A stretch of 64,000 nt of DNA from Holothuria scabra. Taxonomy: Eukaryota; Echinodermata; Holothuroidea; Aspidochirotida; Holothuriidae. Of this stretch, positions 1 through 64,000 are shown piece after piece. The notes under the pieces were generated by a model that saw nothing but the letters and a program-made list of their open reading frames with translations, was not told the origin of the DNA and made no database searches. The position numbers were made by a program, and so were the translations under genes. The stretch is from NCBI GenBank assembly GCA_037179385.1, contig CM074187.1:4030001-4094000 (forward strand), read 5' to 3'. Every line of letters starts with the position of its first letter. Position 1 is the stretch's first letter.

Positions 1-1428
1 CAAAGTGATTGGTTACAAAATTCTACATCCAACTTTCATCTCCAAACAAAACCCAATTTAGAAATAACCAGAAAGCCCAAAGACTTAGGTTTACAGTGTT
101 TACAGGGTAAATTTAAAACAATTTCTTGTCTTTTTCATGCTTTCACAAAATTTCCCAGAGTTTAAAAACTGTTCCAGGCCTTCAAATAATTTTCCAAATT
201 TTCAACATTTTTCCCAGTCCTCTATGACTACAGGAACCCTTAAGGATTCTGTTCTTCATTAATAAAAAACAGAAGGTCCAAGTTTAATTCACCAGGTCAA
301 GGCATACTGTACAAGAGACTTTAAAAGTGGGACTGCTATTATTGTGCATGCTGTGCCTCCTAAACAAAAACCATCCAGTGACATGCAACTGGAAAAAGGC
401 TGTTGGAATAAACCAGTAGCATGGTGGGACCGAGAATGACGCACCGGACAATTTCAAAGTTGATATAAGGAATGAAACAAATCTTAACACTCTCCTGCTT
501 GCCATTTTCAAATGGTTAGTAACTCACAAATGTACCCACAGTTACCCACAGTTCTCAATCCCCAATCCAAAATTTAGGTAAAGAGAGCTCGATTTGATTC
601 GAAAGTTTCTCCGTCATCAACCTCCACATGGCACCATTAGTGACGCATTTTCCATATATGTAGTGTGCTACTATTTATATTGACTTTATAAAGTTACGTA
701 GGTACGGTATTTAGGTAGCAAGCTGTATGGTTTAGGCCTTGGTAGGAATCAACAGGGTAGCACAGAAGTGTTAAGCAACAGAGTATACTCAACAGTTGAG
801 GCGTTTTGCAGTCGTGCGCACAGTACCGTGCAAAACTTGTTTTACTTGTTCACCTAACCTGCCTAAGAAAGACGTGAAGTTTGGTCAAGTCACAAACCCA
901 GCAAAATAACCTAATAACCTAGTTGATGCACACAGTACATAAATCATGAGTAACTATGCCAGATGAAGGAGTACTTCGGGCAGTGTACGCCAGAGCGAGG
1001 TAATTTTCATTATTTGGTGGAAATGTAGGTAGTAGTTGGGAAAAGCTTGAAAATTAATCACATTAAGATACAAATGTACCTGAAATGGATTCATCATCGT
1101 GTAGAACGAATCACTGCATAGTTCCAACAGAGTTTGGCTTGCACTACTTACCGTAGAAATGTGCTCCTTGGTAATTTTTCAAGGGTGCATCATTCATGGT
1201 ACCGTGTCAATTACTGTACGGTGCCATTTCTATATTAGTAGTCGAAGAAGTTCAAGCATTAAACTACATCACACCAAACCAAACCCAACATCGGTTTATA
1301 TGATGCACATGTATGTTTACAAATGCACACTAGTAAACATAAATGATCAGATACCCTCAACAAATGTAAGCTACTAGCAAAAACACAGGAGTTATTGTCA
1401 TACATACTTCAAACATCAGGTTACTAAT
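1..1428. other. No gene recognised; downstream flank of zinc-finger gene
   Basis: AT-rich DNA without a convincing coding exon. Short open frames (284-511, 1159-1377) have no family motifs or splice context. Nothing repetitive stands out apart from short TAGG-type segments near 730-900. Confidence 0.4.
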
Positions 1429-1434
1429 TTTATT
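1429..1434 (-). promoter_or_regulatory. Candidate poly(A) signal AATAAA
   Basis: AATAAA on the minus strand, about 310 nt past the TAA at 1744. It is the nearest canonical hexamer noticed downstream of the zinc-finger exon. Hexamers occur by chance in AT-rich DNA, so this is only a candidate. Confidence 0.3.
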
Positions 1435-1743
1435 GAAAATGACTCAATTTTCCCCTCAAACGGACTAATGAATAAAATAACTCAAGATAAACATTTTCGA
1501 AAGTTGAAAAACCAAAGCATCACTTTTGTAGAAATCAGAATTGAGATTGTAAAAGTAGGATATTCACTTAAATGGGAAACAAATGACATGCTCAGGTTTC
1601 ATATTTTCCCAAACAACCTTTAATGGTTTGAAAGGAGAATTACCCTGACCCAGAATACAATTATATTATCAAGTAATAGTAGGACGGATGGCTGAACTCT
1701 ACTTTGGTATATAATATGAAAGCCATGGTACAAATCAAACCCC

Positions 1744-2519
1744 TTACCGTTCTTCTTTGATAAAGGAATTTAAGGCCACATTTTCAATTTCCAAGGACAC
1801 TGATTGGTCTAAACTTGAATAATTACACACTTTGGTATGATCATTAAATGTTTGAATATTTTTAAATCCTTTACCACAGTTCACACAGTTGATCGAATCC
1901 TTGTCTAAGCGTTCATGCATTTGACCATGCTGCCTTAAAGTAGACCGTTCTCTAAATGCTTTTCCACAGAGTTGACAAGTATAAGGTTTTTCATTGCTAT
2001 GTAGCAAACTGTGTCTTTTTAAAGACGAAGCGTCTTGCAGCACTTTACCACACACATCACATTGTCCATTATATACTGCCCTCTCTTGTCCCTTCAAATG
2101 ACGCCGTTCATGTCTCTTCAGCTGGCCCTTGTCTGTGAAACGTTTCTCACAAGTATTACAAGGATAAGGTTTCTCCCCCGTGTGAATCCGTATGTGACGA
2201 ACCAACTGTGAATTCTCAGAAAACCCTTTCCCACAGTATTCACATTGGAAAGGAGTGTTTCGATCATGAGTCTTTTCATGTCTCCTGCAGCTTCCAAGAT
2301 CCCCAAATGCCTTGCAGCACACTTTACATTCAAATGGTTTCTCTCCTGTGTGTACACGATGATGAGCCTGCAGAGATGAGAGAACTTTAAATCCTTTACC
2401 ACACCAGGAACATTTGTGAGGTCTATCCTCTGAATGGGACTGTTGGTGTCGACTTAGGTTAGTCTTACTTTGAAATGTCTTGCCACAAGTTTTACAGGTA
2501 AAGAGCTCACTTTCTGTAT
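1744..2519 (-). CDS. Last exon: zinc-finger array (7 C2H2 + 1 C2HC)
   Basis: The exon opens after the acceptor TTTTCTCCATTAG and completes a codon whose first base comes from the exon before. It gives 258 codons including TAA. Seven fingers follow the pattern CX2C-X12-HX3H: FTCKTC, HKCSWC, FECKVC, FQCEYC, YPCNTC, GQCDVC and YTCQLC. An eighth, INCVNC, ends HTKVC and so is C2HC. Linkers after fingers 2 and 4 are the classic TGEKP(F/Y); others vary (SEDRPH, SNEKPY). The linker between fingers 5 and 6 is long and basic. The tail is acidic (EIENV...KEER). TGEKP linkers are typical of DNA-binding arrays. An ATG-initiated reading can be extended upstream to 2619, but that part is intron. The stop overlaps a donor-like GTAAGG, so an alternative 3' end is possible. 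Confidence 0.9.
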
Positions 2520-5500
2520 CTAATGGAGAAAATAAAGAAGAAGTTAGTATCAGACAGAGAGATAATACATCCAAATCCCATGACCCAAACATTTCCAAAA
2601 ATGTAAGTAGCAGCATCAAGTTTCACTTCTAAAATTATTAAATGTCAATCCTAATTGTTAAGTATTTTTGGGAATCCATCAACCAGTCTAATAGAGGTTT
2701 CACACTGACATCACTGTCTTGGATCTCTCTCCATTTTTACAGTCAGATATTCATTTTGCAATTCAAATCTGCAGGCCAAATTAAAACTTGCCGACTTCAT
2801 GTGGAAAACCTCTACTACACCTTGACATACAATCACATGATGGCAGTTAGAGAGGCTGTTAAAATAATAATTTATGTGTATAGACTATTTCACACCATCA
2901 CACCAATTTCTAATCATGTTTTAATTACATGTGTTTTTGGATGCAGCAAGAATTTTACATTTCTTTACACATAACTTCATTTCTAATAAGTGAATAATAC
3001 TCCACGTTAACGTTTCTACTTCTCTTTGGAGAAGATACATGCATTTCCAAAGCCATATAAGTGTGATAAGTTGCCTCCTTATGAATCATGCTATATGACA
3101 TAACAAGACTTACATTTTAATCCTTCAAACTAAATGTAAAAATCAACTGCAAAAAAGTGAAAAAGATTGTCTTTTTAATGTATTCTTCAATGGAAAAAAT
3201 GCTTTATACAGAATGATTTTTTTCCTTTAAGATAAAACAAAGGAGTTCCAGATTTTCTGATCATTGTAATTTTTTTAGACAAAATTTTAAAAGATCTGAA
3301 AATGTGACTGAATCTCCAATTTAGAGAGTAGATACACACAGGACATCCCAATAATGTGATCCTCTGTTGCTGCTATCAGGTGGGATGGTAGCTGCCAGCC
3401 TCATGCACATGTAGTGCATACCTTGCAAGACTGACAACACCTATTTATATGTGATAGTGTGTATCCATGCATGAAATGGGAACAGAACAGCTTCTATCAA
3501 ATATGAAATAAAATCCATTCATGAAGTCATCTCAAATGTTCTAAAATGGGATGTTTAACCAAAAATGTAATTTTAATATGTGTAAGAGAAACAAAATCTA
3601 CACAATTTGGTGGAACTTTCATTCAAATTCAACACCTTTTTTTTCATTGATATATCAGATATCGGTCAAGAATAGGTTATATTCCTTCCTCAATTGAAAG
3701 GGAATATTTTTTTTCTTTTCTTTTCATTCTGTTGTGTTAACTGTACATTTAACAGTTATACAACCCCACTTGAAAAATGTCCTGTTGAGGTTAGGTTAAA
3801 TAGAGTTTTATGGCCAAGTTTCCAACCAATTGGTTCAAGTTGAGCTGGCCACTCCATGTCTGAGAAGATCACATACCTCTCATGGAATCCCATTCTGATA
3901 ACATGGAATTATTAAGGACAAAGTTAGCTGCAGAGTTTAAAGAAACACAAAACACTTGCCCATTGTAAATGTTAGACATTGTAATCATCTGTGCTTGCTG
4001 AAAATTTAAATTGTGTTGAAAATGTGACAACTTTAATTGCAGATACTTTTAAATCTACAAACTGGATTTCAATGAAAATTTCACCAGAGTACTTGGAGAA
4101 ATAGGTGCAGCTCTGGAGCTATATAGCAGATCAATGCTTGATTTGAACTAAGGACTTTCTTTTAAGCACCATGTGTACAAGGCCTTCCAGTAGAGGCTCC
4201 CTTTAACAAAAGCAATTGCCCAATGCCACTTTTTAAGTGGCATATCAAGATATCTATTTGTAAAGACCACAAGACACCTGAAGAAAGTAACTCATGCACA
4301 ACTTTTCCTTTTTTTGTTAATTTCTGAAATTCAGAGTAATATCCAAATAACTTCGAAAAATTGTCACTAATAAAACAGCAAAATACAGAGCGGTGGAGGA
4401 CTCCTATAGTACCTGAAAAACAGTACCATTATTCCCTTTTTTTAACCTTAATTTCTGAACCAACTTTTTCTTTAACCTAATTTAAAAGAAGGGTTTTAGG
4501 TCACATCAAGTTTTGATATATTAGTGGGGTATTTATGCTAACAACTTACAACTTCAGTGAAATTTGCATTGAAATCCTATGTGTGGCTATCCAGATATGA
4601 GCACATAAAGTTTGTTACATTCTCAATAAAAAGTGAACTTGAAGCAAGCTCAAATGACATCATATCCCCACATTAATGGAAAGTTTTTTGTTTTTCTTCA
4701 AAATTTACAGCCAACTTTATCCTCAACAATCCAATATCATCAGAATGTGATTGCATAAATGGCAAAATAATTTTACAAACTTTGCATTTCACACAGTGAG
4801 GTTGTATTTCTATTAACTTCAAAGTTAATACAATGGTCTGAAAATACAAAGAGAAAAAAAGCATTCCTTGTCAATGTGAGGAAGTGATATAACCTCTGCT
4901 GCCCTCAAGCTCACTTTTGAACACAAATTTACTAACTATATTTACTGGTACCTTGAGAAATACATACGCAATTCAGATGGGAGTTTCATCACACTTTATA
5001 GATTTGGTTTCTTTTTCACATATGAAAATAAAATTTTTGCTTAAACTTCTCCTTTAATATGTTATTTTAAGTACCTTTCTTGTTTTCTTTGGATACTTTT
5101 CTCCTTGGCATTATTTTCTTCCCAGTGGTTTTAGAAGCAGGACTTGATCTTTTTAACACGTGTGTAGGTGCCAGCTGGGTTCCTGTAATTGAAATAACAC
5201 TCAAGCTCAAAGAAATTTGAAACATTCGGGTAAGAGTGAACCTGGCTATTTGATGTAACCATAATGCAGAACATTCAACTTGTGAATTCAGAATGCAAAA
5301 ATAATAAAAAGATATCATACAGAAAAGGATGATTCTACACACACACAAAAAAACTTTCTTCAGCTTTTCAGAACTCAAGGACTAAGTGCATTATTTGGTC
5401 CATGTTTGAGACTGTGAGCATATGAATTTCATAAAGGGCAGTGCTCCTTTTTCACATAATTTAAGTTCCTGTGGTTGCCGAGCATGTACATGCCCCAACA

Positions 5501-8500
5501 GGTCCACCCCCAAATTAAATTTCAAACAAGAATGAAAGAATAAAAAAAGGAGAGTTTTATGCCCGTCAAAACCTTGAGAACTGAGGATCCTAAACTAGTT
5601 TTCAAGGGTGCCATATAATAGGTTGCACGTGTTTTCAACTGTGTGATGAATATATTTTAATAATGTGCTATCAAAAATCATTCTCAAACTATCAGAATTT
5701 TCACCAATCATTGGTACCCAACCTAACTATGCTCTTATTATGTTCCTTGCTTCAATCATTAGCACTACATTGCAGGAGAAGCACCAGCAGCAAAGATTAA
5801 AAGTTGTTCTATGAGTACCAGATTATAGAATCACCTGACTGACAGGTGGGTTTTGTTGAATATTTCTGTCTTGATGCTGAGTGTAATCGTCACCGATAAG
5901 TTTCTCAGTCGACCTCTGTTACTCACTTGGCCGGGTTCCAAGTATGTACGCATGTCAGGAATGCACACAGGTGTTTCTCTTTGAGTCGCGTGGACTCGCG
6001 TGTCAATGCTGTTCACTTCTGTTCTCCTTCTCGTTGTGTTTACCCGCATCCTCTAGCACCGCCCGTTTATTTTTTGAGTAAGTTTATTAGCCTTATCTTT
6101 TATTAATTACAGTAAGTTAATTAGACTAAGTTTTTGGAAGAAATGTCTGTCCTCGTATGTTACTATATTGATTTACCAAGTTGCTGTATGATAATCGTTC
6201 AGGCCGGTTTTTAATCTTCTGCTTCAAGGGGTCGTTAAAAATATTTTACTCCTCCTGACTGCAGCTGTTTTGTGAGTGCCCGATTAAAATGTCTTGCATG
6301 TAATGAACTTTGTAGAGTATTTGTTCAAGGGTTACTCAGAATCCATTAATTTTCCGTAACAGGTTTACCCCAGTCAACGCCATTATCCCTGTCACCGCTG
6401 TTATCCCAGTCACCCCAGTCAACCCAGTTACCCGAAGTCGCCTCATTGTGTGTGACACTATATCCCTGTAACGATTTTGTAAGTCATAGCAGAATTAGCA
6501 TTTTTTGGAGGAGTTGTATGTTTGCGTGTGTATGTGTGTGTGTGCCTGGGTGTGTGTACTCGGCTGGAAATGTTAACCAAGTTACCTCTGTCGTGTTTCG
6601 TTTCTGTCTGTATCTGTTTGCCTGTTTTATGTCTAAAATTTGCGTTGTTAAGCGTACCTGTACATATGTTTCATGCGACGTATTATTGTTCTTTTCTAAT
6701 CAATTTTGTGTTGTTTTCTTCTAGTTTCACCCTGCCTCAACGGCATGAGTGCAAATAAAGGGGTGAAACCCGGAACACGTCTCCCGTGTAATCATTTCGT
6801 GCCACACACAGTGACACTGAGTCTAAATGCAAATTTTGTATTCAAAGGAATTGCCAATGTAAAATTCCAGCATATATTTTTGCACTTAAGACCATAACCG
6901 TTACTGAAGAAAAACAGTTCACAATTTTACACAAATAAAATCGTGTTTTTACACGTTTTGGAATTGGAATCTAAGCCAATTAATATTAAAAAATTTGTCC
7001 ACCCCCCCCCCACCCTTCATTCCCCAGGTTTGCACCTGAACATAGTAACACATGAAAGTTCCCCCACTAGTGTAAACAAAAGGCATAAGGTACACAAATT
7101 TATGCAGGTTTTAGGTGTAGTACCCCATAACACCAACTTCTGTAGGTTGCTCTTGTACCTTCACCATGGTACAATATCTCTGCCCCACCCCAGTTTTTTT
7201 TTGTATGATCTCGTAAACAATGAAAACCTTAACATTTGGTTTGGATTGTTAGAATTCTATGACACAACTTCTGAGAGTGCAAACTTACCTTCATTATCCA
7301 GTAATTCCTGTGTATCATTGCCTGTTTCAACTGGATCAATTGACATTTCTTCAGATTTATCTCTGGTGTCATTCTGTACTAATAAAGAGTTATTTTGTTC
7401 TGCTGGTTGCATCCTTTCCATGCATTTAACATTAAGACCTTCTTGCTGATTATCATCAGAATCAGGTGGTTCTTGTTTGATAGTAATTTCTGCAGGTAAG
7501 ACATCTTTTTTTTATACAAGGAAAAGAAAGACATTTATGTTGGAATGAAATCTCTCCCTGAATTTTGGGCTAAATTGTAAATGAAGAAATCTGAAATCAT
7601 GTCAGTGTAGTAAGGACAAGTCATTCCCCTTTGAAAGCAAAACTGTATCATTTCCTAAAGATACAGTCATACATCTTCTCTCTCAGTTGTTGCAGACAAT
7701 ATCTCTACTTACTTAGCTATGTTGTCTTTAGACCAAACATACTGACTGATTACAATAGCCATAACAAATGCATATTCTCTGATTTGGGTTTCTTGTGTTC
7801 CTGCAAGCAACTCTGTGACTTACTCTCAACCTTTTAAGTGAAGAACAGAAAAATGAATAATTTGTCAGCTCTTAGCATGCCAATATTTGCACAAAATAAT
7901 CAAAGTAGCACATACATATTAATACATTTATTATTATATTTTAAAAGGTGTAGTTATGCTCAATAACTACCAAGTTCACTAAAAACTATCAAGCACCTTA
8001 TAGTTATTAAAGATGGTATTAAAGTAAAGCCATCTTGGATTATTATTACCCTAATACTAACCAATTAATCACAATGCATGCAAACCCAAAGATATGCATG
8101 TATCAGGCTCCCCTCTATCCCAAAAATGGCAACACTCAAAGTTAAAAGCACAAAACAACCCAATGCCAGTGCTGGAATCTATGAAGGGGCCACCCGTTTC
8201 AAGTTATGGGGTTTTGTTCAAAAAAGTGGTATGAGGTAGATTTTCAGTAAACAGCAACATAGAAAGAAAACTCTTTCACAATTTTTATCCCCAATAGATG
8301 TGAGAAATTCCCTCACATGCTTTTAAACTTTGAGGGGTTGTTGAGAAGGGAGTGTGAGAATCATGTGATTTCCCTCCATAATACAAATATTACTAGAAAA
8401 GATAGAGTTGTGTGATATGCTCTGAAATCATACCATACCTGGATTGAAGACTGCCCTCCAGCAGTCCTCATCCTCCTCACTATCTTTCTCAGAATCACTG

Positions 8501-11500
8501 TCATTATTTCCACCAGCAAGGTGACTTGATATGCAATCTGAAAATATAATGTGTCTTACTTAGGGAGATATTGGAAAATTATGAACATGATGAGGAATCT
8601 TTCTGATGAGGTTAAAGGGTACCACACTAAAAGTCTAAAAATTCAAAAATATACATCACTGAGCTTCAAAAATGAATTCAATCGGTTCAACTTACAAGAT
8701 CTTTCCAAGACATTCCTGAGGTGAGTCACAAAATGTTGGTGCTTATCCAATCAATTTAAAATAAATGGTAGATTTAAGGAATCAACTGCATTTGGCTAAC
8801 TATTTTTGGTGAATAAACTGTCAAGACTCCAAATTTGGCAAAATAACAGATGAAACCATCAAGACTTCAAATTTGGCAAGATAATGGACAAGGTGAAGTC
8901 ATATTTTGCCAAACTGGAATCGTGACGGTTTATTCACCAACAATAGTTTATGTAGCTTATTCCTATTCTACAACCCAAAATTGCTGAAAATCTTGAAGAA
9001 ACAGGAAAAAAGCCAGTTTTTCTTTTAAAAGACAATGCTTCAAGGGCAATTTTTAAATTTTAGCCAATGAGAGTCAGGATTTGTGATGATTTCTAGTATC
9101 ATCATTTCTTCAATTTTTATTTTTCCAGGGATCAACAAAATGACCAACTTTAATGAGATTGTTCACATTGTTACATGTATATATAGAGTACAGATATAAA
9201 TTGCATAACAAAACTGTGACTGTACATATTTGGCAAAAAAGCAAAAGGTGCAAAACCATGTTTTTGAAACTCTCCAAATATTTTAGTGAAATGAATAATT
9301 CAAACAACACTTCTTGCAACACATTTTGAGAGTGGAAAAAACTTGAAATTCTGAATAACAAGATTTTATTTGTTCAAAACTTTAAATTGATCTATTTTTG
9401 TGAAAGGCTGAGGGACCTAAATTGGCATGGTGCAAAACACACTTGCTGCAAACATGTTAACAAACTGAACTTATAACTGTTCATCGCAGAGACAACAGTT
9501 CACAAACAGTATCTGTCTTTTGGCTGCTGAGCATGAACACTAACAGACTAAACTTTTTACAAGTATGTATATTAATAATGGTTCTTGATAACTTGTTGAT
9601 AATAACATCAACAGGAGCCCAAAAGCCGCAATTGAGGAATATTGAAGAAAGAGATATGCTTTGTCTCTATTCATCGAAAAACATTGTCAGATCTGTTTTA
9701 CAAACAGTAAGGTTAGTACACTAACATTACTATTACTAACTTTGGTGAAGCTCTCTGTTTCCCTACGTTGTATGACACCATTATTGTTTTCCATGTTTGT
9801 TAACACTAGGCTGTTGGCAGTGGAAGCGTTTTTGTTGACCGTCGTATCAGCACTGACATTAACAGGAACAAGTTACAGTAGGTAGGCCTACGCATAGTAA
9901 CACCAGTCAAACTTTCTGACAGCTTAGGCTTTTGACCAATGCTCTAATGATTTATGTAAGACCATACACATCACTTATAGGGTTGTGATACTTTGTTTTG
10001 TCTAAGCCTTCCCATTTCATTTGTTTTATTAGTTCAACTAATAACTTGTTTGACCAACGGAATGCTGGATCTAAAATTATGTTGTAGCGATGGAAGGGAA
10101 CACTTGTGAGGTGCCTGTTTATTGCTAACCTCATGCCAGCCATAGCTGACTATTCATACTAATGTCAATTCTTTGTTCTGACTTCCTTAGAAAACTGTCA
10201 CAAGAGGTCATCTAATTGGTCTGTTGGAAGCTCTTCAAATGACTCAGATATTCTCTCTCCTTTAGTCAATCTGTGAGGATACTATAGGCCCAGCTTAAAA
10301 TCCCAGTCTTAATATTGAAATCTTTTCCTGAAACTAACAGTATCATTTTCTCATGAGCCTTCTTGAAGTTCTTGACTATAAATTTAACAGTAGACCTAGC
10401 TGGACTATTTTGTTACTCAAATTTCTTTAAATTTTGAAATTTTGAAATTACTTTTGTTGCAGAAATTATGCTTCTTTTATTCTGCACATTAAAATATATA
10501 TCCTTAACCACAGTGACTGCAATACTTTTATACTGAAGATTATTTTATTCTTTACTGAAAACAAGTGTTTGCTTTTCATTAATTCTGTTGGTCAGTGAAC
10601 ATCTGTATCTGTCCCAACCTCAAATTTGCATGGCAAAATAACAAACTCAGCTCCCTGCATCGTTTATTTTGCGAATATTTGTCAATAGTTTTAGCGATAG
10701 AGGGCCAAATTATATTATACTTTCCTTAACTGTAGTGTTACTTAAAAATGTCTAGGCCTAGGCCTGTACATAGCTTGTTGACTGACCTTTGAAAATTTGA
10801 ACTCCCCACTTTGTTGCTCTTTTAGTGGATGCCTTCAGTCTGTTTCCTTCAATTCCTTCTACATCAGTTTTGGACAGTTGCACAATTCTTTTATTTTTGC
10901 TCCCTTATCTAGGTCAGAAGGCTCAAATTTTAAGAGGAAGCAGGGAAGTGGAACATCCATATTAGCTTGAGGCATGCAGTTTTGTGTTTACACTAGAACA
11001 TGCATAATTTAGCACTGGGTATTTGCCTTGGTAAGTTTTGACCAGTCTGTGCTAGTCATGTTGCTATGCAACAGGAGACAGTCACAATGCCCTTCAGACA
11101 TTCTGTGTTGCCAATGATTTTTGCATACTTATGAGGTACTATCCGTTATTTTAAACCAGAAAGCCAAAAGGCTTAGTGATTCCTTGCCGCTGTAAGGCCT
11201 TTTTTCACATTGACATTGCTTTGCAATGTTTTTCAATTAACAGGGCTCCATAATGTGCCCACAAAGTACACATGCAAGGCATCCAATCTTCTTACATTGA
11301 GATCCCCCTTGCCCGTTGTGAACCCAAATGACATTTGACCTCCACCAAAAACTTCTGGGACCATGTATTCACTATGTGCCATCTACAGGACAAGTTACAG
11401 GACCCTACAAGTGACCTTTCTTGAAAGACTGTGCAGGAGAGCTTGTCAGGCTTTGAACATGCTGACTCCAAATGAACTTTGACCTTTCAGAAAATCAATA

Positions 11501-14500
11501 GGGATCATCTACTCAATATGACCAATCCACACACTAAATATGAGCACAGTCACATGTACCGTTCTTGAGATATCGTGTTTACGTAGTTTTAACCTTTTGA
11601 CCTCTCATGACCCCAAATGACCTTTGACCTCCACCAAAAACAATAGGGATCATCTACTCAATATGGCCAAAACACTCGCCAAATATGAGCACAGTCACAT
11701 GTACCGTTCCTGAGATACCATGTTTACGAAGTTTTGACCTTTTGACCTCTCATGACCCCAAACGACCTTTGATCTCCACCAAAAACATTAGGGATCATCT
11801 ACTCAATATGGCCAATGCACACACCGAATATGAGATTAGTCACACTTACTCTTCTTGAGATACCATGTTTACCAGCAATTTCTAAGGAATTTACCTATTG
11901 ACCTCTCGTGACCCCAAATGACCTTTGACCTCCACGAAAATCAATAGGGATCGTCTACTCAATATGACCAACCCACACACCAAATATGAGTATAGTCACA
12001 TGTACCATTCTCGAGATATCATGTTTACGAAGTTTTGACCTTTTGACCTCTCCTGACCCCAAATGACCTTTGACGTCCACGAAAATCAATAGAGATCATC
12101 TACTCAATATGAACAACCAACACACCAAATATGAGCATAGTCACATGTACCGTTCCTGAGATACCGTGTTTACAAAGTTTTGTCCTTTTGACCTATTGTG
12201 ACCCCAAACGACCTTTGATCTCTACTAAAAACATTAGGGATCATCTACTCAATATGGCCAATGCACACACCAAATATGAGATTAGTCACACTTACCCTTC
12301 TTGAGATGCCGTGTTTACAAGCAATTTCTAAGGAATTTACCTATTGACCTCTCGTGACCCCAAATGACTTTTGACCTCCACGAAAATCAATAGGGATCAT
12401 CTACTCAATATGACCAACCCACACATTAAATATGAGCATAGTCACATGTACCGTTCTCGAGATATCGTGTTTACGAAGTTTTGACCTTTTGACCTCTCAT
12501 GACCCCAAATGACCTTTGATCTCCACCAAAAACAATTGGGATCATCTACTCAATATGGCCAATGCACACACCGAATATGAGATTAGTCACACTTACCCTT
12601 CTTGAGATACCGTGTTTACAAGCAATTTCTAAGGAATTTACCTATTGACCTCTTGTGACCCCAAATGACCTTTGACCTCCAAGAAAATCGATAGGAATCA
12701 TCTACCCAATATGGGCAATCCACATGCCAAGTATGAGATCCCTCGGAGTTACCCTTCTTGAGATATCGTGTTTACAAGCCGAAGCGTCACATACGCACAC
12801 ACACACACACGACATCACCATCGCATAGATTCCTTGCCTGCCTACGGCAAGGAATCAAAAATAGGATGGTCATGTGGACTGTGTGAGCTAATCAGAATCC
12901 AGGAAATGAAATAATGGTCAGTAAGGGGTTATAGAGTGTACAACAATTTGTGACGTTGCGACAGTAATACTCAAATTAACAGCTTTATTTCTTTTACAAG
13001 GCTATAGCACTTTGCCCAAAATGTGGTTGCAGTCAGGTCCAAACACAACAGACTACTTCATATTAGATCAATGTTTCATGTTGGATGTGACAATGGGAGT
13101 TGGAGGGAAAAGGCTCATTTTCCAAACTCTAAAATATAGTCTCTTGTGCTTTTAGGCTTAACAATAATGTAAAACAACACCAAAACTTTGCTTACTTTGG
13201 CTGAGATGTGCATCTTCTGTTAAGGCATTCCTTCTGTATCTGTCATTTATAGTTTCTCCAGTCAAATGGATAACACCTGTTAAAATGAACTGGAAGTAGT
13301 TACAAAAAGATACTAAATAATTTTGGAAAGCTGGCCGAAGAAAATGAAGAGTATTTCCAATAAACAAATTATCTGCACGGAAGAAGTGTTTCAAACTTTG
13401 CAATTTTAAAATTAAATTTAAAAATATATATCATCCTTAATAGGCTCAAAAATTTAAAAATTTTTTTGTTCTCTTTATGCATGACACTATTATCTGTTTG
13501 TCCCCACATTGCACTTTCAAAATATATTATTGGTCATCCCAATACAGGAAAAGAGAGCCCTTACTGCATTCTAAGAAATTAGGTAAAATTATATTTTCAT
13601 TGCAGTTTACAAAATTTCACAGCAAAATAATCCAAGAAAGTAAGATCAACTTTTACGACTTTCACAGGCCAAACTCTAGAAGTCTGACAAACTTAACTAA
13701 TTATCTCCCTCCCTTGCTGAGCATGATCACCTGAGCAATGTGTGCTTCATCAAAATCTCTTTCATTAAAGGGACATTCCCTAGTTTTATAAATATTTCAT
13801 AGAAACATGGGTACTAACTCAACTGTTGAGCAACTTAAAAGGAAAATGCAGTTACTCCAACTTAAAAGTAAAGAGCAGTCACCCAAACTTATTTTGAAGA
13901 AAAACTAAATAACACAATTTTCATCTTATTTCTCTTCAAAGTTCCTTCCTTAACATTTTATTAATTTACTATTGCATATTCAAGGTAAACCAAGCAGTTA
14001 TTTCTGGTAAATTTCACATTTGAAGAGAAAAAAACATTGTCACATGACTCCCAACAGCCAATCATGAAACTGGACAGTCTACTACACTTCTTCAATTTGG
14101 GATGACTGCTCCTGCCCTTTAAATTAGTGAAGTAGACTGTCCTGTTTCATGATTGGCTCTTAAGAATCAAAAGCAAATTTTTCTTCTCCTCAATAGTGAA
14201 ATTTACTGGGAGTAACTGTTTGGGTTACCTTGATAATGTTATATTGAAACCTTAAAATTTTATGAAAGTACTTTGAAGAGAAATATGAAAAAAATTCTGG
14301 GGCTTAGCTGTCCCTTTAAAGTAGGTTTGGGATGACTGCTCTTGCCCTCCAAAATCAGTCTAGAGCACTGCGAATTTTAGTCCATTTCAAGTAATTATAA
14401 CTATTTATCTACCTCTACAAAAAAAGGGATTACCTTTGCCTTCACAGGAAAGGGTCAATGTCTCTCTGGCTTTGATATGCATATCCAAATTTTGTTGGAG

Positions 14501-16638
14501 TATGAACCCATGCTTCAAGGTGCATACAACAAAACTTCCCTTCTCTGTGTGAACAATCACTTGGGTATTTCCAGAAAGCCCCTTTTCTGTAGAGAAGAAG
14601 AGTGTGAAACGGAAACCCTGCTTCATTCAATTGCATGGGATTAGCAAAGTAAAATATGAGAGAGATTTAAGAGCAGGGGTGGGGGGATATCTCTGTCTAC
14701 ACTTCACTATTTAGCTAATTTGTTGGTTGAGCAGCACACCAGGAGCTGGGATCACTGTAATAATTAAATAAGAGGAAACTTGGAGTTAGCAGAAAACTGC
14801 CAGCTTATTGACAACATTGACAATTTGTTCCAAAGAGGAGTAATAGTGCATAGTCGCAATAGGGAGAAAACAAACTTGTCTCTGTCAAAGGTTCTTACTT
14901 TAGTCTGAAAGTAAAATAACTGAGTAGAGTAGCCAGCAATCTATTCAATTAAACCAACTGAAACATTAAAATGAAGTGTAATTCTATGTCCTTAAGCACC
15001 ACACTTTGAAAAAAGTAGTCTTCTGTACAGCCTTTATTAAGTAAATCAAATTTAGCAAAAATTAAAGTAAGATTTCCCAACATAAATGTGGACCTTCCAG
15101 CCTTTTTTAAATGTTAATCCTTAAATCCCTGTTTCAGTAATCAATTTGATAGGCTGTAGATCTGGTAACAAACCAAAGCAAAAGAGCTTGTTTTCCTAGC
15201 CAGTGCACAGTTAGACATACAGCTGTATACAGTCCCCCAAAATAAGATCAGGGGTTTCTGTCAAGGGAACTAAAGGTGAGGATGTGTTCCCCTCCCCCTT
15301 CCAGAGTGGTAAAATTCCCCTTTTTTCGGTACAAATTTGAAAAAATGCCAGTATCTTGGTTTCCTATCTAAAAAGAGGACACCTTTGTTATCAAACATGA
15401 CAATGAACGGCACTGTATCTAATGCCTATTTTAAAAATATGGTGAATGTGACATGTCTGTTGGTGCCTGCCATACCATTACTCTAACAACCCTGTGGATA
15501 TCCTTCTTCAATGGAAACAACACTGAAATGTGCACAAAAGATTGAAGATCTATTACACCGATTAGCTACTAGATCTGTTTTTCCTTTTATGACTTGGGTA
15601 AGGAGGTGGGTACACATTAACATATACAGAATAAAACCAGTTGACCATCACAGTTCAACATTGCAACAAAGCAACCTTTTGTTTAGTTTAAACCAAGTTC
15701 TTGAAAAAATTTTAACTGTGTGACAGGTATTCAACAGTAAGCCCAGCTCTAGCAGAAGACAGTTGGAATGGCAGTGGACATGGTAAATATGACATTTCTA
15801 TTGGTGTCTGCCATACCATTGCTCCAACCCTGTGGATATCCTTCTTCATAGAAACAACACTGAAAAGTGTTGGCTGCCTGTCAATCAGAGGATTACTTAC
15901 AAAATATTAACCCTCACCTTCAAAATTCTTCATCATATGTCTATCTTATGGAATTGATTACTCCATATATCCCCACTAGGCTACTGCAGTCTGGTCCTCA
16001 AAATATCTTGAAAACTCCTTCCTCTACAGCCAGTACTTGTGGCCAAAGGGCCTTTCCAACCTGTGGGCCTTATCACTGGAACCATATTCCTAATCATATT
16101 AGGCTTTCTTCTACTCTTAGCACATTTAAAACCTGTCTTAAGGGTCACTTGTTTAAACTGGCATTTTCTTTGTAAATTGTTTGTTTTGTTTTCTTCTTTG
16201 TAAAGAGCATTGAGATGTTTTTTAACATTTATGTGCTAATGCACTACATAAATGCTTACTGTAATTACTATTATTATTTTTATTATTACTCTATGAGAGA
16301 AGGCCTTATAATAAATTCCAGGCAGAGGAGTTCAAGTAAACGTGCACATGAATACATTTGAGATTCTCACTTACCATAACCTTCCCTTGTTTCTAAGGCA
16401 GCCATTGAAACATGGATGTCAGCATCAGCTGTTTGTGTGAAGGTTTTCCCTGGGTTTAATTTTACACCTTGATTGTAAAAGGAATATGGAATAAAAAACA
16501 ATAAGTGTGGCTAGTGAATGACTTTTGAGGTAACAGTGAACTTGAGTTGTCCTCTGTAAATACTTTTTAATCAACAATTACCCACCCAGATATACCTCCA
16601 GGTCTTCCAATAGTTCCTTACCCCCAAAATTTGTACAT
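1744..16638 (-). CDS. Split gene: nucleoplasmin-like (NPL) domain plus C2H2 zinc-finger protein
   Basis: Whole-gene entry; the exons are listed separately. Order on the minus strand: candidate start exon 16622-16638, then 16375-16467, 14434-14586, 13196-13276, 8439-8537, 7289-7489, 5075-5182 and 1744-2519. Every exon from the second on has an AG before it, and every one but the last has a GT after it. All these introns are phase 1, so the six internal exons join in one open frame of about 500 residues. Seen: an NPL-like beta-barrel segment, an acidic stretch, an IKQEPPD motif, basic clusters and eight zinc fingers. Family knowledge: NPL domains of FKBP39/46 and nucleoplasmins form oligomeric histone chaperones; C2H2 arrays bind DNA. 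Inference: a nuclear DNA-binding chromatin factor. I know no named orthologue. The main weakness is the start exon, whose end is one base out of phase. Confidence 0.72.
2650..4480. other. Intron sequence, no feature recognised
   Basis: Lies between the last and penultimate exons of the zinc-finger gene. AT-rich; scattered poly-T and poly-A runs, no coding pattern. Confidence 0.4.
4483..5056. mobile_element. Fold-back MITE, family F1, copy 1
   Basis: About 570 bp that recurs at 16,672-17,244 with the same order of landmarks: TAAAAGAAGGGTTT at the left end, a GAACTTGAAGCAAGC block, a TGACATCATATCCC block, then the inverted counterparts (GAGGAAGTGATAT...) and a right end near AACTTCTCCTTTA. The two halves are partly complementary, so it is a fold-back element without coding capacity. 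It lies in an intron, next to the 5.1-kb exon. Confidence 0.6.
5075..5182 (-). CDS. Internal exon: basic, NLS-like segment of the NPL-zinc-finger gene
   Basis: Exon of 108 nt (36 codons), phase 1 at both ends, between acceptor TTTCAATTACAG and donor G|GTACTT. It encodes a Lys/Arg/Ser-rich stretch including VLKRSSPASKTTGKK and MPRRKVSKENKK, which look like nuclear-localisation signals and an unstructured linker. It reads directly into the first zinc finger (joining codon GAT, Asp). No domain is recognised. The fold-back MITE at 4483-5056 lies about 20 bp beyond the donor. Confidence 0.65.
5183..7288. other. Intron with short tandem repeats and a G+C-richer patch
   Basis: Contains a CpG-containing patch near 5920-6060 and a short degenerate tandem repeat near 6365-6440 built from CCCAGTCAACC/CCAGTCACC-like units. 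A (TG)n stretch lies at 6525-6560 and a C-run near 7001-7012. Near 6724 a good acceptor (TTTTCTTCTAG) on the plus strand precedes an AATAAA, which might mark a small terminal exon of an unknown transcript. No protein family is recognised. Confidence 0.35.
7289..7489 (-). CDS. Internal exon with IKQEPPD SUMO-type motif
   Basis: Exon of 201 nt (67 codons), phase 1 at both ends, between acceptor TCTTACCTGCAG and donor G|GTAAGT. It starts ITIKQEPPDSDDNQQEG and goes on as an acidic, Asn/Gln/Asp-rich, probably disordered segment ending TQELLDNE. IKQE fits the psi-K-x-E SUMO acceptor consensus, and IKQEPPD-like motifs are common in linkers of animal C2H2 regulators. Inference: a site for SUMO modification or co-repressor contact. 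Confidence 0.7.
8439..8537 (-). CDS. Internal exon: short acidic segment
   Basis: Exon of 99 nt (33 codons), phase 1 at both ends, between acceptor TTATATTTTCAG and donor G|GTATGG. It encodes a Ser/Asp/Glu run (NNDSDSEKDSEEDEDCW) followed by RAVFNP. Acidic tracts directly after the core are a hallmark of nucleoplasmin-family proteins and of FKBP39/46, so its position just behind the NPL exons supports the model. Confidence 0.7.
8808..8945. repeat. Short inverted repeat (about 40-bp arms)
   Basis: The left arm, around TGGTGAATAAACTGTCAAG and CCAAATTTGGCAAAATA, is mirrored by TATTTTGCCAAACTGG and GACGGTTTATTCACCAAC, with imperfect pairing. The phrase CCATCAAGACTTC/AGACTCCAAATTTGGCAA is also directly repeated inside. 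Possibly a small fold-back element in the intron. Confidence 0.5.
8950..11150. other. Intron sequence, no feature recognised
   Basis: Part of the 8.5-13.2-kb intron of the zinc-finger gene. No exon with both good borders and an open frame was seen; open frames at 9533-9885 carry no recognisable motif. Confidence 0.35.
11154..12860. mobile_element. Tandem-repeat element, copy A (GATTCCTTGCC ends)
   Basis: Left end AACCAGAAAGCC, then the palindrome AGCCAAAAGGCT and GATTCCTTGCC. The middle is an array of nine or so monomers spaced 145 or 156 bp (measured at GGGATCATCTACTC). The right part has (CA)n, then GACATCACCATCGCATAG and a perfect 11-bp-stem hairpin (GATTCCTTGCC / GGCAAGGAATC). The same ends occur in copies at 21.1, 56.3 and 60.9 kb, so this is a transposed unit and not a simple satellite. 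No coding capacity. Palindromic ends, internal minisatellite and microsatellite recall non-autonomous Helentron/DINE-1-like elements; that class is a guess. It sits inside an intron of the zinc-finger gene. Confidence 0.8.
11618..11630 (-). promoter_or_regulatory. DR1 nuclear-receptor-like site in array A (example)
   Basis: Exact AGGTCAAAGGTCA read on the minus strand. Further exact copies in this array lie at 11919-11931 and 12666-12678; other monomers carry one-base variants. DR1 (AGGTCA-N-AGGTCA) is the established binding site of RXR, HNF4 and COUP-TF-type receptors. Whether any receptor binds here is unknown. Confidence 0.55.
13196..13276 (-). CDS. Internal exon: last strand of NPL domain
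   Basis: Exon of 81 nt (27 codons), phase 1 at both ends, between acceptor CATTTTAACAG and donor A|GTAAGC. It starts GVIHLTGE, matching the final beta strand of NPL domains (consensus G-x-V-H-L-T-G-Y in FKBP39/46-type proteins). It goes on as TINDRYRRNALTEDAHLSQ, which is not recognised. Joining to the previous exon gives CEGKGVIHLTG, with the glycine codon split by the intron. Confidence 0.72.
13766..14318. mobile_element. Fold-back MITE, family F2, copy 1
   Basis: Long imperfect palindrome centred near 14,105. AAAGGGACA at the left is mirrored by TGTCCCTTTA at the right. Inside, GGTAAATTTCACATTTGAAG and CCAATCATGAAACTGGACAG reappear in reverse complement as TAGTGAAATTTAC and CTGTCCTGTTTCATGATTGG. 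Arms are roughly 250 bp. The same family hosts the BEL element (25.3/31.9 kb) and occurs again at 37.3 kb. Confidence 0.7.
14434..14586 (-). CDS. Internal exon: central part of NPL domain
   Basis: Exon of 153 nt (51 codons), phase 1 at both ends, between acceptor CTTCTTCTCTACAG and donor G|GTAATC. The reading includes NTQVIVHTEKGSFVVCTLKH, then ILQQNLDMHIKA and LTLSCEGK. This follows the NPL pattern of a hydrophobic strand, a K-x-(F/Y)-x-(V/L)-CTL turn, a Q-x-x-LD strand and a K-G turn seen in FKBP39/46-type proteins. Identified by pattern memory, not by a profile search. Confidence 0.75.
15845..16295 (+). mobile_element. 5'-truncated LINE 3' end (CR1/L2-like)
   Basis: The translation shows the C-terminal signature of LINE reverse transcriptases: CWLPVNQRITYKILTLTFKI, then in the continuing frame GQRAFPTCGPYHWNHIPNHI and LSTFKTCLKGHLFKLAF. 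This is followed by AGAGCATTGAGATG...ACTACATAAATGC and a (TTATTA)n tail, as is usual for L2/CR1-type 3' ends. About 90 bp just upstream (15,775-15,865) is a diverged duplicate of 15,450-15,540. Only the 3' tip of the element is present. Confidence 0.65.
16375..16467 (-). CDS. Internal exon: first strands of NPL domain
   Basis: Exon of 93 nt (31 codons), phase 1 at both ends, between a weak acceptor (TTTTACAATCAAG) and donor G|GTAAGT. It encodes VKLNPGKTFTQTADADIHVS then MAALETREGY. NPL domains begin with an FWG-x-x-(L/M)-x-P-x-(K/R)-x-Y-(T/S)-Q-T motif and a later H-(I/L)-S-x-(A/V)-AL motif; both are visible here. It splices in frame to the 14.4-kb exon. Confidence 0.72.
16622..16638 (-). CDS. 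Candidate start exon, MYKFWG-like, one base out of phase
   Basis: On the minus strand ATG TAC AAA TTT TGG is followed by G-rich sequence and a donor GTAAGG. NPL proteins begin M..FWG, and the next exon continues with VKLNPGK, so the match in sense and place is striking. The intron would be only about 154 bp. The run before the donor holds five Gs; four would restore phase 1. Either a base was added in the read, or this start is not used. Only about 33 bp separate this ATG from the outer end of the MITE at 16672-17244. Confidence 0.45.
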
Positions 16639-16671
16639 CATAAATTAGGAGTATCATACATATGTCCAACA

Positions 16672-17244
16672 TAAAAGAAGGGTTTAAGGTAATATCAAGT
16701 TTTGATATGTTAGAGAGGTACATAACCTAAGCATTTTGGTGAAATTTTTGCATTGATATCCAATGTGAGGTTATCAAGATATGAGTGAGTAAAGTTGTCA
16801 CATTTTTGACAAACAGTGAACTTGAAGCAAGCACATGTGACATCATATCCCAACAATAATGGACAGCCTTTTGCTTTCCTTTAAGCATTACAGCCTATTT
16901 TCTCCTCAACAGTTCCATATTATCAACATGTGATTGCATAAGTGGCATGAGAACTTTTCAAACTTTGCAATCCCCATGGGGAGGTCCCATTCCTATTAAC
17001 ATCAAGGTCAACATCACAGTCTGAAAAGACAAAGAGAAACAAAGCATTCCTTGTCATTGTGAGGAAGTGATATTACCTCTTCTGCCCACAATTACACTTT
17101 GGAACACAAATCTAGTAATTTCATTTGCTGATATTTTGAGAAATACATGTTTTATTTGAAAGAAAATTTCACCACACTGAGTAGATTTTACCCTTCTTTC
17201 ACATGTGAAAATTAATCTTCTGCCTAAACTTAAGTTCCCCTTTA
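16672..17244. mobile_element. Fold-back MITE, family F1, copy 2
   Basis: Second copy of the 4483-5056 element, with the same left end (TAAAAGAAGGGTTTAAGG), the GAACTTGAAGCAAGCAC and GTGACATCATATCCC blocks, and the inverted right half. It begins about 33 bp upstream of the candidate start codon of the zinc-finger gene, so it may contain 5'UTR or promoter sequence of that gene. Confidence 0.6.
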
Positions 17245-18995
17245 ACTAATTCATGAAACAAATTGATCAACAAACAGCAGCTATCCAAGAATCAAACTTT
17301 CAAAATAATGATCACTTTAAGGTAATTAAATCAAGGTAATTACTATTCACATATTTGTAATTTCTAAATTCCTATCACAGTGCTATACTACAACATAAAT
17401 ATTTTTCTGATAAACTTAACAGGACATTGAATGTTACAATCTAAGTAATGAAGATATAATATGACCAAGACAATTTTTTCCATCAAAGATTACTTCATTC
17501 ATTTTTCCCCTTGCAGCTTCACAAACAAAATTTTATAGGTTTGGTGAAAACTGAGAACATAACATTGTGACATAGTGGTGCAGTAGTTTGGTGCCGTAGA
17601 CCTGTGTGGTCAAAGTGGAATATTTTTAGCAATACTAATTAATACACCCATCGATCTGTATTTTGGGCAGCACTTCCAAAATGGACTATTTGTCACTACC
17701 ATAGCCTTATTATACAGTAGGTTTGCATCAGAATCATTACTATGGTACTTATACTCCACACTGGCCTCCCTATCAAGAATTTGCAGTAAATCTCAAATAT
17801 ATTGTAAGATCATGCCTGTCTCAATTTTCAGAAAATAGCTTTGATGTTGAAACATGTTTTGCACATTTTCACACAAGTGCAAAACCATGTGTTTCACAAG
17901 TACCTACAGTAGTGAGCTGTTCTTTATTATTTGTGCAATTGTTTGTCCATTCGTTCATAGCTTTGTTTTAATAATTCATATTTACAGTATTTTTTGGCAG
18001 GAATTCAACAGGGTTTGTGGGTCCATGAATCATTTACTGTTTATTATTTAATGTCTGAGACACAATAATTTCATTACAGCAACACTGAACTCCTATCAAG
18101 ATTAAAGAAATTTGACAGAGTTGATCCATAAGTTGGATAAAAAAACAAACTTGTATTTTAGTAAGATTCTCACAAAGAAAAGAAAAATTGTCCATCAGAC
18201 AACTAGCTTTTATTTATTTGGTTGCCTGTATGGTATTATTAATGTTGCCCTGAACAACCAAACACCTCATAAATAGAGCTCTGTCATGTTCACTAAGGCA
18301 GGGGTAGAAACATTCAAGAAAGCTTAAGCACTGTACACATACCCCACAACATTTTAAGCTTGACTTCTCCACTGAATGAGGATGTTAAAATGGAAAACCT
18401 GTTCTCTCTTTCTTAAATATTGTTGGAGCCTGAAAAAAAAAAAAAAAACATTCACACACATAAGATTTTATAACTGGCACAGTGACAGTATTAGTGCTGA
18501 CTGAAAAAGTCAAACACAGACAAAACTTTCCATCAAGGACCTGTAAAACAAACCAAGCAAGGCTACAAGGCTATAGCTGCAGGTTGGAGGAAAATATTTG
18601 CCCCTGGACATAAAAGATAAACATGGCCATTGCCTTTAAATTACTGCATTTAGTATACCTTAAGTACTTCATAAATATTTTTGCCCCCTACAGGATATTT
18701 TCCCCCTTCAGGATATTTTCCCCCTTCAGTACTATACCTGGCTATTGGCCTGTAAACCTAAACCTTCAAACATTCCACAAATACATAACAAAGTTTACAT
18801 AATATCTATAGCAGGGGTAGAGTGCTAATGTTATTTTGGGACGAGGGTGTAATAAGATATACTGTAGTCTTCTAATATATCATTGCGGTTGTACAAGATG
18901 ATTAATAATGATGGAGATGGACTTGTACAAATCTGATCCAGTTTACTGAGGATGAAACAGGAAAGACTACTTAAGCAGTGAAGGAAAAGGGTGAA
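17245..18995. other. Intergenic, no gene recognised
   Basis: AT-rich. Notable only for a poly-A run near 18,432 and a short tandem repeat at about 18,685-18,735 made of roughly 20-bp units (CAGGATATTTTCCCCCTT, about 2.5 copies). No coding exon supported. Confidence 0.4.
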
Positions 18996-19001
18996 CAAAT
19001 A

Positions 19002-19232
19002 GATGAATCCGAACAGACAGTGATGGTCTGATTTCAGACGGCCATAACTGGGGTCCATTACCTTTTAATCTATTGATTTCTTTGCATACCTGTATCATGG
19101 ATGGTTTTACACTAAATTGTACCTAGATTCCTTCAATTTCACTGAATATGAGGGTTTGAAACTCATGTAGAGCATACAAAAAGACGGTCCAAGGCTGATG
19201 GACCCCACTAATGGCTGCCCACGGTCATACTG
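19002..19232 (+). mobile_element. Short MITE, family F3, copy 1
   Basis: Related to 60,312-60,522 and, in reverse and partial, 24,324-24,476; a tip also lies at about 21,080-21,105. Landmarks are CCGAACAGACAGTGATGG, GGCCATAACTGGGGTCCAT and, at the far end, CTGATGGACCCCACTAATGG. The last two are near-reverse-complements (GGCCATTA-TGGGGT-CATCA), so the family has inverted termini. Confidence 0.55.
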
Positions 19233-19669
19233 TATAAAACAAGTGATTACCAGATTCATCTATGACAGTTACTTGTTCTTGTAAAAGAACTTGAGGTAGC
19301 AGAGGGTTGTTTGAATACTGTGCGAATACTGTGCAATTATCAAACCTTGTTTACCTCTTACATTTTCCTGTGTGAGCTGAAGGAGAGATGTAGTTATATA
19401 CAGTAAAGTTAATGTGTGGCAGTGCAAGTGCCAGTATAAATTTTAAGGGATCTTCTCGTAACAAAATTCATTTTAAAATATGTAGGGAAGTCTTCTCTTT
19501 CACAAAATGAAAATTGCATCATAAAAGGATATACAGTAGATATACAGTAGATATATGATACAGTATATCATAATATCTGGTGCAATTGCCAAATACTAAA
19601 AGTACTACTTATCTCATGAAAGTTGGTTGAACAACTGGGGGCTAAAAATAAACCAGAATTCTTTTCAAA

Positions 19670-20440
19670 AAAATGCTGCATTTATTGTAACACCTAGTGA
19701 CCCAAAGTGACCTTTGACTCCAACATTAAGTAACTGGTTTTTCTTTAAATCCATAACACTTCTACATTCAAAAAGCCACATTTCAATCTCAATGGGATAT
19801 CTCAAGGTAGGAAACAAGGCAAGTGCCTTAGGATATTCTGCAAACAAGTATTTCAGAGTTTGGTGCCAGGTGATACCAGAAAACCATTGACCTCCACCTA
19901 AACAAAAACAACAGGGACTTTCAACTCACCGTAACATATCCACATATTAATTATGAAATCCATCCAAGTTTCCTACCTTGAGATATCTCATTGACAAAGT
20001 TTTTAAAGTTTGAACTTTGGTGATGCCAGATGATCTTTCACCTCCACAAAAAACATAAAAACCATCTTCTCATCATAATGCATCCACATACTAATTATGA
20101 AATACATCCAAGTTTTATACCTTGAGCATCCCTACTAAAAAAGTTAGAATAGTTTGACCTCTGATGACCTCAAATGACCTTCAACCTCCACCAAAGCCCA
20201 CAGATGCCATCTTCCTACCATCACACATCCACATTCTAATGTTGAACTCTATCCCACTTTCCTAACTTGAAATACAAAGTAGAAAAGGTTTTCAAGGTTG
20301 ACCTTGGATAACCCCAGGTGAACTTTGACCTCTACCAAAATTCAAAAGGTCCACTCTCCTATCATAATTCATCAACAAACAAAGTCTGAAAACAATCCAG
20401 GCTTCCTACCATTAGGTTTCATGCAAACAACGCTTTAAGA
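19670..20440. repeat. Old, degenerate tandem array related to the DR1-bearing repeats
   Basis: Monomers of about 150 bp repeat the order GTGACC..AAATGACCTTTGAC/CAACCTCCACCAAA, a CATC-TCCTA-CAT block, CCACAT-CTAAT and TTGAGATATC. Sequence agreement between units is much lower than in copies A and B. No terminal palindromes seen. Probably an ancient copy of the same array. Confidence 0.5.
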
Positions 20441-20640
20441 GTTTGACACCCCCTCCCCCTCCCTGAATGTATATAATCCAGACGTGCTCAGTACCGTTCA
20501 TGCTGTGTAATATGTAAGCTTTGGTACTCTGCATTGTTCCAATTAGCTGCCAATCAAATAGCTGAGCCAATTGAGAATTTCGGTACCCCTGAAGCAAAAT
20601 TTAAGTTTGGGGTGTTAGGTTTGGCCCTTTAAGATATACA

Positions 20641-20886
20641 GAGTTGCATATCATATCTGTTTTGCAATTTAAACAATGGGGCCTACCTTTCTTAACTTTC
20701 AACAATTACTGTACAACAAAATTTTCCTCACTTGTAATTAAGTTTACGCAAGGGAGGAAACTAACGTTTTTTGGGAAGGAAACCTACTTTTTTTTTTATA
20801 CTGAGTTGCATATCATATCTGTTTTGCAATTAAAACAATGGGGCCTACCTTTCTTAACTTTCAACAATTACAACAAAATTTTCCTC
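20641..20886 (+). repeat. Direct duplication of an 84-bp unit
   Basis: GAGTTGCATATCATATCTG followed by TTTTGCAATTTAAACAATGG and the next 45 bp occur at 20,641-20,724 and again at 20,803-20,886 with a few differences. Both copies end ACAACAAAATTTTCCTC. The spacer is about 78 bp. Confidence 0.8.
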
Positions 20887-21144
20887 TGGAAATTAACAGA
20901 CCCCTTGCCATGCCGAGGGCGTAGGCCTGATGTTAGGCCTGCTCACACATATGGTAGCAACAATTCAAAGTGCAGTATGCTGTCCATGTAACAAAATCAG
21001 TATGATATTATTATTATTTTAAGTAATTTAGGTTCACTGTACAAAGTGTAGTGAATACCTTGACTAGACTTATAATATAGCCTAGGCCATTAGTGGGGTC
21101 CATCAGCCCACAGGTTGTCCTAGCATTATATAGTATATATGTTT

Positions 21145-22788
21145 AACCAGAAAGCCAAAAGGCTTAGTGATTCCTTGCCACTGAAATGTAAAGCCTTTTT
21201 TCACATTGACATTGCTTGGCAATGTTTTTCAATTAACAGGGCTCCATAATGTGCCCACAAAGTACCCATGCAAGGCATCCAATCTTCTTACATTGAGATC
21301 CCCCTTGCCCGTTGTGAACCCAAATGACATTTGACCTCCACCAAAAACTTCTGGGACCATGTATTCACTATGTGCCATCTACAGGACAAGTTACAGGACC
21401 CTACAAGTGACATTTCTTGAAAGACTGTGCAGGAAAGCTTGTCAGGCTTTGAACATGCTGACTCCAAATGAACTTTGACCTTTCAGAAAATCAATAGGGA
21501 TCATCTACTCAATATGACCAATCCACACACTAAATATGAGCACAGTCACATGTACCGTTCTTGAGATATCGTGTTTACGAAATTTTGACCTTTTGACCTC
21601 TCATGACCACAAATGACCTTTGACCTCCACTTAAAACAATAGGGATCATCTACTCAATATGGCCAACACACTCGCCAAATATGAGTATAGTCACATGTAC
21701 CGTGTTCGAGATATCGTGTTTACGAAATTTTGACCTTTTGACCTCTCGTGACCCCAAATGACCTTTGATCTCCACCAAAAACAGTAGGGATCATCTACTC
21801 AATATGGCCAAGGCACACACCGAATATGAGATTAGTCACACTTACTCTTCTTGAGATACGGTGTTTAAAAGCAATTTTTAAGGAATTCACCTATTGACCT
21901 CTCGTGACCCCAAATGACCTTTGACCTCCACAAAAATCAATAGGGATTATCTACTCAATATGACCAATCCACACACCAAATATGAGCATAGTCACATGTA
22001 CCGTGTTCGAGATATCGTGTTTACGAAGTTTTGACCTTTTGACCTCTCGTGACCCCAAATGACCTTTGATCTCCACCAAAAACAATAGGGATCAACTACT
22101 CATTATGGCCAATGCACACACCAAATATGAGATTAGTCACACTTACCCTTCTTGAGATACCGTGTTTACAAGCAATTTCTAAGGAATTTACCTATTGACC
22201 TCTCGTGACCCCAAATGACCTTTGACCTCCACAAAAATCAATAGGGATCATCTACTCAATATGACCAATCCACACACCAAATATGAGCATAGTCACATGT
22301 ACCGTTCTCGAGATATCGTGTTTACGAAGTTTTGACCTTTTGACCTCTCGTGACCCCAAATGACCTTTGATCTACACCAAAAACAATAGGGATCATGTAC
22401 TCAATATGGCCAATGCACACACCAAATATGAGATTAGTCACACTTACCCTTCTTGAGATACCGTGTTTACAAGCAATTTCTAAGGAATTTATCTATTGAC
22501 CTCTCGTGACCCCAAATGACCTTTGACCTCCAAGAAAATCGATAGGGATCATCTACTCAATATGACCAATCCACACACCAAATATGAGCATAGTCACATG
22601 TACCGTTCTCGAGATATCGTGTTTACAAGATTTTGACCTTTTGACCTCTCGTGACCCCAAGTGACCTTTGACGTCCACCAAAAACAATAGGGATCATCTA
22701 CTCAATATGGGCAATCCACATGCCAAGTATGAGATCCCTCGGACTTACCCTTCTTGAGATATCGTGTTTACAAGCCAAAGCGTCACAT

Positions 22789-22826
<38 letters not shown>

Positions 22827-22876
22827 ACGACATCACCATCGCATAGATTCCTTGCCTGCCTACGGCAAGGAATCAA
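21145..22876. mobile_element. Tandem-repeat element, copy B (GATTCCTTGCC ends)
   Basis: Same layout and orientation as copy A: AACCAGAAAGCC plus AGCCAAAAGGCT, GATTCCTTGCC, the unique leader, the array, (CA)n with about 15 units, then the right hairpin. Monomer spacing at GGGATC is 145, 145, 156, 145, 156, 145, 156, 145, that is mostly 301-bp dimers. The 156-bp type carries CAAGCAATTTCTAAGGAATT where the 145-bp type has CGAAGTTTTGACC. Exact DR1 sites: 21,614-21,626, 21,915-21,927, 22,216-22,228 and 22,517-22,529. Copies A and B are very alike along their whole length, suggesting recent spread. Confidence 0.82.
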
Positions 22877-22879
22877 AAA

Positions 22880-23720
22880 GGAAAAGGTTGGTCACATCGC
22901 CTAACACCAATGCAGTGTTTCGCACAAAACTGTTTATGATTCCTCACCTTCCACTACATTTTATCCCTTCAAATCTCTCGAAAACATTCCTACATCTTTC
23001 TCTGACAAAACAAAACAAGCGTTGAGAAAAAACTGACATCTAATGCAAGAAATCTTCTCATCTGATTCTTCCTTAACCACAACCTAGATCACTCTTCTCC
23101 AATTCCTGACGTCACTATTTACGTAAGGAGAATTGCCCTACGAATCCGGTACTCCCTGTTAACCCAGTGCATGTAAATGCTGAGAACGCCTGTTGTATGC
23201 ATGGTGTTTGATGTAAAGACCGCACGTAAGCCGCACACAATTTTTTTTTTCGTAGCACAGCTTTGGGAATTGTAAGCTTGTGTTTTCCCTTTCTTGTTCA
23301 CGTTCCCCACGCAGAAAAAAAAATACAGTCTGGTCGTTGACAGATTTGAAAGCAGTTCGAACTATCCAATGGGAGAACCGGATTTCTTTTCCTTTTTATA
23401 TATATATACTATATATACTATATAACGCTAGGGCGACCTGTGCATCAGCCTAGGCGAATTTCAAATCCTCATATAGCATAACAGGTTGATGCTAATCAAA
23501 CGTACCCATCCGACAAACGTGAGAGTATCTCCAGTCTTTAGCCACTTTCCCAAAAGCTGGAGGGGGTAGAGGTTATACTTGCTCTGCACCACTGCTCAAC
23601 AGCTGAACTGAGTCGGACAACTTCCTGAAATGGACAACTTCCTGAAACGGACAAATACCCAATTTTGTTTTTAAACCCACTCAGCATCACTGTAAACAGC
23701 TATGCTGAACAAGCCAATTT
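22880..23720. other. Intergenic, no gene recognised
   Basis: Contains an (AT)n-rich microsatellite at about 23,396-23,425 and CTAGGC-type segments after 23,430. The repeated phrase GGACAACTTCCTGAAA at 23,616-23,650 is a two-copy short tandem. Confidence 0.4.
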
Positions 23721-23726
23721 TAAGAC

Positions 23727-24262
23727 CAAGGAAAATTTCGGATCTTGTCCCAGATCTTGCCGGTTCGTATACATTGGATTATTCCATTATATATAAGGTG
23801 TACATTGTGTGAGCATTAAGTATGCACACAACAGAAGTCTGCATTGCTGTGGTGCGGTAACATTGTACCATCAAAGTCAATATGCTATCAATAAGAAGAT
23901 TAAACGGCATGTTTCGACATATTTCATGCAATAAACACTGGTATATTTCTGTTTCCAACAGGTGATATGCAAGAAACCTTCAAGGTGTTCATCAGATCAT
24001 CGAGCAATTGTAAAGGATGATAATTGTGTCAGATATACGTAGTGTTTATTACACTACTGTAGTGTTTATTACATGAAATATGCCGTTTAATCTTCTTATT
24101 GATAGCATATTGACTTTGATGGTACAACGTTACCGCACCACCGTAATGCAGACTGCTATTGTGTGCACACTTAATGCTCATACAATGGACACCTTATATA
24201 TAATGGAATAATCCAATGTATACGAACCGGCAAGATCTGGGACAAGATCCAAAATTTCCAAG
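23727..24262. mobile_element. Fold-back element with arms of about 205 bp
   Basis: The left arm 23,727-23,939 and right arm 24,060-24,262 are near-perfect reverse complements over their whole length: GGATCTTGTCCCAGATCTTG versus CAAGATCTGGGACAAGATCC, and GATTAAACGGCATGTTTCG versus its diverged mate ATGCCGTTTAATC. The loop is about 120 bp. Strong pairing but no coding capacity. Such a palindrome is typical of a fold-back/MITE-type transposon or of recent inverted duplication. Confidence 0.85.
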
Positions 24263-24312
24263 TGGTTCCACCGGGATTTGATCCGGGGACCTTCAGTCTC
24301 CACCCTCTAAGA
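24262..24312 (-). other. tRNA-like B-box fragment (possible SINE remnant)
   Basis: On the minus strand GGATCAAATCC, flanked by GGTCCCC and GGTGGAACC, resembles the T-arm/B-box (GWTCRANNC) of a tRNA. No A-box was found upstream, so this is not a tRNA gene; it could be a tRNA-derived SINE tail or chance. Confidence 0.35.
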
Positions 24313-24323
24313 AGTTGAGAAAA

Positions 24324-24476
24324 TTCAAAGAAGTTGAGAAAATCAAGACACTTTTCAGTGTACAACCATCCATGGCACAGGTAAAGAAGGAAATTTAAAG
24401 ATTAAAGGTGATGAACCCCAGTAATGGCCGACTAAACCAGCCCATCACAATCTGTCCGGATTCTTCTAGGCCTAGA
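24324..24476 (-). mobile_element. MITE family F3, partial reverse copy
   Basis: The reverse complement reads AATCCGGACAGATTGTGATGG, CGGCCATTACTGGGGTTCAT and CACCTTTAATCTTTAAA, closely matching 60,312-60,400. The far half is missing. Confidence 0.5.
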
Positions 24477-24479
24477 TAT

Positions 24480-25320
24480 GCATGGATAACGTTACTACGT
24501 TATCCACTACGGTCCTGAACTAACCTAGGCTAGGCCTATGCCTATGCCTACGGTATGCTGGTACATAGTAGGCTATATAACGCTACCTGATCCGACCACA
24601 GCTTGTCACTGCAGTCAGTGTCGATTGACTTAGGCTACGTATTGCAAAACCTCAACACTCAAAACGACTTTTTCAACCAAAACCACGGTACTTATTCGTC
24701 AGATACAGCTCTCAGCAAAATATCACTTCTAAATAAAACGGTAGAGGCTCAATCGTACTGAAAATCTTCAACCACCCTAACGTTAGCCCTGCTCAATGTC
24801 AAAATCTGCAGACGATGTTGTTGTTCGTAAGCATTCCAGCGCTTCCATATTTGGGTTGAAAATTTCCCATCATGTACCAATGAGTTTCTGAAAATCCAGT
24901 TATGTCCTGTAAATGACTAATATAAAGGTTTCTAAATCAAAACAATTCATTAGATTTGTTTCAAAATCTGCCTTCAATCAAAATGTTAACTTTTGAAATA
25001 ATTTCTCAAAATTGCACATATCTATACAGATACAGATACAGATACAGATATCTATTATAGGCTAGTTATGAAAATTTTACCTATTTCAAGCATTCGCTGA
25101 AAAGGAGATCAGCTATAACAGCCTACGCAGCTGTTCATGTGTCTTTTGCTTGACTTGCACAGGTAACTGATCTACATGTGTAGATCAGTACTTGTGTAGA
25201 TCATTAGGTCCTTTCTCGAGAGAACTATGGAGAAAAACATCCCTCCAGAATTCTCGAAAACTAGGAAATCCCTTCCCTGGGTCAATGATAGCCCATATTT
25301 ACAACAAGTGGGTTAATTAA
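24480..25320. other. Intergenic, TAGGCC-rich and microsatellite-bearing
   Basis: TAGGCCTA/CCTAGGCTAGGCC segments at about 24,470-24,560 and an (ACAGAT)n microsatellite at about 25,028-25,052. No gene recognised. Confidence 0.45.
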
Positions 25321-25428
25321 AGGTAAAGAGCAGTCCCAAAACTTATTCTGAAGAAAGAGCTAAGTAGCGCAGTTATCGTCTTATTTCTCTTCAAGGTAAA
25401 CAAGCAGTTAAGTTCTGGTAAATATCAC
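25320..25428. repeat. Left half of fold-back family F2, copy 2 (split by BEL)
   Basis: AAAGAGCAGTCCCAAAACTT, TTATTTCTCTTCAAGGTAAA and CAAGCAGTTAAGTTCTGGTA match 13,865-14,020. The match resumes after the BEL element at 31,923 with CACATTTGAAGAG, so this copy was cut by the insertion. Confidence 0.7.
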
Positions 25429-26104
25429 TGTATCGTTGGAGATATTTTTGAAGAGCGCCATCAATTGTTAGTTGTTCAAAATGGACGCTCGCATTAACTT
25501 TTGTTGATGAAGTTGTGAAAACTATTTGGTTGTTTTGAGGGCTTACGAAGTAAGTAGAAGGTTTGGGTATTGGTTTTGAGTTTGAGAGATTATTAAAGGT
25601 TTGTTTGGTACATGCCATGTTCTTAGGGGATAATCTATCGACAAAATAAGCCACATATAAACGTAGAGAATTTCTGCGTGGTTGAAGACTTGCTTCAACT
25701 TGGCTAGGTCATAAAACCGTACTAGGCCTAATCAAACCCGTTGTACTGCATTATTCGCATAACGTTAGTTTGTTGTGTTCGAGTTATCGATCAGCAGTAT
25801 GTGGGGCAGTGTGAATTCTGTGGTGAGTGTTTGGGAAACTCAGTGAATTTGGTGCGGTGTGCTAGTCTATCACTGTTACATTGGTTTCTGAGGTGTGACG
25901 TGTGTTGTGTGATGTGTGCTGCTGTATGGTTTGTGCTTGTTGGGTGATTAGTGTCAGTTTCTTAAATTGTTATGTTTTATTGTTGCAGATTTCGAACAAG
26001 ACCAGACTTAATGTCTTTTTATACACAAGGCGTTAATACAGTTTGAGATTCAAAGTTAACAACCAAGTGAAGGTGTCAGATTAAGTTTCATCTACAACCT
26101 TACA
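25429..26104 (+). repeat. 5' LTR of BEL/Pao element
   Basis: 676 bp, TG at the start and CA at the end. Compared with the 3' LTR it has GATGAAG for GATAAAG, one T fewer at GGTTTTGAG, AGATTATT for AGAGTTTT and one T more at GTCTTTTTATAC. A 68-codon open frame in both LTRs (25,741 and 31,560) has no motif and is not taken as a gene. Confidence 0.93.
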
Positions 26105-26150
26105 TTCGAAATTTCTTGCTAAGTTTCAACGGAAACTGTGTAGTCTCATC

Positions 26151-28073
26151 ATGGAAGAGGCTAAAAAGAAAAGAAGTGTACAAAAAGGGAGCCATGACCA
26201 GAATTATCAGGACTTTGCAAACTGCCATCCAAGAAGGAGCTTCTGTTGAGTACGTGAACATACTCCATAATGACTTATTAGAGGGATGGAAAAAGGTCCA
26301 AAATGCACATGAAGCAGTTCTTATGCTAGGTGACCCTGAGGATGAAGAACAAGAACAATGGATCACTGAATTGGAAGATAGATATAACAAGTCTCACGCC
26401 ATGAGGTAATAAAGTATAGGGCCAAAGACGTTCCTGAGGAGGGTGACAAACCCAGCAAGGGGCCAAAGGTCGGCCTACCCCACATAGGACTGCAGCTAAA
26501 GAAAATGGACTTGCCTAAATTTGAAGGTAACTTGAGAGAATATGCACGATTTAAGGAAGACTTCACCAAATTTGTCATTCCGGTCACCAACGCTGATCAG
26601 GTAACCTTTGCCTTGAGACAAGCATTAGGCCCAGAACCCAGAAAAGTTATTGGGCCCATTGAAGATGATATCAGTAAAATGTGGGAAAGGCTGGATGAGA
26701 AGTATGATGACAAAATTAAATTAGTAGATGTAATAGTGAATGACATCGAAAGGAAACGTGAGGTCAAAGATGGGGAAAGTAGAAAGTTGGTGGCATTCAT
26801 AGATGATGTCGAAACAACAAGTTACAACGACTTAAAAAGGGCTGGACTTGAGAAGGAGATGTCCAACTCCAGAGTAGTGGGAGAAATTGAACGCAAGTTG
26901 CCACCTTCAGTATTTGGCAGATGGGTAAGACATATGCACGAGGATAAGAATAATATTGATAAGACTGACAGGCTTCCAGATCTGTTAAAGTTCCTTGTTA
27001 AGGAGAGAAGAAGTTCGGAATACTCGATGGAGGGTATAAGAAGTAGCCACACCTCAAAGGCTGTGTTGCATGCGGTTGAAGTTGAATTGCCTAAGATAGT
27101 GACAAGCTGTGTGATTCACAAGAGATCGCAACATAGCACTGAGCTTTGTCGTACATACTTGGCAAAAACTGCAGAGGAAAGGATGAAGGTAATTAGAGAG
27201 AATAAAGCTTGCTTCTGTTGTCTGGGCACTGGCCACACAGTGGCCAGGTGCAATAGAAAAAGGCAGTGTGGTGTAGAGGGATGTACTAGACTTCACCACA
27301 ACAGTCTTCACCGCAAGGAGGAATCTGATGGTACAATGGAGAGAGGAGACACCTCGGGTGGGAAAGGTAACACACCTTTAGTCTTCTCTGTTCAGAATGG
27401 AATGCAGACAAGTACTGACCCATGCTTGCTGCAATTGATGGAGGTTAAGAGTAGGCATGGATGTCTTGTAACTTTATGGGACAGTTGTGCAACTGCATCA
27501 CTTATTACCTTTGCTGCAGCTGGCAAAATTAATGCCAAGGGTTCTCCAGTCAGAGTTCAAATGACTAAAGTAGGGGGCACGACAGAAATTATTGACAGCC
27601 TCAAATACAGGGTCCCGCTTATCGACAAGAAGGGGAATACATGCAATATAGAGGCCTATGGGATCGATTGCATTACTGCAAAGGTGGCAAACAAAGATTT
27701 AACTCACTTGGCAAAATTGTTTAAAGGAGTCTCTGCAGAAGAAGTTAGCAGGCCAAGTGGAGAAGTGGAATTGTTGGTGGGATATGAGTATGCAGGGTAC
27801 CACCCAGTGAAGTCACAGGCGTGTGGCCACCTTGTCCTACTAGAAAACCAGTTCGGCCGATGTATTAGTGGGTCTCATCCCTCACTGGAGCGGGAACAAG
27901 CCGTGGGGATCCACATCCATCATATCAAAACTACGAAGTTTGATGAATTTCTTTCCATCGAAAGCATGGGTATCAGTTGTGTACCAAGGTGTGGTGGCTG
28001 CAAATGTGGCAAAATGTCCAGTGGGATCAAGGAATCTTACACTGCAGGAAGAGAGGGAGCTACACCTTATTGA
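26151..28073 (+). CDS. gag: BEL/Pao gag-protease region
   Basis: Capsid/nucleocapsid precursor followed by the aspartic protease. The likely start is the ATG at 26,151, which shares its frame with the main open stretch from 26,505. Between about 26,186 and 26,405 the reading lies in another frame, so two compensating indels are needed, the first at an A5 run. Zinc knuckles are visible: CFCCLGTGHTVARC (CX2CX4HX4C, about nt 27,210) and a second Cys/His group, CGVEGC...HH..LH, as is usual for BEL gag. The protease motif is WDSCATASLI near nt 27,478, with DSC for the common DSG/DTG. Conserved FGRCISG and CVPRCGGCKCGK segments lead into pol. Confidence 0.8.
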
Positions 28074-31062
28074 AAGCAACATGACCTGTATTGATGGAAG
28101 ATGGGTGGCAAAATACCCCTGGATAAAAAACCCAAAAGACCTTCCAGATAATCGAGAGGTGGCTGTGGCAACCCTAAAATCACTGGAGAAGAGGCTGTGG
28201 AGAGACCCAGACAAAGCCAAAGCATATGGTATGCAGATAGATGACATGTTACAAAGGGGCGTGGCGAGAGAAATCAGTAAGGAAGAATTAAAGGACTATA
28301 AAGGACCTGTACATTACATTGCACACCATGCTGTGGAAAAACCGGAAAGTGAGAGCACTCCGCTCCGTATTGTATTTAACAGCAGTGCTAATTACAGAGG
28401 TCATGTCTTGAACGAATATTGGGCAAAGGGGCCAGATCTAGTGAACAACCTTCTCTCCGTGCTCTTGAGGTTCAGAGAAGAAAATAATGCTCTTGTGGGG
28501 GACATACGAAAGATGTTCCACAGTGTTGCAATTTCGTTGCAGGACCAACACTGTCACCGTTTCCTGTGGAGGGGAATGAACCCTGCCATACCCCCTAAGA
28601 CGTTTTGTGTAACTGCTGTGAACTTTGGTGATCGGCCATCCGCCACTATAGCAACAGTGGCACTGAGAAAGACAGCAGAGGGAGAGAAAACACGACTTCC
28701 AGAGGCAGCAGAAACCGTTCTGACAAATGTGTATATGGATGACATTCTTGAGTGCGTACCGTTAGAAAGTGAAGCGGTGCAAAGAGCTCACGAAATAGAA
28801 GAGCTGCTTGAACATGGCAACTTCTCCGTTAAGAAATGGACCTTCTCAGGCAAGGGCAATGATGGGGAATCATGGGTGCCAAAGAACGAAAAGGTGCTGG
28901 GCATCAGCTGGGAGCCAGGAGAAGACGTGCTCTCATTCAGTGACAATGTAGAGACATTCAAGGAAGTGCCAGAGATATTAACGAAGAGAATTTGTCTGAG
29001 CAAGATAAATTCAGTGTATGATCCTTTGGGACTGCTTACACCAGTAACAGTTCGAGCTAAAAATCCTGCTCAGAAAATTATGGGGAGCGAAACTGGAATG
29101 GGACGAACCCTAAGTGATACAGCAAGGGCAGACTGGGTTAAGTTGTTTGAAGATTTGAGTAACAGCTCACAACTGGAGTTCAAACGATGTGTAAAGCCGC
29201 TCAACGCAGAGCCAGGAGTCTTACCTACCCTGGTTATGTTCTCTGATGCATCGGAACAGGCCCTTGGGACGGCAGCCTATATTAGATACAAGATGCAAGA
29301 TGGTCAGTATGCATCACAACTTGTGTCCAGCAAGAGCAGGGTGGCACCAATCGAAATTGTCAGTATCGTTCGATTGGAGCTTAGTGCAGCAGTAATGAGC
29401 AAGAGATTGGCGAGTTACATCCTGAAAGAGATGCGGATTGACTTTGACAAAGTGTTTTATATTGTTGACAGTGAAATTGTCAGGGCGATGATACAAAAGG
29501 AAAGTTATGGATACAAAACATTTGCTGCAACCAGAATTGGCGAAATTAGGCAAGAGACTGAACCAAATGACTGGTGGTGGTGCAAAGGTGAATTGAATGT
29601 GGCAGACTTCGTTACAAGGGGTAGAATGCCGCAGGAAATTTCAACAAGTAGTACATGGCAAAGGGGTCCTGAGTTCCTGACACTTCCTTTTGAACAGTGG
29701 CCTATTAGTCAGGGATGTAACGAAAAAACCCTGCCAGAGAGAGTGAAGGTCGTAATGGTTGAAGATGTCAATGAAATTGATACACTGGCAAACAGAATCA
29801 ACATCAGAAAATACAGCAGTTATAACAGGCTGTTAAGGGTAACGGCCAGAGTTCTGTCACTATACAGCAAAAGAAAGCTCAATGGTCCAGTGGGTGAACC
29901 TACTGCCGAGGAGATATGTAGGGCGGAAGTGTTTTGGGTGAGAGAAGCCCAGAGACCAATGTTGAGACTATTTGAAGAGAACTTGAGCCAGTTTAACAAG
30001 TTGTATGCTCGGCTTGGCCCTAGAAAACGTGAAGATGGGATTATTGTTGTTGGGGCCAGAATTAAAGAGCATGTTCACTTTAGCTACAACAAGGAGGAGG
30101 TAGCATTGTTGCCAGAAAATCACCCTTTCTCAAGGTTGTATGCCATGAATGCACATGGTAGAGGACACTTGGGCATTCAGTCAACAGTCTCAAAGATTCG
30201 TTCCCGATACTGGATTATAGGCGTCCAGAGAATGGTCAAAGGCATTAAATACCATTGCGTGACATGCAGACGTTATGAAAGGAAACTGGCTGGACAACAG
30301 ATGGCACCTCTCCCAATAAAACGGCTAAAGCCATCTCCGCCATGGATGTATGTGGGCGTAGACCTATTTGGTCCATTTACAACCAGAGGAGAAGTAAACA
30401 AGCGGGCCAGAGGTAAAGCCTATGGTGTTATTTTCAACTGCCTTGTCATAAGAGCCGTTTACCTTGATGTGGCAGCTGATTATGGGGCAGATGCATTTCT
30501 GCAAGTAATGAGGAGGTTTGTGACGGTTCGAGGATATCCAGAGGAGATTTTCAGTGACTCCGGCACACAGCTTAGTGCCGCAGCAACTCAGCTTAAAGGG
30601 TTTGGAGCTGAGAATGGGATAACTTGGAAGTTTTCCACCCCAGACGCCCCGTGGCAAAATGGTGCAACAGAGAGCTTAATCAGAGGGGTCAAGAAAGCGC
30701 TGCAACATTCTATTGGAGACCAGGTGTTGATGTACAGTGAACTTCAAACTGTAATGTATGAGGTGGCAAATTTAATAAACGAAAGACCAATTGGGCGACA
30801 TCCGACGGAGCCTGAGGATGGTTCATATCTCTGTCCAAATGATCTTTTGCTGGGAAGGTCATCTATTAGGGTACCAGATGGGCCATTTAGTGACAATGTG
30901 AGCCCAAAACAGAGGTTGCAATTCATTCAAAGTCTTGTGAATGGGTTTTGGAGAAAATGGACACGTGATTATTTTCCATCGCTAATAGTTAGGCAAAAGT
31001 GGCATACTGTTAAACGCAATCTCCAGAAGGGGATGTTGTGTTGGTTTAGGATGCCAGCGTAG
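27868..31062 (+). CDS. pol: BEL/Pao pol: RT, RNase H, integrase
   Basis: The open frame is 1064 codons; the true pol reading probably enters this frame at the A4 run 28,011-28,014, so the first 50 or so residues after the ATG are in the wrong frame. RT: LVGDIRKMFHSV and VYMDDILE (catalytic YMDD near residue 289). RNase H: FSDAS, RLELSA, YIVDSE and NVADFVTRG. Integrase: an HHCC zinc site, HGRGHLGIQSTVSK through HCVTCRR (about 763-800), then the DDE core YVGVDLFGP, EEIFSDSGTQ and NGATESL. The frame ends early: the usual C-terminal domain continues in another frame past the G4 run at 31,029-31,032, as far as 31,226, and contains a TAG at 31,047. RT makes cDNA; integrase inserts it. Confidence 0.9.
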   Translation: MGLIPHWSGNKPWGSTSIISKLRSLMNFFPSKAWVSVVYQGVVAANVAKCPVGSRNLTLQEERELHLIESNMTCIDGRWVAKYPWIKNPKDLPDNREVAVATLKSLEKRLWRDPDKAKAYGMQIDDMLQRGVAREISKEELKDYKGPVHYIAHHAVEKPESESTPLRIVFNSSANYRGHVLNEYWAKGPDLVNNLLSVLLRFREENNALVGDIRKMFHSVAISLQDQHCHRFLWRGMNPAIPPKTFCVTAVNFGDRPSATIATVALRKTAEGEKTRLPEAAETVLTNVYMDDILECVPLESEAVQRAHEIEELLEHGNFSVKKWTFSGKGNDGESWVPKNEKVLGISWEPGEDVLSFSDNVETFKEVPEILTKRICLSKINSVYDPLGLLTPVTVRAKNPAQKIMGSETGMGRTLSDTARADWVKLFEDLSNSSQLEFKRCVKPLNAEPGVLPTLVMFSDASEQALGTAAYIRYKMQDGQYASQLVSSKSRVAPIEIVSIVRLELSAAVMSKRLASYILKEMRIDFDKVFYIVDSEIVRAMIQKESYGYKTFAATRIGEIRQETEPNDWWWCKGELNVADFVTRGRMPQEISTSSTWQRGPEFLTLPFEQWPISQGCNEKTLPERVKVVMVEDVNEIDTLANRINIRKYSSYNRLLRVTARVLSLYSKRKLNGPVGEPTAEEICRAEVFWVREAQRPMLRLFEENLSQFNKLYARLGPRKREDGIIVVGARIKEHVHFSYNKEEVALLPENHPFSRLYAMNAHGRGHLGIQSTVSKIRSRYWIIGVQRMVKGIKYHCVTCRRYERKLAGQQMAPLPIKRLKPSPPWMYVGVDLFGPFTTRGEVNKRARGKAYGVIFNCLVIRAVYLDVAADYGADAFLQVMRRFVTVRGYPEEIFSDSGTQLSAAATQLKGFGAENGITWKFSTPDAPWQNGATESLIRGVKKALQHSIGDQVLMYSELQTVMYEVANLINERPIGRHPTEPEDGSYLCPNDLLLGRSSIRVPDGPFSDNVSPKQRLQFIQSLVNGFWRKWTRDYFPSLIVRQKWHTVKRNLQKGMLCWFRMPA

Positions 31063-31226
31063 TTAGGCGTAAATGGCGTTTGGGCGTTATTACTGAAGTC
31101 TACCCAGATGAAGCTGGCAAAGTCCGCAATGTTCAGGTGAAAGTATGTAAAGGCAATGGTGGTCAATCTAGTATTAAGCGGGCTGCCCAAAGGTTGGTTG
31201 TATTGGTTCCCGTGGGTGTAAATTAG
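31032..31226 (+). pseudogene. Frameshifted C-terminal tail of pol
   Basis: After the G4 run at 31,029-31,032 the third frame stays open except for one TAG (31,047-31,049). It encodes VVRRKWRLGVITEVYP and VRNVQVKV, the small basic beta-rich domain that ends BEL/Pao integrases, then stops at TAG 31,224-31,226, about 20 bp before the 3' LTR. One indel and one substitution separate it from pol. Confidence 0.75.
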
Positions 31227-31232
31227 AGTACT

Positions 31233-31246
31233 TTTGGTGGGGGGAG
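31233..31246 (+). promoter_or_regulatory. Polypurine tract
   Basis: TTGGTGGGGGGAG directly abuts the TG of the 3' LTR, the place where plus-strand synthesis is primed in LTR elements. Confidence 0.75.
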
Positions 31247-31922
31247 TGTATCGTTGGAGATATTTTTGAAGAGCGCCATCAATTGTTAGTTGTTCAAAAT
31301 GGACGCTCGCATTAACTTTTGTTGATAAAGTTGTGAAAACTATTTGGTTGTTTTGAGGGCTTACGAAGTAAGTAGAAGGTTTGGGTATTGGTTTTTGAGT
31401 TTGAGAGAGTTTTAAAGGTTTGTTTGGTACATGCCATGTTCTTAGGGGATAATCTATCGACAAAATAAGCCACATATAAACGTAGAGAATTTCTGCGTGG
31501 TTGAAGACTTGCTTCAACTTGGCTAGGTCATAAAACCGTACTAGGCCTAATCAAACCCGTTGTACTGCATTATTCGCATAACGTTAGTTTGTTGTGTTCG
31601 AGTTATCGATCAGCAGTATGTGGGGCAGTGTGAATTCTGTGGTGAGTGTTTGGGAAACTCAGTGAATTTGGTGCGGTGTGCTAGTCTATCACTGTTACAT
31701 TGGTTTCTGAGGTGTGACGTGTGTTGTGTGATGTGTGCTGCTGTATGGTTTGTGCTTGTTGGGTGATTAGTGTCAGTTTCTTAAATTGTTATGTTTTATT
31801 GTTGCAGATTTCGAACAAGACCAGACTTAATGTCTTTTATACACAAGGCGTTAATACAGTTTGAGATTCAAAGTTAACAACCAAGTGAAGGTGTCAGATT
31901 AAGTTTCATCTACAACCTTACA
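31247..31922 (+). repeat. 3' LTR of BEL/Pao element
   Basis: 676 bp, almost identical to the 5' LTR, ending CTTACA and followed by the target duplicate ATCAC. Confidence 0.93.
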
Positions 31923-32030
31923 ATCACATTTGAAGAGAAAAAACATTTTTTCACGTGACTCCCAACAGCCAATCATGAAACTGGACAGTCTACTATACAC
32001 TAGTTCAGTTTGGGATGACCCCCTGCCTTT
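31923..32030. repeat. Right half of fold-back family F2, copy 2
   Basis: ATCACATTTGAAGAG, CACGTGACTCCCAACAGCC and AATCATGAAACTGGACAGTC match 14,017-14,080. Together with 25,320-25,428 it rebuilds the interrupted copy. Confidence 0.75.
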
Positions 32031-32339
32031 AACCTTCGTGCTAAGTATCAAGAAGGAGATGTTTATTCGCACAGACAGGGATTATATCAATGGAATGACA
32101 TTACCTATTATATTACCTATGATTTCAAACCATTGTGGAAGTAAAGTAATGACCAGCGGAAGGATCAACATAGTATTCCCCCTCTACAGACATTAGATGG
32201 TAAATATGCCAATAGTGACAGGGATAAGGCCGAGGCTCAGTGTTTTCACAACAGAGCCAAAGGCGGATATAAGGAAATTTGTTTGGGGCGGCAAATGTCT
32301 ATAAAAGTATCAGGGGTTTCGTGCACAAATGCTTTCTTC

Positions 32340-32560
32340 TTTGGGGGAGGATCATTAGAATTGGTGACTGACTGCCCGAAAGGCTATCTAAGCGGAGCGC
32401 CACCATCAGTTGGCGCTGAGCGTACAGAAAATTTTGAAAAATCGCAAACTCTCAAATAGCCGGAAATTGCATTTGCCAGGCTTGTAAGTAGAATTTAAGC
32501 AGTAGTTATTTTGAGCTATCCTTTGCAATAAAATCTCCATTTTAATAAAAAGAAAATCAA
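32340..32560. repeat. GCGCC-ACCATCA-GTTGGCGC dispersed repeat, copy
   Basis: GCGCCACCATCAGTTGGCGC, GAGCGTACAGAAAATTTTG, then CCGGAAATTGCATTTGCCAG and TTATTTTGAGCTATCCTTTG. The same order occurs at 41,335/42,825-42,950, with pieces at 44,107, 41,150 and 46,110. Confidence 0.5.
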
Positions 32561-32702
32561 ATTGCAAAATGATCAGAAAATTACCAGATATAATGTACGT
32601 ACTGGCTCCTTTACAGGACGATGTGACATTTTATCATTTTCTTTGTTGCAAAGTAAAATCTCCATTAAAAAGAATAGACTAGAACCAAATTTTTGTTTAA
32701 TA

Positions 32703-33155
32703 TGTTAAAGACGAACATATTCTGAGCACTCTGGTGAAGTTTTCATCCATTTCTAATGTTCGATTCTCGAGATATTAGCAACTGAAATCGACACATCTTC
32801 TACAAAAGATAAACTTGAACGAAGCAGGTGCTATGTCATGTATTCATATTAATGGTCAATGTTTTGTTTTGTTTTTAATTTATTTTTGATCCTGCTGTTT
32901 GATCTTGAATCGATTAGGGATGTACTTATGGTTACAACATATCACAATGAAATTGTATAAATATGATGTTAACTTTTAGAGAAAAACAAAAAACATATTC
33001 ATCAATGTGAATACATGACATCACGTCTACTTGTTGCAAGTTCCCTCTTTGTAGAAAATAAGTCAACTTCAATTCTAATATATCGAGAACCAAACATGGG
33101 AAATGATTAAATGCCTAGAATATGTTCCTTTTCAAAATATCAAACATAAATTTGT
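32703..33155. mobile_element. Fold-back element (arms of about 170 bp)
   Basis: The left arm (GAACATATTCTGAGCA, TTCTCGAGATATTAG, TTCTACAAAAGATAAACTTG, TGTCATGTATTCA) is mirrored in the right arm from 33,155 back to about 32,985. The blocks GAACTTG...ATGACATCA and the TTTTGTTTTG centre resemble family F1, so it may be a distant member. Confidence 0.65.
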
Positions 33156-33298
33156 TCTGGAATATTTTGTTTCAAGGAGCTGCACACCGTTGGAAATAAA
33201 TTATTGAAATCATAACTTTTCGAATCATATTAACTCATATGACCAGTGTTCGAATGGGCCTTTAAACCTGAACCGGCCACACAGAAGCATTGGTGGCG

Positions 33299-33352
33299 GT
33301 ACCAGCACCAATAGCAATACTGATTCAGTACTGCTATTGGTGCCGCTACTGG
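33299..33352. repeat. Hairpin-forming inverted repeat
   Basis: AGCACCAATAGCAATACTG is followed, after a loop of a few bases, by AGTACTGCTATTGGTGC. Stem about 19 bp with one or two mismatches. Confidence 0.7.
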
Positions 33353-33669
33353 GCTAAAAGTTTGATACAATTACGAACTATATCCTTGACAATCATAACG
33401 CATTAGTTTATACTTTATGAATAATTTATGACATTTGTATGAGAGAGAAGGCTGGGATACTTTGCTCAGATTAAGGAAAGGGCTATTTTTATTCATGTCA
33501 TATCGAATAACGTTATTTTTGGAAAATTGCTTTGGAAATGTTTGGGGGTGCCCCCCCCCCCCGGGCCCCTATGAGGAGCCGCTAATGAAGAGAGCCACTC
33601 GATTCTGTGCCTCTCTAGAGACCTACTTGTACTAGAATGAGTAATAGGCTATTTCTATTTCTACTTTAG

Positions 33670-35900
33670 GGGTTGAGAAGTTGTTGAAAAACCTAAAGGT
33701 TAGCAAAGCCATGGGACTTGACAACATACACCCATGTGTTCTCAGAGAGCTTGCAAATTAACCGATCAAGCACCAATGATCAGTCATCTTTTCCAGCAGT
33801 CAATAACCAGTGGTTACATTCCCAGGGACTGGAAAACTGCAAATGTTTGTCCGATTTTTAAGAAAAATGATAGCTTTCCCCCATCCAACTATATCGCCCT
33901 GTCTCTCTGACTTGTATTTGCTGTAAGTTGTTGGAGCATTTCATGATCTGCTCAATCACTATGAAGTAAAAAAATCCTTTCCACCAAGCAGCATGCTTTA
34001 AGAAAAAATCACAGTTGTGATACTCAGTTGGTGTCTGTTATTATTAATGATTGGGATCCGGCCTTGGATAAAAACAAACAGGTCGACGTCTTTATTTTAG
34101 ATTTCGTGAAGGCCTTCGACACTGCCCCCCCCCCCCCCCCCAACGAACTCCTCAAGACAAAGTTATATTCTTTATGGGTCTCTAGACAAATCGTTAATTG
34201 GGTGGAGAACTTCCTTTCTGATCACTCACAATCTGTTGTTGTAAATGGTACAAAATCTGCTCCTACTCCAGTTCTTTCTGGTTTTCCTCACGGGTCTGTT
34301 CTAGGTCCAGTTTTCTTTCTGTCTCATATAAACGATATTGTTGAAACTGCTTCTTCTGAAGTTAGGTTGTTTGCTGATGATTGTGTTTGTTATAGAGTCA
34401 CTGAAGATCAAAACGACTGCAGCGTTCTACAGAGAGACATTACTCATGCACCTGGGCCAATGAGACAAAACCTGGGGCATGAGATTTCATCCGGCATAGT
34501 CGCGGTGCAATGTTATGTCTGTTATTAGGAAACATAATCCAAGAATTTTCATGTATACTCTCCATGGTGCTAATCTGAAGAGGGTGGACTCTTCATATCG
34601 AAAAGTTTTGTACAAAAACGATCATTTGCTCATTTTACACCAAAATTTTTAAATTTTCCTAACTAAGGTAAACTTAATCAGTTATGCTTCGAAATGATAT
34701 ATCTCGGTGAAAGCAACCACTGAAACGTCAATTTTCATTCAAAATACATGATTTTTGACTATTTCCAAATTTTGTGAGGTCATAATTTGGGGGAATCTCC
34801 CCAAAATAAAGCGTCATTTCGTGTCACACAAACACGATTTACGACAACTAGATCCAAATAAAACCAACTCCTTTTCTCCTGCCACCTATGACATGTATCT
34901 ACCAGAAACGCGTTTAGCCATTTCGATATTTTTGGGGCTAGAATTATTCATCCTTTTAAATTATGTAAATTTGGGGTGACCAGCACACACCCAGTGTATA
35001 CTTTTTTGATTGGGCACACCCTTTAATTTTGTCGTATATCATTAATTTATGGGAATTTATGTCCAAATAGACATCAGTTCACATAAATTCATGATATACG
35101 ACAAATCTGAAGGGCATGCCCAATCCAAGAAGTATTCACTGGGTGTGTAGTAGTACGAACATCGGAATTCCAAATTGGCCAGCTCTTTAAAACACAACCC
35201 CGATGGCGAGTACTACATTGATTAAGCGAAAAACCGAAAAATACAACATGCTCCTACACACTGTAACGCATTTGTGAGATTTATGATCGAAACTTTTCGA
35301 TATTTTAAGTATTTGGGGGTGAGAAGAAAGAATCTCAGTTGGAGTAAGCACATACAGTCTGCTTGTAATAAAGGAAATACGGTTCTCGGTCTACTAGGCA
35401 GGAACCTTTCTTTTTGTTCCTAGGAAGTTAAAATTGCCAGCCTATAAAGGTTTGGTAAGGCCTTCATTAGAGTAAGCTTTTTTTGTTTGGGTTGCAAATC
35501 AGGTTTCATTTCAAGATAAACTAGAGGGAGTACAAAGAAGATCTGCTCGGTTTATAGCCAATGAGTACTACTCCCGTGATGTTGGATCAATGACAATCTT
35601 TTGAAAGATCTCGGTCTTGGCATGCTTTCTGATCGCCGCATGCGTTGTAGGCTTCAAATCCTCGCAAAAGGTATCAACGGTCAAGCTAATATACCTTTCT
35701 CTGACCTTTGAAAACCCACCCGTATTACTCGTAATATGCATGCTTTGCACTTCCGTCCCCCCCCCCCCCCCTGCTAGGACAAATTGCTTTAAATACAGTT
35801 TTACCCCAACACTATTCGGGATTGGAATGATCTTCCCATCAGTCTCATCGAGGGGGTAGTTAGCCACCCTTAGCCGCGTAGAATTCATAACCAATTCTTA
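33670..35900 (+). mobile_element. Decayed CR1/jockey-like LINE, split by a TIR element
   Basis: RT blocks are easy to read but broken by shifts and stops. About 33,675-33,870: VEKLLKNLKVSKAMG..NIHPCVLREL and DWKTANVCPIF-like segments. 34,028-34,420: VDVFILDFVKAFDT, QSVVVNGTKSAPTPVLSG, GSVLGPVFFLSHINDIV and FADDCVCYR. After the insert, 35,304-35,880: YLGVRRKNLSWSKHIQSACN onward to the C terminus. The best relative in this window is the minus-strand LINE at 49.6-52.7 kb, which has the same FADDCVCYR motif. Poly-C runs interrupt it at about 33,550, 34,124 and 35,757. Confidence 0.8.
34598..35300. mobile_element. 703-bp TIR element inserted at TA in the LINE relic
   Basis: It begins TCGAAAAGTTT and ends AAACTTTTCGA, flanked by TA on both sides (34,596-34,597 and 35,301-35,302). 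Removing it rejoins the LINE reading VDSSYFKYLG-like. A central palindrome spans about 34,985-35,155 (ACACACCCAGTGTATACTT mirrored by AAGTATTCACTGGGTGTGT). The TA target and size suggest a Tc1/mariner-type MITE; an ATAT duplication is equally compatible. Confidence 0.75.
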
Positions 35901-35904
35901 GTCT

Positions 35905-37275
35905 TAGGGCCTGACCGACCTCACGGCGCGTACGTGTTGTACTAATGTCCTTAACTGGATGTCTCACCGTGTTTTAAAAGAAGAGAAGATCAGTGGCATC
36001 TAGGTAGTGGAACTTGGGACGGAACTGCAGTGTGCAAATAGCTGTGATCGCATATAGTAGGAACCTCCATATGCAACGCGAAAAGGGAAAATTTTTCGAT
36101 AACAGTGCAAAATGTTAACCATGACTTTTGAAATGGTGATTGTCGCTTTTGCAAATTTGGAGACTTTAAAAGCCGGATTTAGGAACTGACAACGTGGGCA
36201 GTTGCCCATGAGTCTCCACAAAAACGGGCCTCCACATACTCCATGAGAAAAAGTAAGGTAAACAAAAAATAAAAAAAAGCAGACAGAGGCATTGTATACA
36301 TGTCCCGTTGCGACCCTGGAGGTCCTAGGCCCCTTTTTCTTTGAGGGTGTGATAAAAAATTTTGTCTCAAATGACATTTTACAAGTTACTATGCGAAATT
36401 AAATAAAAAGCTCAATGGAAGTATGTTCAAGATAAGAGCATCATTTTAGTCCAATTGTTTGCTGGGGAAGGCCATTTTAAGGACCGTCAGTTCTGAAGCG
36501 TTCAGCCTGAGAGTCATGCATTTAGGCATTATCTCGAGCTCTTACCATGACCGTATCCATCTAGTGAAAAAAAAACTTGTAACACAAACGATTTTTCATG
36601 CAGATGTTGGTTCCTTGCTAATGAACAAGTGACAATTCCAACCGTTGCCGGTGTGCCTGATACATGCCACATGTTAACAGGGACGCCATCTTGTTCTTTA
36701 TGAGCAACTCTCCTTTCCTTTTGTCCTAGATTCCCAGTGCCCTTCCCGTCACGTGTTACCGTTGAATGTGACAAACTGCTTCGTTCTAGTTCCAAGTGTA
36801 CGACAAACTGTGGCCAATTTCACCCTCTAGAGCGTCCTCATTTGTCACTTCGATCAGCACATGTACTCATTTATTTTCATTTAATTTGGTGCGTCACAAC
36901 TTTTGACCAATCAGGGCACTGCCTGCATACCTGTTCCGATATCCACGAGGTTTGCAAGCCCCGCCGAACCCCGCTGCAACCTTGGTCACTCGTGTTGGGG
37001 AACTCGTGCGGCAGACTTCAGATGATAAGAATTTGAGCAACTTGTACATATATAACTAATTTTAAGACCTGCCTAATAATCAAACTTGATCATCTCTTTT
37101 AATGGAAACTCAATCACCGAATAAATCGATCCTCTTAATCAATTGGAACTCTCGCCTCGTCTGTTTTACTGTGTTTCCCGAGCTACACCTCAAGATCTCG
37201 TACCAAGCCTTCGTTATACGATTGGCCCATTATTCGACATTAGCACTGAGACATCGCAAATTTGTGGTCTGTTGA
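35905..37275. other. Intergenic, no gene recognised
   Basis: Open frames on both strands (for example 36,000-36,377 and 36,737-37,036) show no domain or splice context. No repeat shared with the rest of the window was noticed. Confidence 0.35.
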
Positions 37276-37279
37276 AGGC

Positions 37280-37560
37280 CAGGGCAGTCGCTCCAAACTT
37301 ACTTAAAAAACAGCTAAATCTCACAATTTCTTCTCATTTCTCTTCAAAGTATCTTCCATAATTATTTCTTGATTTTATATTGCATATTCCAGGCAAACCA
37401 GTTATAACTAGTGAATTTCACATTTGAGGAGAAGAATATATTGTCACATGACCTTCAATAGCAAATATAATGAAACATGCCAGTCGGCTACATACTACTT
37501 CTAATTGGGGTCTGCAGACTGCAGTCTATACTCTTGTCCTTTAAATTTAGTCTGCACAAT
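37280..37560. repeat. Fold-back family F2, copy 3 (one arm)
   Basis: TTCTCATTTCTCTTCAAAGT, TATTGCATATTCCAGGCAAA, GAATTTCACATTTGAGGAG and TTGTCACATGACC follow 13,920-14,060 in order. It then ends TCTTGTCCTTTAAATTTAG like the family centre. Confidence 0.65.
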
Positions 37561-39400
37561 TAGTTGCAATGAAAAACCTGAGCACTATTTGGAAAATATA
37601 ATCAAACACATTTTATGTAATTTAGTGGTAAAATAGGGCAAGCCATGCACTTTAAAGAAAGCAAGATCAGGTGGTGGATCAGCTGATTCAGATAGAATTT
37701 TCGATAGGTCACATCGTGGATACAAGTTCCGGGAAAATTGAAATTTGAAGTATTGGTCACAAGTTGTCACACAAGTTGCCGCATGTGCTGTCTGCTCCGT
37801 CTGTACACACTGGCAATATTTTCGGACACAAGGTATTTTGGCAACATATTTCGACACGTCTGACCTGAAATCTGTGCAGTGTACATATATGGCGTAAGCT
37901 AAAATTTAGGGGTTGTTGAATCACTAAATCCCTTTACTAACCTTTCTATAAATTCCAGTCTGCCTGTTACTGGCGTGTTAGGGTTAGCCATGTTTTGTTG
38001 GGTTTTTCTGGTTTTGTTGGGATTTTGACGGGTTTTCATGGGTTTTAACTGATTTCGTCATGTACATGGCACCAATTTCCTGTTACGTGACTGGAATTTC
38101 TACTGACTTTAACAGATCTAGTCAGGTGTCAGTTAAAATCTGACACCAATAACCTGTTATTGATGGAAGTCTCAGCAGGGAACTCTAATTGGCTTACACA
38201 AATTAAGTAGCCCCTCTCTGTCCCTTTTTACAAAAAATGATGAATTTTGAAAAGCACAAATTACAATTAACATAATAAAGCAAATCAGGTTATAGGACAA
38301 AGGCCCCGTGCCCTGTAGGTCAAACCCTAAAAATCAAGCAATTATAACCAAGTAACAACGTACTGAACAATGACAGTCATGGAAGCCTTTTCAATATAAC
38401 CTTATAAAGAGATAAAGCATTGCACAGAGTTAACTACCCATTCTGGCAGACAATTCCACTCGTTGACAACTCTATGGGCTGATAGGAGAAACTGAACGTT
38501 CTAATATCAAGCCCTGGGAAACGCTTAACAGGCTAATTTTCATTTGCCACCTTTATACTAGTTGAATAAAGAATGAGATTTTTTCCTCTCACCCAGACGG
38601 CTCCAGTTTTCATAACCCAAAATGGTACAACTGTCGAAAACTCATTATACCTCACCAAGTAGCAACCATTGCGTCGGGCCAGAATGCGAAACCCAAATGT
38701 GTAATCAACATTCGGACAGTAAACTTTGTGTATGACCTACTCTGCATTTTTTGGACTTGATGTCAATCAAAGAAGCTGTGACAATTGAGAACTTAGATAT
38801 GTGGACAGCTAAAAAACAGTCGTTTGGGGTAAGTGATTTAGGCCTTCAAATTTGTTGCAGTACACTGCACTAATCGGGAGAAGAAATGGAAAAGCCTACT
38901 TGTACCTTGTGAGGGAACAAAAGGAAAAGTCTGGAAAGGCTTAAAGCCCTGTTCACACAGGGACCGCGGAGCCAATTTTAAAGTGCCGGGACTAATCATC
39001 GAAGCGGCTCAATATGTCTTGTTTAAGGGGGCCCAAAATGCAGTTTTAAGGCGGCCCAAATGCCCACAGCAAAAATGTGCGGGGCTAAAGCCCCCTGCCC
39101 CCCCCCCTCCCCCGTCTCCGCGGTCGCGACTTATTGCAACAAGACTGTCTTGTCGTGATGAGGGACTGACGAATAACTAGTTTTTAGAGCATGGTGTCCA
39201 CATTATGCAACAAGCAGGCCTGGCAACAAGTCGCAGGTCCATGAAGAGATTCATGCAAAATTCTAACTAATTTTAACATACTCTTTATTTGTTACGGTGA
39301 AGGGGCAAGATTGTGTTCTATCCATTTTATAATAGACAACAATTCCAGTGTATCTATGCACTCTGGAAAAGTGCAGTATCTAGACTTTTTTTCCAGGGAG
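37560..39400. other. Intergenic, minor repeats only
   Basis: GT-rich TGTTGGGTTTTTCTGG/TTTTGTTGGGATTTTGACGGG short imperfect tandem at about 37,990-38,050. A GGTGTCAGTTAAAATCTGACACC near-palindrome lies at about 38,125-38,147, and a CTGTTCACACAGGG palindrome at about 38,949-38,962. C-runs near 39,097-39,112. No coding exon seen. Confidence 0.4.
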
Positions 39401-39419
39401 CAAGCACCAAAATTTTCTG

Positions 39420-41349
39420 AATTTTCTAAAGTGCCAACATTACTATAGTAGGAAAGTATTTGCGGCGCGCGAAGCCCGTCGAAAATTTGGGTCCTTTTAC
39501 AATTTTGTTAGTATGAAGCCTTTATTGCAAAAAAATAGTTTATATTCAGGGTTTTCTGTAAGGAAATTTGAATATTTCGGGAACTATCGAAGAGTCTGCG
39601 TTTCCTATTAACGTATATCTGAAATAGCAAATCGACTGAAGTTCGTTGTTGATTCATAATGTTAGGCCTATTTAAGGAGTGCGGATTGGCGGATTGAGGT
39701 TTCTTGGCGACATTCAGAAAACTGCCCTTTTTAGACAAAATATTTAAAAATTAAGAAACTGAGGAAAATTTGAGGGAGCCGGCACTGTATAATGGCTCTC
39801 CAAAGTTAACCACTGACTGAACTAGTCTATGAGCGACCACCTACTGCTTTAGAGGTTACATTATTAAGGCGCTCGAAGCGTGCTGAAAATTTTCCCATTT
39901 TAATTTTAAACTAATAATTACAAGTATGCAGCTTTTATTAAGAAGAATTTTATGAAGTAAAAGAGAGGGAAACCGCACAGTAGATGACTTGCGTCTCAAA
40001 TGACAAATTTCCGAATTTCTCACTTTTTCGAGCCGGTAGCTACTGTACGTTACTGTTCATTACTGAACATTGATAACATTTTGATACTTCAATAACTAAA
40101 GAATCCATCTACATAGGCTACTCAACTGACAGGGTTGACAGGAATGTTTCCGATAATAGGGGTGTATTAGAACATCTGACTGTTTGAGTATGGTAGGTCA
40201 AATGTTCCCTGCCTGGAATCATGCATGAAGTCTCGCTCGAAAGACTATCTTCAGTTGCCGCGGATCATAGCTACGAAAAGTTGAAAACCGCGACTCCGTC
40301 AGGGGTGGGGCCAGGATTTCCCCCGAAAGGGGGGGGCCAAGCTCCCCGACCTGAGAAGGGCAGCATTTCAGGGCCCGACAATTTGAGTTAGTCCCGGTGG
40401 GACGTGAATTAACAGTTTTGAGGCGCGCGCAGTTTTGGCCTTCTTTTCAACAAATACTCAAAAATCTGGAGTTTATTTTGAAGATAAAATTTAAATTTTT
40501 TTTAAAAAATTTTGCCTGTGTGAGAACCATTAATAAGTTACTAGGTTGCCCGACATTTTTTACCCTTTTTGAACGAAGATTTGAAAATTTAGAGCCTTAT
40601 TTTATTGGAGAAATTTTGGAATTTAATGGAAGAAAATTTAGTTTGGGGGTACAGTTATTATGAAATATTTGGGTTATTTATTAAGTTATATGACTTTCAA
40701 GAGCGAAATTAGATAGAGTGTTGGGATGATTAACAGAGTTGGCTTTGGTTAGTTATTGTACGAAGTATCCGTCGAAATTGGAAAATTTTGCCAATTTTAA
40801 CAATCTGAAGCATATACTGGAAAGAACTTGTAATTTTGTGACAGATTTACCGGTTTTATGGAAGAATTTAGTCTTCTTACAAGAAAATGAAGTAGGACGT
40901 GATCTGTAGTTTGGTTGGGGTTTCTGAATATCATCATCCAGATTAAGACCCTCGGACCATATTGGGAGAATTCTCCCGCAGAAACAGTTTGGCTTGCCAT
41001 ACATTTGAAGTTTTATATTTTATATATTGACATAGACGTACGGGAGCGTTTCATTTTGGGAGGGGCAGAATTGTCTCTTTTGTCCAAAAGATGTAATTTT
41101 GCCCGAAAGACTATCAAAGTTCAGAACACAGTAATTTTTAAAAAATTGAGAACCTCCAGATAGCAGGAAATGGCATTTCCCGAGCTCGTACATAAAAGCA
41201 AATCAGTCATTATTTTGAGCTTTCTTTAGCAATTAAATTTTCAACTTCATAGTATTGTCCCAAAGCGAAGAAAAATTTGCAAGCTTGCAATGTTCTGTTA
41301 AGTAATTTGTTCGACCAAAACACTCTATCTAAGAGGAGCGCCACCATCA
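39420..41349. repeat. Complex of GCGCGAAGCGC-type repeat units
   Basis: Units begin with a short GC palindrome followed by (C/G)GAAAATTT: GGCGCGCGAAGCCCGTCGAA (39,463), GGCGCTCGAAGCGTGCTGAA (39,868), GAGGCGCGCGCAGTTTTGG (40,420). They continue in AT-rich sequence such as GCCTTTATTGCA, TTTCCTGTAAG and AAGTTCGTTGTTG. The same blocks recur at 44.2-45.1 kb. No coding capacity; looks like an old, scrambled transposon family. Confidence 0.5.
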
Positions 41350-42823
41350 CACTGTAAAAATTTTTTAGCTGAAATGAGTGTCTTAACGCACAAACCACGA
41401 GTAAACCTCCAAGGAACTCAATTTCTGTAGTGTTTTAATTCATATCTTGTTTAATTTAACAACTCCATCACCATAATTTAGTACCTGTCGAGTAATTTTA
41501 ACCTGCCATAAAGGAATTGACACAACCGTAAATTTCTTTACTCGTCAGTTTGGTAAATTTTCTCGGCATTGTTTAGAGTTACTCAAAGTGAGTACTGCAA
41601 GTATTTCATTGACGCAATAAAAAAAACTCAGAAGGGAGTAATTGCTACACCAACCTGTGTACATCTATGCCTTAACCAAGTAAAACTAAACTCTTCCCGG
41701 GTAATATTACACATAATGGTATTCATTTACTCGAACGCGTGTACGAACAGCCCCGCTGTCTTTCAAGTGACCAAAACATTGCTGTTTTTCACAGGTAAAT
41801 ATCGTACGAAGCTAAACAAATTCATCCTTTTCCATTTAATATTTACTGATATAACAAGAAGGTTACATGTTTTCCGTGTACTATTGAGAACAACCTCTTC
41901 ATGGAGCAGCTAAGGCGTTAAAATGTGAATGTTTGGGACACTGGGAGAGCACGAGTGCGAGGACTTTGATCACTGTTAAGCTTAGGCTATCACACTCCTA
42001 ACGTTAAACATACGTAAGCCTGATAGCCTACCTCTAACCTGGCGTTAGGCTAGGCATATGAACATAGCCTATTTATTATAGCAATTCTACCAGGGAGGGC
42101 AAACGTAAATAATTGTATGTGGTATACTAGCCCATGTAGACATTCCCAAGAGTTATATACAACATTAATGTGGCAAAACAGATAATGGCGGTGTTAGGCC
42201 GGAGAAGGAACGTAATTCATCTTCCCATTTTCTTTAAACATTATGAAGACGATCAAGGACAGATTTATGAATTTTGTTTGCATATAGAAGGGGCGTGAGG
42301 TCTCACTGGGCAAACCTTTAAGTTATAGTATATTTTCTAAAGCTTTTAACACTCATGTTTATGGTCTCAGCTCAGCTTCACAGGACATTCATGACTATGT
42401 AATACGGCATTAAGACGTAATGGTAGATGGATTGGCTCAACAAAATGGATAAATGCTGACACTTTTATGCGTGTGTCTATACTAGAAATATGTTTGGTTA
42501 AAAACACTCCGAAAACGCGAGTAAAGCTCTCCCTTGTAGTATGCACATTCTGCATAAGTTTATCCCACTATAGTGTGTACATTTACTCACTTATAGCTAT
42601 GAATACTCCGTGCGTGTCTAATTTTAAACACATGTGCGTAAAATAAGTGGCAAATGAATACTATAGCGGACAAGTGACCGAAACGCACGTGCTGAGTATT
42701 TAAAGCTTTGGATGAGTAAATATACTCACCATAACAGAGTAAACTTACGCAAATGGTGCATACTATAGGGGACAGCTTTACTCGCGTTTTTTGAGTAATT
42801 CTAGCCGAAAAATTTTTTCAGTG
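41350..42823. mobile_element. CACTG-ended DNA transposon, non-autonomous (1474 bp)
   Basis: The ends CACTGTAAAAATTTTTTAGC and GCCGAAAAATTTTTTCAGTG are inverted repeats. The flanking bases CA are duplicated (41,348-41,349 and 42,824-42,825). The empty site is visible in the copy at 32,390, where CCACCATCA runs straight into GTTGGCGC. Many copies of GAGTAA/TTACTC lie inside, mostly near the ends, as expected of transposase-binding repeats. CACTG ends with a 2-bp target fit animal EnSpm/CACTA-like elements; this class call is inference. No transposase frame remains. Confidence 0.75.
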
Positions 42824-45800
42824 CAGTTGGCGCGGAGCGTACAGAAAATTGTTAAAAATTCTAACCCCTCAGACAGCCAGAACAGGCATTTCCAAGACTT
42901 GTAACTAGTAATGAAACAGTCGTTATCTGAGTTTTCCTTTAAAGGAAAGTTTCACTTCAACAGAAAAAACACAACTTGCTAAGTGATCAGAAAATTACCA
43001 AATAAAAGGGTACTGCTGCAATTAATTAGATGTAATGTTCTTGCCTCTTTTGGGAGGGAAAATTCTGCAACGGAATTGAAAACATTCTTGTGCTTTTGCC
43101 TCTATTAGGAATCTTCGTTGTAGTCCATTGCAAGGCCCGCTAAAAAGATGAGATTTTCTACGTGATTTTCTGAACTCCAGACCATAAATGATTTTCCTTT
43201 CTATGTATTTGAATTTTTGAAAATATGTCACGTTACAAGGTGGCTCCAAATGAATTTTCAGTCAGACTTATTGGGAGACATTTTCACATTACTGTTTATC
43301 ATCAGCCTATGTGTAACTGAAACGGCCCGTCTGATTTTCATTTCCGTTACTAGAATTCGGCTGTCGGGGCAGGCCAGGTGGCAGAACATTGGCCACCGCA
43401 TGCACCTGAACAACTTCTCGTCTGTTTTTGTCAGGAAACTTCGGAATTGTGAGTTTCCTTGAAGAATATTGTCTTCTAGTAGTCTAATGAGCAAAATCAA
43501 GAAGACCGTCCTGATGACTGAAGATTATAAGACCAGCACCTTTTATCAGTTTAACGTGAGCATGCAGATGAAGGCTCCCCGACGAAATTGAGATTTCTCA
43601 ACAACAGGGGGAAGGACAGGGGATAAGGGATAACAGAGCTAGTGAGAAGTCGGATTATAACATACCCAGATAGGCATTAAAATACCGTTACAAAAGAATA
43701 AAATATTTCAAAAAGAAAAAAAAGTTCTTGATCATCCATCCAGAAACTTCAGTCCTTTACATTCATTGTTAGGCCTCCCCAAAGGAAATTGCCGTCCTTC
43801 CACGGCACGGGTGGAGATAGGACAAGTTACATGAAATGAGGTTTAACCTAGGAAAGAAGAAGTGATTGAAAATCGATTCCAATATGTATAAAAATAGCAT
43901 TTCAAAACAAAAAGTATGTTCACCCATCCAGTATTTTCGGTCCTTGTAGGGTTTTTTTTCTTTTTTTTTCCCTTTTTCTTTATTGATTTTTTATTTTCAG
44001 ACCTCCCCGACGAAACCGCCGACCGTCCCCGACGGGTGGGGGGGGGCAGTGGTCCCCGACAGGGGGAAGTTGCCCCCTCCCCCCCCCCCCGGCTGGCGCC
44101 ACCCCTGGACTCCGCAGACAGCTGGAAATAGCATGTCTTGGGCTTGTAAGGAGTAGTTAAGGTGTCTGATGTTTTATTTCAAGTGATAACACAATGCACT
44201 GTATCAGGGACAAACTTGGGGTGCGCGAAGCGCGCCCAAACTTTGGCCCATTTTGAACAAATATATGCAGAGGCGTCGAGTTGATTTTCAAAGTGTAGGG
44301 GGCGAAGCTAGACATTTTTGCGAAAAGGGGGGAGGGAGGCGTGGGCAAGCATCCTAATTTTAGGATTTTTTTTTTTAAGTATGAACATTACTCTACTAGG
44401 GACATAATTTCCGGCGCCTGAAGCTCGCTGAAATTTTTTTCTCCTTTTAAGTTATTTAAAAATATGGCGCTTGTATTGCAGAAAAGTTTGTATCCTGGGT
44501 TTCCTGTAAGAAAATTTCAAAAGTTGGGGGATACTGAAGAATTTGTATTTCCTATTGACAAATCGGAGACTTAATGGCGACCAAAGTTCGTTGTTGTACA
44601 TAATATTATCCAAAGCCTACGAAATGAGGCTCTCTGACGAATTTTTACTAGTATGAGTCAAGCGTTTAATTGGAGAAAATTGGGACTTTTATGAAAGAAA
44701 ATTTATGAAAAGATCACGGTAGTTAACGGTGTCCCTTGATTATCTGGCAACACACATAGCAAATTTGCGATATTGTCGCTTCTAGAGCTCGGAAAAAGTT
44801 ACCAAACTGAAGGTATGAGAGAGCAGTTCTGCTAAGGAGTTGCAAATTGCGGCGCGCAAATCGCGCGGAAAATTTCGCTTTTCTGAAACAAAGAATGACG
44901 ATATGGAGCTTTTATTGGAGAGATTTTGCAATGTCATGCGCTGTCAAAACCACGAAGTGGACTGGTTTCACAAACGGCAATTGACCATTTTCAGAGACGC
45001 CTGCCCCCTGAAGCTACTCCACTGGGTGTCTAATACAATTAAAGGGGCACAGATGAAAAATGGTGCTAAACGTTTTAATATTTTGAGCTTATAGGAAACT
45101 ACAAAGTTTTCAAAACATGGTCTTGAAAGTGGGGGATAATTACTTAAATGGATTACGGCCAATGAGAATTTAAATATCGCTTGTACTCTATATGTAATTA
45201 GAATCACAACGGAAATTGTGATAGTTTGCGAAGGATTTGTGAAAAAGCTACAGTAGTAAGGAACCATTTGTAAAACCAGAAGGTAAAGTATATCCATGAT
45301 TTGATCAAGTTAGTTAGATGAAGTTTTACGGCCCATGAATTGATCAAAAGCACACTTCAATATATGTGAATCAACTGAGTAAACTTAAACATTTAAGACA
45401 TATCTATATATAAATATGATAATTATTGACCTGTGCTATTTATTGAGCTGTGTTTTTTATGCTATCTCATTATGTTAGAAGCCAACTTTGGAATCATTTA
45501 GTATAACGACAATATGACATAACGCAATTTCAAAATATGTGCCATGTAAATTTGTATGTATAATATGATCAATCAGAATAAAGAAGATGGTAAAAAACCA
45601 CGACCCTCAGACCATTTAGATTTAGAATGATTGTTTTTTCTAAAATCCTCCCGATTCTCTGGCAAAGGACCATTCGGCGAAACGGCAAAACTTTCACTGC
45701 TTCCCGAAGAAGCTATTCTTCCACCGAAGGTCAATACGTGACCAACTTCACGGCCCTCAGACCATTTGCATCATTGGTTCGTTATGTATGGCTCCATTCT

Positions 45801-45829
45801 AGACTGGATGAAAAGGGCAATATACACAT
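42824..45829. repeat. Repeat complex, second part (GCGC units, G- and C-runs)
   Basis: Continues the family at 32.4 and 39.4-41.3 kb: GTTGGCGCGGAGCGTACAG (42,827), GGTGCGCGAAGCGCGCCCAA (44,219), CCGGCGCCTGAAGCTCGCTG (44,412), GCGGCGCGCAAATCGCGCGG (44,849). Homopurine/homopyrimidine tracts lie at 43,950-44,100 and 44,325. No gene recognised. Confidence 0.5.
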
Positions 45830-45837
45830 GACCATAT

Positions 45838-47409
45838 CAGTGGCGGAGCTAGGGGTTTCGGTCAGAGGGGGCGAAAATGGTCTGCAGGGGCGCTTGTAAG
45901 GAGTAAATACCCTGATCCTCCGCACGATCGAAGCCACGGCTTTTCAGATTTTCCATTATTTTGATTTTCACCTGGTAGAAGACTACTTTGACATTTCTCC
46001 TCAGCAAGTGTTTCTATTAAAACATGTTAAAATTTCTATCCATGGCTTCCGCTGAAGAAAATTCGGGGGGAGGGGGGCTAAATACTTGTAAGGGGGAAAG
46101 CTCCGCGCCACCATGAGTTGGAGCGGAGCGCAAGAAAATTTTGGCCCAAAATGCAGCTCAGATCGATGGAAATGACATTTCTAAGGCCTATTTACCGCAT
46201 ATAAATAGGGAAAACACTGAGTGAACTGTTAAGAAATATTGATGTTAATTTTCCTTCGTCTTTTTCTTTATGTTTTCTTCGTTTTTTCAGGTTTTTTATT
46301 TATTTTCCAGGGGAGGGAGAGTTCCCCCCCCCTCCGTGCCCCTACCTGCGGACGCGCATGTTTCTATCCTCTCTTCCATATTCTAGTATGAAGGCAGTCA
46401 TTATATTTTGTGTGTTATTGTCAGGTCTCGATTCAAGATTTTAATGTAATAATGGGCCACTCTTTGAAGGTAAAGATTAAACCTGCTAGAGCAAAAAAGC
46501 AAGCAATCCTACTGAGGAAAAAAGTTATGGAAATTAATCACCGTTAGGTGTACATTTTTGGCACCTGGAAATCAAGATAAGTACACGAAGAAAAATTAAA
46601 TGAGGTAATTCATATCATGCGACCACTCTGAAATAGCCCCTTTTTAAGTACATCAAAAGAAATAGCCAAGACAAGAGGTCTGCTTGGCTTTCTAGATACC
46701 AAATTCATAATAAATAAAAGTCTCCTAAACTTTAGCTTTTTTGATACAATGTTCTGGCATTTTAGACCTCGGAAGTACAGAAATGAGCATTTTCATAGAA
46801 TTATTGTGCAGTGTCAGAAATAGCCATTTATTATGATAATGGTCACTTGAAGGAAAGCAAAATGAAAATTACTCATTACAACTCTTAAATCATTACCACT
46901 ATTTTAACAGTGTTATTTTATTTTAACCTGAATGTTCTCTTCAAATGATCTTGAAAAACTATGTTGACATTTATCCCCGACAACAATAGGGCTATTTGCG
47001 CTACAATTATTGCTGCGCCCTTTGCAACATCTTTTACCGGCCGGGAGGGTTGATTTAATGTCAGTCTGTGTATTTTGTAAGCTTATAATCACGCTTGGTG
47101 TGGAAGCAATGAACTTAGCACAGCGACAACATTCATTAGTGCGTATAAAGCATGAAGATACGTTTGCGGCAAAACCCAACCCTATGTTACAGAAGATTAC
47201 CCTTTTCATCAGAATGAAATGCAGTTAGTACATTTATCGGTGGCTGTTTGAGCATTTTGTTATCTGGGCCTTAAAACAACGCTATTAAATTTTGTCTTTT
47301 GCCAAAAATGGTGCAAGAGTAAAGTGTGTTGAAAACCCCAAAAGGGCGCCGACAGACGATTTTGGTCCGTCAGGGGGCGACCCCTGACCATATGGCAGCT
47401 CCGCCACTG
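45838..47409. mobile_element. hAT-like non-autonomous transposon (1572 bp)
   Basis: It begins CAGTGGCGGAGCTAGG and ends CAGCTCCGCCACTG: a terminal inverted repeat of 13 bp, extended imperfectly by GGGGGCG blocks. Flanks GACCATAT (45,830-45,837) and GACCTTAT (47,410-47,417) match at 7 of 8 bases, as expected for the 8-bp duplication of hAT elements. The interior carries a GCGCCACCATGAGTTGGAGC unit of the neighbouring repeat complex and no transposase frame. Confidence 0.78.
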
Positions 47410-47754
47410 GACCTTATATTAGCCAAAAGGCCGAGAAGCGATTATGATAATGATTGCAAGACGCGTCTGAATCGTTGTTTCTACATAGCTTAATATTACA
47501 TACGGACTAACACCCTCCGATGACATATCAAAAGTTTAATTCCCAAACTTTGTTTTCCTTTTTATTCAATATATTTTTAAAATCAAGAGAGAAAATTTGG
47601 AATAAGGTTCTAAATGAAGACAGTTCATTAAAATTGCAATGTCGTTTCCGTCGTCTCTTGACGATGGGTGTCACATATGGTAAATATCCGATTTTGTCTT
47701 ATCCAGAGGTCGGAAAAGTTTACGGGACAGTGATTAAGGAGCGAGCCTAATGGG

Positions 47755-48830
47755 TTTTATATTGCATTTTGCTTTTTTTATTGAGATGTTCTGACCCCAG
47801 AAGTAGGATGGAAAAATAAAAAATCACAGATTGGTTTGATTTTAAGACAGGTGTTAAGCAGGGTTGTGTGATGTCTGGGTTTCAGTTTATTCCTTCTTGT
47901 GATTGATTGGGTGATGAGAAAGACTACGCAGGGAAACAACACAGGGGTGAGATGGAAGATGATGTCAAAGCTAGAAGATCTTGACTTTGGGGATGACATA
48001 TTGCCTATTACTTTCATCCATGCAACCACTCCTACATGCAGAGGAAAACTAACAGTATATCAAAATTGGCAAGCAAAGTCGGTCTGAACTAAATAAATGA
48101 CAAAAAGACAAAAGTCATGAGAAAAGATTAGAATAGTGCTGAAGCTGTTAACTTAAACGGAAAGATTAGAGGATGTGGAGGAATTTACTTACCTTGGGGC
48201 AAACGTGAGCAAAGAAGGAGGTGCAGGAAACGATATGAAAGGTAGAATTAATAAAGGGGGATTGGCGTTCACAAAGTGAAACAAAGAATATATATATGGA
48301 AGTCGAAGCAGTTTAGCAGGAAAACGAAAATTAAACTGTACAAACCCATTGTGAGACAAGTTTTGCTTTATGGTTGTGAAACCTGGAAAATGAATATAAG
48401 TGACGAAGAGTAACTGGACTCTCATTTTAATATCAGTGCCTTATGAGAATGAATGCAAATATTTTGGCAAATCATGTCATCTCGGATGACGAATTAAACG
48501 ACATAATTCAAGTAAAGAAAATCAGCCTAGAAGTGAAAAGAAGAAGATGGAACTGGTCGAGTCACATATTGAGAAAAGATAATAAAAGCTACTGTATGAC
48601 TGCATTGACATGGGAACCTGAAGGTAGAAGGAGAGTCGGAAGACCTAAAACAACATGGAAAAGAACAGAAGAAATTGAAAGGAGTTTGGGTAGTACTTGT
48701 GGAGAACTTGGGATGAATTTGCATTGGTTTCAGGCAAGGGATAGAGTATTTAAAAAAAAAAGAGCGTGGAGGCCTTATGCGTCACTCGGCACGAAGAGGA
48801 TAGGTAGGTAAAGGTAGTGACTCCAGAAGC
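47755..48830 (+). mobile_element. RTE-like LINE remnant (RT and C-terminal end)
   Basis: Broken reading with FKTGVKQGCVMSG-like RT motif, LVIDWVMRKT and LEDLDFGDDI (normally FADDI), around 47,835-48,003. At 48,520-48,800 there is a well-kept tail, RRRWNWSSHILRKDN, PEGRRRVGRPKTTWKRTEEI and ARDRVFKKKRAWRP. The W-x-W-x-x-H-(I/V)-LR and GRP-x-TTW motifs mark a widespread RTE-type or related animal LINE group; exact clade uncertain. Frameshifted and with stops, so inactive. Confidence 0.7.
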
Positions 48831-48908
48831 CCTCCCTACGCCAGCGTCAATGTGAACATATGAAATGAGTGAAGAAGCATTTCGGTAGAGCGCCACATAT
48901 TGTGTTGT

Positions 48909-48931
48909 ACGTACGTACGTGCGTGCATGTT
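48909..48931. repeat. ACGT/GTGC microsatellite
   Basis: TACGTACGTACGTGCGTGCA, a self-complementary tetranucleotide repeat. Confidence 0.8.
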
Positions 48932-49139
48932 TACATTTTTGGCTAGCGATCTCAAACACTGAGTCTCGCAGGTCTGGTTATTTTTCAAATTTTTGCCTCT
49001 GACGTTTGCTTTGGTTACTGTATCTTCTTGTATCATTAAAATATCCGACAGGAAAATAAAGCGCTTTGGTAAGAAGGATAGAGAGTTGTTTATTCCTTGA
49101 ACGAGCGGGCCATGCACGAAACTGGTCCTCAGTACTGAG

Positions 49140-49555
49140 GACTAGGCCTTGCACGAAACATGCATAGCCTAAAAGTATAGGCTAGCGTTAGCCCACTGTA
49201 GGGTTGCCTACATTCTGGGCTCATTTAGGCTAGCCTAGGCAAGGCTTAGGGTGAGATAACGTTCAACTTCTAACGCCTAAAACGTAAGGCCTAAGTTAGA
49301 CTTTGTAAATGAGGCCTAATGTTATGCCTAGGTTAAAACATATGAATAGGACAATACGCCGAGCCTATACCATATATCATTTCTCATAGGGTGGACTTAG
49401 AAGTTAGAATACATAGGGCCTAAGGTCTCCCCATTGGCATTAAACAGGTTAAGGACCTGCCTAGGCCCTACCTGGTCTAGCCTAACGTTAGGCCGAGACT
49501 AGGCCTAGGCTAGGCTACTAAGTTACTTAGCTAGGCCAAGGCTTCACTTCCCTTA
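49140..49555. repeat. TAGGCC-rich degenerate segment
   Basis: Dense CTAGGCCTAGGC, TAGCCTAGGC and AACGTTAGGC words without a fixed period. Similar segments lie at 24,470-24,560, 41,980-42,060 and 52,735-52,765. Origin unknown; possibly degraded satellite. Confidence 0.5.
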
Positions 49556-49635
49556 GCAGAAGTTACATTCTTCTTCATCTTCAATAAAGGTGACACATCC
49601 AAAGGACATTCTTTCACCACGCATGCGTCGAGAGG

Positions 49636-51480
49636 CTAAATATGCCCAGTAATATAGGTGATAGGGTCCTTATGGACAGAGGCAACCCTCATTACATTCA
49701 GGGGGAGATGATTCCAATCCTTAATGGTTCGAGGCAGGAAGCTAAATTTATAACAGTTAGTACTAGTATGTGGGAGACAGACATGAAGGTCATGCATTAA
49801 ACGGGTTCTACGAGTAGGCCGCTGGAGACAATCAACAGGTAATTGAGCCAGGCCAAACATACCTTTGGAAAAAAGGATCAGTCTACTTTTCCTCCGCCTT
49901 TCAGTTAAGGGCAGAAGGTTTAGTTCTTTAAGGAGCCTGGTCATTGATCCTGGCTCCCTTGAATAGTCAGAGGCAATGAATCTAGCAGACAGTTTTTGTA
50001 TACTCTCAAGCTTGTCACGCAGGTAAACCTGGTGGGGGTCCCAAACACTACTGGCGTACTCCAGCACAGGCCGAAGGATTCCTTTATAAGCCATTAACTT
50101 GACATCACCAGGGCAGGAAGATAGATTTCTATACAGAATACCAAGAATCTTATTTCCCTTGTTACAGATGTTTTGAATATGCTTCTCCCAGTTCAGATCT
50201 TTAGTGATGGTAATTCCGAGATACTTAATACTATCTACCCTCGGGAGCTCAATCCTATTTAGAACATACCTAAAAAGTATAGGACTTTTTTTCCGAGCAA
50301 AAGTAATAACGCTACACTTAGTGGGCTGAAATCTCATTCCCCACGTGGAAGCCCACAGCCCCAACTGCTTGATATCATTCTGAAGTTTATGACAATCCTC
50401 ATCGGACTCAATAATACGGTAACAGACACAATCATCTGCAAAGAGGCGAACCTTGGAAGAAACACCATCGACGATATCATTGATATGAACCAAGAAGAGA
50501 ATCGGTCCTAGGACAGACCCCTGGGGAACTCCAGACAGAACTTGCATCGGGGAAGACCGGGTTCCATTGACAACAACAGATTGTTTACGATCAACAAGAA
50601 AGCCATCAACCCAACGAAGAATCTGATTTGAAACACCAAGTGTATACAGCTTGGTCTTCAGCAGTTCATGAGGAACAGTATCGAAGGCCTTCTCAAAATC
50701 CAAGATAAACACATCGATTTGTTTATGGGCATCAAGGGAGGAAGCCCAGTCCTCAATTATCGACACAAGTTGTGTTTCGCAACTATGAGACTTACGAAAG
50801 GCGTGCTGGGTGGGAGAGAGTAAGTTATGTATTTCAAAATGGTTCATAAGGTTTGAGGCAATAATATGCTCTAACAATTTACATCAGACACATGTAAGAG
50901 AAACAGGCCTGTAATAACAAGGTAGGGAACTGTCACCTTTTTTGAAAATAGGGCAAACATTTGCAGTCTTCCAATCCTCTGGAATGCATCCTTTTGTAAG
51001 GGATTGCTGAAAGAGATGGCTTAGAACAGGTGCAAAATCAGTGGCAATCTCTCTCAGGACCCAAGGATGGATGCCATCTGGTCCCATGGCCTTATTGATT
51101 TTAAGACCATGCAAAAGCTTTTCAACGCCAAAGGTGGATATAGTTATATCACTCATTCTCTTACATGTGGGTCTGATGAGGGGAACAGTATGAAACACTG
51201 TTTTAGTAAATACACTACAGAACTGGTTATTGAGAGCACGGACTTTGTCCAAGGCGGTGACAGCTAGCTTATCATCGTTCTTAAGAGGGGGGAGATTATG
51301 CCTATCTTTCTTCTGACCATTAATATATCTCCAGAAGGGTTTGGCATCGGCTTTGATATCGCCGATCATTCCATTAATGTACTTTTTATGGGAGGTGTAA
51401 ATCTCTCTTTTGATTTTAGTTCGCAGATGAGCCCATCTCCCATAAATACCAGTCTTCTGGGTTTTTTTTAAAAAGGGCAT
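49636..51480 (-). pseudogene. LINE ORF, second part: reverse transcriptase with one in-frame TGA
   Basis: One frame from 51,480 to 49,636 broken only by TGA at 50,884-50,886, between SLTCV and CKLLEH. RT motifs: INKAMGPDGIHPWVLREI, DWKTANVCPIFKKGD, VDVFILDFEKAFDTVPHELL, VLSGVPQGSVLGPILF, VRLFADDCVCYRI (catalytic FADD) and IKYLGITITKDLNWEKHI. The C-terminal region ends HKDPITYITG. A single substitution would account for the stop, so decay is slight. Confidence 0.85.
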
Positions 51481-52735
51481 GCAATCTGTTCCTACGCCTA
51501 ACTAGCCTGTGAATACTGTCGGTTATCCATGGAAGAGATTTTCTGGATTTGGCCAATCTAGTTGGAATATTATCCTTCACAGTTCTTTCAAGAAAGGACT
51601 TAATGAGTTGCCAATTTTCTTCCACAGTACGATTATCTTGCCCCCCGTTAAAATAAGTAGATGAGAAACCCCGTGTGTCCTCCCTCATAGCAACAAAATT
51701 CCCCTTAGAGTACTGTAAAATGAGCCTACGAGGTTGCTTAGAATCAGGAAACAAACACTTCAATTTACAAGAGATACCCTCATGATCACTTGGAGAATCG
51801 ATGGCACTAACATCAGTGTATTGACTAGGAATATTTGAGATAACCAAGTCAAGTGTACTATCCCCTCTAGTGGGAAAATTCACAAGTTGGTCAGCAGCAA
51901 AGTCATTAATTATGTCCAAAAGTAATTTACCTGAGCAATTGGATAAACAGCCACCACTTTCCTTGTGTAATCTACTGGTCCAGTCAATTTTGTTAAAGTT
52001 AAAATCACCCAGGACATGAAGACACGGCATCTTTGAATTCTTATGCCAGGTCATAATTTTGGTAAGTTGGTCCCGTAACAGAGATATATGCTCAGCATGG
52101 GCATCAGGATCTCTATACCACGAGGCAAAATAATGCCAGGTCCCATTAATGGAGACCTTAGCCCAGACAGATTCAGACCCATCCCCAGAAAAGCAAACTT
52201 GGGTTGGAGCCAAGCAACTTTTGATTAATAACATGGTTCCGCCCCCCCCTAAAGTGCGGTCATTCCGAAAGATATCATAGCCTAAACAAACAGGAATAAG
52301 TTCAGAGCTGGTGACAGAATTGTCAATCTTGGTCTCCTGAAGTGCCATAACATCAGGGTCTGATAAGCTAAGGGTGGCTTGGAGATCTAGTTTTTTCCCC
52401 CTAATACCATTAATATTAATTGAGACAATGGAAATCTCCTTCTTGAGAGCTGTCTTACCACCGGCAGATTGACAAGGTTGCCGCACCGAAGTTGCCATGG
52501 TGTTAATGTTGGACAGGTCAGAAGGATCAAGGGCATCAAAGCTGTTACTCAGCCGGGAGGCTGTTTGACCCCCTATGCTTGCTATATTACTATTGTCACA
52601 ATTGGGACAGATCCACACACAGTTTGTTGCCTGTATATGATTATAGTGTGAGTCGTCCACCAGGGAACACCTGTTATGAATCCACTTCTTACAATTATCA
52701 CATTCAATCGCGGCGTCACAATCCCTGACCCATTG
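51416..52735 (-). CDS. LINE ORF, first part: PHD-like zinc finger and endonuclease
   Basis: The N-terminal part shows a Cys/His zinc pattern, CDNCKKWIHNRC...CVWICPNC, as in PHD fingers found at the start of some CR1/jockey-type LINE proteins. The APE-type endonuclease follows: SININGIRGKKLDL, ALQETKI (catalytic Glu), VLGDFNFNKIDW, TLDLVISN and SDHEGI. This nuclease nicks target DNA to prime reverse transcription. The open frame reaches 52,840, but residues before GQWVRDC look like flanking DNA. It ends at 51,416 only because of the frameshift at the T8 run. Confidence 0.82.
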   Translation of the reverse strand, partial: QWVRDCDAAIECDNCKKWIHNRCSLVDDSHYNHIQATNCVWICPNCDNSNIASIGGQTASRLSNSFDALDPSDLSNINTMATSVRQPCQSAGGKTALKKEISIVSININGIRGKKLDLQATLSLSDPDVMALQETKIDNSVTSSELIPVCLGYDIFRNDRTLGGGGTMLLIKSCLAPTQVCFSGDGSESVWAKVSINGTWHYFASWYRDPDAHAEHISLLRDQLTKIMTWHKNSKMPCLHVLGDFNFNKIDWTSRLHKESGGCLSNCSGKLLLDIINDFAADQLVNFPTRGDSTLDLVISNIPSQYTDVSAIDSPSDHEGISCKLKCLFPDSKQPRRLILQYSKGNFVAMREDTRGFSSTYFNGGQDNRTVEENWQLIKSFLERTVKDNIPTRLAKSRKSLPWITDSIHRLVRRRNRLHALFKKNPEDWYLWEMGSSAN

Positions 52736-52849
52736 GCCTAGGCTAGGCCAAACATTAGAGCCTAGGCAAAGTACTGTCAGTTGTAGTACTACTGCAGAGT
52801 GCAACGCCCCACTCAAAGTCAAACTTTGGGTCGTTCGCAAAACAATGTC

Positions 52850-53360
52850 TTGCTTGAATGCACTTTGACAATAATGATAATATCAGGCCTTGAAGGGTGT
52901 TATAGATTCCGCTTCAGACCTACAGTAACGCATGCCTTTCGTTCTTCCGAATTGTGTTGTAAATGTAGGTTATGTGTAATTCTTTGTATTTGGTATTTAG
53001 TCTGTTTCTGTAGCTTGTATTGTTGTATTGTTTTGGCACGAGCAATAGCAATAAAGAAAGATCGGGCGGCACTTGCCAAGTAGCGCTTACCGGAGAAGGT
53101 TCTTTGTTTCCTTATTTTGTTTCTTCTGTTACGTTCGTTTTTGTTCCAGTCCGAGTTTGAGTTTTGAGTTTCTTGGACAAAGGGCAGTTGTTTTACGACG
53201 CTAAGCGACCTCAAATGTGGGAGCAAGCCAAGTTGGCCTATTAATTAATTACAACTTCACGTCGGGTGGCAACCAGTTCAACAATTTGGATCAAATTTGG
53301 TATTTTTTTGAAAGGCCAGTTCAGATGGGAAAACCGTAGATTGCTCTTGAATGAAAAACC
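52850..53360. other. No gene recognised
   Basis: Open frames on both strands (52,799-53,083 and 52,900-53,226) have no motif. An AATAAA lies at about 53,050 on the plus strand. Acceptable as intergenic DNA. Confidence 0.35.
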
Positions 53361-53362
53361 CA

Positions 53363-53462
53363 CCTTGCTTTGACAGGGCCAGGAATCGAACTCCAGACCT
53401 CCTGGTTGCTAAGCTTCATCGCTTCAAATACCAGTGCCCTTATCCACTCGGCCATAGCAAGG
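53363..53462 (-). tRNA. tRNA-like sequence or tRNA-derived SINE head
   Basis: On the minus strand a perfect 7-bp acceptor-like stem CCTTGCT...AGCAAGG encloses an A-box-like TGGCCGAGTGG and a B-box-like AGTTCGATTCC. CTGGT...ACCAG could pair as an anticodon stem, but encloses 23 nt, so an intron or degeneration is needed. The T-stem pairs poorly. No CCA needed in eukaryotes. More likely a tRNA pseudogene or SINE promoter (Leu/Ser-like) than a working tRNA; no anticodon is assigned. Confidence 0.45.
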
Positions 53463-53859
53463 GAAAATGAGTAGCCTAACTCAATAGTCTATTGTCAATG
53501 TTATATCAGGAGAGGCATTGCATTCTGCAATTGCCCCTAGCCTAGGCTAAGTTTTATTTGTAACATTAGGCCTGTGCCCAGTTTGCCATTTATTAGTTAA
53601 AATGTCCAATGACCAAAACCTCCCTGTACCAGAAGGTCTTGCCATTGGTCAAAACGACCTCATGCAAATACTTTGGCATAGGCCTAGCCTATGTCGGATC
53701 TGGATATACACTGCAACACTCCAGGTGGAGAAAAATGAATGAGTGGTGTGCTTGCAAAGAGTCGGTCCTCCTGTAAAGGTTCTAGCCTAGAATTTTATCT
53801 AGTGCCTAGATTCTAGGCCTTAGTACTGTAACAGGGGTGGTGTCAGAATGTACTGTATA

Positions 53860-54125
53860 ATTTTTTGGGGAAAACTGAGGGCAAAGAAAAGTGCTCGGGG
53901 GCAAAGATTTTTGTGCGCAGCATGAAACCAAGTGCGAAGCACAAGGTCTTGCTGGTGGGGTCCAGGGTCCTGCCTTAGGACCCCTGCTGAGGTCCAGGTG
54001 CCAAGCCCTGCTAGGGGTCTGGGAGGGCGGGGCTCCCAAAAGCTCTGAGGTTCTCTGGGTGAAAAATTAAGTCCCAGGAGGGCTATATTTGATTTTTCAG
54101 TTGATTCAAAGTCTCCAAGGTTAAC
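53860..54125. repeat. GC-rich repeat with GGGTCC palindromes
   Basis: GTGCGAAGCAC, GGGTCCAGGGTCCTGCC and TTAGGACCCCTGC form overlapping short palindromes, followed by GGGAGGGCGGGGCTCCC. Style matches the GC-palindrome units at 39-47 kb, though the sequence is different. Confidence 0.4.
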
Positions 54126-54479
54126 AGTTTTTTTCTTTGGGAGTGTCATTCCACATTTGCGCTGTGCCACCGACACCATCAGAACACAATCATCAGTTGA
54201 CATGCAGCCTACTCTCCAGAGATAATTGATGGATGCATGAGGGAGAATAAAAAACAATAGAAAAATAAATGAAGCATGCTATGTACAGTACCACCCCACG
54301 AACTGCCAAGACAGGGCAACTTTGTATCATTAGTGGTATATACATTTACTGGTCACATGTAGACTGGAAACCGCTGACCTAACTGGGAAGGATATATGGT
54401 AGGCCTACCCAAAGGGCATGTAGGCACGCTTCTCAACAGAACTTATCAATTGCAAGTCCAGCCAGGCCCCAGTGCACTC

Positions 54480-56262
54480 CCACCCTCACCCCCAACGCAC
54501 ACACATAGCTCAGATTGAGTTCACCTCGAAGAGCCACCCTCATCTGGAAATTGTTGCCCTCTAGAGGCTGGCTTACAGATATGAGGCAAAAAGCCCTTGA
54601 TGATCATGTTCCACTGCATTATGTCTTTAAAAGTATTGATGTGGCGTGCCTTAACCACTTCTTCCGGTAATTTGTTCCACTGCTCCCAAATCCTATTAAA
54701 ACAATGTTGCGTCTAGTTTCCAATCTGGCATATTTTGGTCTTATTTTCAGTGAGTTTCCCCTTGTTGTCTCATTTCCAATAACTTGTCTTTCATTCCAGG
54801 AATCAGTCTGGTCATTCTTCTTTGCACTCTTTCCATTAAATTAAGGTGTTTTCTTAAATGTGGTCTCCAAACCTCTATGGCATAGTCTAGGACTAGGTGC
54901 GGTCTGACTAATGACTTGTACAATTTTATGAGCACTTTCCTGTCAAAATTAACAAAATTCCCCCTAATCATTCCAATTACTCTATTTGCTTTTTGCAGCG
55001 ATTCTGCACATTTCTTCCTGAATTTCATAGTTGTGCTTATATACTCCGAGATCTTCTCTTCCTTCTTACTTTGTATTTTATTGCCATCCATTTCATAGGT
55101 GAATCTTGGGTTGTTGTATCCAAAATGTAATACTGAACATTTGCCCACATTAAATTTAACCTGCCACCTTTTTTGTCCATATCATAAGTTTATCAATATC
55201 CTTTTGCAATATGTCACTATCCACTTCAGTCTTGATTGGTCTAATAATTTTTGTATTGTCTGCAAACATACTCACTGTTGAACCCAATTCTCTTTCCATA
55301 TCGTTCATGTACATTGTAAAACACACATGGTCTAAGACTGACCCTTGCAGTACAAAACTTGTAACCTCCTTCCAGTCAGATTTCTCTCCATTCAATATGA
55401 CTCTCTGTTTCCTCTTTGATAACCATTCCAATATCTTGCCATCCATCCCATGTGCTTTAATTTTGCAGATTAACCTCTCGTGGGGTGCAGTATCAAAGGC
55501 TTCCTGTAGGTCCAGATATACTATGTCTACTGTTATTCCCTTATAAATATAATCCGTAATCTCATTCCAATATAACAATAAGTTACTAACACAAGATTTG
55601 GCTTTCCGAAATCCATGCTGAGTATCACTAATTAGCTTGTTCTCCTGTAAGTGCTTAACAATTATGTCTCTTAATACGTTCTCCATAAGCTTTCCTGGTA
55701 CAGATATCAAGTTTACTGGTGTATAATTTGAAACATCTGAACTTGGACCCTTTTTGTATAAGGGTGTTATATTAGCATGTTTCCATTCCCAAGGAATATT
55801 TGTTTCACTCAGTGACTTCTGGAATATCATTGTCAGTGGTTTAACTGCAACCTCTGCTAATTCTTTAATATAATCAGGTCTCACTTCATCTGGTCCTGCT
55901 GCTTTTAATACTTAGTTTTAATTTATTTATTTTGGACATAACCATCTCCTCTGTAATTTCCAGGAACCTTAATTTCCCTTCTTCATTTCCCTTATAAATT
56001 TCAGGGGCATCAGGTATACTGTATCCACATCTTCAGTTGTAAAAACTTCCTTAAAAAAGTTATTTAATGCTCTTGCTGTACCACTGTCTGTAGCTGTAAT
56101 ATTCCCCTCCTCATCTTTCAATGGACCCACTTGACTTAAAAGTGTTGTTTTGACCTTACATACGAACAAAATGTTTTGGGGTCATCCTTTATTTTTCCAG
56201 CCAATAATACCTCAAAATTTCTCTTTGCCACTCTTATTTCTTCCTTAACTTCTTTCTATTTT
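54480..56262 (-). mobile_element. LINE family 2 (CR1-like), 3' half with reverse transcriptase
   Basis: Minus strand. RT pieces: 55,156-55,884 carries WKHANITPLYKKG, TQHGFRKAKSCVSNLL, VDIVYLDLQEAFDTAPHERL, VLQGSVLDHVCF and SMFADNTKI (second catalytic Asp changed to Asn). 54,747-55,148 carries KCSVLHFGYNN, IRGNFVNFDRKVLIKLYKSL and LEYAIEVWRPH-like text. The C terminus (NRIWEQWNKLPEEVVKA) runs on with stops to about 54,520. The 5' half lies at 59,060-60,000; the 2.8 kb between is an inserted repeat element. Inactive. Confidence 0.82.
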
Positions 56263-56320
56263 TGATTCCTTGCCGAAGGCAGGCAAGGAATCTATGCGAT
56301 GGTGATGTCGTGTGTGTGTA

Positions 56321-56353
<33 letters not shown>

Positions 56354-59059
56354 GACGCCTGCTTGTAAACACGATATCTCCAGAAGGGAAAATGTGAGCA
56401 ATTTCATACTTACCATGCTGGTTATTGAGCAGATGGTCCCTATTGTTTTTGATGGAGTTCAAAGGTCATTTGGGGTCACCAGAGGTAAAAAGGTCAAAAC
56501 CTTGTAAACACTGTATCTCAAGAAGGGTAAACGTGAGGGGTCTCATATATAGCATGTGAATTGCCCATATTAAGTAGATGATCACTATCATTTTTGGTGG
56601 AGGTCAAAGGTCATTTGGGGTCATCAGAGATGAAAAGCTCAAAAACTTGTAAACACCATATGTCAAGAAAGGTAACTGCCAGGAATCTCATACTTACCAA
56701 GTAGATTGTCCATATTGAGTAGATGACCCCTATTGTGTTTATTGGATGTCAAAGGTCATTTGGGGTCTTCAGAGTTCAGAACATCTAAACCTTGCAAACA
56801 CTACATCTCAAAAGAGTGTATAACTGTTGAAGCTAATATCCATGAGCGAATAGGGTGAAAGGGTAAGAATAATTTGGCATGGGTAATGCAATAGGCATAG
56901 GTATATAATTTTTTTGGAACAGTTTATTAACTTCTCTATGTTAATTCTTTAGCGAGGTCATTTTGAAAATGTATTTGTAAAGTACTGAAGCAAACACATA
57001 GGAAGAAGATCTTAAAAGAAGGGTTTAAGGTCACAACAGGATTTGGTATGTAAGAGGAGTACCTATTCTGAGCATTTTGGTGAAATTTGCATTGAAATCA
57101 GATGCGTGCTTCTCAAGATATGAGCACGTAAAGTTTAGGGACATAGTCTGAAAATATTAGAAGATGCTTCTATGCACACTAAGTACAGTAGATGACCGAT
57201 GTGGAACTTTATAGGTGTAAACTTTGAACAGAGAGTACTCTGTGTGATGCACAAGAATCTCTTTTATGACATATTTACATTGCTTTTTCAATAACCTTAA
57301 AGAAAACCTGAAGAAAACATCAAATTTAGTGGCAAAAATTGCTAATATTTGGCAAACCTTGTGCCTACTGTCCTCATGAGGACATGGGCATGCAAGCATG
57401 CATGAATTGAAAGTGGGAATTGATTATATTAGATATACCACAGTTAATTAGTTTTACAAAAAAGAACTTAAGTTTATACTGATCATTTGGTATCAAATAC
57501 CCTTCAGCGCACATGAACTGTCATTGCCTAATAGAGTGAATCAAATTGTGACTGACCCATTCTTTGCCATTTGGTCACAGTTATCTGGCATAATTTTTCA
57601 TAGTTGACTGCCAGTTATCCCCACAGTGTCCTGAAGGATTACCTCATACAAACATGCAGCTCAATTGTCTAAAGCTTTTTACTGTATAGGTGGTGTTAAT
57701 TGACTCTTATATATATAAACCCTCTGAAGAAGGCTTATTTTTTTCTCAGTACACAACAACCATGACAGCCCATTGTTTGTACATACTCCTATTCCCATTC
57801 CCTGCAGGCATTCAGTCCTCTGTTTGTGTTCAAAATGTCAGACTTCTGTGAAAGTCACACCTCTGCTAAATCAAGCATACACGTAAAATAACTGTCCACA
57901 TTATCTTGTCTCATCTGACCACAAATAAAAGTTGTTTGCCTAGCCATTGTCTGGAGATGGAGAAGTTCATGTACACTTGGTAAAGTTTCTAAACTGAAAG
58001 TCATCTTAATAGGAATACTGTAGCCTGACACCCTTCAGAAATAGTGTCCTTTACATAGAAGCTGGTGGAATTGAACAACTAGTGTGTTTGTATCCCCCCC
58101 CCCCCCCAAAAAAAAAAAAAAAAAAAGTGTACATGCATAGAACCATTGCTTCAAGATTACCCTTAATGACACTTTTCAAAAGTATTGAGATTTTCTTTTT
58201 TTTGCATTGCTGCTGTCGCTTAAAAGTAGTTCAGGTAATAAGAGCAAGCATAACGTTGTATACTGTGTATCAAACAAAGAGGAAATCACTTGTACTGTGT
58301 TTTATGCTGCACCTACAGTTTAAGTAGACAAAAGGCAAATTAAAAGTCTTGTTTAAATTATGGATTAATAAGGATATCAGCTTTTATCAAGACAATGGGT
58401 GGGACATTTCCCCCATAAAGCAAAAATTGACGCCACTAATAGCCAAGGTTACATATCTCTGTTCAGATGTCTCTGTGGTCCAATGCATGTAGGAGAGTGT
58501 TTGGATGAGGGCTTGTTTTAACACTAACCTCAAAGCAGACTTTTCGAAATATGGAGGCATCAGAACATAGAGACTTCAGAATGGGGAGCTGTCCCCATTA
58601 TCCAAACTTTTGATTAAAATGGTGTAAAAATACGGCTTTATCAAGTAATGAGGCAAAACATAGTTTTCTGGCATATTGAAGCTGTGTGAGAAATTCGTCT
58701 TGTTTGTGGAGATCAAGGGTTTGGGATGATAAAAGATCAAACCTTGTAGACATAATATTTTTGGGGTGATAACTGTGAGGGATCTCATACCATGGAGGTA
58801 GTACTTCCATGCTCATACTGTACTAAGCTTTTGAATTGCTCATGTTGATGGACGTGTTGGTGAGGTGATCACTATTGTTTTAAATGGGATCAAAAGGTCA
58901 TTTTAGGTCACATGAGGTCAAAAAGTTTTGGCCTTACTAGTATAATATATCAATTAAGTAGGATAATTGTATGGGATCTCATGCATGTCATGTTTGCATC
59001 CATGTTTGCTATGATATATCATATGGCAAGGAATCACTAAGCCTGTTGGCTTTCTAGTT
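56262..59059. mobile_element. Tandem-repeat element, copy C, inside LINE family 2
   Basis: Reverse orientation to A and B. The hairpin end GATTCCTTGCC..GGCAAGGAATC at 56,264-56,292 is followed by CTATGCGATGGTGATGTC and (GT)n, then diverged array monomers (to about 56,820) with an exact AGGTCAAAGGTCA at 56,601-56,613. Array remnants resume at about 58,740-59,000, and the element closes with GGCAAGGAATCACTAAGCC at about 59,028-59,045. The middle (about 56,830-58,720) is foreign to the family and holds a tip of MITE F1 at 57,013. LINE coding sequence stops at one end and resumes at the other. Confidence 0.75.
56830..58720. other. Non-array filler within copy C, no gene recognised
   Basis: Includes a left end of MITE F1 (TAAAAGAAGGGTTTAAGG at 57,013 to about 57,150) and a C-run/A-run junction at 58,096-58,127. 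Open frames have no motif. Either internal unique DNA of a longer family member or later insertions. Confidence 0.4.
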
Positions 59060-60000
59060 CCTTGAAAGTTTCCCAATCAAACAAGGTTTCCCTATAGTTC
59101 CTCCATGCTTTCCTTTTTTGATATATCAACCTTTTTATCTTCTTTGTCATCCACTTTGGTTTGTTATACTCTTGCTTAATTTTCTTTGGTACATACTTCT
59201 GTACATGATTTGTACACATCTGCACCATTTATCCCATATTTGGTTGAGTGACAAGTTCTTGTAATCCTCCCAATTCACTTTACTATACTCTTGTTTCATT
59301 TTTCCCCAATCAGCTTTCTTCCAGTCTATTATTTCCTTTGTTTGTTGTCTACATACTTTGCTCACTATGCACTTCTGTATACAGTAGTACAGTTATGATC
59401 TGATGTTTCAACTTGCTCTCCCACCTCTCCTCCTCATCCTCCTTTATATGTTGGTTTCAAAAGTTATCTTGCACTAGCTGTAGAAAACACTTTGATTCAC
59501 TCTTATCTGCCTCCAAGTCTCCCACTCTATGTCCAGGTAGTTAAAATCTCCTACCACCATCACTCTTTTGTACTTCTCCAAAGCTTGCAGTGATCCTGAT
59601 TAATTCTCTTCCTCTTCTTGAGTTATGCTCGGTTTTCTATATACAGTACCACTCCTACCATAAAATTGTCTCCCTTTGTTTCATTATTTGTAAAAGAGGG
59701 CTTTCTGAAACTGTCCAACTTTCTCAATTCTTATGCCTTGAGTTTCATTTTTGACATAGATAGCTACACCGCCTCCACTCCTACCTTGTCTATCTCTTCT
59801 ATAACATTTAAAGTTTTATATTTGTACTTGAACAACATCTTTAACTTCATCATTTAAACATGTTTCTGTGATGAACACAATATGGAAATTAAATTCAGTC
59901 AAATTAGCTTGCAGCAGATTAATTTTATTCATGATGCTCCTTGCATTAAAATAGAAAAGTCGAGAACTTGCTTCTTCCTCTTGTCTTATCTTACTATGTA
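59060..60000 (-). mobile_element. LINE family 2, 5' half: endonuclease and linker
   Basis: Minus-strand reading gives, from 5' to 3', FYFNARSIMNKINLLQANL, IVFITETCLND (catalytic Glu), RRDRQGRSGGGVAIYVKNET, RVMVVGDFNYLDIEW, then WKKADWGKMKQEYSKVNWED and RKAWRNYRETLFDWETFKEL. These are APE-type endonuclease motifs and the linker to RT of CR1-like elements. Frameshifts are present. It joins 54,480-56,262 once copy C is removed. Confidence 0.8.
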
Positions 60001-60138
60001 CAGTACATTTTTTCTCTTCTGTTGGTCTTTTTCTTTTAATTTCTATTTGTCTTAGTGGAAGGGCTCCTCCTCACTTATGCTTCCTCCTTGTGCTCCTTGT
60101 GGTATTTCTATTATTTGAACACCTACCAGTAACTTTAT

Positions 60139-60163
60139 TTTTTTTTTTGGGGGGGGGGGGGAC
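60139..60163. repeat. T-run to G-run homopolymer junction
   Basis: A run of T immediately followed by a run of 13 or so G. Such runs are hard to sequence; exact length is unreliable. Confidence 0.8.
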
Positions 60164-60311
60164 TGGGAGGGCAAAGAAAAAATCTCATATGCTTCTTCCA
60201 ACTCTGTCCCCTCTGATTGGCTGACAGCAAATATTCAAAATTGCAAAAAAAAAACGGGGATCAAAGCTAGCCATTATTCAGTCAGTGTTGTGCAAAAAGT
60301 TAGGCCTATAG

Positions 60312-60522
60312 ACGAATCCGGACAGATCGTGATGGTTAGATTTTGGTCGGCCATTACTGGGGTTCATCACCTTGAATCTTTAGATTTTCTTCCTTACCTG
60401 TTCCATGAAGTGTATCTTAAATGTCTAAACTTCACTGAATATGAAGATTTGAAATTCACGTAGACAATAAATGAAGATGATTAAAAGCTGATGTACCCCA
60501 CTAATGGCTGCCTACAGTCACT
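60312..60522 (+). mobile_element. Short MITE, family F3, copy 2
   Basis: GAATCCGGACAGATCGTGATGG-like start, CGGCCATTACTGGGGTTCAT, TTCACTGAATATGAAGATTTG and the inverted end GTACCCCACTAATGGCTGCC match 19,002-19,232 in order. Confidence 0.6.
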
Positions 60523-60544
60523 AAAAACAAGCACTCATGGGATT

Positions 60545-60927
60545 TGTCTATAGAATCCTTTATTACAGTAACAATTGTTTGTACTTCCGTATCTTCTAGA
60601 TAATTTCTTGCTAAATCTCTCTCAGCATGGCTTCCTGCCAAATTGCTCTTGTGGTACCAACTTATTGAGCCTTCTTGAGGATGTCTCTTTGTCTATACAC
60701 TGTAAATTCTGGCCACAGTGTGAATGTCTCCTGAATTTTTCAAAAGCCATGATAAAGTTCCATTAGGTAGACATATGGTTAAACTGTAGATATTCTCAGT
60801 GAATGAGTGGACTGGATAAAAGTGTGGAGCTTACAAGGTAGGTCCCAGAAAGATGTTGTCAATGGTAATGTCTTTTCTTGGAAAGAAGTCACTAGTGGAG
60901 TAACCCAAGGTTCAGTTGTCGGTCCTT
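60545..60927 (+). mobile_element. LINE RT fragment interrupted by copy D
   Basis: LSQHGFLPNCSCGTNLLSLL and LLNFSKAM, then, after shifts, WKEVTSGVTQGSVVGP just before 60,927. These are the middle RT blocks of a CR1-like element. Reading stops exactly where the GATTCCTTGCC element begins, at the middle of the QGS-x-(L/V)-GP motif; the remaining RT was not found beyond 61,350. Confidence 0.7.
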
Positions 60928-61349
60928 GTTGATTCCTTGCCACAGGCAGGCAAGGAACCTATGCGATGGTGATGTCATGTGTGTGTGTGAGCCTGCAAAC
61001 GATACCTTGCCGGGTACAAGCCGCTCACGAGAGCTAAGGCCTCACATGTCTTTCCTCGCTCACGCGGAGCTTGTAACTGGTGTAGCTACCCAAAAATTCG
61101 GACACTGCAATGAGCTCTGTCACGTGATATGCAAGGTATTCACAGGTCATGAGAGAATCAAAGAGCCCTTTTGGTTGAGGTCAAAGGTCATCTGGGGTAA
61201 CTGGGGGTCAGTGTTTGTTGGGATTTGTTAAATGAATCCTTGATTTTCTGTGCCTAAATTGTAAAGAAAAATCTATGAAATACCATCAATTTGAAAGAAA
61301 GAAGGTATTTCATGGCAAGGAATCACTAAGCCTTTTGGCTTTTTGGTTA
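60928..61349. mobile_element. Tandem-repeat element, copy D, short form (about 420 bp)
   Basis: Reverse orientation. It starts TTGATTCCTTGCC with the hairpin partner GGCAAGGAACC (one change), then CTATGCGATGGTGATGTCAT and a short (GT)n. A single array-like remnant with exact AGGTCAAAGGTCA sits at 61,178-61,190, and the element ends GGCAAGGAATCACTAAGCC, TTTTGGCTTTTTGG. Most of the array is gone, and about 150 bp of unlike sequence sits in its place. Confidence 0.75.
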
Positions 61350-61467
61350 AAACTTGATACTGTACAGTGTTTTAATTGCTTAAAGATTGCAAAGCACTGA
61401 CTAGTGGTAACATCCATGTACTATGTACCTTCACATGCATCTTCATAGGACATTCTCAAGTTCAGAT

Positions 61468-61791
61468 GTTGTGAGGTTGAAGTTCATTCCATGTCTGTTT
61501 TGTACAGTTATCTGTGTTATGTTGTGTATGCAAATTAGGGAGTATACTATTTCTGTTATGCTTTGTTATGTAAATTGTTATTCAGCCTAATTTGTTCTTC
61601 TTTCGAGGTATTGTTGTGTATATTTACTGTACAGTTGTCCTCGAGAGAGCTGAGAAGCTCATACAGTACGAATAAAGCTGCTGCTCACACCCAGCCTATC
61701 TCCGCATGCCGTAATTGATTTGGACCTTACCTACCAGTGCATGGCCATGTTCCTGCCGTTCCTTGGGAACTAAAACCCATGCTACAATATA
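61468..61791 (+). repeat. Possible solo LTR
   Basis: It starts TGTTGTGAGG, contains GAATAAAGCTGCTGCTC (poly(A)-signal-like, as in many LTR R regions) and ends CATGCTACA. No clear target duplication and no second copy in the window, so this is weak. Confidence 0.3.
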
Positions 61792-61799
61792 AAATGTTC

Positions 61800-62850
61800 T
61801 AAGTTTATTCACTCAAATTAAAATCATTCATTGCATTTTGTGATGTCATTGTTGCACTACTCAAATTACTCTCTCTCTGCAACATGATATGCAAGCAAAC
61901 AGGAAGTGTTTAAGGTCATAAAAATATTTTTAATTTTAAAGGAAAACAAAGCAGGTAATGTGAGTTGTACAACAAGAAAGTTATAAATTATTGTTCAATG
62001 ACCAATTTGCTTTAAATGAATAAATTTCTTCATTTTATTGCTCAGCTCAAGAATGTCCTATAAGGATGGGAGTTGGACTGTTAGAATTTATTTTTCATGC
62101 TGTTCTTATTTATTTTTTTGAATTTTTATTTGAGGACGGCACACTTTGATGTACCGTAGAAGCCTGCTCCAACAAGGCCCATGTAAAATATGCAACTATC
62201 TATCTTAGAGGTTCTGGCAGCAGAAAAATTGCACTAAATTAACCTATCAATTGATTTTACAGTATGGTTCCTTCCTAGTACAGTATACAGTAAATTATGC
62301 AGTAAACCTGTATATTTTGGCACTTCTTGTCGGAAACTTATGTCTTGTTCAAAAAGATTCTGCAAATAAAATGCATGTAAGTCTTATCCCCCAAAAATTC
62401 ACGCACTTAGAGATTTGTGATTTCATTTCTTGGTGAATTTAACATGGGGTTTGGCTGGCTGTCTGTTGGCTATGAAAGCATGAGAAGTGGGAAAATGGGA
62501 AAATTTGTTTCAAGGTATTTTTGCACACTAAATCACATAGGCAGTGTCTTAAGTTGTGATTTGCTAGCTACAGTAGGATCAACGCAATGGAACCATTCAC
62601 AAAGCAGGGGGATTTATATTTTGCAATATCAAGCAACCTGAAGTATAACTGAACCATTCATTAAAATCTATTCAGTCCAGTCTTTAATATGGTTCAATTT
62701 TGATATTTCCTGGTTGGTCAAACTGGGACCTGAAGATATGGTGCATAAATACTGTATGCACTGTGGTTGTGTGACAAAAACAAATTAAACTTATGTTATG
62801 TACTGTACTGTACATTCATTCAGTTATACCCACGTGCTTTACTCTTGCAG
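61800..62850. other. Intergenic or intron, no feature recognised
   Basis: AT-rich, no repeats shared with the rest of the window. If the exons at 62.85 and 63.57 kb are real, this is probably intron sequence. Confidence 0.35.
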
Positions 62851-62907
62851 GTCCTGGTTTGCTGCCGTCAGACTTGCTACTCAGGAGGTTCAATGGTTTT
62901 CAAAAAT
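62851..62907 (+). CDS. Candidate coding exon, unknown gene
   Basis: 57 nt between a good acceptor (TTTACTCTTGCAG) and a perfect donor (GTAAGT). It is open in frame 0 as 19 codons (VLVCCRQTCYSGG then SMVFKN). It splices in the same phase to 63,566-63,634. No protein family recognised; Cys-rich start. Chance exon-like borders are possible in 64 kb. Confidence 0.38.
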
Positions 62908-63565
62908 GTAAGTAATTCCGTTTGTAAGTTTGTTGTAGGTTTACTTTTTTTGTTCAAGCACTTACTATAAATACGGTATAGTTGGTTTGAACATCATATG
63001 ATCACCATAAAAGAATGAGGTCTGCCATAAAGTCTGATCACTCTACCTTTTGGCCTGTAATTTTTTTATATCAATCAAATGACATTCTCATCAAGACTGG
63101 CAAGTTTGAGTATCATGAGATAAAATCTTTTTTTTTTTGTATTCTGTAAAGGAGCTCTGACCCTAAAAGCATTTTTCATGGGCTGCTGTTAGTAGCAACT
63201 TCCTTCCCTTTAGTACATTACATGGTTTTTTAATATCTACAGTAAGGGTATATACTGTATTAACTAGAGGCCAAGGTCTAGTAGATGTCCTGTACAAAAT
63301 TTTGGAAAATTTCAAAGCAAAAGTTAGGTCCAATGGTCCAAAGTGGTTTAGTCTCTGAGGGTCAGTCATTGTGCTGTGTGCATCAAGTGTGCCAAAAATG
63401 ACAAAAATACTTTGACACTTCCAGTTACTGAAGAAAAAGCATTTTTTCTTTCGTTTTACCAAATGAACAGCAGCGCTTTCAAAGCCAAATGAATGTCATT
63501 TTGTCTTCATTTCCGTTATGCCAGGGTTGGGGTTCCTGTTTCTGAGATTTTTTTTTTCCTTTCAG

Positions 63566-63634
63566 AGTTGCAAAGCAATGGAAAGAGCTCTGTTGCCTAT
63601 TAAGCCGCCTCACTTACGCATAGATTGTGCAACA
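63566..63634 (+). CDS. Candidate coding exon, unknown gene
   Basis: 69 nt between a strong acceptor (T-run then CCTTTCAG) and donor GTATGT, open in frame 0 as 23 codons (SCKAMERALLPIKPPHLRID then CAT). Its length is a multiple of three and it shares phase with the exon 660 bp upstream, giving ...MVFKNSCKAMERALL across the junction. The gene, if real, runs off the right edge. Confidence 0.38.
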
Positions 63635-64000
63635 GTATGTATTTCTGCCTACCTTTGAAACATTTTTCAAAAGGCATAGATACATACAGCATTGAAGTAG
63701 ACTATGGGTAATAAAACGATATCTTAACCTGTGATGATTACGAAGGAATAAAGCTCATGTTCTCTTGAATAATATGGGCTCTTACCTTAAGCTTGTCATG
63801 GTCTCTGTGAATAACAAATCAAAGGCTAAGTGTTTCTAAATGCTAAGCATAGCCTACATAGTAAAAGGATAGACAACAACAAACGTACACTATTTCGACG
63901 CAAATGCCTACTACTGTTAGTTGTAAAGTATGTAGGATGAATGATATGACTGGTAAACAGCAGGCGTACTTGAGAATTCATCTACACACAGATATTGTTT

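Follow-up and report, generated by a model that had tools for sequence, protein, structure and literature searches.

A gene of the sea cucumber Holothuria scabra joins a nucleoplasmin-like (NPL) domain to an array of eight zinc fingers, and we are highly confident that it belongs to a large sea-cucumber family of this layout, here named NPL-ZNF. The gene lies in a 64,000-nucleotide stretch of chromosome C9 (C9:4030001-4094000; hereafter the window). Support for the NPL–zinc-finger fusion proposed in a preliminary description of this DNA comes from profile matches, from splice phase, from at least 18 other NPL loci in the same genome at which fingers follow on the same strand, and from annotated proteins and transcript-sized contigs of relatives. 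From the N terminus, the layout comprises the NPL domain, an acidic segment, a SUMO-type [VIL]KxE motif, a basic linker and then C2H2 fingers.

Structure of the window gene and its NPL domain

The window gene is encoded on the minus strand by eight coding exons spanning 18352-1744, with GT-AG splice sites throughout and all seven introns in phase 1. Exons 2 to 8 were joined at GT-AG sites at the coordinates below. The frame comprises 512 codons, counting the stop, the protein begins MLWG, and the gene looks intact. Its coding exons are:

18343..18352, minus strand: coding exon 1, ATG TTG TGG G (MLW and the first base of G), donor gtatgt; resembles the MIWG/MFWG exons of paralogues
16375..16467, minus strand: coding exon 2, start of NPL, GVKLNPGKTFTQTADADIHVSMAALETREGY; 21.3 bits alone, below the cut-off
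14434..14586, minus strand: coding exon 3, core of NPL, VVCTLKHGFILQQNLDMHI; 33.6 bits alone, above the cut-off
13196..13276, minus strand: coding exon 4, end of NPL (GVIHLTG) and start of the linker; within the joined-exon NPL match, motif also in paralogues
8439..8537, minus strand: coding exon 5, acidic, DSDSEKDSEEDEDCW; placed by GT-AG joining
7289..7504, minus strand: coding exon 6, with the SUMO-consensus-like IKQEPPD; placed by GT-AG joining and [VIL]KxE comparison with relatives
5075..5182, minus strand: coding exon 7, basic linker, KRSSPASKTTGKKIMPRRKVSKENKK; placed by GT-AG joining
1744..2519, minus strand: coding exon 8, eight zinc fingers (about 2496-1825), short tail and stop TAA (1746-1744)

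The exons carrying the motifs named in the preliminary description were thus all confirmed, with GT-AG boundaries and phase-1 introns, and the in-frame splicing of acidic, IKQEPPD and basic exons into eight fingers stands; the seven-exon model proposed there needs two corrections: it missed the first exon at 18352-18343, and, of the eight fingers, seven are C2H2 and the eighth is C2HC. The window gene shows one finger exon, and the 4 kb that follow it contain no other. A tiny first exon (ATG, Ile or Phe, Trp and G, with a GTAA donor) also lies 5' of exon 2 at 5 of the 10 paralogous loci, and a sixth match to this pattern, at L027, is not positioned as a first exon. The site at 18352-18343 is the sole match in the window, on both strands, to a widened form of the pattern; the widening, to Leu, was made only after this site was known, and when the 3 kb lying upstream of exon 2 were shuffled base by base, 19 of 20,000 shuffles contained the widened pattern. 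At the other end of the domain, a GVIHLTG-type motif is present at seven of the ten paralogous loci and adjoins a phase-1 acceptor-like site at six.

The NPL domain claimed from sequence motifs was recovered when the joined exons were compared with Pfam. Specifically, the joined protein without exon 1 matched Pfam NPL (PF17800) at 64.5 bits (cut-off 23.4; E = 1.5 × 10−17; profile positions 4-93 of 94) and C2H2 families strongly, with neither FKBP_C nor BTB matched at E 0.01. As a single sequence, the window NPL had no match in the PDB at E 1, and a protein search with it returned nothing at E 0.001 among 102 candidates; neither a transcript nor an orthologue of the window gene itself was seen. 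Finding matches took a profile and a consensus-like query instead of a single sequence. A profile built from nine NPL domains of the H. scabra genome, the window's first among them, matched five solved NPL structures at E values of 7.7 × 10−8 to 0.0012 (FKBP39 4ca9, at E = 7.7 × 10−8, FKBP43 7wim, HDT1 7vrr, FKBP53 6j2z and HDT2 7vmf) and a sixth at 0.011. With residues mapped via the profile alignment, HVSMAAL and LDM of the window align with FHISGVAL and LDL of FKBP39, and the pore His and Asp are both kept in the window gene. In the family tree, the window NPL forms a long branch of unsure placement.

The window also holds a BEL/Pao-like retroelement (26388-31062, plus strand), in which a DUF1759 frame overlaps a pol frame that includes Peptidase_A17, RVT_1 and integrase parts, and LINE-like pieces with endonuclease and reverse-transcriptase matches (49636-52882 and 55156-55911, minus strand; 33965-34528, plus strand). 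Related 145-base units form two tandem arrays of about 8.8 copies apiece, at 11463-12775 and 21459-22771, the former within the long intron between NPL exon 4 and acidic exon 5.

The NPL-ZNF family in H. scabra and other sea cucumbers

Searching the H. scabra genome (31 contigs, 1,192,178,128 bases) with PF17800 gave 30 matches at E 0.001, all above the cut-off, with 11 on C19 and 7 on C1; an NPL match was found in all nine family members scanned. Eighteen of the 30 NPL loci were read as sequence (the window; the ten strongest, for approximately 17 kb downstream; and seven more, over a 10 kb stretch approximately 7-17 kb downstream). C2H2 exons with at least two fingers occurred on the same strand at 12 of these 18 loci, window included; in the stretches read, opposite-strand finger arrays occurred at none of the 18 and fingers were absent from six (L009, L011, L018, L025, L028 and L033). 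Every paralogous finger exon examined is preceded by a phase-1 acceptor-like site, with sites of other phases also present at most.

Genome-wide placement was assessed from a zinc-finger search in which 150 of 1,704 candidates were scored. At least 13 of the 30 NPL loci, counting the window, had a scored hit downstream in the sense orientation within 25 kb; when positions were randomized on the same chromosomes, 2,000 trials averaged 0.08 such loci and never exceeded 2. Among the finger hits listed, none of the 30 loci had one upstream within 25 kb on either strand, and the downstream antisense hits at two loci belonged to a pair of convergent NPL genes on C1, being the fingers of those genes. 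Within 125 kb, sense hits were found downstream of at least 15 loci (at least 37 hits), and the finger hits listed fell downstream-antisense at three loci, upstream-antisense at three and upstream-sense at none. Joining the sequence reading and the hit list, fingers follow the NPL exons in sense at at least 19 of the 30 loci (12 from reading and 7 more from the list, one of which, at C19:8.37 Mb, has fingers only at 58 and 106 kb). Among the remaining loci, one, on C8, has an FKBP_C match 25 kb downstream, and 10 of the 30 have no assigned partner; two of these ten, on C23, group at a weakly supported fork with H. leucospilota P0034, a protein with three fingers by pattern.

The C8 locus, at 9.42 Mb, had been a candidate for an NPL fused to C17orf113-type fingers, which was dropped because the FKBP_C match (38.7 bits, one stop within the match) lies on the same strand; C8:9.42-9.45 Mb is most likely an NPL-FKBP gene with two C17orf113-type frames in between. 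Both frames match zf-C17orf113 (PF25431) and are located at L026 6928-7440 and 8005-8502 (about 9.44 Mb), after the NPL exon and ahead of the FKBP_C match. The genome has 13 FKBP_C matches in all, none of them on C9.

Beyond H. scabra, 31 of 272 candidates were retrieved when proteins were searched with a chimeric NPL query: Apostichopus japonicus contributed 21, H. leucospilota 5, and the other 5 are encoded on contigs labelled lgn, presumably Logan assemblies of public reads. Many of the 31 are isoforms of one gene, so that rows are not independent. At least two fingers (range 2-19) were recognized by finger pattern in 28 of the 31, the pattern finding none in P0022, P0027 and P0035, and precomputed Pfam annotations list both NPL and C2H2 for 26. 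The linker carries [VIL]KxE in the window protein and all 31 relatives (a short motif, counted without a shuffle control in rows that are not independent), and likewise an acidic stretch with 12-25 Asp/Glu per 40 residues.

NPL and fingers occur in single proteins of both A. japonicus and H. leucospilota. The five lgn proteins (442-515 residues), all among the 28 with NPL and at least two fingers, are encoded without interruption on contigs of 1488-2079 bases; because the homologous H. scabra genes span more than 12 kb with introns, these contigs are spliced transcripts or retrocopies, and we take them as transcripts. A single transcript across both parts, which the preliminary description had suggested looking for, is thereby available for the relatives, not for the window gene. 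In addition, the NPL peptides encoded by exons 2 and 3 of L016 (C19:8.74 Mb) have exact counterparts in H. leucospilota P0005, and that of exon 2 is also identical in A. japonicus P0007; selection on the NPL part is therefore favoured. A word-based search returned no NPL-ZNF protein outside sea cucumbers and, because it also returned no NPL-FKBP of other animals, we make no claim of absence there.

Chance joining of unrelated exons was rejected in view of the genome-wide NPL-finger placement and the relatives' single proteins. Wrong joining of a neighbouring NPL gene to a zinc-finger gene is extremely improbable: no transcript of the window gene was seen, and phase agreement by itself is weak evidence because phase-1 introns are common, but NPL and fingers share order and strand at those 19 or more loci, and both parts are found within one protein in two further species and on the short contigs.

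Several relatives carry database names that the NPL-ZNF layout explains as misnaming (FK506-binding, BTB, ZNF91). Among P0021, P0022, P0035, P0020 and P0028, three are filed as '46 kDa FK506-binding nuclear protein', yet no FKBP_C is listed for them, and others are named ZBTB24 or ZNF91 though their N terminus is NPL. A. japonicus P0027 (isoform X2) has its first 241 residues in common with P0026 and then a finger-less C terminus; the gene model P0035, which is related to that protein, likewise lacks fingers.

Alternative finger ends at other loci

At loci other than the window, predicted isoforms and exon order show one constant NPL part joined to several apparently alternative finger ends. 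In A. japonicus, eleven isoforms (P0009-P0019, all assigned to a contig of 21,652,200 bases and taken to be pipeline predictions) are identical over their first 430 residues and then carry nine different finger sets; similarly, P0023-P0025 have 249-250 residues in common before three different arrays, and the lgn-contig proteins P0031 and P0032 diverge after 293 common residues. In H. scabra, L016 carries a series of four finger exons, every one of which has its own stop and a phase-1 acceptor-like site; donor-like sites of score 6 or above are absent from three, and the only one in the fourth overlaps its stop. At least 14 further same-strand finger hits lie 23-121 kb downstream of L016, a run of about 100 kb (C19:8616881-8715089, minus strand) behind one set of NPL exons, with no other listed NPL match between. 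The two finger exons of L035 each end in a stop and each contain one internal phase-0 donor-like site.

Tentatively, sea cucumbers may have a combinatorial system of DNA recognition, in which one NPL constant region is spliced to any of a dozen or more finger terminal exons and the resulting isoforms co-assemble while holding histones. Since the presumed ring-forming domain would be common to every isoform from one locus, mixed pentamers are proposed; a single complex could then read several unlike DNA sites at once.

Proposed function and comparison with known systems

The NPL-ZNF proteins are probably multimeric DNA-binding regulators; we infer oligomerization, DNA binding and histone binding from sequence. 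The NPL domain would form a ring of like subunits, most likely five, each ring would present several finger arrays, and the acidic, histone-binding chaperone surface would be brought to chosen DNA sites. The proteins would regulate chromatin or transcription in the manner of BTB-zinc-finger proteins (for example, Lola), with NPL as the multimerizing part. The NPL domain of FKBP39 is described as a pentamer that associates with histones and has a conserved His and Asp in its pore (PMC4414354), and full-length FKBP39 is reported to behave as a tetramer (PMC5225439).

That tetramer would also suit a possible, if rather unlikely, reading in which NPL is a small self-association domain like ZAD, SCAN or BTB, forming dimers or tetramers with ring form and histone binding lost. 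In favour of it, the pore His varies within the family (L016, for instance, has Q and L020 has N); against it, the Asp of LDL/LDM is kept in all nine aligned NPL domains and the acidic linker stretch occurs in all 31 relatives. Doubtful, too, is a role by analogy with vertebrate KRAB-ZNF or insect ZAD-ZNF proteins, in which the family would be fast-turning silencers of transposable elements; its many copies, concentrated on C19 and C1, its common NPL part with differing finger sets and the [VIL]KxE motif in every relative would be in keeping with this. HTGEKP-type linkers, which are usual in DNA-binding fingers, occur in several arrays and argue against a further, improbable reading, in which the targets of the fingers are RNA or protein and the family works in the nucleolus like other NPL proteins. 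Such a location has its parallel in FKBP39, described as nucleolar and as binding processome parts (PMC4414354).

As multimeric DNA-binding regulators, NPL-ZNF proteins would couple a histone-chaperone fold to apparent sequence-specific recognition and would make it possible to test directly if DNA sites can be clustered by means of a five-fold ring. Lineage-specific C2H2 expansions with one common N-terminal domain are known from the KRAB-, SCAN- and ZAD-C2H2 families, and to our knowledge none of these N-terminal domains has the nucleoplasmin fold. The principle of a multimerizing domain joined to C2H2 arrays is already known; new here is NPL as the putative multimerizing part, a role in which we did not find it described in animals. 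The statement in the preliminary description that no NPL-zinc-finger family had been described overlooks the plant HD-tuins, which have an NPL domain and one C-terminal C2H2 finger (PMC4414354), and holds for animals to the extent that no NPL-C2H2 family is named in the titles and abstract starts listed by searches of the open PMC library. A preprint on the H. glaberrima genome reports 167 C2H2 genes, and its main text is without the word nucleoplasmin (PMC13228809).

Three layouts are on record for NPL proteins: the nucleoplasmins, the NPL-FKBPs and the HD-tuins of plants (PMC4414354). Beside these, an expanded animal family with multi-finger arrays would be a further one. The HD-tuins (HD2 type, HDT1 and HDT2) resemble the window gene in having an N-terminal NPL of the same fold, an acidic linker and a C-terminal C2H2 finger (PMC4414354; profile matches to 7vrr and 7vmf), but they are plant proteins with a single finger, whereas the window gene encodes eight (2-19 in its relatives) and belongs to an animal family of many genes with alternative ends. 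The NPL-FKBPs (Drosophila FKBP39, yeast Fpr4 and plant FKBP43/53) provide the closest solved NPL domains by profile and have an acidic tail, but end in FKBP_C where the window protein has fingers. Finally, Drosophila lola joins a common BTB part to at least 20 alternative, mostly zinc-finger, C termini (PMC5127561); the window gene itself shows one finger exon in the stretch read, but its relatives, with a constant N-terminal part and alternative finger ends, would represent a second case of a lola-like exon system, built on NPL rather than on a BTB dimer domain.
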